Part shown: one piece after another, positions 1 to 64,000 of the stretch | Position numbering within the stretch: position 1 is the first letter of the stretch | Layout of the letters: each line of letters begins with the position of its first letter | NCBI RefSeq assembly: GCF_040450955.1 | Contig: NZ_CP144373.1 | Coordinates: 186,001 to 250,000, forward strand | Source of the DNA: Thermodesulfovibrio sp. 3907-1M | GTDB taxonomy: Bacteria; Nitrospirota; Thermodesulfovibrionia; Thermodesulfovibrionales; Thermodesulfovibrionaceae | Length of the DNA stretch: 64,000 nt | Direction of reading: 5' to 3' | Position numbers and translations under genes: made by a program | Notes under the pieces: model-generated | The model's database searches: none | What the model saw: the letters and a program-made list of their open reading frames with translations, nothing else | What the model was told of the DNA's origin: nothing

Positions 1-2
1 AT

Positions 3-1454
3 GTTTTAAAAATTTTTGGTGGTGCAGTAGCGGGGGCATTTCAACAGGCAAATCCTCGGTATGCTGTTTCTGATGCCAGACTTGATGGTGCAGTTATATA
101 CTTTTATGGACAAAAAACAAAAGATTGTACAATAGCAGAAGGAGGTTCTGGAGCATTATCTCCAGAGGTTTATTATAAGTCTCCAATGTCTATTGGTAAT
201 GCGGTTGAATCTCTTGTTATATCTCAACAGAGTCAACCTGATAGTTACTACAACCTTATAGTAGCAGCTAATCAACAGACTCAATTTGTTCTTAATTCAT
301 GTGCTGTTACAAGAAACACCAATGAACTTCGTTTAGGGCTTTATGACATCATATCCCCTGTTAGTGGCAATGGGGGACAGGTTCGTGCCTGTGGGGAGAA
401 ATGTATTCAAGTCGTTTTAGGGTGGGAGGGAGATGACTACTGGTGTGGTTGTTGTGATATTCACCAATTGTATTACGATTTATTAATTAAAAAACCAGAT
501 AAGATAAAAAGTGCAAGAATAGTTTATGCAGCATGGGATGATTGGATTCAGTTTTGGCTTAATGATACTCTTGCATGGAACGGTCCTTATGGAAACTGGA
601 CATCTCCTACGGGTGGTCCTCCTGGCGCATGCGAACTTAGTACAAGCTGGAGATGGGAGCTTAATGTAGACGTAACTCCTTACTTTAATGCGGTTGCTCC
701 TAACAGTATTTTAAGAACAAAAACAAAAGTTGCAGTGTGCGGATGTGGTGAAGGATACGGACTTGTGAATGTGGAAGTGCAGGATTATTGTGAAAAACAG
801 GAAAGTATTAGTGATACATGTAGCACATTTGAACAAGACCCTACCTGCGTTTTAAAAGACGAAATAATTGACGGTGTCTATACTGTCAAAAATGGAATAA
901 GAACAGGGTTAAGACCTTTGCCTCAATGTAGAGTTTTCTGTGGGCAACAATACTGCCCTGACTACTGGAGGATTGAAAGAATCTACACTTGCATATCTCA
1001 AGGAGTTGATTTATCAAAAGCAAAACAGAGGCTTGCTACAATAGTACCATCAACTCAATACAACGAATCTCAAGGACAAATCACTTTTAACGACATAAGA
1101 TACGAAAATAATCAATGGAAAAGTTATCCTAATCAAATTTTTTTGGTAGGGACAGAAACTAAGTCTGATGCATGTGAACAAGCATGTAGGGTAAGAGTAG
1201 CAATGAAAGATACGCAAGTAGGTATAGCAGGAAATGTAAATGCCAGACAGGCAGGGCAAACAGGACAGTATGTTTATTATTACAGAACCTGCGAAAAAGG
1301 AGTTTGCCCTGTACAAGCAGGGGAGGAAATGGATATTCCCTGTAGATGCATGAATGATTTTGGTGCCGCTTCCACATTATTACAAACATTGAGACTTGCC
1401 GGGCAGGATATGATATGTACTTCAGGAAATGTAAAAACACTACCGGGGTATTAA
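3..1454 (+). CDS. traN: TraN, mating-pair stabilisation protein (5' partial)
   Basis: The reading frame is already open at base 3, so the true start lies left of the window; the ATG at 186 is internal. About 483 residues are visible. The protein is very rich in cysteine (many CxC and CxxC pairs) and ends with a Cys-rich segment containing FGAASTLLQTLRLAGQDMIC, as in F-type TraN, the outer-membrane protein that stabilises mating pairs. The assignment rests on this pattern and on its place next to traW, traU and trbC. In F plasmid traN follows trbC; here it precedes traW. Confidence 0.8.
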   Translation, partial: VLKIFGGAVAGAFQQANPRYAVSDARLDGAVIYFYGQKTKDCTIAEGGSGALSPEVYYKSPMSIGNAVESLVISQQSQPDSYYNLIVAANQQTQFVLNSCAVTRNTNELRLGLYDIISPVSGNGGQVRACGEKCIQVVLGWEGDDYWCGCCDIHQLYYDLLIKKPDKIKSARIVYAAWDDWIQFWLNDTLAWNGPYGNWTSPTGGPPGACELSTSWRWELNVDVTPYFNAVAPNSILRTKTKVAVCGCGEGYGLVNVEVQDYCEKQESISDTCSTFEQDPTCVLKDEIIDGVYTVKNGIRTGLRPLPQCRVFCGQQYCPDYWRIERIYTCISQGVDLSKAKQRLATIVPSTQYNESQGQITFNDIRYENNQWKSYPNQIFLVGTETKSDACEQACRVRVAMKDTQVGIAGNVNARQAGQTGQYVYYYRTCEKGVCPVQAGEEMDIPCRCMNDFGAASTLLQTLRLAGQDMICTSGNVKTLPGY

Positions 1455-1455
1455 G

Positions 1456-2085
1456 GTGAAAATTCAAAGTTTTATTTTAGCATTAATAATTTTTGTGATC
1501 TTTTGCTTTGATATAAAAGCAGAGGTGATAGGTACCAACGGTGCAACCTATCCAATTGCAGAACCAGATGCTTACGAAGAACTCATGAGTAAAGTAAAAA
1601 GTATAAACTGGCAAGCAGTTATGAACAAGTATAAGCAATCTTTACCAAAGGTAACTAAAGTTTCCTTAAATCTTGGCAAGGCAAGGCAGGATAGAATGTT
1701 TAGCGTTGATCCTACCTATACACTTCCCTATGACATCGTTGATGAGAATGGGAAAGTGATATATCCAAAAGGTTTCAGTTTCAATCCACTTGATTACATG
1801 AATTTTCCTTACACACTTGTATTTTTCAATGCAAACTCAGTTGAAGAAATAACATGGTTACAAAAACAGGATTGGTTAAAAAACTGGAATGTTATGCTTT
1901 TTGCAACCCAGGGAGATGTTTTAAAGGCAGAGAAAATGCTTAAGAAAACAGTTTATATGGCTACTCTTGAGATGGTAAAAAAGTTTCACGTAAGTAAAAC
2001 TCCATCAATATTGAGTGCTCAAAATAGAATGCTGGTAATTAATGAAATAGGGGTTTACAAAAATGGTAAACAGACTTCTAAATAA
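1456..2085 (+). CDS. traW: TraW, F-type T4SS assembly protein
   Basis: GTG start one base after the traN stop. Residues 1-22 form a Sec signal peptide; the mature protein begins with GTNGATYPIAEPD, matching the 'G..YPI.EPD' start of F TraW. TraW is periplasmic and works with TrbC in pilus assembly. Length 209 aa is normal for the family. The 3' end overlaps traU by 23 bases, so translation is probably coupled. Confidence 0.85.
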   Translation: MKIQSFILALIIFVIFCFDIKAEVIGTNGATYPIAEPDAYEELMSKVKSINWQAVMNKYKQSLPKVTKVSLNLGKARQDRMFSVDPTYTLPYDIVDENGKVIYPKGFSFNPLDYMNFPYTLVFFNANSVEEITWLQKQDWLKNWNVMLFATQGDVLKAEKMLKKTVYMATLEMVKKFHVSKTPSILSAQNRMLVINEIGVYKNGKQTSK

Positions 2086-3067
2086 GTTGATTTTGCTTTT
2101 GTTTTGTGGATTACTTATTTTGCCTGTTACTGCACGTGCAGGACAGGAATGCAGGGCATCTTTTATTAATCCTGTAACGGACATTCGCTGGGATGCTATG
2201 TTTCCTGTAGAAATTGCTGGTATAGAAATTAAAGGACCGAGTAATTTGCCTGACCCGGATAAAATCAATGCAATCATCTGTCTATGCCGCAGAGGGAACA
2301 ATGTCGTTTTAGGAGTAACCGTATCTTATTGGAATCCCTCACGAATAATTGAAACAACAAAAGTGCCTTATTGCTTTAGTACAATAGGCGGAGTAGAAAT
2401 ACAGAGCCCTGAGCCGGGAACAAAACAGGGGTCGGTAAATACAAATACTCCCTATACAAAACAGAACGCTCACTGGTACGTTTTCCCAGTATGGCATATT
2501 CTTGATTTATTTGTAGACATTCCGTGTGTTCCTACTGAAGGTTTTGACCTTGCTTATATAACTGAGATAGACCCGACGTGGAATAATGATCTCGTAGGAT
2601 TTTTACTTAACCCCGAAGCACTGCTCTTCGGTAATCCCGTTGCACAACTTGCCTGTATTGCGGATAGTGTCTCTGCTACTGCATGGAAGCCACTGGACCC
2701 GCTGTTCTGGTGCATGGGTAGTTGGGGAAGCAGTTATCCACTGACTGGCGGCATTTCTGAGGCTAATTACATAAAAGCAAACGCTGGGTTAGCAGCAAGA
2801 ATGGTTTACAAGATGAATAGAGAAGCACTGCACTGGGATACAGCAGTTGATTACTGTGGTGCGGTAATAACACCAATCTGGATAAAGTCTCACTACAAGA
2901 TGCACGTGTTAAAACCGGTAAGGAGTGAACCGATGTTCATAGGAAGACCATCAATTATATGGGAAACAGGGAAAAATCCTCCTTTTGGAACGAGTCAAAA
3001 TGCACCAGACAATTTTAGTTGGATGTTATTTCAGAGGGTGAAATGTTGTTTAGGAAAAATGTTTTAA
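2063..3067 (+). CDS. traU: TraU, F-type conjugative transfer protein
   Basis: 334 aa with an N-terminal signal peptide (about residues 1-26, ending TARA), then a Cys-rich periplasmic protein. Family hallmarks visible: ICLCRRG near residue 73, the FPVWHILDLF segment, and CMGSWGSSYPLTG near residue 222. TraU is needed for DNA transfer rather than for pilus formation in F (family knowledge). It overlaps traW upstream and trbC downstream. Confidence 0.9.
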   Translation: MVNRLLNKLILLLFCGLLILPVTARAGQECRASFINPVTDIRWDAMFPVEIAGIEIKGPSNLPDPDKINAIICLCRRGNNVVLGVTVSYWNPSRIIETTKVPYCFSTIGGVEIQSPEPGTKQGSVNTNTPYTKQNAHWYVFPVWHILDLFVDIPCVPTEGFDLAYITEIDPTWNNDLVGFLLNPEALLFGNPVAQLACIADSVSATAWKPLDPLFWCMGSWGSSYPLTGGISEANYIKANAGLAARMVYKMNREALHWDTAVDYCGAVITPIWIKSHYKMHVLKPVRSEPMFIGRPSIIWETGKNPPFGTSQNAPDNFSWMLFQRVKCCLGKMF

Positions 3068-3816
3068 AAACAATCATAATTTTAGCATCCCTTGGCTTGT
3101 TTGCTCTTGTAGGCTATGGACAATCACTTGAGGGGATGGTAAATTCAGTTAATCAGAAAGCTAAAAATTTAAATGTACCTAATATCCCACATAATGAAGA
3201 AGCTATTAAAAAAGCCCAAGAAGCATATCAGATGTCGCAGTCTCCAGTTTTTAAGATGCATGTGGAAGAATTTAAACAAGAATTAAAAGCCATTCTGCGA
3301 GGTGAAAAAGCAGATAAACTTACACAGTATTATTCTCAAATGAAGAAAAATAATATTCTTTCGGAGAATGAAAGAATATACATCTTTGTCTCATCAAGTA
3401 TGCCTGAAACAACAATTAGAAATTACATCAAACAGGCATCAAAAATTGGAAGTAATATATATTTTGTGATGAGAGGAACAATTGGAGGCATAAAAAAAAT
3501 AACTCCTACTGCACAATGGATCACTTCAGTTATAAAAAAAGACCCTTACTGTAAAGGTGAATGTGAAATGTATCCTGTGAAGTTTCTTATAGACCCGTTT
3601 CTTTACAAGAAATACAACATTCAAAGGGTGCCAGCAGTGGTTTACGTGAATGGACTTGAAAATCCTGAAGGACTCAGCGAAGGGCTTAATTCGGTAAAAG
3701 TTAAAAACTTTTTTGTATCTTATGGCGATGTATCTCTGGAATATCATTTAAAACTTATAGGAGAGAGGGCAAAGAATGAAAATATTAAAAATCTTGCACT
3801 CAACATTGGCAATTAG
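3043..3816 (+). CDS. trbC: TrbC, F-type pilin assembly protein
   Basis: The frame opens at 3019, but the ATG at 3043 is preferred: it follows AGAGGGTG and starts a signal peptide (MLFRKNVLKTIIILASLGL). About 257 aa. The C-terminal half has the TrbC signature IYIFVSSSMP followed by a thioredoxin-like region with VMRGTIGG and RVPAVVYVNG, typical of F-type TrbC. Its start overlaps the traU end by 25 bases and its end overlaps the next gene by 41 bases, so this is one tight operon. Confidence 0.85.
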   Translation: MLFRKNVLKTIIILASLGLFALVGYGQSLEGMVNSVNQKAKNLNVPNIPHNEEAIKKAQEAYQMSQSPVFKMHVEEFKQELKAILRGEKADKLTQYYSQMKKNNILSENERIYIFVSSSMPETTIRNYIKQASKIGSNIYFVMRGTIGGIKKITPTAQWITSVIKKDPYCKGECEMYPVKFLIDPFLYKKYNIQRVPAVVYVNGLENPEGLSEGLNSVKVKNFFVSYGDVSLEYHLKLIGERAKNENIKNLALNIGN

Positions 3817-4393
3817 TGTTTTTTGTTTTACAGTTTCGGCTTATGCATCAGGAACAGGCATTGAGTTTAAGGAATATTCCTACAAGGACGAAGGGGATAT
3901 AATTCAGTATCCTGTTACCGATACTTTTGTAATTACTGACGCAAAAAGAGCTCCTTTAAGCGCATTTGTTCCAAGCCAAAAAATATTGCTAAGCCTAAAG
4001 GTGGAAGAACCTGCCCCTGAACAGGAAATAAAGCCATCAAAACAACAGGAAAAATTACAGGAAAAAGAATTGAATAAAGTTGAAAAAACATCAACTCAAT
4101 GTTCTCATACAGTGTATTTTGAATTTGACAGATATAATTTAGTGCCATCAGAAAGAAAAAGATTAGATGAAAATTTCAATTGTTTTAAAGATAAAGAGGT
4201 AGAAGTTTTAGGGTATGCAAGCCCTCCAGGTCCTGCACGCTACAACCTTGTTCTATCTGCTAAAAGAGCACAAACAGTTGCTGATTATTTAAAGACCAAA
4301 GGAATCACTTTGTCCTTAATCAAAGGTATGGGTGAAACTTCTGAGAGTAATATAGAAGCGATGAACAGAAAAGTAGAAATCAAATGCAAATAA
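3776..4393 (+). CDS. OmpA-domain periplasmic/outer-membrane protein
   Basis: 205 aa. Signal peptide at residues 1-24 (ending SAYA). A charged Gln/Lys/Glu-rich stretch follows, then an OmpA C-terminal (peptidoglycan-binding) domain from about residue 112: VYFEFDRYNLVPSE, then SAKRAQTVADYLKTKG and NRKVEI. The ATG has the Shine-Dalgarno GGAGAGAGGG. An OmpA-like protein is not a core F tra gene. Its position between trbC and the pilin suggests it anchors the secretion channel to the cell wall (inference). Confidence 0.75.
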   Translation: MKILKILHSTLAISVFCFTVSAYASGTGIEFKEYSYKDEGDIIQYPVTDTFVITDAKRAPLSAFVPSQKILLSLKVEEPAPEQEIKPSKQQEKLQEKELNKVEKTSTQCSHTVYFEFDRYNLVPSERKRLDENFNCFKDKEVEVLGYASPPGPARYNLVLSAKRAQTVADYLKTKGITLSLIKGMGETSESNIEAMNRKVEIKCK

Positions 4394-4418
4394 TTTAAAA
4401 AGGAAGGGGGTGAAGTAT

Positions 4419-4721
4419 ATGCAAACAAAAATACTTTTGGGCGGGATAATTGGATTATGGGCAGTTATGTTTGTTGCCCCCGAAGCGATGGCTATCGTTA
4501 GTACTCCAGCTCAGGGTACTTTTGCTTATGATGTTTACAAAATAGCGGTGGAGGATATTCTTAAGGGACCAATTGGATTTGTATGTGGCATTGGAGCTAT
4601 AGCTTTAGGTGCCGTGAATGCAATTAAGGGACAGGTGTTTACTGCTATTCCTGCTGTTTTGGGTGGTGCTGCTTTACTTAAGGCGGATTCTATCGTTAGT
4701 TCTCTCAATATGATTTTTTAA
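4419..4721 (+). CDS. traA: TraA-like pilin precursor
   Basis: About 100 aa from ATG 4419, which follows AGGAAGGGGG by 8 bases; an in-frame GTG at 4410 is less likely. A long leader with a hydrophobic core ends at PEAMA. The mature part carries two hydrophobic helices (GPIGFVCGIGAIALGAVNAI and AIPAVLGGAALL) separated by a short basic turn, the TraA/VirB2 cyclic-or-linear pilin layout. It sits directly before traL and traE, as in F. Confidence 0.75.
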   Translation: MQTKILLGGIIGLWAVMFVAPEAMAIVSTPAQGTFAYDVYKIAVEDILKGPIGFVCGIGAIALGAVNAIKGQVFTAIPAVLGGAALLKADSIVSSLNMIF

Positions 4722-4768
4722 AAAATAACAACAGGGGCAGGGAGGGTGGGCGTAAAAGAGGTTGTAAA

Positions 4769-5035
4769 ATGAGGTATAGGGTACCACAATATTTGCATAA
4801 ACCACATCAAATATTGTTTATGGAATCTGATGAATTTGCTATGGTTATGCTGTTTTTCGTATTTGCTTTGATATTTGGGTATATTTTCTGGATTTTGATG
4901 TTTGTAGTTCCCTGGTTGTATTTCAAGTCTAAAAAGAAATATCCAAGAGGTTTTCTTAAACATTTCCTGTACAAAATAGGGCTTATCAATTTTCAAGGTG
5001 CTCCTAACTTCTTTGAGAAAAAATTCAACGAATAA
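4769..5035 (+). CDS. traL: TraL, T4SS inner-membrane protein
   Basis: 88 aa. Begins YRVPQYLHKP, as TraL proteins begin 'YRFP..L'. A hydrophobic hairpin follows (residues about 24-52), then KKYPRGFLKHFLYKIG and a charged tail. TraL is the VirB3-like partner of the pilin. Order traA-traL-traE-traK-traB is conserved with F. Confidence 0.8.
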   Translation: MRYRVPQYLHKPHQILFMESDEFAMVMLFFVFALIFGYIFWILMFVVPWLYFKSKKKYPRGFLKHFLYKIGLINFQGAPNFFEKKFNE

Positions 5036-5075
5036 AAAATTTTTTTAAAACAAAAATATGCAAGGGGTAATATCT

Positions 5076-5252
5076 ATGCAAAGTATACAAAGGAGGCATT
5101 CAATTATGGTAAGCGATAGGGTACATAAGGAGTTAAAGAAACTGAAAGCGGAGCTGTTAGTGGAAAACAATATAGAGGTTCGTTCTCTTGGTGCGGTAAT
5201 AGAATATATTGTTGACTATTACAAAAAAGCCAACCAAAAGGAGAGGGAATGA
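5076..5252 (+). CDS. Small ribbon-helix-helix-like protein inside the tra operon
   Basis: About 58 aa from ATG 5076 (AAGGGGT 8 bases upstream). ATG 5106 has a better Shine-Dalgarno (AGGAGG, 9-base spacer) but would cut off the predicted beta strand RRHSIMVSDRV. Pattern: basic strand, then VHKELKKLKAELLVEN, then SLGAVIEYIVDYY, as in CopG/Arc-type DNA-binding proteins. A DNA-binding protein between traL and traE is not part of F. It could be a local operon regulator. Its end overlaps traE by 4 bases. Confidence 0.55.
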   Translation: MQSIQRRHSIMVSDRVHKELKKLKAELLVENNIEVRSLGAVIEYIVDYYKKANQKERE

Positions 5253-5821
5253 AAATTCAAAAGTATTTTGAAGAAAAAGCAAATTACATTTATGGGGCAA
5301 GGTTATTAAAATTTGCTGTCATATTCCTATGTATCCTGTTGGCTGTTAACAGTATTGTTACTGTTAGTCTGTATAAGTCTCAAAAAATAATCATTATTCC
5401 GCCATCAATAAGCACTCAAGTTTTTATATCTGGCACAGATGCCTCTGATGAATACTTAAAAGCAATGGTAAGATACGTGTGTCAACTTACGCTTAATTAT
5501 AATCCGGCTGTTGCAAGAGCTCAGTTTAATGATTTTCTTAAACTTGTTTCTCCCTCTGTTTATCCTGAGTATCAAAAAATTTTCTATGATCTTGCCACAA
5601 GGATAGAAGCAGGTAATGTGTCAAGCGCTTACTATGTAACTCAAATTAAGGTTGAAAGACAATCAGGAGCAATAATAGTTTCGGGGTTTCTCTCACAATG
5701 GACGCAGGACAAACAATTCATTACAAACGAAACAAGACAATACAAGCTGAAATACAAAATAGAAGATGGTAAATTTCAAGTTTATGAATTTAAAGAATAC
5801 AAGGAAGGAGAGAGAGAATAA
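5249..5821 (+). CDS. traE: TraE, T4SS VirB5/8-like assembly protein
   Basis: 190 aa, one N-terminal membrane helix (residues about 20-42), then a periplasmic domain. The segment YLKAMVRYVCQLTLNYNPAV and the following FLKLVSPSVYPEY match the F TraE pattern. The stop codon overlaps the traK start by one base (taATG). Confidence 0.85.
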   Translation: MKIQKYFEEKANYIYGARLLKFAVIFLCILLAVNSIVTVSLYKSQKIIIIPPSISTQVFISGTDASDEYLKAMVRYVCQLTLNYNPAVARAQFNDFLKLVSPSVYPEYQKIFYDLATRIEAGNVSSAYYVTQIKVERQSGAIIVSGFLSQWTQDKQFITNETRQYKLKYKIEDGKFQVYEFKEYKEGERE

Positions 5822-7098
5822 TGGTAAAAAAGTTATTTATAGTTTTAACACTTTTATTAACAGTACCTTTTACAGTTTATGCACAAACTGGGGATTTGTG
5901 GCAAACAAAAGGGAATGCTGTAGTAAGAGAATCACCCAGTACTCAGGGGGCTCCTATTCATTATCTTAAGCAAGGGGTGGTTGTTACAGAAATAGAAAAA
6001 CAAAACAATTGGTTAAAAATAAAAACTCAATCTGGGGTGGAAGGTTGGGTACATTCATCTTTGTTAGCCCCTGTAACAAAAGAACAAATGTCTCAATGTG
6101 AAGGGGTTAAGGGATTTTCTGCTGCCTGTCCTGTTAATAGAAAAGTGGAAATTAACAAGGGAGAATCTGTCTCCGTAAATTCTACAAAGCCTCAGGCACT
6201 TCCATTTGGCAACTTAAATAACATACCGCAGGCAGCTCAAAAACAGGAAAATGCTCCTTTAGATAGCATAACACTACCAAACAATATTCCGGTGGAACAA
6301 GCATCTGGGGTAGTTACCTCTTCATCTTTACAGTCTTTGCAAAACAAGAACAGCCAATCTCCATCTTCTCCTGTTTTTCTTCTTGAAAATGCTCCTGAGT
6401 TTGCGTCTCAAGAATTAATGGGAGAAATTTCGGGGACAAGTTTCATAGTGGGACCTGAAAAAGCAACTGCTGTTAAGATGTCATCTTCGGATATAAACAG
6501 AGTAGTTTGCCCTGTGGATATAAAAGATGTTGTTTATTCAGAAGAAAAAGGAATACAGGTAAAAATTTCAGGTAAAAATGCTTTTGTGAAGTTTTTAATA
6601 AAGAAAATAGGGGCAAAACATGATTACTCTAATATACCAGTTGATATTTATGTGGTTTGTGGTGATAAGGTCTATTCCATTATTGCAGTACCAGATAAAA
6701 TACCTGCTGTAACAGTTTATTTACAAGATAAAGAAATGAAAATCAAAGAAACAATGGACAAATATCAAGGCATGGCTTATGAAAAACAAATAGTTAATTA
6801 CATAAAAGAATTTATGGCAGGTAGAGTTCCACCAGAAGCAGAAATGATTAGACAAAACAAAGAATACAACCTTTATCAGGACATAAAAATAAGAGAAGTT
6901 GCTTTATACACTCTGGAAGGAGTGGGGATGAACGTTAGAGTATTTCATGTAATTGCATCCAAAGCTGTTGAGATAAAAGAAAAAGATTTCCTAAGAAAAG
7001 AAATAACCGAATCTCCACTTGCTATAAGCCTTGATAGACTTAAACTTAATCCGGGTGAAAGGGCAACTTTACTCATTATAGAAAGTAAAAGGGGGTAA
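5821..7098 (+). CDS. traK: TraK with N-terminal bacterial SH3 domain
   Basis: 425 aa, longer than the roughly 240 aa usual for TraK. Signal peptide 1-21 (VYAQ). Residues about 25-85 form an SH3_3 domain (NAVVRESPSTQGAPI, WLKIKTQSGVEGWVHSSLL). A Gln/Ser/Pro-rich linker follows, then a TraK domain from about residue 200 (ISGTSFIVGPEKATAVKMSS, NRVVCPVDIKDVVYSEEKGI). TraK is the secretin-like outer-membrane ring component that pairs with TraV and TraB. The SH3 domain probably binds peptidoglycan (inference). Confidence 0.8.
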   Translation: MVKKLFIVLTLLLTVPFTVYAQTGDLWQTKGNAVVRESPSTQGAPIHYLKQGVVVTEIEKQNNWLKIKTQSGVEGWVHSSLLAPVTKEQMSQCEGVKGFSAACPVNRKVEINKGESVSVNSTKPQALPFGNLNNIPQAAQKQENAPLDSITLPNNIPVEQASGVVTSSSLQSLQNKNSQSPSSPVFLLENAPEFASQELMGEISGTSFIVGPEKATAVKMSSSDINRVVCPVDIKDVVYSEEKGIQVKISGKNAFVKFLIKKIGAKHDYSNIPVDIYVVCGDKVYSIIAVPDKIPAVTVYLQDKEMKIKETMDKYQGMAYEKQIVNYIKEFMAGRVPPEAEMIRQNKEYNLYQDIKIREVALYTLEGVGMNVRVFHVIASKAVEIKEKDFLRKEITESPLAISLDRLKLNPGERATLLIIESKRG

Positions 7099-7103
7099 CG
7101 AAT

Positions 7104-8312
7104 ATGGAAAAGAAACAAAATGTAAAAGACATAAAAACAAAATTGACTGAAAAGTTTAACAATCTCAGCCCGGAAAATAAAAGGAAAGTAATTATGATTC
7201 TTGTAATTATAGCAATTATTTTCGTAGGGACAATTGGATATATTTGGTCAAGAGGAGGAAATGTTCAACAGCGTGTAGTAGAGAACAGAGAAACAACAAA
7301 AGAAATTAAACTTGATTCTGGAATGCTTGAAAAAACTCAACTTGCTGAATCTCAGAGGAAAATAAGTGAACTTCAGGAAAAAGTAAACATGATATTAGAA
7401 GACAAAAAGAAAATGGAAGAAGAACTGAAAAAGAAAGAAGAACAGGAAAAACTTGAAAAAGAAAAAGAAAAACAGGCAAAAATGACACCACCGGCTTTTA
7501 ATCCACCGCCCCCACATACTCCAATAGCTAATATGCCGCCAATTCCATCAGGGGAACCGGGGGTTATTAAAACACCAGAGCCACCAAAAGTTGAAACAAT
7601 TGGAGGAATAGGCATGGTTAGTCAACAAATACAAGAAAAAAAAGAACCAGAGAAAAAACAAGACACAAAAAAAAAGTATTATTTACCAACTTCTTTTATG
7701 GAGGCGACCCTGCTTTCAGGCTTAGATGCACCAGCGATAAGCAAAGCGGAGGGAAATCCGATGCCAGCACTGTTCAGGATAAAAGCCCCAGCAGTACTAC
7801 CCAACAAAGTAAAAGCAAATCTTAAAGGATGTTTTGTGATTGCAGAAGGACTTGGCTCTCTTGCAGACGAGAGGGCACATCTGAGGCTTGTATCCCTGAG
7901 CTGTATAGATAGAAAAGGAAATGCGGTTATAGACCAGAAGGTGAAAGGATTTGTAGTTGACAACGACGGCAAAATTGGACTTCGTGGTAGGGTTGTATCA
8001 AAGATGGGAGCTCACATAGTGAGGTCGTTGATTGCAGGACTTTTCGGTGGAATAGGACAGGTAGCGGGAACACAGGCATACACTTACAATGTTACAGGTT
8101 CAGGTACTATAACAACTCTGGATACAGGTAAGGCAGCACAGGCAGCAATTGGCGCAGGAGTACAGCAGGCGGCTCAGAGTATCCAGAAGTTTTATCTTGA
8201 ACTTGCTCAGCAGACAATTCCCGTTATAGAGATACAGGCTACGAGGAATGTCACCCTTGTTATAAGTGAGGGCGTGGAGCTGGAAATCAAGGAATATAAC
8301 TTGAAAGATTAA
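7104..8312 (+). CDS. traB: TraB, VirB10-like channel protein
   Basis: 402 aa. One transmembrane helix (residues about 30-47), then a charged coiled coil rich in Lys/Glu (about 75-125) and a Pro-rich linker, then the TrbI/VirB10 beta-barrel domain (YLPTSFMEATLLSGLDAP, then GCFVIAEGLGSL and ADERAHLRLVSLSC). TraB spans the periplasm and links the inner membrane to the TraK/TraV outer ring. Five bases after traK. Confidence 0.9.
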   Translation: MEKKQNVKDIKTKLTEKFNNLSPENKRKVIMILVIIAIIFVGTIGYIWSRGGNVQQRVVENRETTKEIKLDSGMLEKTQLAESQRKISELQEKVNMILEDKKKMEEELKKKEEQEKLEKEKEKQAKMTPPAFNPPPPHTPIANMPPIPSGEPGVIKTPEPPKVETIGGIGMVSQQIQEKKEPEKKQDTKKKYYLPTSFMEATLLSGLDAPAISKAEGNPMPALFRIKAPAVLPNKVKANLKGCFVIAEGLGSLADERAHLRLVSLSCIDRKGNAVIDQKVKGFVVDNDGKIGLRGRVVSKMGAHIVRSLIAGLFGGIGQVAGTQAYTYNVTGSGTITTLDTGKAAQAAIGAGVQQAAQSIQKFYLELAQQTIPVIEIQATRNVTLVISEGVELEIKEYNLKD

Positions 8313-8326
8313 TAAGAGGGAAGAAG

Positions 8327-9043
8327 ATGAGAACGTCTCTCTACGAAGGAGAAAAAATCGTATATATCGCAAGGAAACACTGGATAGTTTATTTTTCAGC
8401 AATTTTAATAATGCTTATTGGTGTTGCTTTTACTTACTATTTTAAAGAGCCTTTAGCACTTATTGTGGGAGTAGTGGTATTAGTCTGGACTCATATTGAA
8501 AGAATAAGGCACTTATGGATAGTTACAGATCGCAGAGTTTTGCTTGAATACGGCGTATTTGCATTGAACACTAAAGAAACTCCTCTTGATAAGTTAAATA
8601 ACATATCTATAAAAAGAGATATTTTAGGTATGATTTTTGGTTATGGAACTTTACTCATTCAGTCTGCGGCAGAGATGGGACTTACAGTAGCCCGCTGGAT
8701 AGCCAAACCTGAACTTTTTGTTCAGGCGGTAGCTCAAGCACAAAACACAAACAAAATGGTAAATACAGAGAATTTTATGGAATGCCCTTATTGTAGAGAG
8801 ATTATCAAAAAAGAAGCAGTCAAGTGTAGATTTTGCGGTAGCTTTCTTAAACAGGTGGAAGAACAAAAAAACTATAAATCTTCTCTAACAGCACAATCCT
8901 TAGAAGTTAAAAAAGAAAATGAGACAGAACCCGTTTTCCAAAAAAACGAAGAATTTTACAGTAATAATAAAAATATAGAAACAGAAAATCAGGATTTTTT
9001 TGCAAGAAAAACAGAAATATGGCGACCAAAAAAATCAGAATAA
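8327..9043 (+). CDS. PH-domain membrane protein with C-terminal zinc ribbon
   Basis: 238 aa. Two N-terminal membrane helices (about 20-50) lead into a bacterial PH domain (bPH_2-like: WIVTDRRVLLEYGVF, TPLDKLNNISIKRDILG). A CPYC...CRFC zinc ribbon stands at about 151-168, and a polar Asn/Glu-rich tail follows. Not a known F tra product. Its position between traB and traV suggests an element-specific accessory. Confidence 0.65.
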   Translation: MRTSLYEGEKIVYIARKHWIVYFSAILIMLIGVAFTYYFKEPLALIVGVVVLVWTHIERIRHLWIVTDRRVLLEYGVFALNTKETPLDKLNNISIKRDILGMIFGYGTLLIQSAAEMGLTVARWIAKPELFVQAVAQAQNTNKMVNTENFMECPYCREIIKKEAVKCRFCGSFLKQVEEQKNYKSSLTAQSLEVKKENETEPVFQKNEEFYSNNKNIETENQDFFARKTEIWRPKKSE

Positions 9044-9066
9044 CAAAAGAAATAAAGGAGGAAAAC

Positions 9067-9516
9067 ATGAAAAAATATTTAATTTTTTTAGTTTGTCTTT
9101 TACTGATGGGTGCTTATGGTTGTGCCTCAGTAGTGAACCCTTATAGTGAATCCTTTACTTGTCCTTTAATGGAAGAGGGGAAATGCGTACCTATAAAGGA
9201 AGCCTATAATGAATCATTGAAAGGATACACTTTAAAGCTTGAAGAAACCAAAGACGCAAAAAATTTAGCTAAAGAATATGACCCTGTGCAAGAAAGTTAT
9301 AGAACAGCGTTATTTGATAAACTTACTAAATTACTCAGAGACCCAAAAACTCCAATATTAGCACCACCAAAAATTGTAAGAGTGATGATTCTTCCTTATC
9401 AAGATTCACAAGGTAAAGAATTTTATTCTACCAGATATATCTATCTAGTGGTTGAAGACCCTCAATGGATATTGCAAAATATCAATACCTTGCCATCCGA
9501 AGAATCAGAGCAATAA
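9067..9516 (+). CDS. traV: TraV, T4SS outer-membrane lipoprotein
   Basis: The frame opens at 9019, but ATG 9067 has a perfect AGGAGG upstream and starts a lipoprotein signal peptide with the lipobox-like AYGC. About 149 aa. The Cys pair in FTCPLMEEGKCVP and the C-terminal RVMILPYQDSQGKEFYSTRY are typical of TraV, the VirB7-like lipoprotein of the core complex. Confidence 0.8.
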   Translation: MKKYLIFLVCLLLMGAYGCASVVNPYSESFTCPLMEEGKCVPIKEAYNESLKGYTLKLEETKDAKNLAKEYDPVQESYRTALFDKLTKLLRDPKTPILAPPKIVRVMILPYQDSQGKEFYSTRYIYLVVEDPQWILQNINTLPSEESEQ

Positions 9517-9579
9517 GGAGGGGATATAATGTTTGAAATAGGGGATAGAGATGATTTTATTTATCAAAAAAAACCACAA

Positions 9580-11025
9580 GAAGACACCATCTTCTATAAG
9601 ATGGTGATGAATTGTGATATAATTATAACATGAGAGCTTTGAGGATAGAGCTAAACAAAATAGATGATAAAACTAAAACTATTCTTGGTTATCTTACATA
9701 TCATGCTGGGAAACTTTGGAATGAGTGTAATTATCTCTTACATAATAAATTGGCTAAAGTAAATAAGTATGATATATACAATAAAATCAAAAATACTTCT
9801 ATTCATAAAAAATCATTACATAGTAGAACAGCTCAAATTGTTATAGAAGAACTTGTCAGGGCTTGGAAAAACTTTTTTGACCACCTTAAAAATCCATCTA
9901 AATATCCTAACAAAGTAAAACCACCTAAATATGTGGATAAAACCGCTCCCCATAGAACTATAACCTACGATAAAACAGGTTTTAAGATAAAAGGAAATAC
10001 AATCAGACTAAGTATTCCAAAAGATTTAAAAGAATATCTAAAAGAAAAGTTTGGCTTCACTGATGATTATATCTATATAAATACTGGTATAGATTTACAA
10101 AAACTAAACATAGTAAATATCCAAATAGTGCCTTATAAAGCCTATGGAAATATAACCTTTAGATTGAATATAATCTATGAAAAGGAAATAGAAGATACAA
10201 AAAATAAATACGATAAAGTAATGGCAATAGATTACGGAGTATCTAACTTTGCCACCATTGTAATAGAAAATGAGCCTATATCCTATATAGTAGATGGTGG
10301 AGGTTTTCAATCTATTTTACAAAAGTATCTCAAAAAATTAGCCAAATGGCAAAAGAAGAAAGATAATTTAAAAAATAAAGGACTACCATATAATAAAGTA
10401 GAAAAGGTGTTGCATAGAATACAGAAAAAGATAAACAACCTTATAAGAGATTACACTCATAAAGTTTCTAACTTAATAGTGAATTTAGCCAAAAAATACA
10501 ATGTTTCAAAAATAGTAATTGGAGATATTCAAAAAGTTAAAAACAAAGAAAGTAACTTACCAGATTTACTAAATCAAATGTTAAGATTACTGCCATATGG
10601 TAAAGTATCTAATGCTTTGGAATATAAGGCAAAAGAGCATGGTATAGAAACTATACTAATCAACGAAGCATACACATCAGGTGTAGACAGCACTATTAAT
10701 AGTGTTGTTTCTAAAGAAAACTATACACCTGATAGAAGAATAGAAAGGGAATTATTTAAATCATTAAATGGATTAATCAATGCCGATGTAAACGGAGCGA
10801 GAAACATACTAAAGAAATTCAAAAAGAGCTGGCATGATTTAATAAGTGGTTTAAAGCAAATTACAAGGTTAAGAGTTTTTGGAAAACTAAAAGGTAGCCC
10901 TGTGTTTGCTACATATAGGCAAATAGGGGTAGTAGGGTGTAGTGACCACCTGTATAGGATAAGGTGCATTAATAATGCACAAACTCCTATAGAAGCTACC
11001 ACTTCTTAAAGTGGTAGTAGTTCAC
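9580..11025 (+). mobile_element. TnpB-only IS200/IS605 (IS1341-like) element
   Basis: Left end: perfect 9-bp hairpin CACCATCTT/AAGATGGTG (9585-9593, 9598-9606). Right end: perfect hairpin CTACCACTT/AAGTGGTAG (10996-11004, 11009-11017) overlapping the tnpB stop. Subterminal hairpins, no inverted-repeat ends and no obvious target duplication are the IS200/IS605 pattern. No tnpA is present, so mobility would need a TnpA in trans. Exact cleavage positions are estimated. Confidence 0.75.
9630..11009 (+). CDS. tnpB: TnpB RNA-guided nuclease homologue
   Basis: 459 aa. RuvC-I Asp in VMAIDYGVSNFATI (about residue 201) and RuvC-III in LINADVNGARNI (about 383) are present. At RuvC-II the sequence is KIVIGDIQKVK, with Gly where the catalytic Glu of typical TnpB stands. 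The zinc-finger cysteines usually found before RuvC-III are absent; the segment reads AYTSGVDSTINS. This resembles the Cys-less thermophile OrfB clade. Start ATG overlaps the TGA that ends the interrupted host ORF. The guide (omega) RNA would come from the 3' end of the element. Confidence 0.85.
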   Translation: MRALRIELNKIDDKTKTILGYLTYHAGKLWNECNYLLHNKLAKVNKYDIYNKIKNTSIHKKSLHSRTAQIVIEELVRAWKNFFDHLKNPSKYPNKVKPPKYVDKTAPHRTITYDKTGFKIKGNTIRLSIPKDLKEYLKEKFGFTDDYIYINTGIDLQKLNIVNIQIVPYKAYGNITFRLNIIYEKEIEDTKNKYDKVMAIDYGVSNFATIVIENEPISYIVDGGGFQSILQKYLKKLAKWQKKKDNLKNKGLPYNKVEKVLHRIQKKINNLIRDYTHKVSNLIVNLAKKYNVSKIVIGDIQKVKNKESNLPDLLNQMLRLLPYGKVSNALEYKAKEHGIETILINEAYTSGVDSTINSVVSKENYTPDRRIERELFKSLNGLINADVNGARNILKKFKKSWHDLISGLKQITRLRVFGKLKGSPVFATYRQIGVVGCSDHLYRIRCINNAQTPIEATTS

Positions 11026-11160
11026 TCTGATTTTGAAAAACTTCCTTTAAATGTGAAAATTGCCATTTTAAAAAAGTTAAATCCCGAAAAAATTTCACAA
11101 AAACAAAAGTAATATATTTAACATGAAAACTATAAAAACCAAAAAGGGCAGGTGATTATC

Positions 11161-12558
11161 TTGAAAAAAATTGTAGCTATTATCCTAATTTTACTTTTTA
11201 CTTCAGGAGGGGCAACAGCTGGCTGGCTGGATACATGGTTTGACCAGCATACCTCAACGGCTCCTAACTACTTTGAAGGGCAGAAGCGTGGTTATTTTAC
11301 AGCAGGCTCTTTTAGTGCAAGAATTCCGACTTCTACTGATTACCTTGTAAGTATAGAGAAACCAAGACTTAAAGCAGGCTGTGGTGGTATTGACATATTC
11401 ATGGGGGGATTCAGTTTTGTCAACTTTGATTATCTGGTTCAGAAACTTCAAAGACTTATTCAGGCAGCACCAATGGTAGCATTCCAGATAGCGTTGAACA
11501 CTTTAAGCAGTACTCTTGGAACTGAAATTAAGGACGCTGAAAAAATTATTGATGCTTTAAACAGTCTTCAGTTAAATGAGTGTGCAGTAATGAAACCTTT
11601 TACTACAATAGACTTAACTAAAGATAATGTGGAATCTCAGTTTGTAGCGGCAAGTGAAGCTGCATTAAAAAGCACGGGATTTACCGATCTATGGAAAAAT
11701 CTTATGGCTTTCGGGTCTAACGTTAAAACTCAATCACAGGACAAAGTCCCTGCAACTAATTTTATAGAAGGTTGTAGCACAGAACTTAATAACTTATTCT
11801 CAGGTAGCAGAAACGGAGTACTGGAATACTTCGGGCAGCGGTACGGAGATACTGATATTATTCCCTACATAAGAGCATTGGTTGGAGACGTCGTTATAAG
11901 AATAGATAACAATGAAACCGCAAGCGTTCACAAATATACACCTGGCTGTTCTGAATCAGTTTTTCAGGCTTTGAAGGAAGGAAAACTTTATAGAAAAAAT
12001 AGCCCTGAAAGTGCCTGCGTTGAGGATACGTCACAATCTCTAAGGGATAAAGTTGCGGATATACTTGAGAGGGCTAAAAATTCAATAGCAAGCAGAACCA
12101 ATCCTCCTCAGGGTTATCTTTCAATCGCTCAGACGTCTCCTATACCCGTTCAGTTAATGCTTAGATATGCGGTTCAATCTGGAGATCAGTCAGTTACTGC
12201 TGTCATTGCAGATCCTGTAGCAAAAGGACTTTTTATGCAAGCATATCTTGACATTTACAGCAAGCTACACAAAGCGGTTGGTGCTTTACAGGCAGTATCT
12301 GAAAAAACAAATGATCCAAATAAACCTGACAAACCCTGTAATTTCGCTCCGTTGTTACTCAGTCTTCTTGAAAAAATGGAAAGAAAAATGTGGGAAGGAG
12401 TAGATACGGTTGTGGGAATTTACAGAAACTCAATGGGCGAGGTGGAATCTACCCTCAAAGTTGCACAGGCGTTTGAATCTTTTCAAGATAAGGTTTATAA
12501 TGAGCTGTCTCAGAAATACGGTAAATTTGTTGCTCACAGGGCTATATATGGTCAGTAA
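11161..12558 (+). CDS. traH: TraH, conjugative pilus assembly protein
   Basis: About 465 aa. TTG 11161 (preceded by GGGCAGGTG) begins a clean signal peptide (MKKIVAIILILLF); GTG 11152 in the same frame is the alternative. The mature start GWLDTWFDQ, then GYFTAGSFSARIPT and GCGGIDIFMGGFSFVNFDYL, are diagnostic of TraH. A Cys-rich centre and C-terminal helices follow. In F, TraH acts with TraG in pilus assembly. Confidence 0.9.
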   Translation: MKKIVAIILILLFTSGGATAGWLDTWFDQHTSTAPNYFEGQKRGYFTAGSFSARIPTSTDYLVSIEKPRLKAGCGGIDIFMGGFSFVNFDYLVQKLQRLIQAAPMVAFQIALNTLSSTLGTEIKDAEKIIDALNSLQLNECAVMKPFTTIDLTKDNVESQFVAASEAALKSTGFTDLWKNLMAFGSNVKTQSQDKVPATNFIEGCSTELNNLFSGSRNGVLEYFGQRYGDTDIIPYIRALVGDVVIRIDNNETASVHKYTPGCSESVFQALKEGKLYRKNSPESACVEDTSQSLRDKVADILERAKNSIASRTNPPQGYLSIAQTSPIPVQLMLRYAVQSGDQSVTAVIADPVAKGLFMQAYLDIYSKLHKAVGALQAVSEKTNDPNKPDKPCNFAPLLLSLLEKMERKMWEGVDTVVGIYRNSMGEVESTLKVAQAFESFQDKVYNELSQKYGKFVAHRAIYGQ

Positions 12559-15355
12559 AATGCAAAGACAAAGTTTGATAAGTTTAATCTTTATATCCTT
12601 AATTTTAGTGCCCGGTGTGGTTCAGGCTGCCACATGGGAGTATATCACGTATGGTGGCTATGATGCAGCCGTAAAAGCATGGAAATTAGTTGCTTTAATC
12701 CTTAGTGATAGAAACTACAATGGATTAATTATCTCTGCGGCAGTTCTTGGTGCTATATGTATTTTTGTTGCTACTTATATCAAAATAGCAACTGGGGCAA
12801 AAACAGGGGGATTAAGCTGGGCTGTACCAGTTCTGGCTGGGTTAACACTGTATGCAGCACTGGTTGTCCCAAAAGACTCGCTTGTAATTTACGATGAAAA
12901 ATTAAACAGAGGACCCTATCAGATAGATGGTATTCCAAGAGGTATAGCCACGCTGGCTGGAATTTTAAACAAGATAGAAATAGGAATGATTGAAATTTTC
13001 TCAACAAGCGTTGATCCTGCATCTGATTATAGACTTAACTCTGGAGGAACAGGCTGGGAAGTAATTGATTATGCAGACCCTGTAATGCTATCTGCAAATC
13101 TTAGGCAAACACTTTATAACTATATCAAGGACTGTGTTTTTGTTGAGCTGGCAAGACCGGGAACAATACTGGATGCAGATAAAATAGCAAGTGGAGAGCA
13201 GAAATACGATACAGTAATTAGTGAATCAAGGAATCCTTCTCTTTATACGGTGAAATATGATAGTAGTAATCCCAATGGTGTTTCTGCTACCTGTACAGAA
13301 GTAGGGAATTATTTAATTGGTGTAATGAATAACCCGGCCACGTGGGAAGAGGCATTCAAAAATGCATGTGCAGCAAGAGGGTTTGATGTAACAGTTCCTG
13401 CGTCTTATAATCAATGTAAAACCTTAATAGAAAGTACGTTAGCAAAAACATTCAAAGATAATAATTCCATTACGATACCTCTTTTTGGAGCTCAGCGGAC
13501 ACTTGGTGAAGAATTACAGAATGTTATTTTTAGTTCAGCTCCGTCAGTCAGCATAAGCAGGCTTGCAACAACCAATACAATGTCTCAGTTTATCGGACTT
13601 GCCGTTCATGCCAACAGCTGGTTACCAGTTATAAAAGAGTCTCTCATGGCAATTGCAGTATCCGCCATTCCATTGTTAACGCTGTTTATTGTTACTCCTT
13701 TAGTAGGAAGGGCTTTATCTATAATAACAGGCTTATTTGTATGGTTAACTCTCTGGGGGGTTATAGATGCAATTATACACGGACTTGGAGTTACCCTTGC
13801 GGAAGACGCAGCTGCTGCCATGTCATTTGGTGGAAGAGTTGATGTAGGGTTAGCACAAGTACTTAGTTATCCCGGATATGCGGCTAAGGTTGCTGCTACC
13901 TTTGGTGGATTAAGGTGGTCTGGTCTTATGATTGCAAGCGTTATAACAGCCATGATTATCAGGTTTGGTGGAACTGCACTTGCAATGCTTGCTGGTAGCA
14001 TTGCATCTCTTCCCCAGGGAAGTGGACAACAATATGGAGTTAGTGCAATAAGAAATCCTGAAGGTATCTTTAAAAGTGAAATACTTCCAGCCACGACCAT
14101 TGGAGGCAAGCTTTGGGCGGCAGGAGGAGCTGATAATTACGCAAAAGGGCTTAAAAATCTAGATATAGGAACAGATGCGGGTAGGGCGTTGGCAGGAAAA
14201 GCTCTTGGATCTGATTACATAGCAAAGGCTACAGAATATTCTGCACGACATTCCATGGGACAATCAATGGGAGGATGGGAAAAAGCTAAAGCGTTAGGAA
14301 TGACCCCTGAGCAAATGGGAAAAGCAGAGGTATTCCAAGGGGCTCAATTTACAGGAACTGGTTATGTAAGCCGAAAAGAAGGTTCTTATGTCTTAACAAA
14401 AGATGGATGGAGAATGACTGATGTCAATATGATACCTGTTACCACCGCTCTTGGTCAAAGAACAGAGGCAGCTAAGTCAAAACTTTATTCTTTGATGCAG
14501 GACGCAATAAGAACAAAAGGATTGGATGAAACCTACAAGTGGTTCAGTCAGCATAAGGATATGTTTACTGAGGGTGAAAGAGGACAACTTGAAGGGTTAT
14601 TTAGAAAAGGATTTCAAATACAAAAAGGATTTTCTGGGGATTCCGGGCACAGAGGGTCTATAACAGGGAGAGGTTCATTAGATGTAAACATGGGAACTCA
14701 AGTTGGTGGAGGAGCTATTCCTGCTGGTAAAGCCAATATGGGGGGAGGTCTTTCTGCTAATACTGTATATACAGATGAAACTTATGGGTCCAGTCGGAAT
14801 TTTGACCAAGTACAGAATGAAATTGCAAGAATATTTTCGGATGGTTTTTCCCGTTTTCAGGGTAGGGAATCTTCAGATGCTACAGGGAGTGAATGGTCTA
14901 AAATGTTTTCTGATTCAACGAAATATTCTGAAGCATCTAAATACGCTCAAGAATATAGAGAAACTGAAAGTTTATCCAGCAGTCTGAATGTTAATACCAT
15001 GCCTTTAATTGTCTCTGCTATTGCTCAAGAAAGATATGGTGGTGCACTTTCTGTTGGATTTATGAATTCAGATGATGCCTATATTAAAGCACATAAGGAT
15101 GTTATTGATGCAATATACAGAGGAGACTACGGTATGATAAAAGAATATGTCAAAAAAGTGGAAAATAAAACAGGTTTAAAACTTGATGTAGGGAATTTTT
15201 CAAATACTGTGATGCAAAATATTGAGACTACACAAGAAAAAGTGGAAGGATATCCAATCTCTAATGCTGGAGCCAGACGGAATCCTGTAAAGACAAAAGT
15301 AACATATGGAAGTAAAGGGCGAGAAGTTTTAAATAACCCACCTAAAGGGAGGTAA
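12548..15355 (+). CDS. traG: TraG, mating-pair/pilus assembly membrane protein
   Basis: The frame opens at 12410 inside traH. ATG 12548 is preferred: it overlaps the traH stop by 11 bases and starts a signal-like segment ending VVQAATWEY. About 935 aa. The N-terminal TraG domain has membrane helices near residues 15-80 and again between about 360 and 480. The long soluble C-terminal half is rich in Gly, Ser and Lys. TraG serves both pilus assembly and mating-pair stabilisation in F. It ends the tra operon visible here. Confidence 0.85.
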   Translation: MVSKMQRQSLISLIFISLILVPGVVQAATWEYITYGGYDAAVKAWKLVALILSDRNYNGLIISAAVLGAICIFVATYIKIATGAKTGGLSWAVPVLAGLTLYAALVVPKDSLVIYDEKLNRGPYQIDGIPRGIATLAGILNKIEIGMIEIFSTSVDPASDYRLNSGGTGWEVIDYADPVMLSANLRQTLYNYIKDCVFVELARPGTILDADKIASGEQKYDTVISESRNPSLYTVKYDSSNPNGVSATCTEVGNYLIGVMNNPATWEEAFKNACAARGFDVTVPASYNQCKTLIESTLAKTFKDNNSITIPLFGAQRTLGEELQNVIFSSAPSVSISRLATTNTMSQFIGLAVHANSWLPVIKESLMAIAVSAIPLLTLFIVTPLVGRALSIITGLFVWLTLWGVIDAIIHGLGVTLAEDAAAAMSFGGRVDVGLAQVLSYPGYAAKVAATFGGLRWSGLMIASVITAMIIRFGGTALAMLAGSIASLPQGSGQQYGVSAIRNPEGIFKSEILPATTIGGKLWAAGGADNYAKGLKNLDIGTDAGRALAGKALGSDYIAKATEYSARHSMGQSMGGWEKAKALGMTPEQMGKAEVFQGAQFTGTGYVSRKEGSYVLTKDGWRMTDVNMIPVTTALGQRTEAAKSKLYSLMQDAIRTKGLDETYKWFSQHKDMFTEGERGQLEGLFRKGFQIQKGFSGDSGHRGSITGRGSLDVNMGTQVGGGAIPAGKANMGGGLSANTVYTDETYGSSRNFDQVQNEIARIFSDGFSRFQGRESSDATGSEWSKMFSDSTKYSEASKYAQEYRETESLSSSLNVNTMPLIVSAIAQERYGGALSVGFMNSDDAYIKAHKDVIDAIYRGDYGMIKEYVKKVENKTGLKLDVGNFSNTVMQNIETTQEKVEGYPISNAGARRNPVKTKVTYGSKGREVLNNPPKGR

Positions 15356-15360
15356 TCAAT

Positions 15361-15702
15361 ATGTTATTTCCATTTCCTATAATTAACTTAAATACCGGAA
15401 TTATTTTGTTATACTTTACAGACAAAAATAACTTAACAAATGTAAGTTATGAATTCAACTATGACGAATCTTTGCAAAAGGTGGTATGCATATTTAACGA
15501 AGAGTTTAGTTTTCCTGTTGATATTTTACCAGAGGATTTAAAAGAGGGGTACAGTATTTTTATAATGGGATACGATTTTACTTCTCTATTTGGTAAACTT
15601 CTTTATAAGTTTGAAATTACAAATGAGTTTATTATTGATTTAAAAGCACATTTAAAATTCTACGATAAAATTAAAAAGGAACCTATTTCTATGATTAGCT
15701 AA
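15361..15702 (+). CDS. Hypothetical protein downstream of traG
   Basis: 113 aa, starting after AAAGGGAGGTAATCAAT. No signal peptide; mixed beta-rich sequence with many Phe and Tyr and no motif I recognise. Five bases after traG, so probably the last gene of the operon. Its tail overlaps the convergent gene by 4 bases. Confidence 0.55.
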   Translation: MLFPFPIINLNTGIILLYFTDKNNLTNVSYEFNYDESLQKVVCIFNEEFSFPVDILPEDLKEGYSIFIMGYDFTSLFGKLLYKFEITNEFIIDLKAHLKFYDKIKKEPISMIS

Positions 15703-16121
15703 TCTTGCCACCATTTTCCACCGATTCTAAATGGATTTACACCGTATCTATCATCCTCATAACTGCTATCAAAAGTAAAATTTTGAGATTCAAAGTGTTC
15801 GGAAGAATAGTCGTCATGTTTAAAAACAAAATCATTATCATAATTACTATTATTAATGTTTTTCTTTGATTCTTTTTCAATTGTAGGAATATCCTTTTCA
15901 AAATTAAATGCATAAGAAATTTGCATAACAATAAAAGCTGCGACAACAAAAACGGTTAAAGCCTCGGCTATATTTAAATGAAATTCTATGGCAGCAAATA
16001 AAGCTACTATAATAGGAATACCAATAATCAAAATAGGAATAAGTTTTGCATAATCATATTTTTTTTGTTTTTCTTTTAATTTTAGTAATTCTTTCTTATA
16101 TCTCTTTATTTCATTGTTCAT
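15699..16121 (-). CDS. Hypothetical two-helix membrane protein
   Basis: 140 aa. Basic coiled-coil N terminus (residues 4-24), two transmembrane helices (about 27-46 and 52-70), then a polar Ser/Asp/Asn-rich tail ending GGKWWQD. AAAGGAGG precedes the ATG. Its promoter is one arm of the inverted repeat at 16145-16209. Function unknown. Confidence 0.55.
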   Translation of the reverse strand: MNNEIKRYKKELLKLKEKQKKYDYAKLIPILIIGIPIIVALFAAIEFHLNIAEALTVFVVAAFIVMQISYAFNFEKDIPTIEKESKKNINNSNYDNDFVFKHDDYSSEHFESQNFTFDSSYEDDRYGVNPFRIGGKWWQD

Positions 16122-16144
16122 TTTTGCCTCCTTTGAAAAGGGTT

Positions 16145-16209
16145 TCTATATAAATATTACTCTTATAACAAAATTTTTTCAATATCGTCAAGAGTAATAT
16201 TTATATAGA
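16145..16209. promoter_or_regulatory. 20-bp perfect inverted repeat, divergent promoter pair
   Basis: TCTATATAAATATTACTCTT (16145-16164) and its exact reverse complement (16190-16209) are separated by 25 bases in the divergent region between the - gene ending at 16121 and the + gene from 16292. Each arm, read outward, is the shared AAGAGTAATATTTATA box with TAATAT placed as a -10. It could be two mirrored promoters, an operator for a dimeric regulator, or both. Confidence 0.6.
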
Positions 16210-16212
16210 TTT

Positions 16213-16291
16213 AGTTCAAGTAGGGTCTCACCGAAAAATCTCGCAAAGTTGCCAGTGCTTTCTGGCAAAAAAATAAAAAATGGAGGGTAAC
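16213..16291 (+). promoter_or_regulatory. Conserved 5' leader element (copy A)
   Basis: AGTTCAAGTAGGG at 16213-16225 and CCGAA at 16231-16235, 13 bases after the TAATAT box. The same pattern precedes the genes at 24344, 26443 and 26899. A 7-bp hairpin TTGCCAG/CTGGCAA follows near 16248-16267, then the Shine-Dalgarno GGAGG. Confidence 0.5.
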
Positions 16292-16594
16292 ATGATTAAA
16301 GGATATTCAAAGGAAAATTTCTTATTTTTTTATGTGAATGGCTCTGTTAAGTTAAACAAAGAAGTAGAGCCACAAATGATTCTTTTAAAACAAATATGCA
16401 ACCAGTATGGTAAAGTCATCATAGTTGGCCCTATGATGGCATTGAAGGTTCATGAAGACTTAAGAGGCAGGGAAAAACAGGTAATGATAACAATTGTAGA
16501 TGAGTTTCAAATGTTGTGGCAGGAATACGAAGAGATACAGAAGAAAATTGATAGTTCAATAAGTGAAAAAGTTGAAAACATCAGCGGGAGCTAA
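16292..16594 (+). CDS. Hypothetical protein of the leader regulon
   Basis: About 100 aa. ATG 16292 is 5 bases from GGAGG; ATG 16280 lies in front of the Shine-Dalgarno and is less likely. Starts MIKGYSKENFLFFYVNGSVK; later KVIIVGPMMALKVHEDLRG and a Glu/Lys-rich C terminus. No family recognised. Own promoter, own terminator and the shared leader make it a single-gene unit. Confidence 0.5.
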   Translation: MIKGYSKENFLFFYVNGSVKLNKEVEPQMILLKQICNQYGKVIIVGPMMALKVHEDLRGREKQVMITIVDEFQMLWQEYEEIQKKIDSSISEKVENISGS

Positions 16595-16608
16595 CTCCCG
16601 CTTTTTTG
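16582..16608 (+). terminator. Intrinsic terminator
   Basis: AGCGGGAG-ctaa-CTCCCGCT followed by TTTTT. The left arm contains the last codons and the loop the stop codon of the gene that it ends. Confidence 0.85.
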
Positions 16609-16620
16609 TTTTAAAATTTT

Positions 16621-16993
16621 TTATGATAAATAGAAGGTTAACAAAGGCATAACGGGTTGAGCAGGTAGAGGCATTTTATCAAGTTTTTCTTTTATAGATT
16701 TTCCTATCTCTTTTAATTTTTTTAACTGTTCGTCAGTCCACTTTATTTTCTTTATCCCTTCATATTTTTTTATTGTACTAAAATCAAGAGATTCACCTTT
16801 TCTGGATACATATAACATGGGTTCAGTTTCGAAATACACGAAATCAAGTAAGGCAGGTAATGATTCAATTCCCCATTTAGACCACAGTCTATTTAAATAA
16901 TTTTCAAGCATTGTATCTATATCGGGCTCTTCAGGTGCTTCTAAGAATAACTTTTTTATAGATTTTTCAGATGATATAGGCTCTGTTTTTTAG
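16621..16993 (-). pseudogene. Out-of-frame continuation of the helicase gene
   Basis: Going leftward from about 16993 this frame is open to 16621 (about 123 codons), including EPISSEKSIKKLFLEAPEEP before the first ATG at 16911. No ribosome-binding site is seen at 16911. Removing one A from the A6 run near 16986-16991 would join it to the helicase ORF. It lacks helicase motifs II-VI. It could instead be a separate small gene from 16911. Confidence 0.45.
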
Positions 16994-18919
16994 TGCGTAT
17001 AAATATAAAAATTCGGATGCAAGTAGAAATAAATTTTTTGTCTTTTCGTAGTTTGATTTCCAAAACTTAAATATACCTGCTTTGTCATTTATCCATTTGA
17101 AATGTTCACACTGTTCTATTTCAGCTAATTGTTCTTTTACTTGTATTAAATTGAAAGACAGAAGATAAGTTTTTAAGTTTTCTATAGTTTCTTCATTAAC
17201 AAAAAAGTCATGAGGCAAAGGTTCTTCAATGAAATTGATCAACTTCTCAATTTCTGGCATGGAGTTTTTAAAAACTTTACAATTTAGCAACTCTGTTGGG
17301 TTAAAGCTTAACATTTCAAAAAGTTTTCTATATTTAAGTACGAAATTTTCAATTAATATCTTGTCTTTATTAACAAAAAGAGAAAGTATTTTTTCTATAA
17401 GCGTTTTATTCTTTAGTTTTGAAGAAAGTCTTAAAAAATCTTCGTAAAATGTAGAAAACTGTTGGGAGTTTTTTAGTTCTACAAGTTTAGTTTTGTCTAA
17501 ATTCATGTTCAGAATTTGTTTTTCCCATTTTTCATACCGGTCTATAATATCTACCAAAAGCTTTAAGTTATCTCGGGCATGAAGTTTATATTTTTCTTCA
17601 AAATTTATTATTTTTTTTGTTATATCATTTATAATTTTATCTATATCCGAAGTGTCATAATTTAAATCTGATAGTTTTGAAATTTCTATTAACATTTTAT
17701 TTTTTAGATCGCTATATTTGTTTTTTAAATCTTTCAGTGTATTTAAAGAATCCATAAATTCATAATAATTTTGCAATATTTCTTCTTTTAAATTCTGGTA
17801 TTTTTCCTCAAGTTGTTGATTCCATTGTATGTTTTCAAGATGCGTGATGAAATTGCTTACTTTTCCTATAGATGCTGATATATTTTCTTTTTTACCACCA
17901 ATAAAGTAAAAGCCATCGTTTGTGTAGATAGGGAGTTTTTTTAGTTGAGGATTTTTATCAGCATCGATAAACTCTCTAGCGGCGTTTTCAACTGCCTTAT
18001 TTGCAGTTGAGGCTACCAAGATAAGGGTTGAATAATCTTCCCCGCCTTTTGCTATATTTATAGCTCTTTCTGTAAGAATGTTAGCAATGATAGACATTAG
18101 AATTGTTGTTTTGCCTGTTCCAGGAGGCCCCTGAACTGCAATAAGATTCTCTCCTTTGGCAAGTTTTTGTAACAGTATTCCCTGCCCATGGCTTAACTCA
18201 AAAGAATGAAATGTTCCATACCAAATTGTATCATCCGCTTTGTTGTAGTCTTCAAAACTTATCTGCTGCTTTTCGTATAAATATCTGTATGCCGCAGAAT
18301 TAGGAAACTTTTCGGGATCAAATTCATCTTTTTTAAGGACATTTAATTGTTTCTTTATCTTTACGCTTTCAATTATTTCTAATTTGCTGTCAAGAATTAT
18401 GAAATCTTTGTTCCAGAGTTCAAATTTACCAAAGGGATAATATACTTTTAACGTTCTTTTACAGTAATCTTTAAGATTTAAAAAAGCAGTAGCAAAATCA
18501 AGGTTTTCTACTTTTTCTTCCTTGAGAAGCTCTGTAACTATAAAAGTAAGAAGTGGCTTTTTAGTATCAAGACTGTCAAATTCATCAATATCCATTTTAA
18601 ATATATTGATAAATACGGGTTTACACACAACAAAGTTTGTAAGAGTAGCAGTATTAAAGCAAAAGCTATAAAAATTGTTATTTCCGTTTGATTCAAATAT
18701 TGGCATTATAATATCACCAATCTTTGCGGAAAAGTTTAAAACAAAAAGAGGGTAGTAATAGTAATCATTGTTTGAAATTTTTTCTCTGATAATTGGGAAA
18801 AGACAATAGAAAGTTTCTTCTCTGTCAAAATCATCGTCTAAAATTCTTTTTATTTTTTCTTTTATATCTGATTCTTTTTCGTTGAATTCATTATTAGAAG
18901 TTTTATTTTTTTTGGTCAA
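16967..18919 (-). CDS. Truncated UPF1/Dna2-type SF1 helicase (Walker A half)
   Basis: 650 aa from a TTG start. Residues about 225-300 carry the Q-like region and Walker A (VQGPPGTGKTTILMSIIANI), then ANKAVENAAREF (motif Ia region). A long coiled-coil-rich insertion fills the rest. No DEAx Walker B, GDxxQ or motif V/VI follows, so the C-terminal RecA domain of this family is missing. The frame ends in an A6 run, with an open continuation in another frame (see 16621-16993). Overlaps the upstream small gene by 17 bases. Probably a decayed or reduced helicase. Confidence 0.6.
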   Translation of the reverse strand: MTKKNKTSNNEFNEKESDIKEKIKRILDDDFDREETFYCLFPIIREKISNNDYYYYPLFVLNFSAKIGDIIMPIFESNGNNNFYSFCFNTATLTNFVVCKPVFINIFKMDIDEFDSLDTKKPLLTFIVTELLKEEKVENLDFATAFLNLKDYCKRTLKVYYPFGKFELWNKDFIILDSKLEIIESVKIKKQLNVLKKDEFDPEKFPNSAAYRYLYEKQQISFEDYNKADDTIWYGTFHSFELSHGQGILLQKLAKGENLIAVQGPPGTGKTTILMSIIANILTERAINIAKGGEDYSTLILVASTANKAVENAAREFIDADKNPQLKKLPIYTNDGFYFIGGKKENISASIGKVSNFITHLENIQWNQQLEEKYQNLKEEILQNYYEFMDSLNTLKDLKNKYSDLKNKMLIEISKLSDLNYDTSDIDKIINDITKKIINFEEKYKLHARDNLKLLVDIIDRYEKWEKQILNMNLDKTKLVELKNSQQFSTFYEDFLRLSSKLKNKTLIEKILSLFVNKDKILIENFVLKYRKLFEMLSFNPTELLNCKVFKNSMPEIEKLINFIEEPLPHDFFVNEETIENLKTYLLSFNLIQVKEQLAEIEQCEHFKWINDKAGIFKFWKSNYEKTKNLFLLASEFLYLYALKNRAYII

Positions 18920-19160
18920 TAAAATTATTTATTTCCTGTGAGTTTTTCACTGTTTGCGTAACTATATGTTTTATATAGTCAAGATTGTGGAATTTTATAA
19001 CTAACTCTGTACCATTTGATTTTATCATGCTGTTTATAATATTTAAGTCATTATAGTAAGTGTCATGTGGAACATTTTTTTCATTAATTTTTAAATTAAC
19101 TAATTCCTCTAATCTTATATATTCAAGCCACGCATTGATTAAATCAGAGTGCCTAAGCAA
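18903..19160 (-). CDS. Hypothetical small protein before the helicase
   Basis: 85 aa, TTG start with GGAGGT just upstream. Helical, charged, no recognised motif. Co-transcribed with the helicase gene (17-base overlap) from a box-type promoter at 19191-19207. Confidence 0.5.
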   Translation of the reverse strand: MLRHSDLINAWLEYIRLEELVNLKINEKNVPHDTYYNDLNIINSMIKSNGTELVIKFHNLDYIKHIVTQTVKNSQEINNFIDQKK

Positions 19161-19190
19161 TGTTTTACCTCCGTGGAAGGTGATTTATGC

Positions 19191-19240
19191 ATAAATATTA
19201 CTCATATAAAGAATTTTTTTTCAAGAGTAATATTTATTAA
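19191..19240. promoter_or_regulatory. Divergent pair of AGTAATATTTA promoter boxes
   Basis: On the - strand GAGTAATATTTAT lies at 19191-19203, upstream of the small gene and helicase. On the + strand TCAAGAGTAATATTTATTAA (19221-19240) abuts the ATG at 19241. On the + side TAATAT ends 7 bases before the ATG, which would give a leaderless mRNA. Confidence 0.55.
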
Positions 19241-20968
19241 ATGAGAGTAAAAAGGGCTTTTTCAAGTGCCATTCGCCCTGTTAAGGAAAAAGTGTACTTT
19301 TTCATCCCTTACAATGAAAGTATCATTTCTCTTTTTAAGCAACACAAGCTCAGATGGTCTCCAGAGTATCGTGCGTGGTATCTTGATTTAAATTATTTCT
19401 CATCTGTAGAAAATTTTATTGAGTCAAACAGTCAAATATTAAACCTTTATCCTGAAGAAGAGGTTATTTATCTTACGCAGTATCTTAAAGACTATTACAA
19501 CAAACTCAACAATGTTATAGAGTTAAGCAGAAAAGCAGATACAAACTTCCCTGTTCCTGTTCCTCAGGGTCTTTCCTATTATCCATATCAGCGTGCGGGG
19601 GTGGAATTCCTTGTTCGCAAGAAAAATGTTCTGCTTGCAGACTCAATGGGACTTGGTAAAAGCATTCAAACAGCTGGCTACTTTAACTGGCTTTTGAAAC
19701 AAAAAATCTACCCTAAAGCATTGGTAATCTGCCCTGCATCAGTAAAATACAATTGGCTTAAAGAATTAAATAAATGGCTAATTGAACCTTTAAAAATTGA
19801 AGTTGTTGAAGGTAAAAATGGATTCACTCAGGAAACTGCTGTTCATATTTACATTTTAAATTACGACATACTGAAGGATAAGCATTTTTACAACCTTAAC
19901 TGCATAGTGCTTGATGAAGCTCACTACATTAAAAATCCTGAAGCTCAAAGAACAAAGGAAGTTGTGAGAATTTGTAGAAGCAACCCCCACGCAAAAATCA
20001 TCGCCCTTACAGGAACTCCCATGCTTAACAGACCTGTGGAACTTTTCCCGATTCTTAATTTGTTATATCCTGAAAGGTTTAATGATTTCTTTAAGTTTAC
20101 TTTCAGATACTGTGCGGCACATAGAAAAGAAATACCGACAAAGCAGGGAATTAAAAAAGTATGGGACTTCTCTGGTGCATCAAACGTTGAGGAACTTGGA
20201 AGAATTCTAAGATCAACTGTAATGCTCAGAAGGGAGAAAAAGGATGTTCTCAGAGAATTGCCAGATAAAATTAGAACAGTTGTCCCTGTTAAACAAACTG
20301 TAAGCAACAGTTTCTTATCCCTTGAAGAAAGAACAAAAAACATTATAAACCAGATTCAGGAAATAAATAAGAAAATAAAGCAAATAAAGAAAGAAAACAA
20401 CAAAGAACTCTTACAGCAACTGAAAGCTGAAAAACTCCGCATACGCTCTGTTGCACTTCCATTAATAAACGAATACAGAAGAATGGCTTTTGAGGAAAAG
20501 AAGGATGTCATCGTGCAATTCCTTGAAGACACCCTTAACAATGAAAAAGTCGTTGTTTTTACACATCACAGAGATGTTGCAAAATTTTTCGGAGAAACAT
20601 TCCATCATCTCAAACCACCCGTTCTTACAGGGGAAACATCTGCAAGGGATAGACAGGCAATGGTTGAGTATTTTCAGTCTGGTAAATCTCCTCTGTTCAT
20701 AGCTACAATCATGGCTGCTGCTGAAGGCATTACACTTACTGAGGCAAGTACCGTTGTTTTTGCTGAATACGAATGGACTCCTGCGAAAATGCTACAAGCT
20801 GAAGATAGACTCCACCGTATCGGGCAGAAAAATACAGTCAACAGTTACTGGTTTGCACTGGTTAACAGTATAGATGAAATGTTCATCAATAAAATAGTGG
20901 AAAAACTTGAAATCCAGAAAAGTGTAATGATGGATAATGAATCTGAAGAAATTTTTATGATGGTTTAA
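19241..20968 (+). CDS. SNF2-family (SMARCAL1-like) DNA-dependent ATPase
   Basis: 575 aa. An N-terminal HARP-like region (residues about 10-65, with RWSPEYRAWYLDLNYF) precedes the SNF2 core: YPYQRAGVEFL, Walker A DSMGLGKSIQT, Walker B LDEAHYIKN, ALTGTPMLNRP, and motif VI EDRLHRIGQKN. Such proteins remodel or anneal DNA (fork reversal in the SMARCAL1 family). There is no Shine-Dalgarno before the ATG, consistent with a leaderless start. The function in the element may be replication or repair during transfer (inference). Confidence 0.85.
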   Translation: MRVKRAFSSAIRPVKEKVYFFIPYNESIISLFKQHKLRWSPEYRAWYLDLNYFSSVENFIESNSQILNLYPEEEVIYLTQYLKDYYNKLNNVIELSRKADTNFPVPVPQGLSYYPYQRAGVEFLVRKKNVLLADSMGLGKSIQTAGYFNWLLKQKIYPKALVICPASVKYNWLKELNKWLIEPLKIEVVEGKNGFTQETAVHIYILNYDILKDKHFYNLNCIVLDEAHYIKNPEAQRTKEVVRICRSNPHAKIIALTGTPMLNRPVELFPILNLLYPERFNDFFKFTFRYCAAHRKEIPTKQGIKKVWDFSGASNVEELGRILRSTVMLRREKKDVLRELPDKIRTVVPVKQTVSNSFLSLEERTKNIINQIQEINKKIKQIKKENNKELLQQLKAEKLRIRSVALPLINEYRRMAFEEKKDVIVQFLEDTLNNEKVVVFTHHRDVAKFFGETFHHLKPPVLTGETSARDRQAMVEYFQSGKSPLFIATIMAAAEGITLTEASTVVFAEYEWTPAKMLQAEDRLHRIGQKNTVNSYWFALVNSIDEMFINKIVEKLEIQKSVMMDNESEEIFMMV

Positions 20969-21161
20969 AAATTTTTCTCAGTTTCTTTCCAGACTTCTTT
21001 AAAGTTTTTCGATCAACAATAGACATTCCACATGTATTGCACTCATAAATTACATAATTAGAAATAGTTACAGATTTCCTTTTACAGAAAAGGGTTTCAT
21101 TTTTAATTTTCCTCTCCATTATTCCATCTTTGCAGAAAAGACACTTTTTAAATTTTTGCAT
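20955..21161 (-). CDS. YgiT-type double-CxxC zinc-finger protein
   Basis: 68 aa. CLFCKDGIMERK and YECNTCGMSIVDRK form two CxxC knuckles spaced as in the N-terminal zinc domain of MqsA/YgiT antitoxins, but no DNA-binding Xre domain follows. Tail-to-tail overlap of 14 bases with the SNF2 gene; 7 bases after the KOW gene, so likely the last gene of the parR operon or of the KOW transcript. Confidence 0.55.
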   Translation of the reverse strand: MQKFKKCLFCKDGIMERKIKNETLFCKRKSVTISNYVIYECNTCGMSIVDRKTLKKSGKKLRKIFKPS

Positions 21162-21168
21162 TTTTCAA

Positions 21169-21582
21169 TTAAAAAACACTAACAATTTTTTCAACTTCAT
21201 CATATTCAACAACGTCCTTTACAATTCTTCCCCAGACTGCTATCTCAACTTCAAGGTTCTGTTTATTTACAGTTTTTACAATTCCTACTAATCCCTCATA
21301 TTGTCCTTTAACGAATTTTACCGTGTCTCCTGCTTTAAATCCTGCAGAAGGAGTAACAACTTCCACAAGAGAATTAAACCCTTTAAGAAATTTTTTGAAA
21401 TCATCAACAATTTCAATATGAAAGTGTTTTTTTATCTCTTGAGGGATAAACTTTTGAGGGTCTTTCATAGTGATAACTGCCTCTGGGAATTCAGTATCAA
21501 AAACCAAACAATTTTCTTTTAATAAAAGACTTTTTAAAATTTTAATGTATTTAGCGTTTTTAGCATAAACAAGAAATGCCAT
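21169..21582 (-). CDS. Spt5/NusG-like KOW-domain protein
   Basis: 137 aa. The N-terminal half fits a degenerate NGN domain. The C-terminal KOW domain is clear: GFKAGDTVKFVKGQYEGLVG, with VEIAVWGRIVKDVVEYDEV after it, closer in style to archaeal Spt5 than to housekeeping NusG. NusG paralogues on mobile elements act as dedicated elongation or antitermination factors. No Shine-Dalgarno; GGTAATATT lies 7 bases before the ATG. Confidence 0.65.
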   Translation of the reverse strand: MAFLVYAKNAKYIKILKSLLLKENCLVFDTEFPEAVITMKDPQKFIPQEIKKHFHIEIVDDFKKFLKGFNSLVEVVTPSAGFKAGDTVKFVKGQYEGLVGIVKTVNKQNLEVEIAVWGRIVKDVVEYDEVEKIVSVF

Positions 21583-21600
21583 ATAGTGAATATTACCTTA
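21583..21600 (-). promoter_or_regulatory. Box-type promoter, leaderless start of the KOW gene
   Basis: Read on the - strand: AAGGTAATATTCACTAT directly before ATG 21582. It overlaps the parM stop. TAATAT ends 7 bases from the start codon. Confidence 0.4.
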
Positions 21601-22530
21601 TAACTGTTGCAAGTAAATTTTATACCCTCTTGCATTTGCAAATTGAGGCTCATCAGGGATAAAAGCTCCCTCTATCATATCCTTAACATATACAGCACCA
21701 CCACCGGTTATAACAATAGCTGAAATGGAATCAATTTCAAAGTAGTTGTTTTTAAGCGTAATTGAATACTCCTTTATTCTTCTTGCCAGTTCAGGGATAT
21801 AAAATTTTTCAAGAACATGTTGAGCGTCAAACTTATACTCTTTACCAAAATATGTAAAACTTCCCTTTTTTAATATTGACTCTGCAAGTACAGGGGTTAT
21901 AAATTCTCCGTACTTTTCTGAAAAATCAGAACAAATCCTGCTTAATAAAAGTTCCATCCCTGAAGGATAACTCTCCGAAGCTCTGGGAATAAACTTGCCT
22001 TCTTTTATGAAGATCATATCCACTGTGTAATAACCAATGTCTATTACAATTACATCCTTATCCACAAATTCAGGGTTGTTATATACAAAATCAATGTAAG
22101 CTCCCACTCCTTGCGGGACAAAAGCTACTTTATCAGGAATAGGGATAAAATTTTTGTTTATTGACAATTCTGCTCTTTCAAGATTGTTTCTGAGCAGTAT
22201 TGTTTTTCTTTCGTTATAAAGGGCAGGGGGCAATCCAAGTGCTATACCTGATAAAACAGAATTGGTTTTCCTGTATATTTCATTCAAACAGTATCCAATT
22301 ATCGCATAGTAAGACTCACTACCGACAAAATCTTTGGTTACCTGCATTCTGGGTAAAGCATCAGGACCAACAAGGTATCCATTGCCATTCACATACACAA
22401 CATCAGGAGACTTTCCAAATACTTTCTCAGAATGAATGTAAGGTTCCACAGTGGTTTTAAAAATGAATTGACCACCATCATAAACGACCTTTGTATAACC
22501 GTAGCCTATATCAATTCCTGCAAAACTCAT
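21598..22530 (-). CDS. parM: ParM-like actin-family segregation ATPase
   Basis: 310 aa. Actin-fold motifs: phosphate 1 GIDIGYGYTKVVYDG at the N terminus, phosphate 2 VIVIDIGYYTVDMIF (about residue 162), adenosine motif AIVITGGGAVYVKD near 275. ParM filaments push plasmid copies apart when capped by ParR bound at parC. GGAGG-type Shine-Dalgarno. Third gene of the operon parR-X-parM. Confidence 0.85.
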   Translation of the reverse strand: MSFAGIDIGYGYTKVVYDGGQFIFKTTVEPYIHSEKVFGKSPDVVYVNGNGYLVGPDALPRMQVTKDFVGSESYYAIIGYCLNEIYRKTNSVLSGIALGLPPALYNERKTILLRNNLERAELSINKNFIPIPDKVAFVPQGVGAYIDFVYNNPEFVDKDVIVIDIGYYTVDMIFIKEGKFIPRASESYPSGMELLLSRICSDFSEKYGEFITPVLAESILKKGSFTYFGKEYKFDAQHVLEKFYIPELARRIKEYSITLKNNYFEIDSISAIVITGGGAVYVKDMIEGAFIPDEPQFANARGYKIYLQQL

Positions 22531-22544
22531 TAAGGCATCCTCCT

Positions 22545-23276
22545 TTATAAAATTTTTTTAATAATGCTTTTTGAAAAGAAACTTTTCAGTATATTGAAGC
22601 TGGAAAAATCCATGTAAATAGTCTCAAGTTCGTTGCCCGATATTTCAATTTGCTTATTTTTTCTGTGGTTAATTAATTTGAAGTAGTTTGTGTAGTAATC
22701 TTTTTTCCAGCCAGAAGTGTCTTCTCTTTTTAATATTCTATTTTCAGGAATTATTTCTATATGCGGAAATTTCCTGAAAAGCAGGCTTTTTGTTTTCTCG
22801 TAAAGTTCTTTCAGTTTAAAATCTATCTGATACTCATTATATTCAACCCCGTGCAGGATCGCATCTCCTGTGCAATAAAATAAAACCTTTGCTATTGCAG
22901 TTCTGTGATTTCCCTCTCCTGAAATAAAAATTTTGTCATTTATTTTTGTGTAATGCATTACAGGTTCTTTTTTTGTTTTCTGAAAGTAGTAGTCAGGATT
23001 TTCAGCTAAAAGAGAAAGGTTTAAGGGCATTCTCTTACCTGCTTTAAGCATATCTATCCATGTTATTCCTATGTAATCAGGATGAGCAGTCCCTTTAACC
23101 TGAAAAACATTTACAGACTCAGAGTTTGACCAGTAATGGTAGGTTACAAACTTTTCCAGAGAACTTATTTCAGGATAAGGTTCAATGGTTTCATTTAAGA
23201 GACAGTTCTGTTTTTTTATCCATGCTATTACATCATCAGTATTGTTGGCTATAAGAAGATGTGGCTTTTCTAACAT
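22545..23276 (-). CDS. Unknown protein with ParB/Srx-like GxGNHR motif, between parR and parM
   Basis: 243 aa. The centre reads YTKINDKIFISGEGNHRTAI, which resembles the Gx(G/N)HR loop of the ParB/sulfiredoxin fold (nuclease or nucleotide-binding). The remainder is unfamiliar and very basic near the C terminus. It overlaps the parR stop by one base and lies 14 bases before parM, so it is made together with both. Fold and role are inference. Confidence 0.5.
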   Translation of the reverse strand: MLEKPHLLIANNTDDVIAWIKKQNCLLNETIEPYPEISSLEKFVTYHYWSNSESVNVFQVKGTAHPDYIGITWIDMLKAGKRMPLNLSLLAENPDYYFQKTKKEPVMHYTKINDKIFISGEGNHRTAIAKVLFYCTGDAILHGVEYNEYQIDFKLKELYEKTKSLLFRKFPHIEIIPENRILKREDTSGWKKDYYTNYFKLINHRKNKQIEISGNELETIYMDFSSFNILKSFFSKSIIKKIL

Positions 23277-23614
23277 TAAAAACCTCCAAAGAGCTTAGAA
23301 ATATTTAACCTTGTTTTTTCTTTATTATTAACTTCCTGATTATTAACTTCTTGAATATCAACTGCTTGATTATTAATTACCTGATGATTTTGAACAGGAG
23401 TCTCTTGTTTTTTATTGTTGATATTTACCTGTTCGGATAAATTTAAATTTTTACTTTGAGATTGAGTTAAGACATAGTTCACCAGATTTGAACTCACAAT
23501 CCTCACCACTTCAACCAAAAATTGAGACCTAAAAGCTTTAGGGACTCTTTCAATAATTTGAATAACATCCAAATCTGTTTCGGTGTCTAATGTGAATTTA
23601 AATGTCTTTTTCAT
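23276..23614 (-). CDS. parR: ParR-like centromere-binding adaptor
   Basis: 112 aa. The N-terminal about 45 residues look like a ribbon-helix-helix ParR domain (FKFTLDTETDLDVIQIIERV, AFRSQFLVEVVRIV). A low-complexity Asn/Gln/Val linker built of repeated 'NNQEV' follows, then a C-terminal hydrophobic tail LNISKLFGGF, as expected for the ParM-binding peptide of ParR. The iteron region lies immediately upstream. The start codon is 6 bases from a TAATAT box. Confidence 0.75.
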   Translation of the reverse strand: MKKTFKFTLDTETDLDVIQIIERVPKAFRSQFLVEVVRIVSSNLVNYVLTQSQSKNLNLSEQVNINNKKQETPVQNHQVINNQAVDIQEVNNQEVNNKEKTRLNISKLFGGF

Positions 23615-23631
23615 AGTTATATATTACTTTT
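23615..23631 (-). promoter_or_regulatory. Box-type promoter of the parR-X-parM operon
   Basis: Read on the - strand: GCAAAAGTAATATATAACT directly before ATG 23614; TAATAT ends 6 bases from the start codon and no Shine-Dalgarno is present. It lies next to the iterons, so ParR binding would repress it (inference from ParMRC systems). Confidence 0.5.
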
Positions 23632-23657
23632 GCAGTCTTAAGATTAATTGTAAATGC

Positions 23658-23859
23658 AGGTAAAGATAGGGTAAGGATAAGGTAAGGATTGATAAAGATA
23701 GGGTAAGGGCGGGTAAAGACCGGGTAAGGACTTTTTTAATCATCTTTTATTGAGGGAAAGTGCTTTACCTATACTTTACCCGCCCTTACACATACTTTAA
23801 CTGTCTTTACCTATACTTTAGCAATCCTTATCTGAGTTCTAAAGACCGGGTTAGGACTT
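23658..23859. repeat. parC: parC-like centromere: two opposed iteron arrays
   Basis: Array 1 (23658-23731): seven 10-11 bp repeats around GGGTAAGGATA or GGTAAAGATA. Array 2 (23762-23833): about seven repeats of the same kind in opposite orientation. A further near-copy (19 of 20 bases) of 23714-23733 stands at 23840-23859. Helical spacing and a place upstream of parR match R1-type parC, which also has two blocks of 11-bp repeats. Confidence 0.75.
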
Positions 23860-24120
23860 CTTGAAGAGTTTTTGGGTTAAAAATTCTTTTCTTGGTGTCC
23901 CTTGAGGGTAAAGGTATAAATCATTATTTTCAAAGACCCAAATTCTGCCACAATTGATACAAATAAACATTTTTGAAAAATATTTTTTAGGTTTCTTACC
24001 ATTAGCTAAAGCCTTTTCTGGATTATAGCGTTTAGGAATGTCTAACTTATCTGCCATATACAGAAATCCATCACAACGGGGACAGCGGAAAGAAAAATCA
24101 TAATCACCATTTTTTCGCAT
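23851..24120 (-). CDS. Zinc-ribbon protein
   Basis: 89 aa. CPRCDGFLYM near residue 13 and CINCGRIWVFE near 53 form a four-Cys zinc ribbon. A basic PKRYNPEKALANGKKPKKY stretch lies between them. AAAGGGGG Shine-Dalgarno. Possible nucleic-acid binder; the family is unknown to me. Confidence 0.55.
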   Translation of the reverse strand: MRKNGDYDFSFRCPRCDGFLYMADKLDIPKRYNPEKALANGKKPKKYFSKMFICINCGRIWVFENNDLYLYPQGTPRKEFLTQKLFKKS

Positions 24121-24155
24121 AAAACCCCCTTTGTTTTTAGTTTTTTGGCAAATTA

Positions 24156-24192
24156 ATTATTACCTCATAAAGCAAAGAGTAATATATAAATA
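24156..24192. promoter_or_regulatory. Divergent promoter boxes
   Basis: On the - strand GAGGTAATAATTA (about 24154-24166) serves the zinc-ribbon gene. On the + strand CAAAGAGTAATATATAAATA (24173-24192) serves the gene at 24344. Confidence 0.45.
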
Positions 24193-24198
24193 GCACTA

Positions 24199-24343
24199 AG
24201 TTAAGTAGATCACTCGAACAATACCCTTTCCCCTCCGAAGGGTTTTTCTCCCATTAGGGAGAAATTCATTCCTTCTGGAGGGCTTAATTTCGTAAATAAG
24301 CCGCATTAGCGGCTCAAAAATAAAACCTTCAGGAGGAAAAAAA
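24199..24343 (+). promoter_or_regulatory. Structured 5' leader (copy B) with hairpins
   Basis: AGTTAAGTAG at 24199-24208 and TCGAA at 24214-24218 match leader copies A, C and D. The stem-closing pair appears to change from G-C to A-T here. Three hairpins follow: ACCCTT/AAGGGT (24223-24243) running straight into TTTTT like a terminator, TTTCTCCC/GGGAGAAA (24245-24264), and AGCCGC/GCGGCT (24299-24314). The first could be an attenuator. Confidence 0.5.
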
Positions 24344-24676
24344 ATGGTTGAAAGAATTGAAAACTTAAGAAAACTTTTAAGCAGTCTTTCACTCCCAGCA
24401 GAGAAAGCACAGGAAATAATTAACAATGAACCGCTGTTCTTCTACATCAATACCAGAAAATTCGGGTTCACTTGTTTGATTGGAACAATTACCAACAGTG
24501 CATCACGCAAGGTCTTTGAATATTTTGAAGCATTTCAAGAATTTGGGGAAGTGGATATTCAAGATAGTGGGATTGCAAGAATTGTAAAAATTTATGGAGT
24601 TACAGAAGATTTAGAAAAAATTAAAGAAATAGTTATGACTATCAAAAAAACCTTAAAAAAAGAAAGGGGGATTTAA
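24344..24676 (+). CDS. Hypothetical protein of the leader regulon
   Basis: 110 aa, AGGAGG Shine-Dalgarno. Helical start (MVERIENLRKLLSSLSLPAE), then a mixed alpha/beta part with FGFTCLIGTITNSAS and a Lys-rich C terminus. Not recognised. The long structured leader suggests tight post-initiation control. Confidence 0.5.
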   Translation: MVERIENLRKLLSSLSLPAEKAQEIINNEPLFFYINTRKFGFTCLIGTITNSASRKVFEYFEAFQEFGEVDIQDSGIARIVKIYGVTEDLEKIKEIVMTIKKTLKKERGI

Positions 24677-24691
24677 TCCCCCTCTTTTCTT
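24662..24691 (+). terminator. Intrinsic terminator
   Basis: AGGGGGATTTAATCCCCCT followed by CTTTTCTTT, overlapping the end of the gene at 24344. Confidence 0.8.
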
Positions 24692-24695
24692 TATG

Positions 24696-24932
24696 TTATT
24701 TTTTCTCTTTTTTTCTTTTATATCTATCCAAACTCACTATTTTGCATGTATGGATATGTGAACCACTTAACATATATTGCTTAAACAGATTCATAATTTC
24801 CCTTTTCTTTTCTCCTACAATTTCCTCTCCATCTCCATTAAAAAGTCTGCCATCAGGGTTATCAGGATTCCAGTCCCTCAAAAAGTCTGCCAGACCATTA
24901 TCGTTAATATTATTAACATTTCTTGTTTTCAT
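24696..24932 (-). CDS. Hypothetical small protein
   Basis: 78 aa. Polar N terminus (NVNNINDNGLADFLRDWNPD) and a very basic end (RYKRKKEKK). Start overlaps the upstream stop (TAGATG). Last of three - strand genes. Unknown. Confidence 0.45.
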   Translation of the reverse strand: MKTRNVNNINDNGLADFLRDWNPDNPDGRLFNGDGEEIVGEKKREIMNLFKQYMLSGSHIHTCKIVSLDRYKRKKEKK

Positions 24933-25183
24933 CTATCCTCCCTATTTATTTCATTTACAAATTTTAAAAATTCCTGTAAATCCTGTTTGGCTATTTTTTC
25001 TGCTTCTTCCAGGGGATAACCATCCTGAAGGTATGCTTTCAGTAATTCCATCTCTTGTTCCTCAGGGGTAGTATTCTCATCTCCAAGATTTATTATCCGA
25101 TAATAGAATTTATCCTCAAGCATCTTTTTAACCAATTTTTTTTCTATTTCGTTGGGTTTATATTTAAAAGCACTTTCTGCCAT
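24929..25183 (-). CDS. Small acidic protein, paralogue of its upstream neighbour
   Basis: About 84 aa from ATG 25183, just past the neighbour's stop; the longer TTG frame from 25222 would overlap it. The part TTPEEQEMELLKAYLQDGYP parallels TEEEEEMALFEGFLKEGYP of the next gene, followed in both by an EEAE/DVAEKKAR helix. Tandem duplication is likely. Function unknown. Confidence 0.5.
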   Translation of the reverse strand: MAESAFKYKPNEIEKKLVKKMLEDKFYYRIINLGDENTTPEEQEMELLKAYLQDGYPLEEAEKIAKQDLQEFLKFVNEINREDR

Positions 25184-25196
25184 CATTAACTCTCTT

Positions 25197-25481
25197 TTAT
25201 TCCCTGAAAAGTCTTTCTTCAATTTTTAACCACTCTCTGGCTTTTTTCTCTGCCACATCTGGAGGGTAGCCTTCCTTGAGAAATCCTTCAAAAAGTGCCA
25301 TCTCTTCTTCCTCTTCTGTCATTGTTTCATCTGTTATAACTATCGCACTTGTTATCGGTTCACCGCTTTCTCTCGCAGCATTCAGTATCTGGTTCAAGAT
25401 TTCCTGACATGTTATCGCTGCACGAGGGTCTCTTTTTTTCATTTCCTGAAGTACTTTATAATTATCAGCTCTTTCAGCCAT
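25197..25481 (-). CDS. Small acidic protein (first tandem copy)
   Basis: 94 aa, GGAGG Shine-Dalgarno. Helical, very acidic around residue 55-70, with the motif FLKEGYPPDVAEKKAREWL shared with the downstream paralogue. The promoter probably lies near 25540 (TTGACA on the - strand). Confidence 0.5.
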   Translation of the reverse strand: MAERADNYKVLQEMKKRDPRAAITCQEILNQILNAARESGEPITSAIVITDETMTEEEEEMALFEGFLKEGYPPDVAEKKAREWLKIEERLFRE

Positions 25482-25684
25482 GATTGACCTCCTTGGTTTA
25501 TTTTAAAAAAGCTATGCTCTCTTTTTTATTTTACTTCTTCTTGTCAAAGATCAAATATCTTATTTTTATTATATACAATGCATATACCTATGTCAAGCCC
25601 TTTATTTTTAGTTGACAATTCAAATAAAATCTGTTATTGTTATCCATAACCCTTTGATTTTTCAATGAAAGGAGGTGAAAAAAT

Positions 25685-25957
25685 ATGACAAAAACTGAAT
25701 TAATCAGTGCTGTTGCAAAGAAAGCTGATTTAACAAAAGCTGAATCTGCAAGGGCTATTGATGCTATTGTTGAGTCAATAACTGAGGCTCTCAAGAAAAA
25801 CAATAAAGTCAGCCTTGTAGGATTTGGAACATTTTCTGTTGTACAGAGAAAAGCAAGAAAAGGCAGGAATCCCAAAACAGGAAAGGAAATTAAAATCCCT
25901 GCAACAAAAGTACCAAAATTTTCAGCAGGTAAAAGCTTGAAAGAGGCTGTTAAATAG
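25685..25957 (+). CDS. hup: HU-family DNA-binding protein
   Basis: 90 aa, full length for HU. MTKTELISAVAKKADLTKAE, VSLVGFGTFSV, RKGRNPKTGKEIKIPA (the minor-groove arm) and FSAGKSLKEAV are all present. AAAGGAGGTG precedes the ATG. Encoded on the element, it may assist recombination, replication or silencing. Confidence 0.95.
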   Translation: MTKTELISAVAKKADLTKAESARAIDAIVESITEALKKNNKVSLVGFGTFSVVQRKARKGRNPKTGKEIKIPATKVPKFSAGKSLKEAVK

Positions 25958-25964
25958 CTTTTTC

Positions 25965-25992
25965 ACACGGGCAGGTCATTGCCTGTCCGTGT
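25965..25992 (+). terminator. Hairpin between hup and a convergent gene
   Basis: ACACGGGCAGG-tcattg-CCTGTCCGTGT (one mismatch), followed by a modest T-rich stretch. The - strand gene ends inside its loop. Confidence 0.6.
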
Positions 25993-26146
25993 ATTCCTTT
26001 ATTATCCTTGCAAATGCTTCTCTTGCCAGCTCTGTAACTGTTCTTCCTTGTTTCTCTGCGATTGCCTTTAGTTGCTGAGCTATTTCTTCTGTAACGTTGA
26101 TGTGCAAAAGTATAGGTCTTTTCCTTGTTGGTTTTTGTTTTTTCAT
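25976..26146 (-). CDS. Ribbon-helix-helix regulator (CopG/Arc-like)
   Basis: About 56 aa from ATG 26146; the TTG at 26182 adds an unlikely tail. The pattern KRPILLHINVTEEIAQQLKA then GRTVTELAREAFARIIKEY is a canonical RHH domain. No Shine-Dalgarno: TACAAT ends 6 bases before the ATG with TTGCAA about 18 bases further up, so a leaderless transcript is plausible. Confidence 0.75.
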   Translation of the reverse strand: MKKQKPTRKRPILLHINVTEEIAQQLKAIAEKQGRTVTELAREAFARIIKEYTDRQ

Positions 26147-26190
26147 ATAATCATTGTATATGCAAACTGAAGTTTTTTGCAAATTTCTAC

Positions 26191-26210
26191 CAAAAAGTAA
26201 TAATATAATA
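26191..26210 (+). promoter_or_regulatory. Box-type promoter upstream of leader C
   Basis: CAAAAAGTAATAATATAATA, the shared box; the conserved leader begins 12 bases after TAATAT. Confidence 0.45.
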
Positions 26211-26217
26211 AAGCCGG

Positions 26218-26442
26218 AGTTCAGTAGGGGCTGTCCGAATAAAAAATCAGGTTAGCCTTAACAGGCTTTTCTCTTTTCACCTTTCTTTGTCTCATTGAGT
26301 AGGGAGCAATCCCGAATTTTTTTTGAACCTTCCGCTCAGAAGGGAAGGAGGGTTTTATGATTTTTTGCACATTTTAACACTTTTTTTTTGACATAACATA
26401 TAAGTATTTATATGTCTATCAATCAAACAGGGGGTGTTTTTT
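26218..26442 (+). promoter_or_regulatory. Long structured 5' leader (copy C)
   Basis: AGTTCAGTAGGGG at 26218-26230 and CCGAA at 26235-26239. Then an attenuator-like hairpin AGCCT/AGGCT with TTTCTCTTTT (26254-26277). Then a second GAGTAGGG...CCCGAA element followed by eight T (26297-26324). Then hairpin CCTTCC/GGAAGG (26328-26348). A separate TTGACA (26388-26393) and the palindrome ACATATAA-gtat-TTATATGT (26396-26415) form an inner promoter with operator just before the gene. Confidence 0.5.
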
Positions 26443-26850
26443 ATGAAAGTTAAAAATTCTGCTCTCGTTGACCTTATCCTCTCCTATCAGGAGAAAGAGC
26501 GTTTGTACATCTTATTGGATATTCTTATCAATCTCTCAGAACAGGAAAGGCGTGCACTTTTTAAAAAAGTTTTCTCTGCACTTCCTATTAGGGAAAGGAA
26601 AAAGCTTTCCACTCTGTTAACAGGGCTTACGATAAGCAATGCCCGTTGGAGTCGTATTAACAATTGGATGGAAAAGACATTGACCAACAATTTCTCGCTT
26701 ACACCGTACAGGGTAGCCATGATTGGAATGAACTATTTCAGGATGAATCGTAAGATGAAACCGTTTATGATAGCACTGGCGAGGAAAGTGAAAGCAAGGG
26801 TAAGGTACAGACTTAATGGGAGTAATACAAAAGCAGATACATCAAAGTAG
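26443..26850 (+). CDS. Hypothetical basic helical protein
   Basis: About 135 aa; ATG 26443 follows AGGGGGTG, and the GTG at 26434 lies within that Shine-Dalgarno. Strongly basic and helical (LPIRERKKLSTLLTGLTIS, MNRKMKPFMIALARKVKARV). Possibly a nucleic-acid binder, but no family is recognised. Preceded by the longest leader of the regulon. Confidence 0.5.
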   Translation: MKVKNSALVDLILSYQEKERLYILLDILINLSEQERRALFKKVFSALPIRERKKLSTLLTGLTISNARWSRINNWMEKTLTNNFSLTPYRVAMIGMNYFRMNRKMKPFMIALARKVKARVRYRLNGSNTKADTSK

Positions 26851-26898
26851 GCTTACCGAATAAAACCAATCCATCAAAATCTATTCAAGGAGGTCAAT
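26821..26898 (+). promoter_or_regulatory. Box plus leader element (copy D) inside a gene end
   Basis: AGTAATAC at 26821-26828, then ATCAAAGTAGG (26841-26851) and CCGAATAAAA (26855-26864). The layout equals copies A-C, but it lies across the stop codon of the preceding gene, giving the Nmad1-like gene its own start. Confidence 0.4.
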
Positions 26899-27129
26899 AT
26901 GCTTAAGAGAGAAATTTTAAGTGCAATAGCGTCTGAAGTTCAAACGCTGTTGCTGAAGAAGAACGCTGATTATGGTAACAGTTATTTTGAACTCAGGGAA
27001 GAATTTGGAGAAATAGCGTTCATAGTAAGACTTGTTGACAAAGTGGCAAGACTGAAGACATTGATGAAACAGGATGCACGAGTAGAAGAAAGTAAAAAGG
27101 AGGGAGCATGGGGTACATTAGGATATTAA
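26899..27129 (+). CDS. Nmad1/DUF1599-like small protein
   Basis: 76 aa, AAGGAGG Shine-Dalgarno. KKNADYGNSYFELREEFGEI followed by RLVDKVARLKTLM has the 'KN.DYG...G...R..DK..R...L' pattern I associate with the nucleotide-modification-associated domain 1 / DUF1599 group seen in phages. Overlaps the next gene by 22 bases. Confidence 0.55.
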   Translation: MLKREILSAIASEVQTLLLKKNADYGNSYFELREEFGEIAFIVRLVDKVARLKTLMKQDARVEESKKEGAWGTLGY

Positions 27130-27440
27130 AGAGAGACGCTAAGAAAATACTTTTAGATGATAGTATGACATACTTGTTTTTGCTGAATAAACAAAACAAA
27201 GGGAAAATTTTGTATATAAAAACTGAGGCTCTAATTAGTTTTTTGGAGGCAAATGGCATAGAAATAACAAATGAAGAACTAAAAGATTTAGAAATGAAAT
27301 TAAAGGAAGAAAGAAAAAAATGGTGGCATAATTATAGAAAAATATTGTATCAGAGGAATCAAGTCAACAAAAGCACACTTAAAGGACAACCCGAAGAAAA
27401 AGATAAAGAAAAAGTTGAAGAACTGGAATGTGTAGTATAA
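27108..27440 (+). CDS. Hypothetical charged protein
   Basis: 110 aa; AAAAGGAGGG before ATG 27108. Alpha/beta start (MGYIRILKRDAKKILLDDSM), then a very Lys/Glu-rich C-terminal half. Translationally coupled to the preceding gene. Unknown. Confidence 0.5.
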   Translation: MGYIRILKRDAKKILLDDSMTYLFLLNKQNKGKILYIKTEALISFLEANGIEITNEELKDLEMKLKEERKKWWHNYRKILYQRNQVNKSTLKGQPEEKDKEKVEELECVV

Positions 27441-27492
27441 AGACAATTTATTAAATATAAAAATCAAAAAAAACTTAAAAGGAGGTTTTTGT

Positions 27493-27858
27493 ATGCAAAA
27501 AATTATTGAAATAGAAACAAAAAAATTTTCTATAAACAGACAAATAATTTGCGACATGTGCAACAATTATCTTTATACAGACTCTTACGAAGCAGAAAAA
27601 ATTTATGCGGTATTTTGGGTTGAACGAGGTGGTAACATTTATTTAGAGAAATATGTTTGTGAAAGTTGTTATAAAGAATATTTTTCTGACAAAAAAACCA
27701 TTCCATTCAACGAAAGTCCTAAACCTTTTCAGAGAGCACTAATAAGAGATTTAAAACGTAATTGGTATGGGGTAATAGTTTCTCTCAATTCTGTAGATGA
27801 TTTTAAACTTTTACAAGAGAACCCACATTTATTGGAAGTATTAGGAGAAAAGTTTTAA
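27493..27858 (+). CDS. Four-Cys zinc-binding protein
   Basis: 121 aa. ICDMCNNYLYTDSYEAEKIY and YVCESCYKEYF form two CxxC pairs about 35 residues apart, a treble-clef or ribbon layout. The remainder is helical. AAAAGGAGG Shine-Dalgarno. Unknown accessory gene. Confidence 0.5.
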   Translation: MQKIIEIETKKFSINRQIICDMCNNYLYTDSYEAEKIYAVFWVERGGNIYLEKYVCESCYKEYFSDKKTIPFNESPKPFQRALIRDLKRNWYGVIVSLNSVDDFKLLQENPHLLEVLGEKF

Positions 27859-27872
27859 GCAAGGAGGTTAAT

Positions 27873-28061
27873 ATGCTTACCAAAGAGACAATAAAAGAAA
27901 TAATAAAAGAAAGTCCTCTGATTGTTTTATTTACCCCGCAGGAAGTAGAAAATGTTGTTGAAGAAATTTACAACAAATATATCAATGTAAACAAAACTGA
28001 TGTTGACACAACAAATTTAAAAGGAGGAGAGCATGCAACTTTTTGGTTTCCATGTAGATGA
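27873..28061 (+). CDS. Hypothetical small protein
   Basis: 62 aa, AAGGAGG Shine-Dalgarno. Amphipathic N terminus (KETIKEIIKESPLIVLFTPQ). The last residues are encoded over the next gene's Shine-Dalgarno and start (29-base overlap), so translation may be coupled. Confidence 0.45.
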   Translation: MLTKETIKEIIKESPLIVLFTPQEVENVVEEIYNKYINVNKTDVDTTNLKGGEHATFWFPCR

Positions 28062-28263
28062 CATTATAGAATTAGACGAAGGTTTTGATCGTAAATGTGG
28101 TTATTGTAACTGGGAGACTTCAGTTTTCTACTGGCTTGCAGATTCCAGAGAAGAAGCGATACAGGGAATAAAAGCAATTTTAGCCTTCGGTGGTTCACCC
28201 CTTTGTGGTGATTGTATGTGTGAGCTGCTGGTTGAAGAAGGATATGAAATAACAAAACAATAA
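28033..28263 (+). CDS. Small Cys-rich protein
   Basis: 76 aa; AAAAGGAGG before the ATG. CGYCNWETSVFYWLADSREE and CGDCMCELLVEEGYE give a probable zinc site. Ends at a hairpin terminator. Confidence 0.5.
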   Translation: MQLFGFHVDDIIELDEGFDRKCGYCNWETSVFYWLADSREEAIQGIKAILAFGGSPLCGDCMCELLVEEGYEITKQ

Positions 28264-28284
28264 GAGAGGGGTTTATCCCCTCTC
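28264..28284 (+). terminator. Terminator-like hairpin
   Basis: GAGAGGGG-tttat-CCCCTCTC just after the stop codon; the T tract after it is poor (TATGTTGT). Confidence 0.6.
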
Positions 28285-28325
28285 TATGTTGTCAAGAATT
28301 TAATGATTTTTTATGGGGGTACAGC

Positions 28326-28421
28326 ATGGATGAAAGAATTTCATATATTATTAGAGAATATGTAGAAGAAGACTCTTTCTTTACTCTGTTGAGATTGCTT
28401 AAGGTACCAAAAAATTTATAA
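28326..28421 (+). CDS. Mini-ORF, 31 aa
   Basis: MDERISYIIREYVEEDSFF... from ATG 28326, with GGGGG 6 bases upstream, ending just before a strong terminator. It stands alone between two terminators and could be a real micro-protein. Coding evidence is limited to start context and position. Confidence 0.35.
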   Translation: MDERISYIIREYVEEDSFFTLLRLLKVPKNL

Positions 28422-28431
28422 CCAAAAAAAT

Positions 28432-28466
28432 AAGCCAAAATTTTAATTATCTTTGGCTTTTTTTAT
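28432..28466 (+). terminator. Intrinsic terminator
   Basis: AAGCCAAA (28432-28439) and TTTGGCTT (28452-28459) followed by TTTTTATT. Confidence 0.8.
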
Positions 28467-28497
28467 TGTTATATAAAAAAACAAAAAAGGAGGAAAT

Positions 28498-28998
28498 ATG
28501 CATAGCAGAGTATTTTGTTTTGCAAAAAATCTTGATGAAATAAGGGATATTTATGATTCAATTTCAGAGGAAGACATAGTTGAAGAAATTAGAGGAGTTG
28601 ATTATGCAGTGGTAACGGATGAATTTGAAGGTGATATAAGATGGCTTGCAGAAGTGTATGAAATACCGGAAGATGACATAAAAATTGAAACATATGAAGT
28701 AGATGGTGAAAAAATAAAAATAGCCAGAATAAAGGTAAGGCATCTACTTGCTGCTCTTAAAAAAGAAAGGGGAAGAAGATTTGAAGCCATTTGTAAGGAA
28801 CTTGAGAAGGAACATCCAAGTTTATTTGAGATAGCCCGTAAAGCTTATCTTGAGAAAGGGTTTTACGCATACATTCCTGACTGGGGAATAGAACCAATGT
28901 TCATAATTCCTGAAATCGTAAAAAAGTATCCTTCCTATTTTGAAAATAATTTTAAGGAAGAAGTTTACATTTATAAAATTTTTGATTATCATTTCTAA
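28498..28998 (+). CDS. Hypothetical protein
   Basis: 166 aa, AAAAGGAGG Shine-Dalgarno. Acidic alpha/beta start (LDEIRDIYDSISEEDIVEE, then VDYAVVTDEFEGDIRWL), later helical and aromatic (YIPDWGIEPMFIIPEIV). No family recognised. Followed by AAAGGAGG and an 8-codon stub (29016-29042), perhaps a cut-off gene. Confidence 0.5.
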   Translation: MHSRVFCFAKNLDEIRDIYDSISEEDIVEEIRGVDYAVVTDEFEGDIRWLAEVYEIPEDDIKIETYEVDGEKIKIARIKVRHLLAALKKERGRRFEAICKELEKEHPSLFEIARKAYLEKGFYAYIPDWGIEPMFIIPEIVKKYPSYFENNFKEEVYIYKIFDYHF

Positions 28999-29029
28999 GC
29001 AACAAAGGAGGAGAGGATGGATATAAAAG

Positions 29030-29227
29030 TTAGTCATCTATAACAGCAAGATGAACCCCTAATGAATGCAAAATTACTTTTGCAGTATTTTTTGACGTTC
29101 TTATGCTATTTTCAAGAGACGTAACGTATGAAGTTGTTATACCAACTTTTTTAGCCACTTGTTCTTGAGTTAACCCTCTTTTTAGCCGAGCAAATTTGAT
29201 AATACAAGCAAGCCTTTCAAATTCCAT
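29030..29227 (-). CDS. XRE-family HTH regulator
   Basis: 65 aa. FARLKRGLTQEQVAKKVGIT followed by YVTSLENSIRTS is a standard Cro/C1-type helix-turn-helix filling most of the protein. AGGAGAG Shine-Dalgarno. Lies downstream of the UvrD-like gene on the same strand; could control the accessory module. Confidence 0.8.
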   Translation of the reverse strand: MEFERLACIIKFARLKRGLTQEQVAKKVGITTSYVTSLENSIRTSKNTAKVILHSLGVHLAVIDD

Positions 29228-29259
29228 ATTTCTCTCCTTTTTTTTTGAATTCTTCTATT

Positions 29260-31086
29260 TTATATATATGCATTTTTTATATAATCAAAAAATTTCCCCG
29301 GAGCTGACCCCTGTCTGCTGCCAAATCTTTCCCTTGTTTTACAGGCACTGAGGAACAGATACTTTTTTGCCCTTGTTACTGCAACGTAAAAGCATCTGAC
29401 TTCCTCATCAAACTCACATCTGACATCAGGGAAAATACCTCTTTCCAGCGAGGGTAAGAACACGGCGTCAAACTCAAGTCCCTTTGCTGTGTGAACAGTC
29501 ATCAGCTTGACTGCCTGTCGTTCGCTTCTGTTTCCATTGTAAAGAAGAGTATCATCAATGAAATCCTTAAGACTTTTATATCTCTTTAACAAGACAAAAA
29601 GTTCTTTTATGGAAGCAAACCTGTCCTCACAATCGTCTTTGAATTTTTCTTTAAGGTAATCAACATAGCTGGTTGTTTTAACAACTATATTTAAAGCCTG
29701 AGCAGGATCATTTAAGAATCCCTGAAGATACTCTATAAACCTTACAAAACTTAAGAGAGCATCCCTTTTGTTCCCTTTAGCTGTGTTTGCATAAACCTTT
29801 GTTGCTTTAAGGTAGTCTGTTTCGTTTAACTCTGCTATTTGCTTTAAAGTTTTTTCTCCTATCCTTCTTGGTGGCGTTGTGATGGCTCTCTCAAAGGAAA
29901 CGTAATCCGATGGGTTATAAGCAAACTTGAGATAGGAAAGAACATCCCTGACTTCAGTTCTTTTAAAGAAATCGTAATCATCCACGTCGTCAAGTAAAAT
30001 ACCTGCTCTGGCAAAAACTTCTTTGATTGCAGGCTTAATGTATCTTGCCCTTACAAGTATGGCAATCTGAGAAAGTGAGAAACTCTCAGTCAGTGCTTTA
30101 ACATTGTTTAAAATCCATAATGCCTCAGAGTGTTCATCCTCATGGAGAGCAATTTTTACTGTACCCTCATCGGTTTTTGTGTTCTTCAATTTAACAACAA
30201 GTGACTTCCATTTTTCGTCTATCAATTCTGAAACAGTATTTGCAACGTGAAGAACCACTTTACAGCTCCGGTAATTTTCCTCAAGTTTTATAATCTTTGG
30301 ATTAAACTCATTGATAAACTTCAAAATATTGTCAACAACCGCTCCTCTGAAACCGTAAATACTCTGCTGTGGGTCTCCAACTGCTGTAATGTTGCCATTC
30401 TTTGTTATGCTTTTTACGATGGAGTATTGAATTGGAGACGTATCCTGAAACTCATCTATAAGAATGTAATCAAACATATATTTAAAGTAGTTACTTATTT
30501 CAGGATTTGCAAGTAATTTATATGCAAAAAGCTGAATGTTGTCAAAATCAACGGCATTGCATTGAATGAGTGCGGATTCGTATGTTTTGTAAATTTTCAG
30601 TTCCCTGTAATCCTGAAAAACGGAATCATTTATCTCTCCGTGTTGTTTGAGGTATGAAATTCTTTTAAACAGATTTAGAGCCTGGTCCTGGTCAAAGTAG
30701 TTGTCCTTACAAACTTTCTTAAACAGTTTAAATGCCTCATCTTCGTCATAAACAATGAAATCAGGTTTAAGTCCGTTGTTGAGAAACTTTACAAAACTTC
30801 TTACTATCTTGAGGCAAAAACTGTGAAAAGTGGAAATCCATCTTGACTCAACTCCTGTATATTTAAAAACTCTCTCTTTCATCTCATTGGCAGCTCTTTT
30901 CGTGAAGGTGATGGCAAGAATTTTATGTGGGGGATAGTTGTTTTCAATCAAATAAGATACCTTATGAGTGATGACTCTTGTTTTACCACTTCCTGCACCT
31001 GCAAGAACGAGGAGAGGTTTTTCGGTAAAACGAACTGATTGCAGTTGAGAATAGTTAAGTTCCGCTGTTTTATAAGCTGTTTTCAC
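29260..31086 (-). CDS. UvrD/Rep-family SF1A DNA helicase
   Basis: 608 aa from a GTG start. All motifs are present: Q region LNYSQLQSVRF, Walker A LVLAGAGSGKTRVI, Ia ITFTKRAANEMKERV, II YILIDEFQDTSPIQ, III AVGDPQQSIYGFRGA, IV LEENYRSCKVVL, V VKLMTVHTAKGLEFDAVFLP, VI RCFYVAVTRAKKYLFLS. A 3'-5' helicase, probably for element replication or transfer. No Shine-Dalgarno: GTAATATTTATTA abuts the GTG. Confidence 0.9.
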   Translation of the reverse strand: MKTAYKTAELNYSQLQSVRFTEKPLLVLAGAGSGKTRVITHKVSYLIENNYPPHKILAITFTKRAANEMKERVFKYTGVESRWISTFHSFCLKIVRSFVKFLNNGLKPDFIVYDEDEAFKLFKKVCKDNYFDQDQALNLFKRISYLKQHGEINDSVFQDYRELKIYKTYESALIQCNAVDFDNIQLFAYKLLANPEISNYFKYMFDYILIDEFQDTSPIQYSIVKSITKNGNITAVGDPQQSIYGFRGAVVDNILKFINEFNPKIIKLEENYRSCKVVLHVANTVSELIDEKWKSLVVKLKNTKTDEGTVKIALHEDEHSEALWILNNVKALTESFSLSQIAILVRARYIKPAIKEVFARAGILLDDVDDYDFFKRTEVRDVLSYLKFAYNPSDYVSFERAITTPPRRIGEKTLKQIAELNETDYLKATKVYANTAKGNKRDALLSFVRFIEYLQGFLNDPAQALNIVVKTTSYVDYLKEKFKDDCEDRFASIKELFVLLKRYKSLKDFIDDTLLYNGNRSERQAVKLMTVHTAKGLEFDAVFLPSLERGIFPDVRCEFDEEVRCFYVAVTRAKKYLFLSACKTRERFGSRQGSAPGKFFDYIKNAYI

Positions 31087-31104
31087 TAATAAATATTACT
31101 TTTG
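31087..31104 (-). promoter_or_regulatory. Box-type promoter, leaderless start of the UvrD-like gene
   Basis: Read on the - strand: GGCAAAAGTAATATTTATTA then GTG. TAATAT ends 6 bases before the start codon; the same layout as at 19240 and 23615. Confidence 0.5.
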
Positions 31105-31212
31105 CCTATAAAATAGAGGTAAGTGTGAAAAAATTTTGCATTAACCACATGTGGATAGTAGTGGTTTATCTATCTCTTTGTTTTTTCTTCCTTTTTTTGA
31201 TAGAACACCCAT

Positions 31213-31277
31213 CTTGGGAGCAGGGGGTCGGTGGTTCAAATCCACTCGCCCCGATAGGATTTTCAAGGGATTGTGAA
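31213..31277 (+). other. att site 1: 3' part of tRNA-Pro(UGG)
   Basis: A 65-bp block starting CTTGGGAGCAGG (anticodon loop CTTGGGA with anticodon TGG, and the 3' stem), then the T arm GGTGGTTCAAATCCACT, the acceptor strand CGCCCCGA and some 3' flank. The 5' half of the tRNA is absent, so it is not a functional tRNA. It differs from copy 2 (35599) at one base (A/G at 31244). Confidence 0.8.
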
Positions 31278-31279
31278 AG

Positions 31280-31624
31280 CTACCTGATAGCTTTGAGCCT
31301 CTGCTCTGAAATTAAGTCCCACTCATAAGCTTTAGTCATACTAGCTAAGAATATCTTAAAGTACCTGTTTACTGTTGCTATTGTATAGTCTTTTTCCATA
31401 AAGTAACTTTGAAGCATTTCAGATTCTTTAGTGCTTATCTGGTTTAATTTAAGTTGCTTAAACCAATCAGGGACAACATTAAGAAAATACTTTTTCATTG
31501 TCTCATAATAAACCTGTCTCTTTCTGCACCATGGTAGGTAGTAATCTCTGAAGTAAACCTCAAAGGACAAAGTGCTTTCATTTGTAACAGGCACTGACTT
31601 CTCTCTGGTGGTGATTTCTGTCAA
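31280..31624 (-). pseudogene. int: Tyrosine integrase, N-terminal fragment
   Basis: 114 codons matching the arm/core-binding (SAM-like) part of a tyrosine recombinase: FEVYFRDYYLPWCRKRQVYY, NQISTKESEMLQSYFMEK, TIATVNRYFKIFLASMTKAY, then a stop three bases before the att repeat. The catalytic domain (R...HxxR...Y) is missing, so the gene appears cut exactly at the attachment site. A typical enzyme has 300-400 aa. Confidence 0.65.
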
Positions 31625-31848
31625 ACCTCTGACTTGATTGTTGAGAGTATCTCATCTACAACTTCGTCAACATCAGTAGCCTTGACAAAGTGGTTTTGGA
31701 TGAAGTCCTGGATGTCCTGAGGTCTAAATCTGATGAGTTTTCTGTTAATTTTCACATAAAGATATTTGCTTTTTCTGAATCCAATAGTAAAGGGTTCTTC
31801 TGTTAACTTTAAGCAGTTTAGCGACCTCATGAGGATTAAAAGTTCCAT
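31621..31848 (-). pseudogene. Excisionase/MerR-like HTH gene with a shifted middle
   Basis: 75 codons; AAGGAG before ATG 31848. In the ATG frame the N-terminal part is nonsense-like (ELLILMRSLNCLKL). In the alternative frame the same DNA reads FNPHEVAKLLKVNRRTLYYW, a textbook helix-turn-helix. The ATG frame is sensible again from YLYVKINRKLIRFRPQDIQD. One lost base near the start and one gained A in the A5 run would explain it. Overlaps the integrase start by 4 bases. Confidence 0.5.
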
Positions 31849-31916
31849 TTAGGCTCCTTAACAAATAGAAAGCTTTTATGGCAAACCGTACAAGTGTATC
31901 TTTTTAGGTAAACCAT
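31836..31916 (-). CDS. 26-aa CxxC mini-protein
   Basis: ATG 31916 with AAAGGAGG upstream encodes MVYLKRYTCTVCHKSFLF and a short tail; it contains one CxxC knuckle. It ends 13 bases inside the following excisionase-like gene, so it may serve as a translated leader for it. Confidence 0.35.
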   Translation of the reverse strand: MVYLKRYTCTVCHKSFLFVKEPKWNF

Positions 31917-31939
31917 GTTTACCTCCTTTCTTTTCGTTT

Positions 31940-32143
31940 TTTTGTGTCTCTAAATATGCAATAAGCAAGACTGACCCGCCTGCCGTAGCGCGGGCAAGGG
32001 CGTAGAATCGTTTATAAGCCGTTTTCTTAGGGTAATCTATAGATAAATCGTCCCAGAAAAAACCTCTTAAAAGCCGTTTAAATGAATGTCAGAAGGTCGG
32101 CAGATACACATCTGCCGATCTCATGTTTGATTAATGATTAATT
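31940..32143. other. Intergenic stretch with hairpins
   Basis: No ORF seen. GCCCGC/GCGGGC-type inverted bases near 31978-31998 and a strong hairpin GGTCGGCAGA-tacaca-TCTGCCGATC near 32095-32120. Confidence 0.4.
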
Positions 32144-32526
32144 CTATTTTGAGATGGTATTATACGCTGCCATTTCAACGTGAATTTGATATTCTGCATT
32201 TTCATTTTCATCTTCATAAATCAGCTCATATTTTTCGGCCGTTTTCTTTTTATTGAGTGTTTCAAAATTTGTAACTGCATATAAAGCCAGTAATCCTTTT
32301 TCCGCATTCTGAAGTAGTTCTTTCTTATACTGCTTAATCAATTTCGGAAAGTCCTGGATGGTTTTCTCAATGTCTGTTGTGGTAAACTCAACTTCAGAAA
32401 TCTTTGTGGTGGCATGAAAGTAGAGCTCCCATAAGCAACTATCTTGCATTTGTGGTCTTTCTGTTCTGCATGTGCAAAAACTGGCAAAACAAAAATAAGC
32501 AACACAACGAAAGCGAACTTTTTCAC
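32144..32526 (-). pseudogene. Frameshifted small secreted protein
   Basis: The frame from 32526 starts after GGGGGTGAG with a good signal peptide (MKKFAFVVLLIFVLPVFAHA) and goes on to HKCKIVAYGSS. It then loses sense, while a second frame carries on with YFHATTKISEVEFTTTDIEK down to 32144. One missing base around 32412 (TCT(T)AC) would restore a protein of about 126 aa. Function unknown. Confidence 0.5.
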
Positions 32527-32562
32527 TTTCTCACCCCCTTTCTTTTTTTTGTTCTCTAACTT

Positions 32563-32589
32563 ATATATGCATTTAGAGAGTGCATATAT
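32563..32589. promoter_or_regulatory. Inverted repeat between divergent genes
   Basis: ATATATGCA (32563-32571) and TGCATATAT (32581-32589), extended by imperfect CTCTA...TAGAG flanks. Probably an operator over two divergent promoters. Confidence 0.45.
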
Positions 32590-32726
32590 CTTATAGAGAG
32601 AAAAAATAGAAAGGAGGTAACAAACTGAAAGTAATCTGTTTAGTCTTGGCGGTATTAATGCTTTTTACAATGGCATGCTGGCAGCTTCAGCAACAACACT
32701 ATGAAGGTGCAGGAGCAGGGGTAAAA

Positions 32727-34061
32727 GTGAAAAAGCTTTTTTTGATATTATTCCCAATCATTGTATCTATGCTTCTTGTAACTCCAATGATTGAGACAAA
32801 AGCATATGCTGATACTTTACCTCAAGCAACTGATCTATCACAACCTGGATTTATTGATATATTTAGTTTTATTCGACAAGCAGGCAAGGAAGAAGCGGTT
32901 TATTTTCAAATACCTGCAAGTCAAATATCCACAACAATTGAACTTCCTTCTGACCCATCTCCATTGATTTTGGCAAAATACGAAAGGGAGAAAGCAAAAG
33001 GTACAATATTTCTCATGCGTATTTGGCAAGCTGGACCGTGGATAAGAGGGGAAATACAAAGAATAACGCCAAGAGACTTTAAACACTTTCTTGGACCATC
33101 TTTGTACAATTTTGCATTTCTTAACTGGAATCCAAACCAAAATGCAACCTGTGAAGCTCAGAAGGCGAGTAAATTTCCACTTGGAACAGTTCAAAGTCCT
33201 GGAGTTGACATCTTAAATGAAATTGAAAAGCAATTTATGCAATATGATGCAAAAGTAAAAGAATACCTTGACGCTGGATATGACAAAACAATTGCTCAGA
33301 GTGCAACATACAATCCTACTGCATCGATAAGACTTCTTGTAGGTAATCCTGCAGTAACGACTACGGTAAAGTATTTTGTGTATCCTGAATACTACATGGT
33401 ATTTCCACACAGAGTAAGTCAAAGCTACGGTGAATTCCAGTTAAACCCGGGAAACTCAATAAGAAGCACTTCGTATGACTTTATAAAAGTAAAAGGCAAC
33501 CACACATTTCCTATAGACGAAACACTGGTATATCAATGGAGTCAAACCAAAAAAGGCTGGACAGGTTTGGCGGTATTTCTGGGAGGAACATTATTAGGGC
33601 TCCTAACTGGAGGATTAGGAGCACTAGCGGGGTTAGGAGAAATAGCAATTATTTTAGGAGGTGGTGCAATTGGCGGAGTAGGTGGACTTATGGCAAGTGG
33701 ATTTTCTCCTACGACGTCTACTACCGCACACTTTACTCCGTTTGTTTATTCCAAATATCAACTTGACCCATCTCAGGCATACAGTGGCGATGCCAAAAGA
33801 GTTGCTGATGAAATTTTTAACAAGTGGCTTAGCCCTAATGTGCAAAATACTCCTGGTGGCGTAGGAGTATTTGTATCAAGAATAGACATGCGAAAAGCAG
33901 TTTTATGCGGTAGTATATCCAATGCTGATCAGTGCTCAACAGGCGATGCAATAGTTCAAATTCATGCAAGTGACCCAAGATACTGGAGCATCTTCAACGA
34001 AATGTTTCATCATGCAAGTCAGGAACTACTGAAGTATAAATATCCATTTACTACGAAATAA
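32727..34061 (+). CDS. Exported protein with Gly-rich hydrophobic core
   Basis: About 444 aa from GTG 32727, which follows CAGGGG and begins a signal peptide (MKKLFLILFPIIV...KAYA). The frame is open further upstream: a CTG at 32625 with a perfect AAGGAGG would start a lipoprotein-like leader (VICLVLAVLMLFTMAC). After a beta-rich N-terminal part, a Gly/Ala/Leu stretch (about residues 300-350 of the short form; GGTLLGLLTGGLGALAGLG) looks membrane-inserting. Two Cys near the C terminus. No family recognised. It might be a channel, adhesin or membrane-active effector. Confidence 0.5.
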   Translation: MKKLFLILFPIIVSMLLVTPMIETKAYADTLPQATDLSQPGFIDIFSFIRQAGKEEAVYFQIPASQISTTIELPSDPSPLILAKYEREKAKGTIFLMRIWQAGPWIRGEIQRITPRDFKHFLGPSLYNFAFLNWNPNQNATCEAQKASKFPLGTVQSPGVDILNEIEKQFMQYDAKVKEYLDAGYDKTIAQSATYNPTASIRLLVGNPAVTTTVKYFVYPEYYMVFPHRVSQSYGEFQLNPGNSIRSTSYDFIKVKGNHTFPIDETLVYQWSQTKKGWTGLAVFLGGTLLGLLTGGLGALAGLGEIAIILGGGAIGGVGGLMASGFSPTTSTTAHFTPFVYSKYQLDPSQAYSGDAKRVADEIFNKWLSPNVQNTPGGVGVFVSRIDMRKAVLCGSISNADQCSTGDAIVQIHASDPRYWSIFNEMFHHASQELLKYKYPFTTK

Positions 34062-34064
34062 AAC

Positions 34065-34090
34065 AAAGGGAGAGTTTTTACTCTCCCTTT
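34065..34090. terminator. Bidirectional terminator
   Basis: AAAGGGAGAGT-tttt-ACTCTCCCTTT between convergent genes, followed by TTATTTTT on the + side. Confidence 0.85.
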
Positions 34091-34737
34091 TATTTTTCTA
34101 CCTGAGCTTTTTTAACGTCAGACTCTTTAATGTATCCTTCTTTAATAAGCACGTCTGAAATATTGTTTGCCACATCAAGACACGCATTCCACGTAGTATA
34201 ATACGGGTCTCCCCATCTCATCAGACCAGGTTTTGCTCCTGCTCCGTTAAGTTCTATAGTCTTATTGTTTTTCGTAAATGTAAGCTTGCCGTATATTTCT
34301 GTAAACCAACTACACTTCCTCGAAGTTAACGTTGACCTTCTTATTAAAGCTCCATCACCGCTCATAAATACTCTATTGATTTCATATACTACAACCGCAT
34401 CTGGTTTATATTCAAAATACACTGCTGATTGAGGGATAACCTGTTTTAATGCTTTTGCTATGCAAAGCTCTATATCACCTTTTTTGCTTTTTACAAAAGG
34501 AGTAAAAACCCAAACATTTAACTCTACTTCCTTATTATAAGGAAGAGCTACTATAGCTGTTAAGGGATTTTCAGGATTTTTATCAAGTCCTAATGTTTTT
34601 ATGTAGCATTCTCTGTCCTGGCACTCAATGTTGCTATCTTCAGGAAGTAATGCTTTGTTTAAATCAGAATGCTGTATAGGACCACACGCAGACAGGAATA
34701 AACATAAACCCAAGAAAAGCAAAAGCTTAATTTTCAT
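34090..34737 (-). CDS. Hypothetical lipoprotein
   Basis: 215 aa. Lipobox LSAC at residues 15-18 after a hydrophobic leader (MKIKLLLFLGLCLFL). The mature part has four more Cys and a mixed beta pattern (YNKEVELNVWVFTPF, MRWGDPYYTTWNACLDV). AAGGAGG precedes the ATG. Unknown; the last gene of the second island on this strand. Confidence 0.6.
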   Translation of the reverse strand: MKIKLLLFLGLCLFLSACGPIQHSDLNKALLPEDSNIECQDRECYIKTLGLDKNPENPLTAIVALPYNKEVELNVWVFTPFVKSKKGDIELCIAKALKQVIPQSAVYFEYKPDAVVVYEINRVFMSGDGALIRRSTLTSRKCSWFTEIYGKLTFTKNNKTIELNGAGAKPGLMRWGDPYYTTWNACLDVANNISDVLIKEGYIKESDVKKAQVEK

Positions 34738-34842
34738 ATTTTCCCTCCTTGTTTATGAGACTGTTCAAAAACTTACAAGTTTTTGAAAATCAAGAATTTG
34801 CAAGTTTCTTTAATTTTCAATTACCTCTACTCTTCATTCCAA

Positions 34843-34992
34843 GTCTTTTTCCCTGTCATTCCGAGCCTGCCAGAGGCAGGCGAGGAATCTCCTCCACTTT
34901 TTTCAGCATCGGAAGACTCAGAGATTCCTCGGGTGGGATACCACCCTCGGAAATGACAATGAAAATGGCATTGAGCCCCTCGGAATGACAAA
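34843..34992. repeat. Dispersed palindromic repeat copies
   Basis: TGTCATTCCGAG...GAGGAATCTCC and AGAGATTCCTCGGGTGGGAT with closing CGGAATGACA: inverted modules of the family seen again at 35.7, 39.3, 40.8-41.7 and 61.8-62.2 kb. The rest of 34738-35129 holds no gene. Confidence 0.7.
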
Positions 34993-35129
34993 ATAACCCT
35001 TTATTCATATTAAACAGCCTCTGTTTATTTTTATTTTAACAGATGAGGGTTTGGGTAAAATCTTGGATTAACTTCTCTTTAAAAAATCTCATCTATTGAT
35101 TTTTCCTTTGTAGTAATATAAAATTAAGT

Positions 35130-35513
35130 ATGAAAAAAGTACTAATTGTAACCTCAATTCTTTTGAGTTTACTTACAGCAGTAGTCTCTTTTGCAAAGGA
35201 AGTTCCATTTACTCAAGATGACAGAGACAGGCTTATAAGGCTTGAAGTTAAGATTGAAGAAGGGCTTAAAGCAGTAAACCAAAGGATTGACAGCTTACAA
35301 CAGCTTATCTATGTTCTTATTGGTGTAGTAGTTGCCCAAACTATAGGAGTAATTGGTTTTGTTATCTGGGATCGTAGAACAGCACTCCAACCAGCTTTGA
35401 GAAAAAACAAAGAACTGGAGGAAAGACAAGACAGGATAGAGAAAGCTTTGAAAGAGATAGCAAAGGTTGACTCAAAAGTGGCAGAGATACTAAAGAGTGT
35501 TGGGTTATTGTAA
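35130..35513 (+). CDS. Small exported/membrane coiled-coil protein
   Basis: 127 aa. Signal-like N terminus (MKKVLIVTSILLSLLTAVVSFA), a short helix RLEVKIEEGLKAVNQRIDSL, one transmembrane helix (about residues 58-80), then a charged coiled coil to the end. No Shine-Dalgarno is evident; AGTAATAT lies about 12 bases before the ATG. Function unknown. Confidence 0.55.
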   Translation: MKKVLIVTSILLSLLTAVVSFAKEVPFTQDDRDRLIRLEVKIEEGLKAVNQRIDSLQQLIYVLIGVVVAQTIGVIGFVIWDRRTALQPALRKNKELEERQDRIEKALKEIAKVDSKVAEILKSVGLL

Positions 35514-35598
35514 TAAAATTGTCATAAAAGGCATAAAAAGTTGAAAAAATCACTTTGACAAATCAAGCATACAAGCCACTTTTTATTATTCAGCCCGC

Positions 35599-35663
35599 CT
35601 TGGGAGCAGGGGGTCGGTGGTTCAAATCCGCTCGCCCCGATAGGATTTTCAAGGGATTGTGAA
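35599..35663 (+). other. att site 2: 3' part of tRNA-Pro(UGG)
   Basis: 65 bp matching 31213-31277 at 64 positions. Again only the 3' half of the tRNA; the upstream bases (CCCGC) nearly but not exactly complete the anticodon stem. It marks the right end of the integrated DNA. Confidence 0.8.
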
Positions 35664-35689
35664 GACTACTTAAAAAGCGATTTGTTTTT

Positions 35690-35875
35690 AATATTCCTTC
35701 GCTAAAGCTCGGAATGGCACCCCACTTTGTCATCCTGAGCCGAAGGCAGTGTCTCCTTCTTTCTGTCATTGCTAGCCGAAGGCGTTGCAATACCTTATGC
35801 TACCCGAATCTGTCATTGCGAACCTAAGGCGTGCAATCCCTATTATAAAGAGGGGATTCCTCGCCTGCTAATCTG
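35690..35875. repeat. Dispersed palindromic repeat copies
   Basis: Several degenerate copies of the GTCATTGCGAGCC-AAGGCGTGGCAATCCC family, mixed with GTCATCCTGAGCCGAAGGC. No ORF in 35664-35995. Confidence 0.65.
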
Positions 35876-35959
35876 TCCTCCCTTCTCCTCATGTATGTTA
35901 AATTATAAGTCATGATCTAATATACGATAACATTTTCTATCTGGGTTAACAAAAAAACT

Positions 35960-35988
35960 TGACATTCAATAATCTTTAATGTTATTGT
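35960..35988 (+). promoter_or_regulatory. Promoter of the polysaccharide regulator
   Basis: TTGACA, 17-base spacer, TTATTG; the -10 ends 8 bases before ATG 35996 and no Shine-Dalgarno exists, so the transcript is probably leaderless. Confidence 0.5.
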
Positions 35989-35995
35989 TCTAAAT

Positions 35996-36577
35996 ATGAA
36001 CAAAATAAATCCATCAGAAGAAATATCAATGCGGATTCTTGAGTATATCCATGAAAATCCCGCAATTACTCAGAGAGACCTGGCATCAAAGCTTGGCATA
36101 GCTCTTGGACTTACAAACTCATACATAAAAAGACTTTACAAAAAGGGTTGCATTAAGATTAAAAACCTTGATGGTAAAAGAATAAAGTATATTCTAACAC
36201 CAAAAGGGTTTGTGGAAAAGGCACGTCTTACTTGTAACTACATGGCAAGATCATTTAACTATTTTAAAGAAATTAAACAAAAAATAGACCAGACATACAA
36301 AGCCATGATTGAATCAGGAATAAAAAGGGTTGTGCTCTGGGGCAGTGGAGAGCTTGCAGAACTGTGCATAATTTCATCAATGGGGCTACCAATAAAAATT
36401 GCTGGAGTAGTTAGCCTTAATGGAGATAAGAAAAAAATATTTAACCACACTGTTTACACAAAAGAGGAAATAAAAGACATAGATTTTGATGCAGTGCTTG
36501 TTGCAACCTTTGATGAAAAAGAGATTGCGGAGTTAAAAAACATTGATGCAAGAGTTTTTTATCTATGGCAGAGTTAG
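35996..36577 (+). CDS. Winged-helix regulator of the polysaccharide locus
   Basis: 193 aa. N-terminal MarR/IclR-like winged helix: ITQRDLASKLGIALGLTNSY, IKRLYKKGCIKIKN and the wing KRIKYILTPKG. The C-terminal part has a Rossmann-like start RVVLWGSGELAELCIISS and FDAVLVATF, probably a small-molecule or nucleotide-binding domain. Such proteins often head polysaccharide clusters. Overlaps the antiterminator gene by 13 bases. Confidence 0.75.
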   Translation: MNKINPSEEISMRILEYIHENPAITQRDLASKLGIALGLTNSYIKRLYKKGCIKIKNLDGKRIKYILTPKGFVEKARLTCNYMARSFNYFKEIKQKIDQTYKAMIESGIKRVVLWGSGELAELCIISSMGLPIKIAGVVSLNGDKKKIFNHTVYTKEEIKDIDFDAVLVATFDEKEIAELKNIDARVFYLWQS

Positions 36578-37074
36578 TGTTTCAGTGGTATGCGATTTAT
36601 GTGAAATCAAGGCATGAGTTTAAGGTTTTTGAAAGACTTAAAAAGGCGGGGATAGAAGCATTTCTTCCAGCAGTTGAAAGACTGAGAAAGTGGAAGGACA
36701 GGAAAAAGCTTGTCAAGTTCCCGCTTTTCACGGGTTATCTATTCGTATACATTGAGAAAAGCTATGAATCAATGCTCAGGGTTCTTAAAACTCCTGGAGT
36801 GGTAAATTTTATTAAAAATCCTTCAGGTGAGCCAGAACCTGTGCCAGATGAAGAGATAGACCCCCTTAAAAAGGCAATAGAGAGCAAGAAAGAAATAGAT
36901 CCATATCCATACCTCAAAGAAGGGCAGACAGTAAGGATAAAAAGTGGTGCACTTCAGGGAGTTGTTGGCATACTTAAGAAAAAGGAAAAACAGCATTATT
37001 TGATTCTTTCAATACATATACTTCAGAGGTCTGTAAGTGTTAGGATAGATGCCTCTGAAGTAGAACTGGTTTAG
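36565..37074 (+). CDS. UpxY/LoaP-type NusG paralogue antiterminator
   Basis: 169 aa. NGN domain: WYAIYVKSRHEFKVFERLKK, EAFLPAVERLRKWKDRKK, PLFTGYLFVYI. KOW domain: GQTVRIKSGALQGVVGILKK. Locus-specific NusG homologues of this type load on RNA polymerase at a leader signal and prevent early termination in the long polysaccharide operon. The signal may be the hairpin just after the gene. Confidence 0.85.
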   Translation: MAELVFQWYAIYVKSRHEFKVFERLKKAGIEAFLPAVERLRKWKDRKKLVKFPLFTGYLFVYIEKSYESMLRVLKTPGVVNFIKNPSGEPEPVPDEEIDPLKKAIESKKEIDPYPYLKEGQTVRIKSGALQGVVGILKKKEKQHYLILSIHILQRSVSVRIDASEVELV

Positions 37075-37084
37075 TTTTAGCCTG

Positions 37085-37120
37085 CTCGGTTACATTTGCC
37101 TTTGTGCTTATGTAACTGAG
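37085..37120 (+). promoter_or_regulatory. Hairpin after the antiterminator gene
   Basis: CTCGGTTACAT (37085-37095) and ATGTAACTGAG (37110-37120), 11 pairs with one G-T. No T tract follows, so it is not a simple terminator. It may be the RNA site read by the antiterminator. A TATAAT lies downstream at about 37184. Confidence 0.45.
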
Positions 37121-37223
37121 AAGGCGGAGCATTGAAAAAAGCCTGAATTAATACCATAGTGTAGTTAAGTCCGTAAAAATTGTTTATAATATAAAATATT
37201 AAAAAACTGCTCTGGAGGATTTT

Positions 37224-37853
37224 ATGGAGTGGGAAAAGGTAGTAGACAGGATAAAGGATTTGATTTTAGGAGAGATAAAGGAAGAGTTAAGGGATTTTAA
37301 GGCAACAGTAACGGGGCAGCTTCAGGGATTTGCAATTGCTATTGAATCAATTAATGCAAGGATGAACTCAATTGAGTCAAGAATGGGTTCAATTGAATCA
37401 AGGCAGGCAAGTATTGAGAGTGAGCTTAAAGATATTAGACGAGCTATTGATGAGACCAATAAGCGCATAGATGAAACCAACAAACGCATAGATGAACTCA
37501 GGGTAGAACTAAAAACAGAGATCATGATGAACACACAAAGAATTGATGAGACCAACAAACGTATTGACGAGATGAACAAAAGGATTGATGAAACGAATAA
37601 GCGCATAGATGAGACCAACAAACGCATAGATGAACTCAGGGTAGAACTAAAAACAGAGATCATGATGAACACACAAAGAATTGATGAGACCAACAAACGT
37701 ATTGACGAGACTAATGCCAGAATTGACGAAGTATTTTTAGAAGTATCTAAAATCAGAGGAGACCTCAATAAAGCTTTATCTCAGAAAGAAGCTATTGATG
37801 ATATGAGATTAAGAATTCAAAGACTGGAAGATAAAGTATTGACTGCTGCATAG
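37224..37853 (+). CDS. Coiled-coil repeat protein
   Basis: 209 aa, almost entirely coiled coil. Residues about 60-165 are built of IDETNKR heptads and an 11-mer RVELKTEIMMN, present twice because of a 138-bp internal duplication. GGAGG precedes the ATG. Similar Ile-Asp-Glu-Thr-Asn-Lys-Arg proteins are common in thermophiles. Role unknown. Confidence 0.6.
   Translation: MEWEKVVDRIKDLILGEIKEELRDFKATVTGQLQGFAIAIESINARMNSIESRMGSIESRQASIESELKDIRRAIDETNKRIDETNKRIDELRVELKTEIMMNTQRIDETNKRIDEMNKRIDETNKRIDETNKRIDELRVELKTEIMMNTQRIDETNKRIDETNARIDEVFLEVSKIRGDLNKALSQKEAIDDMRLRIQRLEDKVLTAA
37448..37710 (+). repeat. 138-bp tandem duplication within the coiled-coil gene
   Basis: The stretch about 37448-37572 recurs at 37586-37710 with only a few substitutions; GATGAACTCA starts at 37491 and again at 37629. 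The unit is 46 codons, preserving frame and heptad phase. Confidence 0.75.
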
Positions 37854-37951
37854 ATAAATGAATTGGAAAAACAGGGATTGATTGAACTTCTTGAAGACAA
37901 TATCAAACAACATATAAAAGAATTGGTAAAGAGATTTATCAGAGACTGCCT

Positions 37952-39250
37952 ATGGAACTTATCAATAAAATAAAGACAAAACAGGCTAAATTAGGCATAA
38001 TTGGACTTGGCTATGTGGGTTTACCACTTGTGATAGAGTTCTGCAGAGCAGGTTTTCAGGTTTATGGCTTTGATATTGATGAAAAGAAAGTAAATCTTCT
38101 TTCTCAGGGAAAAAGTTATATAAAGCACATTGACAGCTCTACCATCTCAGAAATTCTTCCAGGGTTTCATCCTACAACTGATTTTTCAAAGCTTTCAGAA
38201 ACAGACAGCATAATAATATGCGTTCCCACACCATTGAATAAGTATAGAGAACCAGATTTAACCTATGTCTTCAATACAGGACAGACCATTGCCAGATATA
38301 TGAAAAGAGGACAGCTTATTGTTCTTGAGTCAACCACATATCCTGGAACAACAGATGAAGACCTGAGAAAAATTCTTGAAACCTCAGGGCTTAAAGCTGG
38401 TGTTGATTTTTATCTTGCCTATTCACCAGAAAGAGAAGACCCTGGCAATAAAGAATTTAGCACATCAAAACTACCAAAAGTTGTAGGAGGCTTTACTCCT
38501 CAATGTCTTGAGGTGGCAAAAACCCTTTATGAGCAGATAGTTGTTAAAACAGTTCCTGTATCAAGCACAAAGGTTGCTGAGGCAACGAAACTCCTTGAAA
38601 ACATATACCGTGCTGTAAACATAGCTCTTGTAAATGAATTAAAAATCCTCTTTGACCGTATGGGAATAGATATCTGGGAAGTTATTGAGGCTGCTAAGAC
38701 AAAACCTTTTGGATTTCAGCCATTTTATCCAGGACCAGGACTTGGTGGGCATTGCATTCCTATTGATCCTTTTTATCTCACATGGAAAGCCCGTGAATAT
38801 GACTTTCATACACGGTTTATTGAGCTTGCAGGTGAGATTAACACCTACATAACATACTATGTTTTAGAAAAGATAATTCAGGCATTAAACGATAGGGGGA
38901 TTTCAATAAAAGGAGCAAAAATTCTCATACTGGGAGTAGCATACAAGAAAGATGTTGATGACACCAGAGAGTCTCCAGCACTAAAGCTAATGGAGCTTCT
39001 TGAGAAAAAAGGAGCTTCAGTGGACTACAATGACCCTTACATACCTGAACTTCTTGAAACAAGAAGGTATAAATTCAGTAAGAAATCCATTGATCTTAAG
39101 CAGGATAATCTATCCGTATATGATTGTGTTGTAATCATTACTGACCACAGTGCTTATGACCCTGATTTTATTGTGAAGAATTCAAAGCTAATCATAGATA
39201 CCCGAAATCTTATTAAGTCAAGAGCTTATCCGAATGTGGTAAGAGCATAA
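37952..39250 (+). CDS. UDP-N-acetylglucosamine 6-dehydrogenase (WbpA-like)
   Basis: 432 aa. NAD-binding GIIGLGYVGLPLVIEFCRAG, ICVPTPLNKYREPDL, STTYPGTTDEDL, and the catalytic Cys in GPGLGGHCIPIDPFYL. It oxidises UDP-GlcNAc to the uronate, with NAD+. PfxQP-type insertions and YLAYSPEREDPGN place it with WbpA rather than with Ugd. One of two such dehydrogenases in the locus. Confidence 0.85.
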   Translation: MELINKIKTKQAKLGIIGLGYVGLPLVIEFCRAGFQVYGFDIDEKKVNLLSQGKSYIKHIDSSTISEILPGFHPTTDFSKLSETDSIIICVPTPLNKYREPDLTYVFNTGQTIARYMKRGQLIVLESTTYPGTTDEDLRKILETSGLKAGVDFYLAYSPEREDPGNKEFSTSKLPKVVGGFTPQCLEVAKTLYEQIVVKTVPVSSTKVAEATKLLENIYRAVNIALVNELKILFDRMGIDIWEVIEAAKTKPFGFQPFYPGPGLGGHCIPIDPFYLTWKAREYDFHTRFIELAGEINTYITYYVLEKIIQALNDRGISIKGAKILILGVAYKKDVDDTRESPALKLMELLEKKGASVDYNDPYIPELLETRRYKFSKKSIDLKQDNLSVYDCVVIITDHSAYDPDFIVKNSKLIIDTRNLIKSRAYPNVVRA

Positions 39251-39309
39251 GTTTTTCAATGAAAATGATATATCATTTTATTGTATCATCGTCTTATGAT
39301 TATCGTCTT

Positions 39310-39610
39310 ATTTTGTCATCCCGAGCCTCTCTTTCTGTCATTGCGAGCCGAAGGCGTGGCAATCCCTTCTGCTATCCGAGTCTGTCATTGCGAGCCGAAG
39401 GCGTGGCAATCTCTATTATAAGGAGGAGATTCCTCGTCGCTAACGCTCCTCGGGATGACAAAGGAAAAACGCTCGGGATGACAAGTTGAAAGGTCATTCA
39501 GAAGGTGGTATTATATTATTCTGTCATTCCGAGGGTGGCATTCCAACTTTACTTTGTCATTCCGAGGGTGGCATTCCACCCGAGGAATCTCTAAGTCTCG
39601 AGTAATTTCT
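39310..39610. repeat. Cluster of palindromic repeats
   Basis: Copies of GTCATTGCGAGCCGAAGGCG, TCTATTATAAGGAGGAGATT, CTAACGCTCCTCGGGATGAC and CATTCCGAGGGTGGCATTCC. This fills the gene-free stretch 39251-39741; nothing else seen. Confidence 0.8.
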
Positions 39611-39732
39611 AAGTCTTTCAGTAAAGAAAAAGCGGAGGAGATTTATCACGGAGTTACCTGAGCATAGCTGAAGGACTTGAAATGAGAGGAAAATTGGCAC
39701 GGGACAATAAAAATTTTAGATAAACTGCATAG

Positions 39733-40725
<993 letters not shown>

Positions 40726-40936
40726 TGAACTATTTCGCTTTCACCGATCATTTAAAGCGGAGGAGATTCCTCGCTTCGCTCGGAATGACAAACTGAAATA
40801 TCGAAATGACAAAAAAAGGCGGAATGACAAGAAAAGGCTCGGAATGGCAATTTTTACTCTGTCATTGCGAGCATCTCTTTCTGTCATCCAGAACTTCTTT
40901 TTTTATCATTGCGAGGGGCTTAATGCCATTTTCATT

Positions 40937-41640
40937 GTCATTCCGAGGGTGGCATTCCACCCGAGGAATCTCTGAAATAGTGAGAAAGAGGGGGATCCCT
41001 CGCTTAACGCTCGGAATGACAAAGGAAAAGACATGGAATGACACCTCTTTTCTGTCATTGCGAGCCGAAGGCGTGGCAATCTCTATTATAAGGAGGAGAT
41101 TCCTCGTCGCTAACGCTCCTCGGAATGACAAAGAAGCTCGGGATGACAAGTTGAAAGGTCATTCAGAAGGTGGTATTATATTATTCTGTCATTCCGAGGG
41201 TGGCATTCCACCCGAGGAATCTCTGAAATAGTGAGAAAGAGGGGGATTCCTCGCTAACGCTCGGAATGACAAAGGAAAAGACATGGAATGACACCTCTTT
41301 TCTGTCATTGCGAGCCGAAGGCGTGGCAATCTCTATTATAAGGAGGAGATTCCTCGTCGCTAACGCTCCTCGGAATGACAAAGAAGCTCGGGATGACAAG
41401 TTGAAAGGTCATTCAGAAGGTGGTATTATATTATTCTGTCATTCCGAGGGTGGCATTCCACCCGAGGAATCTCTGAAATAGTGAGAAAGAGGGGGATTCC
41501 TCGCTAACGCTCGGAATGACAAAGGAAAAGACATGGAATGACACCTCTTTTCTGTCATTGCGAGCCGAAGGCGTGGCAATCTCTATTATAAGGAGGAGAT
41601 TCCTCGTCGCTAACGCTCCTCGGAATGACAGAGTATGGGC
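40937..41640 (+). repeat. 250-bp tandem array of palindromic repeat modules
   Basis: Units start with GTCATTCCGAGGGTGGCATT at 40937, 41188 and 41438 (spacing 251 and 250). Each contains the GTGAGAAAGAGGGGGAT, CATGGAATGACACCTC, CGAGCCGAAGGCGTGGCAAT and TTCAGAAGGTGGTATTATA modules. The third unit is partial. Degenerate copies flank it (40755-40936, 41640-41700). This occupies the 1.1-kb gene-free stretch before rmlA. Confidence 0.85.
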
Positions 41641-41871
41641 AAGCTCGGAATGACAAAGGAAAAAGGCTTTGAATGACAAAGTATGGGCAGTTGCAGAATG
41701 AAAAGGTATGTGTTGAATTACAAAAAAGGGGAAGGCGACGGATGATAGAATTAGTTGACAAAGAAAAAATATTGAGCGAAAATAGAAAAATCCTGAGAGA
41801 ATACAACTTTTGTTACTGAGAAATTGATTAACTATGTTGGGAAATATTAAAAATATAAAAATACTCATAAA

Positions 41872-42756
41872 ATGAAAGCAGTAATTCTTGTAGGTGGCTC
41901 TGGAACGAGACTATATCCAGTTACACAGGTTATCAATAAGCATCTTCTTCCTCTTTACAACAAGCCTATGATTTATTATCCTCTTTCCCTTGCCATGCTT
42001 ATAAAAATCAGAGAAGTTATATTTGTAATTAATCCAGAAGATGAACCGTTATATAAGAAAATTTTCAATCACGGAGAAAAACTTGGTATGAAAATAGACT
42101 GGGTTATTCAGGAAAAACCAAAAGGTATTGCAGAAGGCTTAATCCTCGCTGAACCTTACATAAAAAACGATTGTGTGCTCTATCTTCTTGGAGACAATAT
42201 CTTCTTTGGGCATGACCTTCCAAAGGTTATGGAATCGGCAAAAAAAGAGGTTGAGGAAAAAGGAGGCGCCTTTGTTTTTGGATATTATGTTTCTGACCCT
42301 GAAAGATTCGGAATTGTTGAATTTGATAAAGAAGGTAGAGTTCTCTCTATAGAAGAGAAACCTAAAAGGCCAAAGTCCAATTATGCTGTGGTTGGAATGT
42401 ATTTTTATGATAAAAAGGCTGTTGAGATTGCAAAAAGTATTAAGCCTTCAGGAAGAGGAGAGCTTGAGATTACTTCTATAAATAATGAGTATTTAAAGAG
42501 GGGAGAGTTAAAGGTAAAGCTTCTTGGAAGAGGATTTGCTTGGTTTGATGCGGGGACTCATGATAGTTTCCTTGAAGCAGGAGAGTTTGTTGCAACCATA
42601 GAAAAAAAGACAGGGCTTATGATAGGTTGCATTGAGGAGATAGCTTACAGAAATGGCTGGATAACAAAGGAAGAACTTCTTGAACTTGCAAAGCCCTTGA
42701 AGAAAACTGAATACGGAAAATATTTGGAAAAGCTTGCCATGGGAGAGATTTTATGA
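41872..42756 (+). CDS. rmlA: Glucose-1-phosphate thymidylyltransferase
   Basis: 294 aa. [82 protein letters not shown]: the RmlA signature set, of normal length. Makes dTDP-glucose from dTTP and Glc-1-P. Canonical 'NKQLLP' reads NKHLLP. No rmlB is seen in the window, although rmlC and rmlD are. Confidence 0.9.
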
Positions 42757-42790
42757 CAAATTTAATTTTTAAAATAGGGGGGTGTTAGAA

Positions 42791-42991
42791 ATGCAATTAA
42801 TGTTAGATTCAGAAAAATTTTATCAGCTAATAAAAAAGGCTGTGAAAGAAGCTTTACAAGAAGAAATGTTGAAGCTATACTTACAAAATTTACCTCTTGT
42901 ATCTAAAGAAGAAATGCAGGATATAGAAGAACTTTATGGCGAACCAGTAAAAGATAGAGAGATAGAATTTATAGAAGAAATTGAAGTATGA
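42791..42991 (+). CDS. RelB-like antitoxin (putative)
   Basis: About 66 aa; ATG 42791 follows AGGGGGGTG, with an in-frame GTG at 42782. Helical N terminus (SEKFYQLIKKAVKEALQEEM), then SKEEMQDIEELYGEP and a very acidic end. The stop overlaps the toxin ATG (ATGA), as usual for toxin-antitoxin pairs. Confidence 0.6.
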   Translation: MQLMLDSEKFYQLIKKAVKEALQEEMLKLYLQNLPLVSKEEMQDIEELYGEPVKDREIEFIEEIEV

Positions 42992-43254
42992 AGTGGAAAA
43001 TAGTATATTCAAAAGAGGCTTTAAAATTTATAGAAAAAAATAATGTTTGGAATAAAATTAAAGAAGAAGTTAAAAATTTTTCGACAAAATTAAAGGGTGA
43101 AAAGGTTAATATTGATGTTAAAAAGCTCTATGACAAGTAGGAAGGATATTATAGACTGAGAAAAGGCAGAAGCAGAATAATTTTAAAGTTGGATGTAGAA
43201 GAAAGAATCCTTTTTATTGAAAGGGTTGATTTTAGGGGAGAAGTATATAAGTAA
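42988..43254 (+). pseudogene. RelE/ParE-type toxin with in-frame TAG
   Basis: Reads MKWKIVYSKEALKFIEKNN, then KKLYDK, then TAG at 43138-43140, then in the same frame EGYYRLRKGRSRIILKLD and IERVDFRGEVYK to TAA. The family pattern is 'L.g..g.yRlRvG.yRiiy.id...i.v..V.hR..vY'. A single TGG-to-TAG change (expected W before EGYYR) explains the loss. The antitoxin is intact. Confidence 0.75.
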
Positions 43255-43337
43255 GTTAAATGTTAAACTAAAAATATCTGGAAAAAGTTGCAAAAGGGGA
43301 GATTTTATGAATTTTGAGTTTAAGGTTGAAGAGGAAT

Positions 43338-44567
43338 ATGGGTATAATTAAAACTGATTTTCTTATCATTGGAGCGGGTATAATAGGTTTAAGCTTGGCT
43401 TATAACTTAAGAAAAAGATTTCCTAATCAAAGCATTTTAATAATTGAAAAAGAGGAAAATCTTGGGAAACATGCAAGTGGGAGAAATAGTGGAGTCCTAC
43501 ATGCTGGATTTTATTATTATCCAGATTCTCTAAAAGCAAAGTTTACAAGACAGGGAAATGAAGAGTTAACAAAATATTGTGAAGAAAAGGGATTAAAAAT
43601 TAATAAATGTGGCAAGGTAGTGGTTGCAAAGTGTGAGGAAGATCTGGAAACACTATTTGAATTAAAAAGAAGAGGAGATGTAAACGGGGTAGAACTTTAT
43701 GTTATTGATGAAAAGGAATTAAAAGAATTAGAACCTAATGCTAAAACTTACAAGTTTGCACTATGGAGCCCAAAAACTTCTACCGTTGACCCTTTAGAGG
43801 TACTAAGTTCTTTGAAGACTGACCTTGAAGAGATGGAAGTTAGAATACTTTTTAACACTCCGTTTCAAAAAAGGCTTGATGAGAATTCTTTAATGGCAAA
43901 AGACATTATCTTTGAAGCTGAAAAAATAATAAACTGTGCGGGTCTATATGCGGATAAAATAGCAAAAGAGTTTGGACATTCAAGAAACTATATTCTTGTG
44001 CCCTTTAAAGGTCTTTACCTTGAGTATAAAGGTGCAGAAACATTTATTAAAAGAAATATATACCCTGTGCCCAACTTAAAAAATCCTTTTTTAGGTGTGC
44101 ATTTCACGATTAAAGTTGATGGAAAAATTAAAGTAGGACCCACTGCAACTCCATGCTTCTGGAGAGAAAACTACGATGGCTTTAAAAAGTTCAATCTTTT
44201 AGAATTTTTAGAGATTTTAAAGTGGGAAAGTCTCCTTTTTTTCAAGAATTCAAAATTTAGAGATGTTGCTTTTCAAGAGATAAAGAAGTATATAAAAGGT
44301 TATATGCTCATAGAAGCATCAAAACTTGTAAGATATTTTCCGAAAAATGGACATTATACTTGGAGCAGACCTGGAATAAGGGCTCAACTTATTGATATAA
44401 ATTCTTTAGAACTTGTTCATGATTTTGTTATAGAATATGATAAAAGCAGCATTCATGTATTAAATGCCATATCTCCCGCCTTTACTGCAAGCTTTCCATT
44501 TACAAGGTATATTGTAGAAAATTACATTTTGGGAGGTTGTCAAAATGGGAAAATTCAGAAAGCTTGA
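43338..44567 (+). CDS. lhgO: FAD-dependent L-2-hydroxyglutarate dehydrogenase-like protein
   Basis: About 409 aa from ATG 43338 (AAGAGGA upstream); the TTG at 43314 gives a longer form. FAD motif DFLIIGAGIIGLSLAYNL, then HASGRNSGVLHAGFYY (hallmark of LhgO), TSTVDPLEVL and KIKVGPTAT. In polysaccharide loci such oxidoreductases may act on sugar or acyl precursors; the substrate is not deducible. A 14-codon ORF (43307-43351) with a strong Shine-Dalgarno overlaps the start and may couple translation. Confidence 0.75.
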   Translation: MGIIKTDFLIIGAGIIGLSLAYNLRKRFPNQSILIIEKEENLGKHASGRNSGVLHAGFYYYPDSLKAKFTRQGNEELTKYCEEKGLKINKCGKVVVAKCEEDLETLFELKRRGDVNGVELYVIDEKELKELEPNAKTYKFALWSPKTSTVDPLEVLSSLKTDLEEMEVRILFNTPFQKRLDENSLMAKDIIFEAEKIINCAGLYADKIAKEFGHSRNYILVPFKGLYLEYKGAETFIKRNIYPVPNLKNPFLGVHFTIKVDGKIKVGPTATPCFWRENYDGFKKFNLLEFLEILKWESLLFFKNSKFRDVAFQEIKKYIKGYMLIEASKLVRYFPKNGHYTWSRPGIRAQLIDINSLELVHDFVIEYDKSSIHVLNAISPAFTASFPFTRYIVENYILGGCQNGKIQKA

Positions 44568-45132
44568 AACCCTTTTACCCGGAGTTTACATTCTTGAGCC
44601 TACCGTTTTTGAAGACCACAGAGGCTTTTTCATGGAAAGCTACAACAAAAGAGATTTTGAAGAATTGGGATTATACTTTAATTTTGTGCAAGACAATCAT
44701 TCTCTTAGTATTCAACCGAGCGTTTTACGAGGCATCCATTTCCAGCTTGAACCAAAAGCTCAGACCAAAGTGGTAAGGTGCCTAAAAGGAGCTATATATG
44801 ATGTAGTAGTAGATTTAAGGAAGGGAAGTCCCACCTTTCTTAAGTGGATAGGTGTTATCCTGAGCGAATATAACAAAAGGCAAATAGTTGTCCCAAAGGG
44901 ATTTGGGCATGCTATACTCACTTTAGTACCAAATACAGAAATCCTTTACAAGGTGGATGAGTATTATTCTCCAGAACATGATAGGTCTATAAGATGGAAC
45001 GACCCAGATATAGGAATAGATTGGCCCATCAGAGAACCCATTTTGTCAGAAAAGGACAAAAACGCTCCCTTTTTGAGGGATATAATAGGTGAAATAAACT
45101 TCATATACAAGGAGGAAAAAGGCAATGATTGA
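44545..45132 (+). CDS. rmlC: dTDP-4-dehydrorhamnose 3,5-epimerase
   Basis: 195 aa. GVYILEPTVFEDHRGFFMES, QDNHSLSIQPSVLRGIHFQL (catalytic His), VVRCLKGAIYDVVVDLRKGS and PKGFGHAILTL are RmlC signatures. Overlaps the previous gene by 23 bases and the next by 8. Confidence 0.9.
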   Translation: MGKFRKLETLLPGVYILEPTVFEDHRGFFMESYNKRDFEELGLYFNFVQDNHSLSIQPSVLRGIHFQLEPKAQTKVVRCLKGAIYDVVVDLRKGSPTFLKWIGVILSEYNKRQIVVPKGFGHAILTLVPNTEILYKVDEYYSPEHDRSIRWNDPDIGIDWPIREPILSEKDKNAPFLRDIIGEINFIYKEEKGND

Positions 45133-46117
45133 AAGAATTTTAGTAACCGGTGCAGGAGGATACATAGGGTCCGTATTGGTTCCTTACTTGCTTGAAAAAG
45201 GTTACAATGTTATAGCGCTTGATAGATTTTTCTTTGGAAAGGATAAACTACCTCAAGATAACGATAAGCTTATTATAGTTGAAGATGATATAAGGTTTTT
45301 TGATAGAAAACTTCTGGAAGATGTAGATGCGGTTATAGACCTTGCAGCACTTTCTAACGACCCAACCGGAGAGCTTGACCCTGTAAAAACATGGTCCATT
45401 AATTATCTTGGCAGGTTTAGAGTAGCAGTTATATCAAAACTTATGGGAGTAAAACGCTACATTTTCCCTTCCTCTTGCAGTGTTTATGGTTTTCAGGACA
45501 GTATAGTGGATGAAAACTCACCTTTAAACCCTTTGACAACCTACGCAAAGGCAAACCTTAAAGCTGAAGAAGAGATTTTACCTCTGGCAGATGATAGCTT
45601 TACAGTGGTTATACTAAGATTTGCCACTGTATATGGCTATTCACCCAGAATGAGGTTTGACCTAGCCATTAACGGCATGGTAAGAGGCTTTTTTAAAAAT
45701 GGAAAAATTCCCATACTCAGAGATGGCACTCAATGGAGACCCTTTGTTCATGCAAAGGATGTATGTAAGGCTATCTTCCTTACCCTTAATGCTTCTTCAG
45801 AGCTTGTAAACAGAGAGATATTTAATGTAGGTTCTGACGAGCAGAATTACCAGATTTTTAACCTTGCAAAAAGGGTGGCAGAGGCAATAGGCATACCCTT
45901 TGAGTATGAATGGTATGGTCTTCCTGATCACAGGAGCTATAGAGTAAGTTTTCAAAAAATAAAAAATAAGTTAGGCTTCACACCCGATTATAATGCCGAG
46001 CTTGGAGCCGTAGAAATATGGAATGCCTTAAAGGAAGGAAAGCTTGATCCAGAAGACCCAAAAACCATAACGGTTGAATGGTATAAGAAGCTGATTCAAG
46101 AAGGTGTTATGATATGA
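45125..46117 (+). CDS. NAD-dependent sugar epimerase/dehydratase (extended SDR)
   Basis: 330 aa. ILVTGAGGYIGSVLVPYLLE (NAD), SSCSVYGFQDSIVDE, LRFATVYGYSPRMRF, WRPFVHAKDVCKAIF. The expected YxxxK reads YAKAN in PLTTYAKANLKAEE, so Lys is replaced by Asn. It acts on a nucleotide sugar of the locus; the substrate is unknown. It is not RmlB by these motifs. Confidence 0.75.
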   Translation: MIERILVTGAGGYIGSVLVPYLLEKGYNVIALDRFFFGKDKLPQDNDKLIIVEDDIRFFDRKLLEDVDAVIDLAALSNDPTGELDPVKTWSINYLGRFRVAVISKLMGVKRYIFPSSCSVYGFQDSIVDENSPLNPLTTYAKANLKAEEEILPLADDSFTVVILRFATVYGYSPRMRFDLAINGMVRGFFKNGKIPILRDGTQWRPFVHAKDVCKAIFLTLNASSELVNREIFNVGSDEQNYQIFNLAKRVAEAIGIPFEYEWYGLPDHRSYRVSFQKIKNKLGFTPDYNAELGAVEIWNALKEGKLDPEDPKTITVEWYKKLIQEGVMI

Positions 46118-46130
46118 GAGGTGAAAAGAC

Positions 46131-46964
46131 ATGAAAGTTTTGATAACAGGTTCAAAAGGTCAACTTGCAAAGGAATTTATAAAACACCTTACAGACAAAT
46201 CTATAGATTTTATAGCATTTTCAAAAGAAGAGCTTGACATAAGAGATACAAACAAGGTCTTTAAAATCCTCAAGGAGCTAAGACCTAATATAGTAATTAA
46301 CTGCGCAGCCTATAATCTTGTTGATAAGGCAGAGTCTTTTCGTGAAGATGCAATTGCGGTAAATACCTTTGGTGTTGCTAACTTAGCTTTTGCATGCAAA
46401 GAAATTAATGCTTTTTTAATTCATTTTTCTACTGATTATGTATTTGATGGAACAAAAGAGGGTTTTTATACTGAAGATGACAAACCTAATCCAATAAATG
46501 AATATGGTAGAAGTAAACTTTTTGGAGAATTTTTCCTTCAGAGAATTCTTGAAAATTATCTTATTTTCAGAACAAGTTGGGTCTATGGTGAGGGAAAACA
46601 GAATTTTCTTTATAAGCTTGAAGAGTGGGCAAAGGAAAGGGAATATTTAAAGATTGCGGTAGATGAGTTTTCTGTGCCAACTTCAACAAGGACGATAGTT
46701 GAGGTAACAATGAAGGCAATTGAAGAGGGACTTACAGGATTATACCATCTTGTCAATTCTGGCTATGCTTCTCGCTATGAATGGGCAAAGGAATATTTCA
46801 GAATAAAGGGTATTAAAAAGCTAATACTTCCTGCCTATCAGGCAGACTTTAATCTTCCTGCAAAAAGACCAAGGTGGTCGGTGATGAGTTGTGAAAAAAT
46901 CTGTAAAGATTTGGGAATTGAGATAAGGAAGTGGAAAGAGGAGTTAGAAATCAATCTATTATGA
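46131..46964 (+). CDS. rmlD: dTDP-4-dehydrorhamnose reductase
   Basis: 277 aa. VLITGSKGQLAKEFIKHL, INCAAYNLVDKAE, FSTDYVFDGTKEGFYTEDD, YGRSKLFGE (YxxxK), FRTSWVYGEGKQNF: RmlD family. Produces dTDP-L-rhamnose if RmlB is supplied elsewhere. Stop overlaps the wzx start (ATGA). Confidence 0.85.
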   Translation: MKVLITGSKGQLAKEFIKHLTDKSIDFIAFSKEELDIRDTNKVFKILKELRPNIVINCAAYNLVDKAESFREDAIAVNTFGVANLAFACKEINAFLIHFSTDYVFDGTKEGFYTEDDKPNPINEYGRSKLFGEFFLQRILENYLIFRTSWVYGEGKQNFLYKLEEWAKEREYLKIAVDEFSVPTSTRTIVEVTMKAIEEGLTGLYHLVNSGYASRYEWAKEYFRIKGIKKLILPAYQADFNLPAKRPRWSVMSCEKICKDLGIEIRKWKEELEINLL

Positions 46965-48307
46965 AATTTAGGGAAATGAGGGGATTTGATTTTTCAAAGA
47001 CACATATAAATTTTATAAAAGTTATATCAGATGATAAAAAAAGACTTTTTTCTAATTTCCTTTCTTTAAGTACACTTCAGGCTGCAAATTATATTTTCCC
47101 CTTGATTACCTTGCCTTATTTAGTAAGAGTTTTAGGACCTGAAAAATTTGGGCTTATTGCCTTTGCTCAGGCTTTTATAATGTATTTTAATATCTTGACT
47201 GATTACGGCTTTAATCTTTCTGCTACAAGGGAAATTGCTATACATAGAGAAAACAAAGATAAAGTATCAGAAATTTTTAGCTCGGTAATGTTGATAAAAT
47301 TTGGTCTTTTACTACTGTCTTTTATTATAATGTCTGCTATTGTTTTTAGTTTTGAAAAGTTTAAAAGAGATTGGCTCATTTATTATTTGACTTTTGGTAT
47401 GGTAGTGGGGCAAACTTTGTTTCCTGTTTGGTTCTTTCAAGGAATGGAGAGAATGAAATATATAACATTTTTAAATATTCTTGCAAAGCTGATATTTACA
47501 CTTGCGATTTTTGCTTTTGTTCGTCAAGCTTCTGATTATATTTATGTTCCTCTTATAAACTCTCTTGGGTTTATAGTTGCTGGTGTTTTGGCTTTGTGGA
47601 TTATATTCAAGGATTTCAATATAAAGTTTTATTTTACAGGACTTGAAAAGCTAAAATATCAGCTAAAAGAGGGGTGGCATATATTTGTTTCTACAATAGG
47701 TATTAACATGTATAAAATGAATAGTGTGTTGGTTCTCGGTATATTTTCAGATAATACTACTGTAGGATATTTCTCAATTGCTAAAAGATTGATGGATACG
47801 ATTAATTCTTTAAATAGTATTATCTCACAATCTATTTATCCTTATACTGCGAGGCAGATCCCGAGAGGAACTGCTAATAGTTTTTTGAGAAAGATTGGAA
47901 TAATAATAGCTCTATATACGTCTATAATAGGTTTTATGTTGATATTTTTTTCTGATTTTATAACGAAAATCTTAGCTGGGCAAAGTTTATATCAAACATC
48001 ACTAAGTATCAAGTTGCTTGCACTTGTACCTCTTGTTATTGGAGTAAATGTCCCTGCAGTTCATATATTGTTGGGAAAAAGGAAAGATTTCTTGTTTACA
48101 AGAGCGGTAATTCTTGGAGGGTTTTTAGACTTATTGTTAAATTTTATGTTAGTTCCCTATTTTTCATATATAGGCTCTTGTATATCTGTAATTGTTACTG
48201 AGACATTTGTTACACTGATGTTATATTGGTATGCATTGGACAATATATGTCTTAAGTATTTGATAAGTTTGTTAAAAGGAGGGAAATATGGACAGGAAAA
48301 AGATTAA
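46961..48307 (+). CDS. wzx: Wzx-type polysaccharide flippase
   Basis: About 448 aa from ATG 46961, which overlaps the rmlD stop; the frame is open from 46931. About 12 transmembrane helices; begins FLSLSTLQAANYIFPLITLP, with YLVRVLGPEKFGLIAFAQAF and PVWFFQGMERMKYITFLNI, typical of Wzx/RfbX. Flips undecaprenyl-linked repeat units across the inner membrane. Confidence 0.85.
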   Translation: MKFREMRGFDFSKTHINFIKVISDDKKRLFSNFLSLSTLQAANYIFPLITLPYLVRVLGPEKFGLIAFAQAFIMYFNILTDYGFNLSATREIAIHRENKDKVSEIFSSVMLIKFGLLLLSFIIMSAIVFSFEKFKRDWLIYYLTFGMVVGQTLFPVWFFQGMERMKYITFLNILAKLIFTLAIFAFVRQASDYIYVPLINSLGFIVAGVLALWIIFKDFNIKFYFTGLEKLKYQLKEGWHIFVSTIGINMYKMNSVLVLGIFSDNTTVGYFSIAKRLMDTINSLNSIISQSIYPYTARQIPRGTANSFLRKIGIIIALYTSIIGFMLIFFSDFITKILAGQSLYQTSLSIKLLALVPLVIGVNVPAVHILLGKRKDFLFTRAVILGGFLDLLLNFMLVPYFSYIGSCISVIVTETFVTLMLYWYALDNICLKYLISLLKGGKYGQEKD

Positions 48308-48959
48308 TCTTTATACTGAAAAGCAGAAGGACTATTACACGAATATCCGTTACGATATTATAGAGTTAATCCCTAGAAATCCAAATAATAAGATTTTGGA
48401 AATAGGTTGTGGTTATGGAGCCACATTAGTAGAACTTAAAAAACTAAAAAAGGCAGATTATGTGGTAGGTATAGATATAGTCGATATGGGTCAGAAACAG
48501 AACTTAGATGATTTTATATGTTGTGATATAGAGGAACCAGAAAACCTACCATTCCCCACTAATTTTTTTGATATAATTATATGTGCCGATGTTTTAGAGC
48601 ATCTTATTGACCCTTGGAGTACTCTTAAAAAACTTAAAAAATATCTAAAGTCCGGAGGTTATATTATCAGTAGTATTCCTAACATTAGAGAAATTAGAAC
48701 GATGTTTACTATTTTTCTTAAAGGGGATTTTCGATATGTAGAAAGAGGAATTCTTGACAAAACACATTTAAGATTTTTTTGTAAAAAAAATATTATAAAT
48801 TTATTTAATGAAACCGGTTTTAAAATTGAACGTGTGACTTATAAATTACCCTTAAAGAGAAATCTCGTTAACAAAGTGTTTATGGGATTGCTTGAAGAAT
48901 TTGTAGTGGTACAATATTTAATAGTAGCTATAAATGAAAATACCGAAAAGAATTCCTAA
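48288..48959 (+). CDS. SAM-dependent methyltransferase
   Basis: 223 aa. Motif I KILEIGCGYGATLVELKK, acidic motif II VVGIDIVD, then FDIIICADVLEHLIDPWSTL and GGYIISSIPNIRE: class I methyltransferase type 11. Probably methylates a sugar or the chain end. Overlaps wzx by 20 bases. Confidence 0.8.
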   Translation: MDRKKINLYTEKQKDYYTNIRYDIIELIPRNPNNKILEIGCGYGATLVELKKLKKADYVVGIDIVDMGQKQNLDDFICCDIEEPENLPFPTNFFDIIICADVLEHLIDPWSTLKKLKKYLKSGGYIISSIPNIREIRTMFTIFLKGDFRYVERGILDKTHLRFFCKKNIINLFNETGFKIERVTYKLPLKRNLVNKVFMGLLEEFVVVQYLIVAINENTEKNS

Positions 48960-49115
48960 AAATATAACTAAAATTGTAAATAAAAATAATAATAAAAGAT
49001 TGTTTTGAAAATTTTGAAGAAAGATATAAAGATTTTGAGTATTATAGACAAGTAATAAAAGAAGAACCTAAAAAGTTCGTAGAGGATTTAAAAAAGATAT
49101 TTGTAAGGGTGGAAA

Positions 49116-49235
49116 ATGAATAACTATCCTAAAATCTACATAATCATCCTAAACTACAACGGCTGGGCGGATACGATAGAGTGTTTGGAGAGTGTATTGA
49201 GGGTGATTGGGGAAAGGCTCTTAGAGAGTTTATAA
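49116..49235 (+). pseudogene. GT2 glycosyltransferase, N-terminal remnant
   Basis: 39 codons: KIYIIILNYNGWADTIECLE followed by SVLRVIG, the usual first strand and helix of a GT-A family 2 enzyme, then a stop. Just upstream (about 48995-49120) is another open remnant (EERYKDFEYYRQVIKEEPKK). The gap 48960-49260 is therefore filled with gene debris. Confidence 0.6.
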
Positions 49236-49260
49236 GCTTTTGTGAAAGGAAGATATTATC

Positions 49261-50352
49261 ATGAAGTTTAAGTATGAGCCTTTAGTCTCTATTATTACAT
49301 TAACTTATAATCATGAGAATTATATTGCTGAATGCATAGAATCTGTTTTATGTCAAACTTATGAGAACTGGGAAATGATAATTCTTGATGATGCATCTAC
49401 GGATAAAACTCCCTATATTGTTGAGAGGTATGCTAAAAAAAACAAAAAGATAAAGTTTATAAGAAATGAAAAGAATAAAGGTCCTCTGTACCTTGATGAG
49501 AATTATAATACCGCTCTTAAAGAGTGTAAAGGAGAGTGGATAGGATATCTTGAGGGTGATGATGTTTTAACAAAGAAGTCATTGGAATATAGAATAATGG
49601 CTTTAAATAGTATAGACGAGAACCAAAGAAAGTATATATCTCTATTACACGGAAAAGCTGGTAGAATATGGATGGATAGCAACATTATAGATATAGTTGA
49701 ATATATGCATTTTGATAAAAGGATAATTAATAATGATCCAATTGGAGCAGCTCTGAATTATTTTTTGTTAGGATTAAACTTTATTTATCCTGGAAGTGTT
49801 CTTATAAATGAGAAGAAACTTCAAAAAATAGGTGGCTTTATTCAATATCCTAAGGAAATTAGGTTGGTGGATTTTCCAACCTGGTGTTATCTTACATTGG
49901 AGGGAAAGTTTCTTTTCTTAGATAAAATTCTATACTTTTGGCGAAGGCATGATAAATCTATTACGATGAATTATAATATAGAAATTAGCAAAGCTGTTAT
50001 AAAGTTTATCGAAAAATTCTGGCAAGAAAACGAAAACAGGATTCCAGAAAAAATAAAGAACAACTTAAGATCATATTTAGGATATCACACAAAACTTGAA
50101 TTGTTGAAAAATCTTATCATGAACTGTGATTTCAATGAAGCTAAGTTTGTTTATGAAGAGATTAAAAATATGAATTTGTCAAATTTGATGCAAGAACATA
50201 TTGTATTTAGGTTAAAGAGAACAATAACTTTTTTAGCCCTAAAGTTAAAATCTTCATTTATACTAAAACTTGCTTTGAGTATAAAAAGAAAAAAATACGA
50301 TAAAATCTTGGGAACTTATCAACCTTTTTTCTTTAAAAACTTAGAATTTTAG
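49261..50352 (+). CDS. Family 2 glycosyltransferase
   Basis: 363 aa. PLVSIITLTYNHENYIAECI, QTYENWEMIILDDASTDKTP, GEWIGYLEGDDVLTKKSLEY (acidic metal-binding motif): GT-A fold. The C-terminal third is helical and basic. Adds one sugar of the repeat unit; donor unknown. Confidence 0.85.
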   Translation: MKFKYEPLVSIITLTYNHENYIAECIESVLCQTYENWEMIILDDASTDKTPYIVERYAKKNKKIKFIRNEKNKGPLYLDENYNTALKECKGEWIGYLEGDDVLTKKSLEYRIMALNSIDENQRKYISLLHGKAGRIWMDSNIIDIVEYMHFDKRIINNDPIGAALNYFLLGLNFIYPGSVLINEKKLQKIGGFIQYPKEIRLVDFPTWCYLTLEGKFLFLDKILYFWRRHDKSITMNYNIEISKAVIKFIEKFWQENENRIPEKIKNNLRSYLGYHTKLELLKNLIMNCDFNEAKFVYEEIKNMNLSNLMQEHIVFRLKRTITFLALKLKSSFILKLALSIKRKKYDKILGTYQPFFFKNLEF

Positions 50353-50357
50353 CCGTC

Positions 50358-52277
50358 ATGTGCCGGATAGTAGGATTTTGGGACTTAAACTTCAAAAGAG
50401 ATTATGACCTTGAGAACACAATAACCGCTATGAGGGATATCCTATCTCACGGAGGGCCTGATGATGCGGGAAATTACATAGAAGATTCCTTAGGGCTTGC
50501 CCTTGGACACAGAAGGCTCTCAATCCTTGACCTTTCACCCATGGGCCACCAACCCATGGAGTTTGAAAACCTTGTTATTACCTATAACGGAGAGGTCTAT
50601 AACTTCAGAGAAATAAGGAAGGAACTTGAAAGGGAAGGATATGGCTTTAAGTCCAATTCAGACACAGAAGTAATTCTTAAAGCCTTTCACAGGTGGGGAT
50701 TTTCCGCAGTTCATAAATTCAGGGGCATGTTTGCCTTTGCAATATGGGACAGGGAAAAGAAGGAGTTGATCCTTTGCAGAGATAGAATTGGAGTAAAGCC
50801 TCTTTACTGGTACCACAAAGACGGGCTTTTTATGTTTGCCTCAGAGCTAAAAGCTTTTCACAAACACCCAAAGTTTGAAAAAAGACTAAACTTAACCGCC
50901 CTTTCCTTATATCTACAATACATCTACATACCAGCACCGTACAGCATATTTGAAAACACCTACAAGCTAAAGCAGGGGCATTTCCTTGTAATAAACTCAA
51001 AGGGAGAAATAAAGGAATTTCCTTACTGGAGCGCAGAAGAACACTTTTTAAAAGGTTTTGAAGAAAGGGAAAGGTGGTTAAAAAGGCCAGAAGAAGAGCT
51101 TGCAGAGGAGCTTGAAGGCCTTCTTACTGAAAGCTTTAAGCTAAGGCTTGTTTCTGATGTGCCCGTTGGGATGTTTTTAAGCGGAGGTATAGACTCTTCC
51201 ACTGTTTGCGCTCTTCTCTCCAAAGAGGGGATAAAACTTAAAACCTTTACCATTGGTTTTTACGAAGAGACTTACAACGAAGCTCCTTTTGCTAAAAAGG
51301 TTGCCCAATACCTTGGCACAGAGCACACAGAGCTTTACTGCACGCCAAAAGAAGCCTTTGAAATAATACCCAGACTTCCAGAGCTTTACGATGAGCCCTT
51401 TGGAGACTCTTCTGCCATACCCACCTTTTTGGTCTCAAAGCTTGCAAAGGAAAAAGTAAAGGTTTCTCTCTCTGCTGATGGAGGAGATGAACAGTTTTGC
51501 GGATATATAAGATACTGGCTTATAGCAGAAAAGATACAGAAGTTAAAAAAACTACCATTGAAAAGCTTATGGACCTCTTTACTTGATTTGCTATCTCCGG
51601 AAACTGCCTTAAAGCTTTATGAAAGCTTTAAGTTTATTCTTCCCAAATATACAAACTTTAGGGATAAGTATATAAAACTCAGACAGGTTCTTAAGGCAGA
51701 GAGCCTTCTTGACCAGTATGACCTTGCAGTGAAGTATTTTCTGGAAGATGACTTAAAAGAGCTTGGCTTTGGCTCTGGCAAGAAGCTAACCCAGTGGCTT
51801 TCTGTGAATTCCCTTGACCCTTTAAGCTCTATGATGCTTCTTGATTTGAAAACCTATCTGCCAGACGATATACTTGTAAAGGTGGATAGAGCTACCATGG
51901 GGGTAGCCCTTGAAGGAAGGGAGCCTTTCCTTGACCACAAGGTAGTTGAATGGACTTCAAGACTTCCTGCGGAATTTAAATACAAAAACGGCAAAAGTAA
52001 GTATCTCCTTAGAAAGGTGCTGTATAAATATATACCATCTGAGATTCTTGAAAGGCCCAAACAGGGCTTTGGAGTTCCCATATACGAGTGGTTTAAAAGT
52101 GAGCTTAAGGGTCTTTACAGGGAGTATTTAGACAGGAAAAGGATAGAAAAAGGGGGCATCTTTAATCCTGATGAGGTAGAAAGATTGCTAAAATCATACC
52201 TTGAAGACAGGGGAGTTAACCACAACAAGCTCTGGCTTTTGTTTGTCTTTGAGATATGGAGGGAGAGATGGGTATAA
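50358..52277 (+). CDS. asnB: Asparagine synthase (glutamine-hydrolysing) homologue
   Basis: 639 aa. N-terminal Ntn glutaminase begins MCRIVGFWD: the nucleophile Cys is kept, but the usual MCGI Gly is Arg. DILSHGGPDDAG, GHRRLSILDLSPMGHQPM and TYNGEVYNFREI follow. Synthetase domain: DVPVGMFLSGGIDSSTVCAL (PP-loop SGGIDSS) and SLSADGGDEQFCGY. In polysaccharide loci such proteins often amidate uronic acids, fitting the two UDP-sugar dehydrogenases (inference). Confidence 0.85.
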   Translation: MCRIVGFWDLNFKRDYDLENTITAMRDILSHGGPDDAGNYIEDSLGLALGHRRLSILDLSPMGHQPMEFENLVITYNGEVYNFREIRKELEREGYGFKSNSDTEVILKAFHRWGFSAVHKFRGMFAFAIWDREKKELILCRDRIGVKPLYWYHKDGLFMFASELKAFHKHPKFEKRLNLTALSLYLQYIYIPAPYSIFENTYKLKQGHFLVINSKGEIKEFPYWSAEEHFLKGFEERERWLKRPEEELAEELEGLLTESFKLRLVSDVPVGMFLSGGIDSSTVCALLSKEGIKLKTFTIGFYEETYNEAPFAKKVAQYLGTEHTELYCTPKEAFEIIPRLPELYDEPFGDSSAIPTFLVSKLAKEKVKVSLSADGGDEQFCGYIRYWLIAEKIQKLKKLPLKSLWTSLLDLLSPETALKLYESFKFILPKYTNFRDKYIKLRQVLKAESLLDQYDLAVKYFLEDDLKELGFGSGKKLTQWLSVNSLDPLSSMMLLDLKTYLPDDILVKVDRATMGVALEGREPFLDHKVVEWTSRLPAEFKYKNGKSKYLLRKVLYKYIPSEILERPKQGFGVPIYEWFKSELKGLYREYLDRKRIEKGGIFNPDEVERLLKSYLEDRGVNHNKLWLLFVFEIWRERWV

Positions 52278-53482
52278 AAAAGAGTTTTTGCTTTCTTATT
52301 AATTCTCTTGCAGGCGGTGGCGCAGAAAGGGTATTAATTAGAATTTTATCCTTTTTAAAGCCAAAAAAGGTTTTCCTTCTTGAGAGAGAGATTAATTACC
52401 CAGTTGATGAAAGCCTTGTAGAGATTCTTTCAAAACATTCCATTAGAACCAATCCCATACTGAAAACTTTATATATCCCTTTATATGCCTTAAGATTATC
52501 TTCAAAACTTGAAAATAGTTCAACTGTTGTATCCTTTCTTGAGAGGGCAAACTTTGTAAATGTGCTCTCCAAATCTTTTAAAAAGCACAAGGCAATTATA
52601 TCGGTCCGCATGGATCAGGAGAGCGGACATAAGGGTTTGAGAAAACTTAATTCTTTACTTATCAAAATTTTTTATCCAAGGGCAGACCTTGTAATTGCAG
52701 TAAGCAAGGGCGTTAAAGAGAGCCTTATTAGACTTGGCGTTCCTGAAGAAAAGATTAAAGTCATTTACAACCCTTACCCCATTGAGGAGATCCAAGGCTT
52801 GACAAAAGAGCCTCTTTATGAGTATGAAGTAATATTTAAAAATCCTGTTCTCATCACTGCAGGAAGACTCACCAAACAAAAAGGCCAGTGGCATCTTTTG
52901 AGAATCTTCAAAAAGCTAAAAGAAGAGTTTCCAGAGTTAAAGCTTGTAATCCTTGGAGAGGGCGAGCTAAAGGAGTATCTTTTTAAGCTATCTCAAACTC
53001 TTGGACTTAAAACCTTTGTATGGGATAGGGATAAGCTTTCAGAAGATTTTGATGTTTACTTTCTTGGATTTCAGAAGAATCCTTTCAAGTTTATAGGGAG
53101 GGCTGAGCTTTTTGTGTTTCCTTCCTTGTGGGAGGGTTTTCCAAATGCTCTGGTTGAAGCTATGGCTTGTGGAGTTCCTGTTGTTTCATCAGATTGTAGA
53201 AGTGGTCCAAGGGAGATACTTGCACCTGATAGGGATTTTAGGATTGAGACACAGGAACCAGAGTTTGCTGAATATGGAGTTCTTATGCCCGTTTTTGAGG
53301 TAAAATTTAAGAAGGCAGATGAACCTCTGGAAGAAAAGGAAATAATGTGGGCTGAAACCTTAAGAAGGCTTTTAATAGACGACAAGTTAAGGGCCCATTA
53401 CTCACAAAGGGCTTTAGAAAGAGCAGAAGATTTCAGGATTGAAAAGATTATTGAAGAGTGGAGGTGGGTGCTTGAATCTTAA
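52268..53482 (+). CDS. Family 4 glycosyltransferase
   Basis: About 404 aa from ATG 52268 (GGAGGGAG upstream; ATG 52256 is the alternative). FLINSLAGGGAERVLIRILS at the N terminus. C-terminal PVLITAGRLTKQKGQWHLLR, KLVILGEGELKEYLFKLS, and FVFPSLWEGFPNALVEAMAC (E-x7-E donor site): GT-B retaining enzyme. Overlaps asnB by 10 bases. Confidence 0.85.
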   Translation: MGIKKSFCFLINSLAGGGAERVLIRILSFLKPKKVFLLEREINYPVDESLVEILSKHSIRTNPILKTLYIPLYALRLSSKLENSSTVVSFLERANFVNVLSKSFKKHKAIISVRMDQESGHKGLRKLNSLLIKIFYPRADLVIAVSKGVKESLIRLGVPEEKIKVIYNPYPIEEIQGLTKEPLYEYEVIFKNPVLITAGRLTKQKGQWHLLRIFKKLKEEFPELKLVILGEGELKEYLFKLSQTLGLKTFVWDRDKLSEDFDVYFLGFQKNPFKFIGRAELFVFPSLWEGFPNALVEAMACGVPVVSSDCRSGPREILAPDRDFRIETQEPEFAEYGVLMPVFEVKFKKADEPLEEKEIMWAETLRRLLIDDKLRAHYSQRALERAEDFRIEKIIEEWRWVLES

Positions 53483-54797
53483 GAATTTGTCCTTAATTTT
53501 TGGTGCATATTATCTTTACACCTTGCTGGTAGGTTTTCTAATTCAGTTTTTCGTGTTACCTTTTCTGTTTCCTCAAGCTCATTGGGGACACGGCCTTTTG
53601 GTTGGAGGAGACTGGATACTGTTTCATACCGAAGCTGTTGAGTTGGCGCGCAGGATAGCTATAGAAGGCTGGTTTGTTTGGAGTTTAAGACCAGAGCCAA
53701 GCTATCAATCTATGTCTGGTATAACCGCATTGTTCTATGCACTTACCGGTATTTACGAGCCATGGATTATGCTTTTTTATAACGCCTTTCTGCATGCCTT
53801 TTCTGGGGTTCTCCTATACGCCATATACAGAGAGTTTAACATTTCTCACAAACTATCTTTTCTCTTTGCAACTATTTTTGTCTTGATGCCTACATCGTTA
53901 ACATGGACTACCCAGATACACAAAGATGGTTTGTATATAGCCGGTATGTTCCTAACAATGTTTGCCATAGTTAATGCGTTCAAAGAGGAAATTTGGAAAA
54001 ATGTTCTTTCAATTGCCTGCGGATTCATGGGTGGAGTGTTATTTTGGATTGTTGGAAGAGGATATGCTCTTGAAATAATATCTTATTTTTATGCCCTTTT
54101 TATAGGTTTAACTCTTATCTTGGCTGTTTTTAACATAGTGGAAAAATTCTCTAACGCAAGAGGCTATTTTAAAGCCTTTGCAATACTTTTCATAGTGCTT
54201 CTGGTTATATATCCTTTAAAACCACAGACACAAATACAGACACAACCACAGACACAAATACAGACACAACCACAGACACAAATACAACAATGGAAGTCTA
54301 TACCTTTCATACCGAGTTTTATTGACAAACAGTTTAAAAGATTAGCTGAATGGAGAGTTTATTGGATTACATATCTTGGTGGAACACCAGGAGCTGTTGA
54401 CCAAGAGGTAAGGTTTTACAGTGTATTAGACTTTATTAAATACACACCAAGGGCACTTTTTGTTGGCCTCTTTGCTCCCCTTCCTGAGGTGTGGTTTACA
54501 AAAGGCTTAACTGCAGGTGGAACAATTGCCCGCTACATAACGCCCTTTGAAGCAATGTATCTTTACCTTGCTTGGCTTCTTTTACCCTTCACTATATATT
54601 TTCACAGAAAGAAGATTTATTTCTGGTTTTTACTTTTGCTTTGTCTTGGTTTTGTATGGCTTCATGTTGTAGCTGAGCCAAACTACGGACCTATAGTAAG
54701 GAAGAGATATGCTTATGTAATGTTCCTTTCAGGGTTGAGCTACATTACTTTTATCTACTACTTGAAAAAGCTAAGATGGAAAGAAAAAAGCGCATAA
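53472..54797 (+). CDS. Multi-pass membrane protein, candidate Wzy polymerase or GT-C enzyme
   Basis: About 441 aa from TTG 53472, which follows GGAGGTGGG; it overlaps the previous gene by 11 bases. About ten membrane helices. Periplasmic loop WGHGLLVGGDWILFHTEAVE near the N terminus resembles GT-C or polymerase loops. A loop between helices contains QTQIQTQP repeats encoded by a 24-bp tandem repeat (about 54221-54290). Confidence 0.6.
   Translation: MNLKNLSLIFGAYYLYTLLVGFLIQFFVLPFLFPQAHWGHGLLVGGDWILFHTEAVELARRIAIEGWFVWSLRPEPSYQSMSGITALFYALTGIYEPWIMLFYNAFLHAFSGVLLYAIYREFNISHKLSFLFATIFVLMPTSLTWTTQIHKDGLYIAGMFLTMFAIVNAFKEEIWKNVLSIACGFMGGVLFWIVGRGYALEIISYFYALFIGLTLILAVFNIVEKFSNARGYFKAFAILFIVLLVIYPLKPQTQIQTQPQTQIQTQPQTQIQQWKSIPFIPSFIDKQFKRLAEWRVYWITYLGGTPGAVDQEVRFYSVLDFIKYTPRALFVGLFAPLPEVWFTKGLTAGGTIARYITPFEAMYLYLAWLLLPFTIYFHRKKIYFWFLLLLCLGFVWLHVVAEPNYGPIVRKRYAYVMFLSGLSYITFIYYLKKLRWKEKSA
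54221..54290 (+). repeat. 24-bp in-frame tandem repeat
   Basis: ACCACAGACACAAATACAGA plus CACA, repeated almost three times, coding QTQIQTQP units in a loop of the membrane protein. Perfect copies suggest recent slippage and possible length variation. Confidence 0.8.
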
Positions 54798-55909
54798 TTC
54801 TTTGTTCTAATACTGCCTTTAGTCTTTATAACTTCAGGTTTAGACTTGCAAGAACCTTAAAAGAAAAAGGTTTTGATGTGTATTTGATAGCTCCTGAAGA
54901 TGACTATGCAGAAAAACTCAAAAAGGAGTTTCCTTTTATACCTTTGAGGCACCTTGAAAGGAAGGGTAAAAATCCTATCAAAGATTTAAAGCTCTTTTTG
55001 GAATTTTTAAGAACTTACTCAAAGATTAAACCAGACCTTGCTATTCATTATACAATTAAACCCAATATTTATGGAAGTTTAGCAGCAAATTTTCTTGGTA
55101 TTCCAAATATAGCAGTAATTACGGGACTTGGACATGTTTTTATTTCAAATTCCATTCTAAAATCTCTTGTGGTTATTTTATACAAGTTAGCTTTCAAAAA
55201 AACTAATTATGTGATTTTTCAAAATTCTGATGATATGAATGAGTTTATAAAAAATAATATTATCTCCAAAGAAAAAGCAAAGGTTATCTATGGTTCTGGT
55301 GTTGATACTGAGAGATTTAACCCTGAGTTTTGCAAGGATATCTCTGAAAATTCAATTTTTAAATTCCTGCTTATAGCGCGCCTTCTCTGGGAAAAGGGAA
55401 TTAAGGAGTATGTGCAAGCTGCAAAGATCATAAAATCCAAATATAGTAATGTAGAATTTAGGATTTTAGGGAATTTTGATAAAGATAATCCTTCCTGTGT
55501 TCCAAGGGAATATATAGAAAATTTGCATAAAGAGGGTATTATAAATTATCTTGGATTTTCGGAAGATGTGAGACCCTTCATTAGTAAAAGTGATGTAGTA
55601 GTTCTTCCTTCTTATAGGGAGGGGCTTCCGAGGGTTTTGCTTGAGGCTATGGCTATGGGAAAACCTATAATTACCACGGATGCCCCTGGATGCAGGGAGG
55701 TTGTTTTAGATGGTTATAATGGTTTTATGGTTAAAGTGAGAGATGTAGAATCTCTGGTTGAAGCCTTTGAAAAGGTTTTAAATTCTGACAAAAAGACCTT
55801 AAAACAAATGGGATATAATGGAAGAAAGTTGGTAGAAGATAAGTTCAGCGATGAGGTTGTGGTCAAGCAGATGTTAGAATTAATTGAAGAAATTCTCAGG
55901 AAGAGGTAA
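54776..55909 (+). CDS. Family 4 glycosyltransferase (PglA-like)
   Basis: 377 aa. NTAFSLYNFRFRLARTLKEK, HYTIKPNIYGSLAANFLGIP, ITGLGHVF, then FLLIARLLWEKGIKEYVQAA and VVLPSYREGLPRVLLEAMAM (E-x7-E). This resembles PglA/CapM-type enzymes that add the second sugar to a diphospho-undecaprenol carrier. Overlaps the previous gene by 22 bases. Confidence 0.8.
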   Translation: MERKKRIILCSNTAFSLYNFRFRLARTLKEKGFDVYLIAPEDDYAEKLKKEFPFIPLRHLERKGKNPIKDLKLFLEFLRTYSKIKPDLAIHYTIKPNIYGSLAANFLGIPNIAVITGLGHVFISNSILKSLVVILYKLAFKKTNYVIFQNSDDMNEFIKNNIISKEKAKVIYGSGVDTERFNPEFCKDISENSIFKFLLIARLLWEKGIKEYVQAAKIIKSKYSNVEFRILGNFDKDNPSCVPREYIENLHKEGIINYLGFSEDVRPFISKSDVVVLPSYREGLPRVLLEAMAMGKPIITTDAPGCREVVLDGYNGFMVKVRDVESLVEAFEKVLNSDKKTLKQMGYNGRKLVEDKFSDEVVVKQMLELIEEILRKR

Positions 55910-55914
55910 GAAAA

Positions 55915-57195
55915 ATGGTTGAAAAAATATGTGTGGTAGGTCTTGGTTATGTAGGATTACCTTTAGCATGTTTGCTTGCTAAAAAGTATAAGGTTATAGG
56001 ATATGATAAGAACCAAGATAGAATTGAAGAGTTAAAAAGGGGTGTGGATTCCACAAGGGAAGTTTTGCCTGAAAGTTTGAATAATCCCAATCTTGAGTTT
56101 ACAGAGGATGAAAAGAGAATCTCAGAATGCGATTTTGTTATAGTTGCTGTTCCTACACCAGTTGATAAGGTCAAAAATCCTGATTTGTCCTATCTGAGAG
56201 ATGCCTCACGAGTTGTAGGTAAGAATTTGAAGAAAGGGGCTATAGTGGTTTACGAATCTACCGTATATCCCGGAGCAACGGAAGAAATATGCGTGCCTAT
56301 TCTTGAAAAGGAAAGTGGGCTTAAGTGGAAAGAGGATTTTTGGGTAGGATATTCACCTGAAAGGGTAAATCCTGGAGATAAAGAACATACCATTGAAAAG
56401 ATTGTTAAAGTTGTTGCAGGCGATACGGAGTATTCTCTTGAGAAGATAGCGGAGGTCTACGGCTCCGTTATTGGCGCAGGCATATATAAAGCACCAAGTA
56501 TAAGGGTAGCAGAGGCTGCTAAGGTAATAGAAAACACTCAGAGGGATATAAATATAGCTTTGATGAATGAGCTTGCTATAATTTTTGACAAAATGGGCAT
56601 AGATACCAGGGAGGTATTAAAGGCAGCCTATACAAAGTGGAATTTCTTAAGGTTTGAACCGGGTCTCGTAGGAGGTCATTGTATACCGGTTGACCCTTAC
56701 TACTTGGCTTATAAATCCATGGAAATTGGTCATGTTCCTGAGCTTATTCTTGCAGGACGAAACATAAATGAGTCAATTCCTTCCTATATAGCTTATAAAA
56801 CTCTAAAACTTATGATTAAAGGTGGAAAAAGTATTGCCAATGCCAAAGTTCTGGTTATGGGAATAACCTTTAAGGAAAATGTTCCAGATATAAGAAATTC
56901 TAAATCTTACGATTTAGTGAGAGAATTAAAGGAGCTTGGGCTAAATGTCTTTGTTTATGACCCTGTTGCTTATCCTGAAGAGGTTAAAAAAGAGTATGGA
57001 ATAGAACTCATCAAAAATATTGATGAATTTGCTCCTTATGACTGTGTAATTGTATCTGTTAAGCATAATGAATTTAGAAATTATTCAAAGGAAATATTTA
57101 AAAATATTATGAAAGCTCCCTATATATTTATTGATGTAAGATCCTGTTTTGAAGAGTTTAAAAAAGATAAAGATTTTATATACTGGGCTTTGTAA
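55915..57195 (+). CDS. UDP-N-acetyl-hexosamine dehydrogenase (WbpO/TviB-like)
   Basis: 426 aa. ICVVGLGYVGLPLACLLAKK, VPTPVDKVKNPDLSYL, ESTVYPGATEEICVP, and the catalytic Cys in PGLVGGHCIPVDPYYLAYKS. The TQRDINIALMNELAIIFDKM segment and GHCIPVDPYYL point to the TviB/WbpO group, giving a UDP-HexNAc uronic acid. Second dehydrogenase of the locus. Confidence 0.85.
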   Translation: MVEKICVVGLGYVGLPLACLLAKKYKVIGYDKNQDRIEELKRGVDSTREVLPESLNNPNLEFTEDEKRISECDFVIVAVPTPVDKVKNPDLSYLRDASRVVGKNLKKGAIVVYESTVYPGATEEICVPILEKESGLKWKEDFWVGYSPERVNPGDKEHTIEKIVKVVAGDTEYSLEKIAEVYGSVIGAGIYKAPSIRVAEAAKVIENTQRDINIALMNELAIIFDKMGIDTREVLKAAYTKWNFLRFEPGLVGGHCIPVDPYYLAYKSMEIGHVPELILAGRNINESIPSYIAYKTLKLMIKGGKSIANAKVLVMGITFKENVPDIRNSKSYDLVRELKELGLNVFVYDPVAYPEEVKKEYGIELIKNIDEFAPYDCVIVSVKHNEFRNYSKEIFKNIMKAPYIFIDVRSCFEEFKKDKDFIYWAL

Positions 57196-57213
57196 ATAAA
57201 ATAGGAGGGGTAG

Positions 57214-57606
57214 ATGGAAAGGGAGTTTAAGAGGAAGGCAACCCTCTCTGTTGATTCCTTGTATTCACGGATATTTCTTGAAAATTTAAGCTTGCTTCAA
57301 TCTGTAAACAACAATAAAATCTCTTTCATTATTCCTCTTAGTAAGGAGGTTTCTACAAACACAAATAACATAAGTGTATCATTGATGGCCTTGATTTTAA
57401 AAAAAGGTTTTTGAAAGGCTTAGAGAAATTTATAAAAATAGAGAGGATTTAAATTATCTTGAAGAGGCTTTAAAGGAAGGAAAGGGAGATAAGTTATTTG
57501 AAGAGGTTTAATAATAATGGTTGCAGGTATAAGTTCTTTATTTTTGGGAATATTTTTTGCCTTTTTAATTGAATGGTGGAATAATGTTAGGGTTAGAAAT
57601 GATTAA
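57214..57606 (+). pseudogene. Decayed wzz-like chain-length gene
   Basis: The 5' piece from ATG 57214 encodes ENLSLLQSVNNNKISFIIPL and ends early; it parallels ENLKANQFVRDSKLSFIIPL of the intact wzz at 61038. The 3' piece (57517-57606) encodes MVAGISSLFLGIFFAFLIEW, parallel to the last helix of Wzz. The middle is scrambled (REDLNYLEEALKEGKGD). So an old wzz copy with internal deletion. Confidence 0.65.
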
Positions 57607-58684
57607 ATTTGCGGCTATAGCTTTTTTTGTTTCCTTTTTTCTCAATCTTTTAATCATCTTTCTGGCTAAAAAATATAAAACCTTTCTTACGGATCATCTG
57701 CATATGGGACCTCAGAGCTTTCATCTCTCTCCTACTCCAAGAGTTGGAGGACTTGCCATATTCTCAGGAATCACTTTAGCATTAATTTCAGCCTATCTTT
57801 TTAAAAATTTACTAAAAGTTTCTTTTTCTTCAAATTTTCCTCTTCTTGTTCTCTTTTCTTTTCCTGCTTTTTTAGCAGGATTTCTGGAAGACCTCTCAGG
57901 AAAGCTTCATCCTAAGATAAGAATGATATTTCTCATTTTATCTGCACTTCTTGTTTTTAAATTTCTTGAGGTAAAAATCATAAGAGTTGATATTGCCTTC
58001 TTTGATAGCCTTTTGAAAATTGAGGTAATTTCACTTTTGTTCACAGCTTTTGCCCTTGTTGGAATAGCAAATGCTATAAACATAATTGACGGCTTTAACG
58101 GGCTTGCAAGTATGGTTTCCATGATGATTTTTATGGCTATTGCTTTTGTTGCCTATAAACTTGGAGATTACGAAATAACAAGTATATGCGTTGTAGCCTC
58201 CTTTTCTCTTCTTGGCTTTTTTCTCTTAAACTACCCCTTTGGACTTATCTTTCTTGGAGACGGGGGAGCCTATTTTACAGGATTTTTAATAGGAGTGGCG
58301 AGTGTCCTTCTTGTGAAAAAGCATCCTCAGGTTTCTGCATGGTTTGCCTTTACGGTAAATCTATATCCGGTTTACGAAACCCTTTTTTCTATTTACAGAA
58401 AACGCATTTTAAGAAAAAGATCTGCTATGAGTCCAGATGGACTCCATTTCCATATGCTAATTTACAAAATTTTTATAAAACGCCTATTTAATATTTATTC
58501 TCCGGAAATAAGAAATCCTTTGACCTCTGTTTTTCTCTGGGTTATAAATGCCCTTGCAATTGTTCCTGCCCTATTATTCTGGAATAATATAAAAATTCTT
58601 ATTGTCTGTTGCATTTTTTTCTGCATACTTTATACTTATCTCTACTGGAAAATTTTGAAGCTTAAAAAGATTAACCTGAAGTAA
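57584..58684 (+). CDS. WecA/MraY-family initiating glycosyl-1-phosphate transferase
   Basis: About 366 aa from ATG 57584; TTG 57569 is the alternative. About 10-11 helices. PTPRVGGLAIFSGI, AGFLEDLSGKLHPKIRM, ANAINIIDGFNGLASM, FLGDGGAYFTGFLIG: the conserved acidic motifs of polyprenyl-phosphate HexNAc-1-P transferases. Starts repeat-unit assembly on undecaprenyl phosphate. Confidence 0.85.
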   Translation: MLGLEMIKFAAIAFFVSFFLNLLIIFLAKKYKTFLTDHLHMGPQSFHLSPTPRVGGLAIFSGITLALISAYLFKNLLKVSFSSNFPLLVLFSFPAFLAGFLEDLSGKLHPKIRMIFLILSALLVFKFLEVKIIRVDIAFFDSLLKIEVISLLFTAFALVGIANAINIIDGFNGLASMVSMMIFMAIAFVAYKLGDYEITSICVVASFSLLGFFLLNYPFGLIFLGDGGAYFTGFLIGVASVLLVKKHPQVSAWFAFTVNLYPVYETLFSIYRKRILRKRSAMSPDGLHFHMLIYKIFIKRLFNIYSPEIRNPLTSVFLWVINALAIVPALLFWNNIKILIVCCIFFCILYTYLYWKILKLKKINLK

Positions 58685-58719
58685 AACATGCGATCAGTAA
58701 ATAAAAAGCAGAAGATGAA

Positions 58720-58961
58720 AAACTGATTACTGAAGAACAAAGACTCTCAGTATTACAACTTGACCTGATAGTAAAAGGAGAAATAAAGGCTACTAAAAAA
58801 TTGGTTTTTCTCACAATTTATTATATGAAACAGAAGAAGTAGAATGGCTTGAAAGATTGCCCGGAATGAAATGTTTTTTACCAAAAACTAATGAAGAAGT
58901 AAGAGAAGTGATATTAAAAACCTATAATATGAACAGCCCGTGTTACATAAGACTTTAAAAG
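58720..58961 (+). pseudogene. Transketolase C-terminal-subunit remnant
   Basis: In broken frames: EEQRLSVLQLDLIVKG, then GFSHNLLYETEEVEWLERLP followed by GMKCFLPKTNEEVREV and NSPCYIRL. The order 'H....ED......PGM.v..P....E....', ending in YIRL, is that of the transketolase pyrimidine-binding domain. No start and internal stops; fills the gap before the dehydratase gene. Confidence 0.45.
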
Positions 58962-58962
58962 A

Positions 58963-60898
58963 ATGAATCTTACTGAAAAAATTCGTATTCAGAAGTCTAA
59001 GTTTCTAACTCCCACTCCATTAAAAAGATTAATTTTTTTTCTTATTGGAGATGTCTCAATTATTATCCTTTCATTATATCTCGCTTTTTTATTTCGTTTT
59101 GATTTTATTATGCCCCCCTAAATATACAGAGATTTTTTTCATATGTGTTTCATTTTTTGTTTTTGTTAAAATTTTTTGTTTATGGCTTTTTAAAGTATAT
59201 AAGATCCCTTGGAGGTATTTTTCTCTTGCTGATATACCAAAGCTTTTAAATTCCTTAACAACAGCTTCTCTTATAATTTTTCTTTCAGTTTTTCTTCTGC
59301 GAAATTATCAGTACCTCCTATTTTTGCCTCAGAAATTCATACAACTTTCCTCTATCCCGGTAAGTGTCGTATTTATTGATTGTTTCATATCCTTCATATG
59401 TATCTCATTCTTGAGAATATCCAAGAGATTTTACTTTGAAATTTTTAAAGGGAAAAGGTTTAAGGAAGGTTTCAGAACTCTTATAATTGGAGCAGGTAAT
59501 GTGGGAGAAATGATCTTAAGGGATATTAAAAGACAAAATTTTAGCGGTTTTTGCCCTGTTGGTTTTTTGGATGATGATAAAAGAAAAATAGGAACTTATA
59601 TACAAAATTTAAAAGTTTACGACAGTATTGATAATCTTGGAAAAGTAATCAAAAATTTAGAGATAGAGGCTATAATAATAGCAATTCCTTCACTGAGTCA
59701 TAAAAAACTCATAGATATATATATTTCGGCTAAAAATGCAGGTGTCAGCACAATAAAAATAATACCCAAGCTTTATCAGTTTGAAAAACCCGAGATAAAT
59801 TTAAAGAAGTTAGAAGATATAAAAATAGAAGATCTTCTCGGAAGACAGGAAGTAAATATTAATTTTGAAGAAGTTAAAAGTTTTCTTCAGAATAAAAAGA
59901 TATTAATTACAGGAGCAGGAGGCTCTATTGGTTCAGAGCTTGTGATTCAGACTGCCCAATTTGCTCCAAAGGAAACTATTTTGCTTGACATTGATGAAAC
60001 AGAATTATTTAATATGGAGGTTAAATTAAATAAATTTTTCCCTGAATTGAAAAGCTTTAAATTTATTGTTGCAGATATCAGAGACCATATGAAACTTGAC
60101 CAAATTTTTAAAAAAATCAAGCCAGATATTGTTTTCCACGCAGCTGCTTATAAACATGTTCCCATGATGGAGTATAATGCTGATGAAGCAGTTAAGGTGA
60201 ATATATTTGGGACATATTATCTGGCTAATATAGCTGGAAAATACAATGTGGAAAAGTTTATTTTAATATCTACGGACAAAGCTGTTAGTCCTATAAGTGT
60301 TATGGGGATGACAAAAAGAGTGGCTGAATATATATGTAAAGCCCTTAATGAATATGGCAAGACTGATTTTATTTCTGTAAGATTTGGAAATGTTCTCGGC
60401 AGCAGAGGAAGCATTTTACCCTTATGGATGGAACAGATAAAAAATGGGGGTCCAATTACAGTAACACATAAGGATATGCAGAGATACTTTATGACAATTC
60501 CTGAAGCAGTACTGCTTGTTCTTCAAGCTTCTGCTATTGGTAAATGCGGAGAAATCCTAGTGCTTGACATGGGAGAGCCTGTAAAAATTATTGATCTGGC
60601 TGAAAGATTTATAAAATTACATGGATTTGAGCCATACAAAGACATTGATATAAAATTTATCGGAATAAGACCAGGTGAAAATCTTTTTGAGAATATACTA
60701 ACTTCAGAAGAAGGAGTGACTGCCACAAAAAATGAAAGAGTTTTCATTGCTAAGGAAGATAATAGATTATCGTTTGATTATATTGAATCATTTCTGAAAA
60801 AACTGGAAGAAATAATAAGAAACGAAAGTGATGAAAAAAATATGAAGATAAAACAAACTTTATCTGAATTCATAAATTCCTGTAAAAAGGGAAAGTAA
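58963..60898 (+). pseudogene. WbpM/PglF/CapD-type nucleotide-sugar 4,6-dehydratase, frameshifted at C6
   Basis: ATG 58963 encodes LTPTPLKRLIFFLIGDVSII (first membrane helix) to FDFIMPP and then TAA at 59119, right after a run of six C (59113-59118). With five C it would continue as PPKYTEIF into the long downstream frame. That frame carries the other helices, a Rossmann domain (TLIIGAGNVGEMILRDIKRQ) and the catalytic SDR domain (ILITGAGGSIGSELVIQTAQ, VFHAAAYKHVPMMEYNADEA, and SVMGMTKR with the Met-x3-Lys of WbpM). Full length about 644 aa. Loss may be real, phase-variable, or a sequencing error. Confidence 0.75.
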
Positions 60899-60901
60899 TT
60901 G

Positions 60902-61024
60902 ATGGAGGAGTTTGTTTTAGTGTTTTCTATTGAAGAGCTTTCAGAAGTTAAAGAAATTAGATTTTTTAATATTTCAGAGTATGCAAAAGGCAAGATTTTA
61001 AGTTTACTAAAAATAAATCAATAG
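60902..61024 (+). CDS. 40-aa ORF before wzz
   Basis: MEEFVLVFSIEELSEVKEIR and a basic end. No Shine-Dalgarno apart from its own start context. Might be a remnant or the translated leader of wzz. Confidence 0.3.
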   Translation: MEEFVLVFSIEELSEVKEIRFFNISEYAKGKILSLLKINQ

Positions 61025-61037
61025 TGGAGGGTCATTT

Positions 61038-61793
61038 ATGAATGTGGAGGAAATAAAAGAAAAATACTCCGATGAGATTGATCTTTATGAGTTAATTCTT
61101 ATTCTTAAAAAACGAATAAAGTATGTTGCTGGTGTATTTGTGCTTGGTGTTTTTGTTGCAGCCGTGGTTAGCTTTATTATGCCGAATATTTATCAGGCGA
61201 GGGCAACGCTGTGGGTGGATTCTTTTATTACTCAGGCGATGATTGAAAATCTTAAAGCTAATCAATTTGTAAGAGATAGTAAATTATCCTTTATAATTCC
61301 TCTTCAGCAAGGCAGGTCTTTAGATGCGACTAATCTGAGTCTGTCAATACTCTATAGTGCAGAATTTCAGAAAAAGTTGAGAGATAAAGTAAGGCAGACT
61401 TATGGTTCAGGTGTTGTTCCATCGTTTAAAGCTGACATAGATAAGAAAACAGGAAGCATTGTGTTTACATCAGAGCAAAGGGATAGAAAGCTTGCAGAAG
61501 AGATTTTGAAGACCGCTATTGAGGAGTTCAGGACGGAGCTTGATAAAGCCTCTCTTGCCTTTTCAGAAGTGATTGCTTCAGAGAAGGTGAAAACTGATAA
61601 AAGCAAAAATTTCTTTCTTTATGTTATAGAAAATCCTAATTCCTCAGAGACTCCTGTAAAGCCTAAAAGGAAGTTGATTATTGCTTTGGCTGCCGTAAGC
61701 TCACTTTTTGCAGGAGTTTTTCTTGCTTTTTTAGTTGAGTGGTGGAGCAAGGCAAAAAGAGGCGGAGGAGATTCCTCGCGGAGTTTACCCTGA
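61038..61793 (+). CDS. wzz: Wzz-type chain-length determinant
   Basis: 251 aa, GGAGGG Shine-Dalgarno. N-terminal IDLYELILILKKRIKYVAGV with first helix, VDSFITQAMIENLKANQF, periplasmic coiled coil, a Pro-containing second helix region (ENPNSSETPVKPKRKLIIAL) and FLAFLVEWWSK. The last residues (GGGDSSRSLP) are encoded by a palindromic repeat that has run into the gene. Regulates chain length with the Wzx/Wzy system. Confidence 0.8.
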   Translation: MNVEEIKEKYSDEIDLYELILILKKRIKYVAGVFVLGVFVAAVVSFIMPNIYQARATLWVDSFITQAMIENLKANQFVRDSKLSFIIPLQQGRSLDATNLSLSILYSAEFQKKLRDKVRQTYGSGVVPSFKADIDKKTGSIVFTSEQRDRKLAEEILKTAIEEFRTELDKASLAFSEVIASEKVKTDKSKNFFLYVIENPNSSETPVKPKRKLIIALAAVSSLFAGVFLAFLVEWWSKAKRGGGDSSRSLP

Positions 61794-62225
61794 GCGTAGC
61801 TGGAGGGCTTGGAATGACACTTCATTTTTGTCATTGCGAGCCGAAGGCGTGGCAATCTCTATTATAAGGAGGAGATTCCTCGTCGCTAACGCTCCTCGGA
61901 ATGACAAAGGAAAAAGGCTCGGAATGACAATTCTTACTCTGTCATTGCGAGCATCTCTTTCTGTCATCCAGAACTTTTTTGTCATTCCGAGAGTGGTATC
62001 CCAACTTTTCATTGTCATTCCGAGGGTGGCATTCCACCCGAGGAATCTCTGAAATAGTGAGAAAGGAGGAGATTCCTCGCTGACGCTCGGAATGACAAAG
62101 GAAAAGACATGGAATGACACCTCTTTTCTGTCATTGCGAGCCGAAGGCGTGGCAATCCCTATTATAAGGAGGAGATTCCTCGCCTGCCTATGGCAGGCTC
62201 GGAATGACAAAGAAAAAATGCTCGG
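61762..62225. repeat. Cluster of palindromic repeats
   Basis: At least five modules (GGAGGAGATTCCTCG, GTCATTGCGAGCCGAAGGCG, TCATTCCGAGGGTGGCATTC, CTCGGAATGACA), in part colinear with the 250-bp unit at 41 kb. The rest of 61794-62493 has no ORF. Confidence 0.8.
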
Positions 62226-62493
62226 TATATCTTCTTTCTGAAGATTACTTGATAAAATTCCTGTAAAACTGTTCTCTACTGTCATCTAATCCCCCCTTTT
62301 TTTCTTTCTGCATAGTATAAACATCTTATTCAGGAAATGTCAGATTTAATCTTGACTATGACAACCTAAGTTTATGTGCTTAAAAATGCGGAATTCAAGT
62401 TGTTAATTTTAGGGTTTATAATGGAGTGGAATTTTTAGAAAGATTTTTTTTATAATTTGATTTTTAGGGAATACTGATGAAGGGAGGTTTTTT

Positions 62494-63231
62494 ATGAAAG
62501 GGCAGACAGCTATAATAACTGGTTCTTCAAGAGGTATCGGTAGAACAACTGCAGAAGAGTTTGCTAAAAGAGGAGTAAACATTGTAATTGTTGATATAAA
62601 TGGTGGGAATGCTGAAAAAGTTGCAGAAGAAATTAAATCTCTTTATGGTGTTGAAACTTTAGGAGTTAAAGCCGATGTTTCTAATTCAGAAGATGTAAAA
62701 AAACTCTTTGATGAAGCAGTTAAAAAATTCTCTAAAGTTGATATTCTTGTAAACAATGCAGGAATAACAAGAGATAATCTTCTCATAAGGATGAAAGATG
62801 AAGAATGGGATGCTGTTTTAAACATAAACCTTAAAGGAGCATTTTTATGCTGCCGTGAAGCAGTTAAAATCATGTCAAAAAACAAGTATGGTAGAATTAT
62901 AAATATTGCCTCTGTTGTAGCTTTTATTGGAAATCCCGGACAGGTTAACTATTCAGCATCAAAGGCAGGACTGGTAGCTTTAACGAAAACACTGGCTAAA
63001 GAGTATGCTTCCCGTGGAATCACTGTTAATGCTGTTGCTCCGGGTTTTATTCAAACAGCTATGACAGAGCAGTTGCCTGAAAAAGTTAAAGAAGAGATGC
63101 TTCGCATGATTCCTCTTCAGAGGTTTGGAACAACGCAGGATGTTGCAAATGCTATAATATTTCTGGCTTTGCCAGAATCTGGATACATAACCGGACAGGT
63201 TATTCATGTAAATGGCGGAATGTACATGTAA
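62494..63231 (+). CDS. fabG: 3-oxoacyl-ACP reductase
   Basis: 245 aa. AIITGSSRGIGRTTAEEFAK, VDILVNNAGITRDNLLIRMK, IINIASVVAFIGNPGQVNYS with ASKAGLVALTKTLAKEYA (Ser-Tyr-Lys triad), and VAPGFIQTAMTEQLP: canonical FabG, NADPH-dependent. GGGAGG Shine-Dalgarno. First of a fabG-acpP-fabF operon. Confidence 0.95.
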   Translation: MKGQTAIITGSSRGIGRTTAEEFAKRGVNIVIVDINGGNAEKVAEEIKSLYGVETLGVKADVSNSEDVKKLFDEAVKKFSKVDILVNNAGITRDNLLIRMKDEEWDAVLNINLKGAFLCCREAVKIMSKNKYGRIINIASVVAFIGNPGQVNYSASKAGLVALTKTLAKEYASRGITVNAVAPGFIQTAMTEQLPEKVKEEMLRMIPLQRFGTTQDVANAIIFLALPESGYITGQVIHVNGGMYM

Positions 63232-63255
63232 AAAAGAAAAAGGAGGAGGTAAGTA

Positions 63256-63492
63256 ATGGTAGAAGAAAAGGTAAAGGAAATTATAGCAAAACAGCTTGGG
63301 GTTGAAGTATCTCAGGTAACACCTGAAGCATCCTTTGTGGAGGATCTTGGAGCAGACTCTCTTGATACTGTTGAGCTTGTTATGGCATTTGAAGAGGCAT
63401 TCGGTATTGAGATTCCCGATGAAGATGCTGAAAAGATTAGCAAAGTGAAGGATGCAATTGACTACATAAAAAACAAAACAGGTCAGGCATAA
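63256..63492 (+). CDS. acpP: Acyl carrier protein
   Basis: 78 aa. [20 protein letters not shown] contains the phosphopantetheine-attachment Ser (DSL). GGAGGAGG before the ATG; between fabG and fabF as in many bacteria. Confidence 0.97.
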
Positions 63493-63498
63493 TATTTT

Positions 63499-64000
63499 AT
63501 GAGCAAAAGAAGAGTTGTTGTGACCGGGATGGGGATGGTTTCCCCTCTCGGTCTTGATGTTAAATCTACATGGGAGGCAATTCTTCAGGGTAAATCAGGA
63601 GTTTCTTATATTACCCATTTTGATGCGAAAGACTATCCTGTAAGAATTGCAGCAGAAGTTAAAGGTTTTGATCCAGCAAACTACATTGAACAAAAAGAAA
63701 TAAAAAAAATGGATAGATTTATCCATTTTGCAATTGCTGCTACTGAGATGGCATTGCAGGATTCAGGTTTAAAAATCACTCCTCAGAATTCTGAAAGAAT
63801 TGGAATTGTGATCGGCTCAGGCATGGGAGGACTTCCAACCATTGAATATTACCACAAAGTATTGCTTGAGAAAGGATGGAAAAGGGTAAGTCCATTTTTT
63901 ATTCCTATGGTTATCGTTAATCTTGCTGCTGGTCAGATATCCATAAGATATGGAATAAAGGGACCAAATCTTGCAGTAACAACTGCCTGTGCAACAGGAA
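63499..64000 (+). CDS. fabF: 3-oxoacyl-ACP synthase II (3' partial)
   Basis: From ATG 63499, six bases after acpP: RRVVVTGMGMVSPLGLDVKS, IGIVIGSGMGGLPTIE, and the start of the active-site region AVTTACATG with the catalytic Cys at the very edge. Runs off the window after about 167 codons. Confidence 0.95.
   Translation, partial: MSKRRVVVTGMGMVSPLGLDVKSTWEAILQGKSGVSYITHFDAKDYPVRIAAEVKGFDPANYIEQKEIKKMDRFIHFAIAATEMALQDSGLKITPQNSERIGIVIGSGMGGLPTIEYYHKVLLEKGWKRVSPFFIPMVIVNLAAGQISIRYGIKGPNLAVTTACATG

Follow-up and report, generated by a model that had tools for sequence, protein, structure and literature searches.

A probable two-domain protein of an unnamed family, with a predicted ParB/sulfiredoxin-like fold, encoded between parR-like and parM genes of a Thermodesulfovibrio conjugative element

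Introduction

Mobile elements are increasingly seen to use the ParB/sulfiredoxin (ParB/Srx) fold as a general nucleotide switch, and the majority of proteins with this fold are uncharacterised. Among orphan ParB folds on mobile elements, GxxR has been reported as the P motif of proteins that bind CTP, ATP or GTP (PMC12704722). For Osa, a ParB/Srx fold has been reported along with ATPase and DNase activities (PMC5512222), coupling proteins being its reported targets (PMC5696584), and disruption of orf10 in ICEHin1056 was reported to bring transfer down approximately 1000-fold (PMC3739013). Partition of the ParM type is likewise already known from an integrated conjugative element, in the form of the SrpMRC system of SXT/R391 (PMC4489591).

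Here we examine a locus of Thermodesulfovibrio sp. 3907-1M in which a protein of 243 residues, called X below, is encoded between a parR-like and a parM-like gene. The window is the whole stretch of DNA analysed, 64,000 nucleotides in length (NZ_CP144373.1, positions 186,001 to 250,000), and all coordinates are those of the window unless another contig or locus is named.

Results

Gene X and its operon

Conjugation genes from TraU to TraG (Table 1) mark the window as an F-type conjugative element, which belongs to a 1.94-Mb genome on a single contig. On the minus strand, the order is repeat array, parR-like gene, gene X, parM and KOW/NusG-like gene. The preliminary description placed a 243-residue protein between parR and parM, and we confirm it as a real ORF that overlaps the parR-like gene and has a clear ParM downstream. 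That description also took X to be translationally joined to both neighbours, which is borne out on one side only: the parR stop and the X start share TAATG, with GGAGG within the last parR codons, whereas 14 nt separate X from parM, which has its own ribosome site in an AGGAGG ahead of its ATG. The exact TAATG coupling, the internal ribosome site and the retention of every family-invariant residue argue that X is expressed and under selection.

Table 1. Positions of gene X, its predicted domains, its operon neighbours and other features discussed in the text
Feature	Position	Strand	Basis or remark
Gene X, subject of study, 243 aa, ATG start	22545-23276	-	ORF list
parR-like gene, 112 aa	23276-23614	-	Aligns with the ParR portion of ParR-ParM fusions in genus mates
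parM-like actin homologue, 310 aa	21598-22530	-	Pfam, NCBIfam and PHROG matches
KOW/NusG-like protein, 137 aa	21169-21582	-	Pfam/NCBIfam; 15 nt after parM
Candidate parC-like centromere: 6 GTAARG units, then 4 CYTTAC, opposite orientation	23650-23860	.	Repeat count
Predicted ParB/Srx-like N-terminal domain of X, ~residues 50-153	22818-23129	-	Alignment transfer from the model of the Methylomonas relative
GNHR of X, putative nucleotide-phosphate (P) motif GxxR	22902-22913	-	G122-N123-H124-R125
C-terminal alpha-beta-beta-beta-alpha domain of X, ~residues 153-225	22602-22820	-	Predicted, model of relative
F-type conjugation genes TraU, TrbC, TraE, TraK, TrbI/TraB, TraV, TraH, TraG, not contiguous	2063-15355	+	
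IS605-type OrfB (TnpB-like) between TraV and TraH of the tra cluster	9630-11009		
Fused ParR-ParM gene, locus L009	1483-2724		
Fused ParR-ParM gene, locus L010	1477-2625		
Fused ParR-ParM gene, locus L011	1285-2433		

On sequence grounds the 310-residue neighbour is clearly an actin-like ParM, with matches to Pfam ALP_N (3.7e-13), NCBIfam PRTRC_D (3.6e-22) and PHROG 'partition protein' (4.1e-42), and it passes the Pfam cut-offs for both ALP_N (50.4 bits against 26.3) and MreB-like_C (47.6 against 27.8). The 112-residue parR-like ORF gave no significant family match in the model searches. It aligns to the N-terminal part of fused ParR-ParM proteins from genus mates, and also to a separate upstream ORF in another relative. 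Upstream of parR lie 10 GTAARG/CYTTAC units, most of them at distances of 10-11 or 21 bp. Mononucleotide shuffling of this stretch, repeated 5000 times, never gave more than 4 units, and the array is likely a parC-like centromere. The GTAARG-type repeats form two convergent arrays with a spacing of ~10.5 or 21 bp. Another repeat array stands upstream of the parR of locus L097, and the stretch upstream of the fused parR-parM gene of genus mate G014 has no array of the GTAARG type.

The KOW/NusG-like gene probably closes the partition operon as its fourth member. Such a place is odd for an elongation-factor-like gene, and BLAST found no relation between this protein and a similar-looking one at an X-bearing locus (L022). 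A 68-residue zinc-ribbon protein at 20955-21161 bears a weak resemblance to the N-terminus of the MqsA antitoxin (E 0.0012, below the Pfam cut-off). Weak ParB_N matches were seen in the window's own genome at 167052-167231, 19 kb to the left of the window, and in G014 (C1:687149-687280), approximately 3.7 kb from the fused parRM gene; these elements may possess a true ParB-domain protein of their own.

Relatives of X and their conservation

X has no family match in Pfam (to E 1), NCBIfam, PHROG or the PADLOC defence models. A tblastn search against plasmid records returned 33 records at E 1. Five P. aeruginosa plasmid records show 36-40% identity over 77% of the protein, weaker relatives occur in Vibrio, Phaeobacter, Thioclava and Leisingera plasmid records, and other family members used as queries add Shewanella and Vogesella. 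A scan of genome contigs yielded six X loci out of 52 pattern matches. Within the phylum, a six-member X profile matched in 4 of 295 genomes, the window's own among them, and the single protein in one of 61, its own; X is present in one of 16 genus genomes. Five scans of viral contigs gave no relative, nor did phage records, and E. coli genomes contained no DNA match to the P. aeruginosa X-like gene. Among the papers listed by literature searches on integrative elements with ParM and ParR, on ParB/sulfiredoxin proteins of conjugative plasmids and on topA/PAPI-1, none dealt with these proteins. As far as these searches reach, X is a member of an undescribed and unnamed family.

X is conserved at ~30-40% identity in distant bacteria. 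In an alignment of 15 rows the invariant residues are G62, Y68, W73, L87, Y96, Y97, H124, R125 and A129; within the P motif G is kept in 14 rows and both H and R in all 15. This conservation in distant bacteria, together with the invariant HR, makes the gene and its motif more than a chance observation. A C-terminal REDT-GWK block (REDTSGWK in X) is retained by the core group and is missing or altered in the plasmid outgroups, whose matches to X end near residue 137-169, and this argues for two domains.

Genomic settings of the family

Several relatives sit within conjugation clusters. At one locus (L024) the order is TraU, TrbC, TraF-like, X, TraH and TraG. X follows a TIGR03751 conjugal lipoprotein at two more (L014, L018), in the former also coming after TIGR03749/TIGR03752 and before the TraC ATPase, and it lies near DotH/IcmK and a PLD nuclease at another (L023). 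A second setting is beside topoisomerase genes. X directly follows a topA-like gene in pUM505, p2014S05-249-1 and P. aeruginosa PA7, with ssb nearby in the two annotated plasmids pUM505 and p2014S05-249-1, and the P. aeruginosa elements with X beside topA were typed as conjugative. At three loci (L013, L015, L017) X adjoins or shortly precedes topB, in L017 after ssb. On Phaeobacter and Thioclava plasmids the X-like gene stands directly after a thermonuclease gene, and at L022 a DNA methylase was the sole recognised gene among the two X neighbours tested. Conjugation is not the setting everywhere, since Vibrio and Vogesella plasmids and one 8-kb Pseudomonas plasmid with X-like genes were typed as non-mobilizable.

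Predicted fold

Modelling with X as the lead sequence reached a pLDDT of 61, too poor in the N-terminal domain; with this model Foldseek placed human sulfiredoxin at ranks 2, 4, 5 and 16 (E 0.4-0.64), which is a hint only, and its VIA matches fell on the C-terminal part. When the same seven sequences were modelled with a Methylomonas relative in the lead, the best of the five models had a pLDDT of 82.4 and a pTM of 0.70, against pLDDT 52-64 for the other four, so that the confident fold is one model in five, of a relative, set beside a pLDDT of 61 for the window protein itself. This best model has a strand at residues 39-49, helices within 66-91 (one of them 76-91), strands at 101-104 and 111-113, G-N-H-R at 116-119, a helix at 117-129 and a strand at 134-144, followed by a helix, three strands and a helix. 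The order of elements in its N-terminal domain is that described for the ParB/Srx superfamily.

Ten of the 50 VIA-align matches listed are confined to residues 31-159, and all ten are Noc, ParB, pNOB8-like ParB, sulfiredoxin or free serine kinase. For Arabidopsis sulfiredoxin, 81 of 89 residues align (Z 4.6, rmsd 3.0). The Z values of the ten (3.5-4.7) fall below the threshold of 8 asked by the tool and are no proof by themselves; it is the agreement of all ten, rather than their Z values, that favours the ParB/Srx fold. Among the matches listed, the best overall fall on the C-terminal domain (kinesin-3 KLP-6, Z 7.3). This domain has a dsRBD-like order of elements, and several dsRBDs match it at Z 2.7-4.7, below the KLP-6 value; in the model, REDTSGWK sits at its first beta turn. 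The Osa structure is not among the 50 matches listed, which excludes nothing.

Foldseek against the PDB gave no significant match with either model. Against viral models, phage G Gp57 ranked first (E 1.1e-3) and a 'ParB-like N-terminal domain' protein second (E 0.016). Comparison by hhalign with alignments of 26 ParB, 11 DndB and 22 GmrSD proteins, taken from the 31, 12 and 25 loci respectively by way of a clean ORF, gave probabilities no higher than ~1%, and 91, 6 and 11 of 100 column shuffles did as well as the real comparison. Searching PDB sequences with X alone or with profiles brought up chance-like matches only. Single-sequence matches to a plant polyketide synthase and a methyltransferase, and to pcm-like or pilin models, were weak and inconsistent across family members, and these assignments were rejected.

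The string SGEGNHRTAI, which had been likened to the ParB/Srx nucleotide-binding loop, is present in X. The likeness is upheld, at a sub-significant level, by the predicted fold and by the GxxR P motif, but it does not extend to profile homology with ParB. From the models, the N-terminal domain of X probably shares the fold of the nucleotide-binding domain of ParB and sulfiredoxin. The C-terminal domain probably binds nucleic acid or a protein.

X and ParM outside the window

X had been put forward as a possible third partition component, to be checked by whether it always accompanies this type of ParM. A ParM profile run on the 21 X-bearing stretches matched in the window only; the 20 others (6-16.5 kb), which are not all independent and include four from P. 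aeruginosa, two from Phaeobacter/Thioclava and two from Shewanella, carry X without ParM. The ParM of the window matched in 24 of 290 phylum genomes, and X is absent from all 25 ParM loci outside the window within 1.5 kb on each flank. In the stretches searched X therefore occurs without parM and parR, and the proposal that it is a fixed partition component is not supported. In two genomes one contig bears both X and a ParM-like gene, at a distance of 7 kb in G170 (C2) and 21 kb in G144 (C28), in each case with the ParM-like gene at or beyond the edge of the stretch searched. These pairs favour a common element for the two genes and argue that X and ParM are not strictly separate. Since the genes are coupled here, and since G170 and G144 have both on one contig, a functional link between X and ParMR in the window's element is possible.

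Three genus mates (G014, G001, G005) encode the ParR-like part and ParM as a single ORF, 413 or 382 residues long, and at two further loci (L097, L099) a separate small ORF immediately precedes parM without X. ParR and ParM thus occur as a pair or as a single chain in the absence of X. We found no paper on a ParR-ParM fusion in our literature search; such fusions bear on how adaptor and filament could act as one protein.

X and the PFIN proteins

ICEHin1056 has, in a similar place, the series ssb, lipoprotein, orf10 and topB, of which the Osa-like orf10 is read from the opposite strand. The orf10 product belongs to PFIN/Osa (4.4e-30; 37.5% identity to R388 FiwA over 112 residues). X has no Pfam match to PFIN (PF22162), the X profile misses both FiwA and orf10, and in hhalign shuffled columns reached the observed score against PFIN/Osa in 47 of 100 cases; by these sequence comparisons X is not a PFIN member. 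On Vibrio plasmids, PFIN (Osa-like) genes at L126 (490-1062) and L130 (568-1101) adjoin DNA topoisomerase III genes, as orf10 does in ICEHin1056 and X in other elements. A PFIN search of 395 phylum genomes returned no match, but its control was silent as well, and the result is no evidence of absence.

Discussion

We propose, with doubt and confidence in about equal measure, that X is an orphan ParB/Srx-fold accessory protein of conjugative elements, serving transfer or establishment and co-expressed here with ParMR. We read X in this way because its place resembles that of orf10 and PFIN genes and because its fold is probably similar; the transfer effect of orf10 itself belongs to a different family than X. 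The N-terminal domain would most likely bind a nucleoside triphosphate via the G-x-H-R motif, and the C-terminal domain would contact nucleic acid or protein. X would then be a nucleotide-gated factor working on the element's own DNA or its transfer machinery, perhaps during transfer and perhaps at establishment. By analogy, its mode of action might be that of the ParB/Srx proteins of Osa type on IncW plasmids and of orf10, the Osa-like gene of ICEHin1056. Its placing in the partition operon of the window's element would have X made along with ParR and ParM, without being required for ParMR partition.

A protein of this fold could also be turned against competitors. The reported ATPase and DNase activity of Osa (PMC5512222) and its action on coupling proteins (PMC5696584) provide a precedent for a fertility-inhibition or competition factor that blocks rival conjugation or degrades rival DNA, and both the thermonuclease genes that precede X-like genes in Phaeobacter and Thioclava and the topB neighbours common to X and PFIN genes are consistent with it. 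We nevertheless think such a role unlikely, as X lies outside PFIN by Pfam, profile and hhalign alike and its position inside core tra clusters (L014, L018, L024) fits a self-serving use better. The overlap with parR, the closeness of parM, the two contigs that carry X together with a ParM-like gene, and the report that deletion of R391 partition genes also mildly affects transfer (PMC4489591) would all suit a third partition component, binding ParR-parC or ParM filaments and coupling, through a nucleotide switch, a ParB-like function to actin-type segregation. This proposal is made improbable by the 20 other X loci without ParM in the stretch searched, by the 25 ParM loci of relatives without X, by the single-chain ParR-ParM of three genus mates, which presumably works without X, and by a model that has no ParB-type HTH. 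It is a long shot, too, that X ties partition to conjugation, with bound NTP deciding whether the excised element goes to actin-driven segregation or to the transfer channel. If true, a protein of ParB fold would belong to a type II partition operon, a combination that we did not find described in the literature searched.

Sulfiredoxin has a motif in the G-x-H-R style, and both it and SerK rank among the best matches to the N-terminal domain, so that X could be conceived as a small-molecule kinase or redox-type enzyme of the Srx/SerK branch, unconnected with DNA handling. We hold this to be quite improbable, given that the X loci examined are on mobile elements, often beside DNA-processing genes, and that the second domain has a dsRBD-like order. 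That X is neutral cargo inserted between parR and parM, functionless in the operon, might be suggested by its occurrence in a single genome of the genus and by neighbours that vary between elements; the signs of expression in the TAATG coupling and internal ribosome site, and of selection in the retained invariant residues, render it very improbable. Judged from sequence and models, X represents a family without a name, its predicted fold of a known kind and its operon unusual. The family stands outside the Pfam, NCBIfam, PHROG and PADLOC models searched, recurs beside topoisomerase, ssb and tra genes in conjugative elements of distant bacteria, and has an unusual second domain. It offers a defined candidate, open to test, for an accessory factor of transfer.

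Canonical ParB of ParABS has a central HTH and a C-terminal dimerisation domain, where the model of X has the alpha-beta-beta-beta-alpha C-terminus instead, and it is partnered by ParA, whereas none of the operon neighbours of X (parR-like, ParM and KOW) is ParA. SrpMRC of SXT/R391 resembles the window in having ParM-type genes and a repeat array within an integrated conjugative element; its gene order differs, and the account of that system in PMC4489591, as far as it concerns these genes, describes srpM, srpR and srpC only, with no X-like gene between them. Sulfiredoxin and SerK match the N-terminal domain of the X relative at Z 4.6 and 4.5; no sequence relation to X was found, and their genomic setting differs. 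Osa/FiwA (PF22162) of IncW plasmids and orf10 of ICEHin1056 are, like X, encoded in conjugative elements near topB and ssb, and the ParB/Srx fold reported for Osa is similar to that predicted for X. A D-G-x-x-R-S/T string occurs, judged by eye, in four of seven PFIN proteins compared. In X, a longer protein with a second domain, the R is preceded by H, and Pfam, HMM and hhalign show no relation to PFIN. X also differs from the orphan ParB-CTPase/ParB-Srx proteins described in PMC12704722, having no profile match to PF02195 or to ParB, DndB or GmrSD and a C-terminus other than HTH plus dimerisation domain. As far as that account describes them, however, these orphans share with X the predicted strand-helices-strand-strand-GxxR-helix-strand order, the invariant arginine of the P motif and an occurrence, away from parAB operons, on plasmids and integrated elements.

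Follow-up and report, generated by a model that had tools for sequence, protein, structure and literature searches.

The two opposed iteron arrays upstream of a parR candidate in Thermodesulfovibrio sp. 3907-1M are best explained as the parC-like centromere and operator of a type II actin partition locus on a conjugative element integrated at tRNA-Pro, a reading to which we assign a probability of about 0.8. We analyzed a 64-kb stretch of contig NZ_CP144373.1 (hereafter, the window; G000:C1:186001-250000) from the source genome (G000), which is 1.94 Mb in a single contig. In function, the locus would be an ordinary type II partition system; its opposed centromere and gene order are unusual. 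From the sequence, we infer ParR binding, ParM filaments, repression of the operon, and use of the locus in an excised phase.

Opposed iteron arrays upstream of a parR candidate

The intergenic stretch contains the following features (window coordinates).

23657..23731, + strand: proximal iteron array; seven 10-11 bp units with core GGTAARGAY, read directly as tandem repeats
23732..23760, no strand: 29-bp spacer separating both arrays, from unit positions
23761..23834, - strand: distal iteron array; seven opposed units, five clear and two degenerate
23838..23857, + strand: outer unit pair, inside a 19/20 copy of 23714-23733 (direct repeat D5)

The first-pass annotation had reported 10-11 bp repeats in two opposed arrays, with seven units facing about seven and a near-exact 20-bp copy further out, and all three points were borne out by the unit positions (seven on the + strand; seven on the - strand, including the two degenerate ones). 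Proximal units start at 23657, 23668, 23679, 23689, 23700, 23710, and 23721 (steps of 11, 11, 10, 11, 10, and 11 bp), and their + strand 11-mers are CAGGTAAAGAT, AGGGTAAGGAT, AAGGTAAGGAT, TTGATAAAGAT, AGGGTAAGGGC, CGGGTAAAGAC, and CGGGTAAGGAC. Distal units start at 23761, 23772, 23782, 23793, 23803, 23814, and 23824 (steps of 11, 10, 11, 10, 11, and 10 bp), with - strand 11-mers TAGGTAAAGCA, CGGGTAAAGTA, TGTGTAAGGGC, CAGTTAAAGTA, TAGGTAAAGAC, TTGCTAAAGTA, and CAGATAAGGAT. Together, the proximal and distal arrays form an inverted repeat (I1) with 48-nt arms that are 75% complementary. The 20-bp copy, matching at 19 of 20 positions in the + direction, comprises TAAAGACCGGGTAAGGACTT at 23714 and TAAAGACCGGGTTAGGACTT at 23840 (23840-23859), and the outer unit pair overlaps the final bases of a zinc-ribbon ORF (23851-24120). 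The alternating 11/10-bp steps in both arrays correspond to one helical turn, giving a period of 10.5/21 bp.

When the 236-bp intergenic stretch was compared with 1000 exact dinucleotide shuffles of itself, self-matches were in excess at lag 21 (102 observed vs 57.7 ± 6.5 shuffled; z = 6.8), lag 11 (99 vs 60.1; z = 6.1), and lag 10 (z = 5.2), and 13 clustered near-identical 7-mers were observed where the shuffles had a mean of 5.9 and a maximum of 11. None of the 1000 shuffles equaled the observed lag self-matches or 7-mer clustering. The array is essentially unique in the genome: exact tandem pairs of the iteron unit occur four times in the whole 1.94 Mb, and three of these are at this array. 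It occupies the whole gap 5' of the parR candidate. A promoter consensus scan of the spacer and arrays gave no match above chance, which we counted against the centromere reading.

Genes of the locus and the element that carries it

The order claimed from the letters alone (array, parR, a further gene, parM) was confirmed, with all three genes on the - strand and transcribed away from the array.

23276..23614, - strand: parR candidate, 112 aa; N-terminal ribbon-helix-helix pattern and C-terminal tail ending in KLFGGF
22545..23276, - strand: 243-aa gene between parR and parM; overlaps the parR stop (TAATG); GEGNHRTAIAK motif
21598..22530, - strand: parM candidate, actin-like ATPase, 310 aa; Pfam ALP_N 3.7e-13, MreB-like_C 3.1e-12
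21169..21582, - strand: KOW/NusG-like protein after parM, 137 aa; NusG 5.9e-6, below the cut-off

The 310-aa ParM candidate is clearly an actin of the ALP family, as judged from its sequence: profile matches include pCBH ParM (1.7e-30) and R1 ParM (1.6e-4), and its nucleotide-binding motifs (DIGYGYTK, DIGYYTVD, and GGGA) are conserved. A strong ribosome-binding site, AAAGGAGGA, accompanies its gene. In viral contigs, a single-sequence search gave no relative and a profile search gave only distant ParM relatives; the genome-contig scan yielded two distant matches only.

The parR candidate, whose start lies 43 bp from the first array unit, had no significant Pfam or NCBIfam match, which again counted against the centromere reading, and its best profile match among solved structures, pB171 ParR/StbB (2jd3), was weak (E 0.12-0.26). 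However, its residues 1-70 match the N-termini of fused proteins that are otherwise ParM (E about 2e-6 in G001/G005 and 6e-5 in G014; see below), a "Rosetta stone" link that supports its identity as ParR. An alignment of the window ParR, the fused N-termini, and the candidates from genomes G217 and G399 has a beta-strand/helix/helix pattern with invariant P and R. Ends of the KLFGGF type recur in other ParR candidates (VLGGFLE, ILGGFSGEL), and the tail is consistent with a role in binding ParM.

The intervening 243-aa protein has no Pfam family match; its GEGNHR motif was likened to ParB/sulfiredoxin-type proteins by eye only. Homologs were found in other genomes and on plasmids of Phaeobacter and Pseudomonas aeruginosa (pUM505, for instance); they form a mobile-element family with an invariant G.HR motif. 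None of the homologs examined adjoins parR or parM; they sit beside topA (as on pUM505) or transfer genes on other elements, so we rejected the gene as a fixed fourth component, and it is more likely cargo or an accessory gene inserted here. Beyond the array, window positions 24696-26850 hold small genes (78, 97, 94, 68, and 138 aa) whose order is kept beside the fused gene in G001/G005, and the set is partly present near parR in G399.

In the proposed mechanism, neighboring ParR dimers would each occupy one 10.5-bp unit, and hence one helical turn, and 14 (or 16) of them may coil the DNA into a ring or a helix. The opposed orientation would be acceptable because the ribbon-helix-helix dimer is two-fold symmetric. 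ParR tails, with their KLFGGF end, would cap and hold ParM filaments, which would drive apart a pair of excised circles of the element, and ParR binding at the array would also repress the parR-243-parM operon.

The locus lies within an integrative conjugative element (ICE), delimited as follows.

G000:C1:141454-217275 (window part 1..31275), no strand: ICE, 75.8 kb, from tRNA-Pro to the first inner att copy
31205..31275, + strand: attR, tRNA-Pro 3'-end copy at the right end of the element; copies match at 98-100%

An intact tRNA-Pro(TGG) is present at G000:141420-141496, and 60-71 bp copies of its 3' end (att) were found at G000:141454-141513 and at window positions 31205-31275 and 35599-35661. 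A 391-aa tyrosine recombinase (integrase) is encoded beside the tRNA-Pro, left of the window. F-type transfer genes occur both inside the window (TraU, TraE, TrbI/TraB, and TraG_N) and in the part of the element to its left (TraC, TraN, and a TraD-type coupling protein); no relaxase was found among the proteins scanned. The tRNA-Pro and its left flank are conserved in other genus members; beside the tRNA-Pro of those members, the element's left end was not detected, apart from 195 bp that match in G007. Adjoining the main element, window positions 31276-35661 form a further segment bounded by two tRNA-Pro att copies; this segment may be a remnant or a tandem accretion. In another species of the genus (G002), tRNA-Pro att copies at C1:1544386 and C1:1595589 are 51 kb apart and represent another element at the same site.

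The tRNA-Pro, att copies, integrase, and F-type transfer genes thus support the earlier description of a type II partition system on an integrated element, whose excision is likely from its anatomy. Its further assertion that the system implies a phase of autonomous replication was an overreach: a DNA clamp, a primase, helicases, and a 9 x 39-bp tandem array point to replication functions, but no replication initiator was identified, and we grade a replicative phase as plausible. The tandem array, at G000:C1:172405-172754 (window -13595 to -13246), consists of nine perfect 39-bp units, each containing the palindrome TTGACTAAAATGGTCAA, directly 5' of a RecD-like helicase gene, and is a candidate replication or transfer origin. 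With this locus, an F-type element joins the conjugative elements that probably pass through a plasmid-like phase.

The iteron units might instead serve ParR repression with no part in DNA segregation, for example if the element is never maintained outside the chromosome. Such a role fits an array directly 5' of parR and an element that is integrated in the sole genome carrying it; moreover, an ICE can lose its partition locus with little consequence (SXT/R391, PMC4489591), and chromosomal ParMs with possible non-plasmid roles have been reported (PMC12270681). Yet sixteen phased units in two blocks far exceed the needs of an operator, an intact-looking ParM and ParR tail are retained, and in known type II systems, the operator and the centromere are the same DNA. 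We consider a purely regulatory array unlikely.

Alternatively, array-bound ParR and ParM could serve to place the element for conjugative transfer instead of separating daughter copies. Precedents come from R1, whose partition proteins reportedly enhance conjugative transfer (PMC4949242), and from R391, whose transfer was down 4-14 fold in srpR/srpM deletions (PMC4489591). The sequence, however, does not separate transfer from segregation, and both could hold; we regard this explanation as rather improbable and prefer a segregation centromere.

Relatives with split and fused ParR and ParM

The centromere reading gains independent support from G217, a genome from the same order but a different family. 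It carries a homologous parR-parM pair with ten 20-bp direct repeats (TAAGGTAATGTAAAGTCATA type) immediately 5' of parR, that is, an array at the same place as in the window. A motif matrix derived solely from the 14 units of the window and scanned on G217 and six other loci gave 12 matches within 220 bp at the G217 array, which are mutually dependent as the array is self-repeating (its position is independent), compared with 3 to 6 matches in the densest 220 bp of the six other loci. All G217 matches are oriented to parR like the proximal array of the window. In G399 and G194, where parR also precedes parM, no comparable array was seen. We rejected as very improbable the idea that the window units are replication-origin iterons (oriV) for an initiator instead of ParR: iteron origins are also marked by short tandem repeats and the element has replication genes, but no initiator gene adjoins the array, the unit is 10.5 bp vs about 20 bp, a homologous array with this motif is linked to parR in G217, and the nine 39-bp units are a better origin candidate.

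In three genomes of the same genus, ParR and ParM are fused in one frame (413 aa in G014 and 382 aa in both G005 and G001).

L010:7931-9172: fused ParR-ParM gene (L010 = G014)
L011:6398-7546: fused ParR-ParM gene
L012:8329-9477: fused ParR-ParM gene

In the fused frame, a ribbon-helix-helix-like domain comes first and ParM second; a strong ribosome-binding site precedes the ribbon-helix-helix start. G005 and G001 are separate assemblies; their 4-kb modules are 98.6% alike and the surroundings differ. The G005 frame has no in-frame ATG, GTG, or TTG between codons 44 and 212, so free ParM cannot start at the usual place; in two of the three fused genomes, a start codon permitting free ParM is absent. 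In G014, a GTG preceded by GAGGGAG lies exactly at the expected ParM start, so that free ParM could be made from this internal codon besides the fused product. Among the N-terminal extensions that we read in other long ParM frames of the phylum (e.g., L052 and L053), none showed a ribbon-helix-helix pattern. In a likelihood tree, the three fused ParMs group together (83/83) and are sister to the window ParM (100/100 for the four), and the unfused G217 and G399 ParMs fall outside this group, so a single fusion event suffices.

No window-like array was found near the fused genes, by matrix scan for L010 and L011 and by reading the short upstream gap for L012. ParM in this clade is therefore not always accompanied by the array, which argues against the centromere reading. 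We tentatively entertain, as a possibility below even odds, that the sister clade is a single-protein actin segregation system, in which a ribbon-helix-helix domain joined to actin would let each filament subunit bind DNA with no parC nearby, G014 possibly having both fused and free ParM; the split genes and opposed array of the window would then represent that lineage in its three-part state. The literature searched, with subscription papers mostly outside its reach, held no description of a ParR-ParM fusion. The natural series from split genes with an array to fused genes without one offers a way to test adaptor versus centromere roles in actin-driven segregation, and the fused sister forms most deserve follow-up.

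Two further observations concern the surroundings of the fused genes. In L011 and L012, the ribosome-binding site of the fused gene lies within a near-perfect stem (CCTCCTTCAG ... CTTGAAGGAGG) 5' of the gene, which suggests translational control. At L010:5622-5705, about 2.2 kb from the G014 fused gene, four 22-bp iterons (ACCGTATCATAACATGTC type) are found beside a gene for a 276-aa protein; these are possibly a replication origin and its initiator.

Comparison with known partition systems

In R1, parM precedes parR. The first-pass label of "R1-like" holds in part: the window locus shares with R1 ParMRC two blocks of about 11-bp units, an actin-like ParM, a ParR candidate with a ribbon-helix-helix pattern, and a site 5' of the operon, whereas its arrays are opposed, parR comes first, and an extra gene separates parR and parM. 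The R1 parC comprises ten direct repeats, five plus five, flanking the promoter (PMC5016525); in contrast, the window has seven units opposed to seven, plus two, with no recognizable promoter between, and R1-type parC, defined by direct repeats in both blocks that flank a promoter, does not describe it.

Type II partition on integrative conjugative elements is already known from SXT/R391, where srpMRC stabilizes plasmids and SrpR binds srpC (PMC4489591). Like the window locus, srpMRC is a type II locus on an integrated conjugative element with direct and inverted repeats in its site, but srpC has four 13-bp repeats, SrpR is without homology to known ParR, and the order is srpM-srpR-int. The pSK41 parC shares the ~10/20 bp helical spacing and is wrapped by ParR; it consists of continuous 20-bp repeats (PMC5016525), as in G217, vs the opposed arrays of the window. 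By profile, the closest solved ParM is that of the Clostridium botulinum plasmid pCBH, on which the order is parC-parM-parR.

According to a 2022 study, every ParR characterized so far binds directly repeated sequences (PMC9426499), such as the 17-bp direct repeats of the C. perfringens centromere (PMC9426499). Exceptions include inverted or palindromic repeats, namely those of SXT/R391 (PMC4489591) and the palindromic repeats of a chromosomal Clostridium botulinum site (PMC12270681). Two full opposed arrays raise the question of whether reversed polarity allows a ring of ParR to close. Since described type II centromeres are mostly direct repeats, the two complete opposed arrays of the window represent a layout variant rather than a new kind of centromere.
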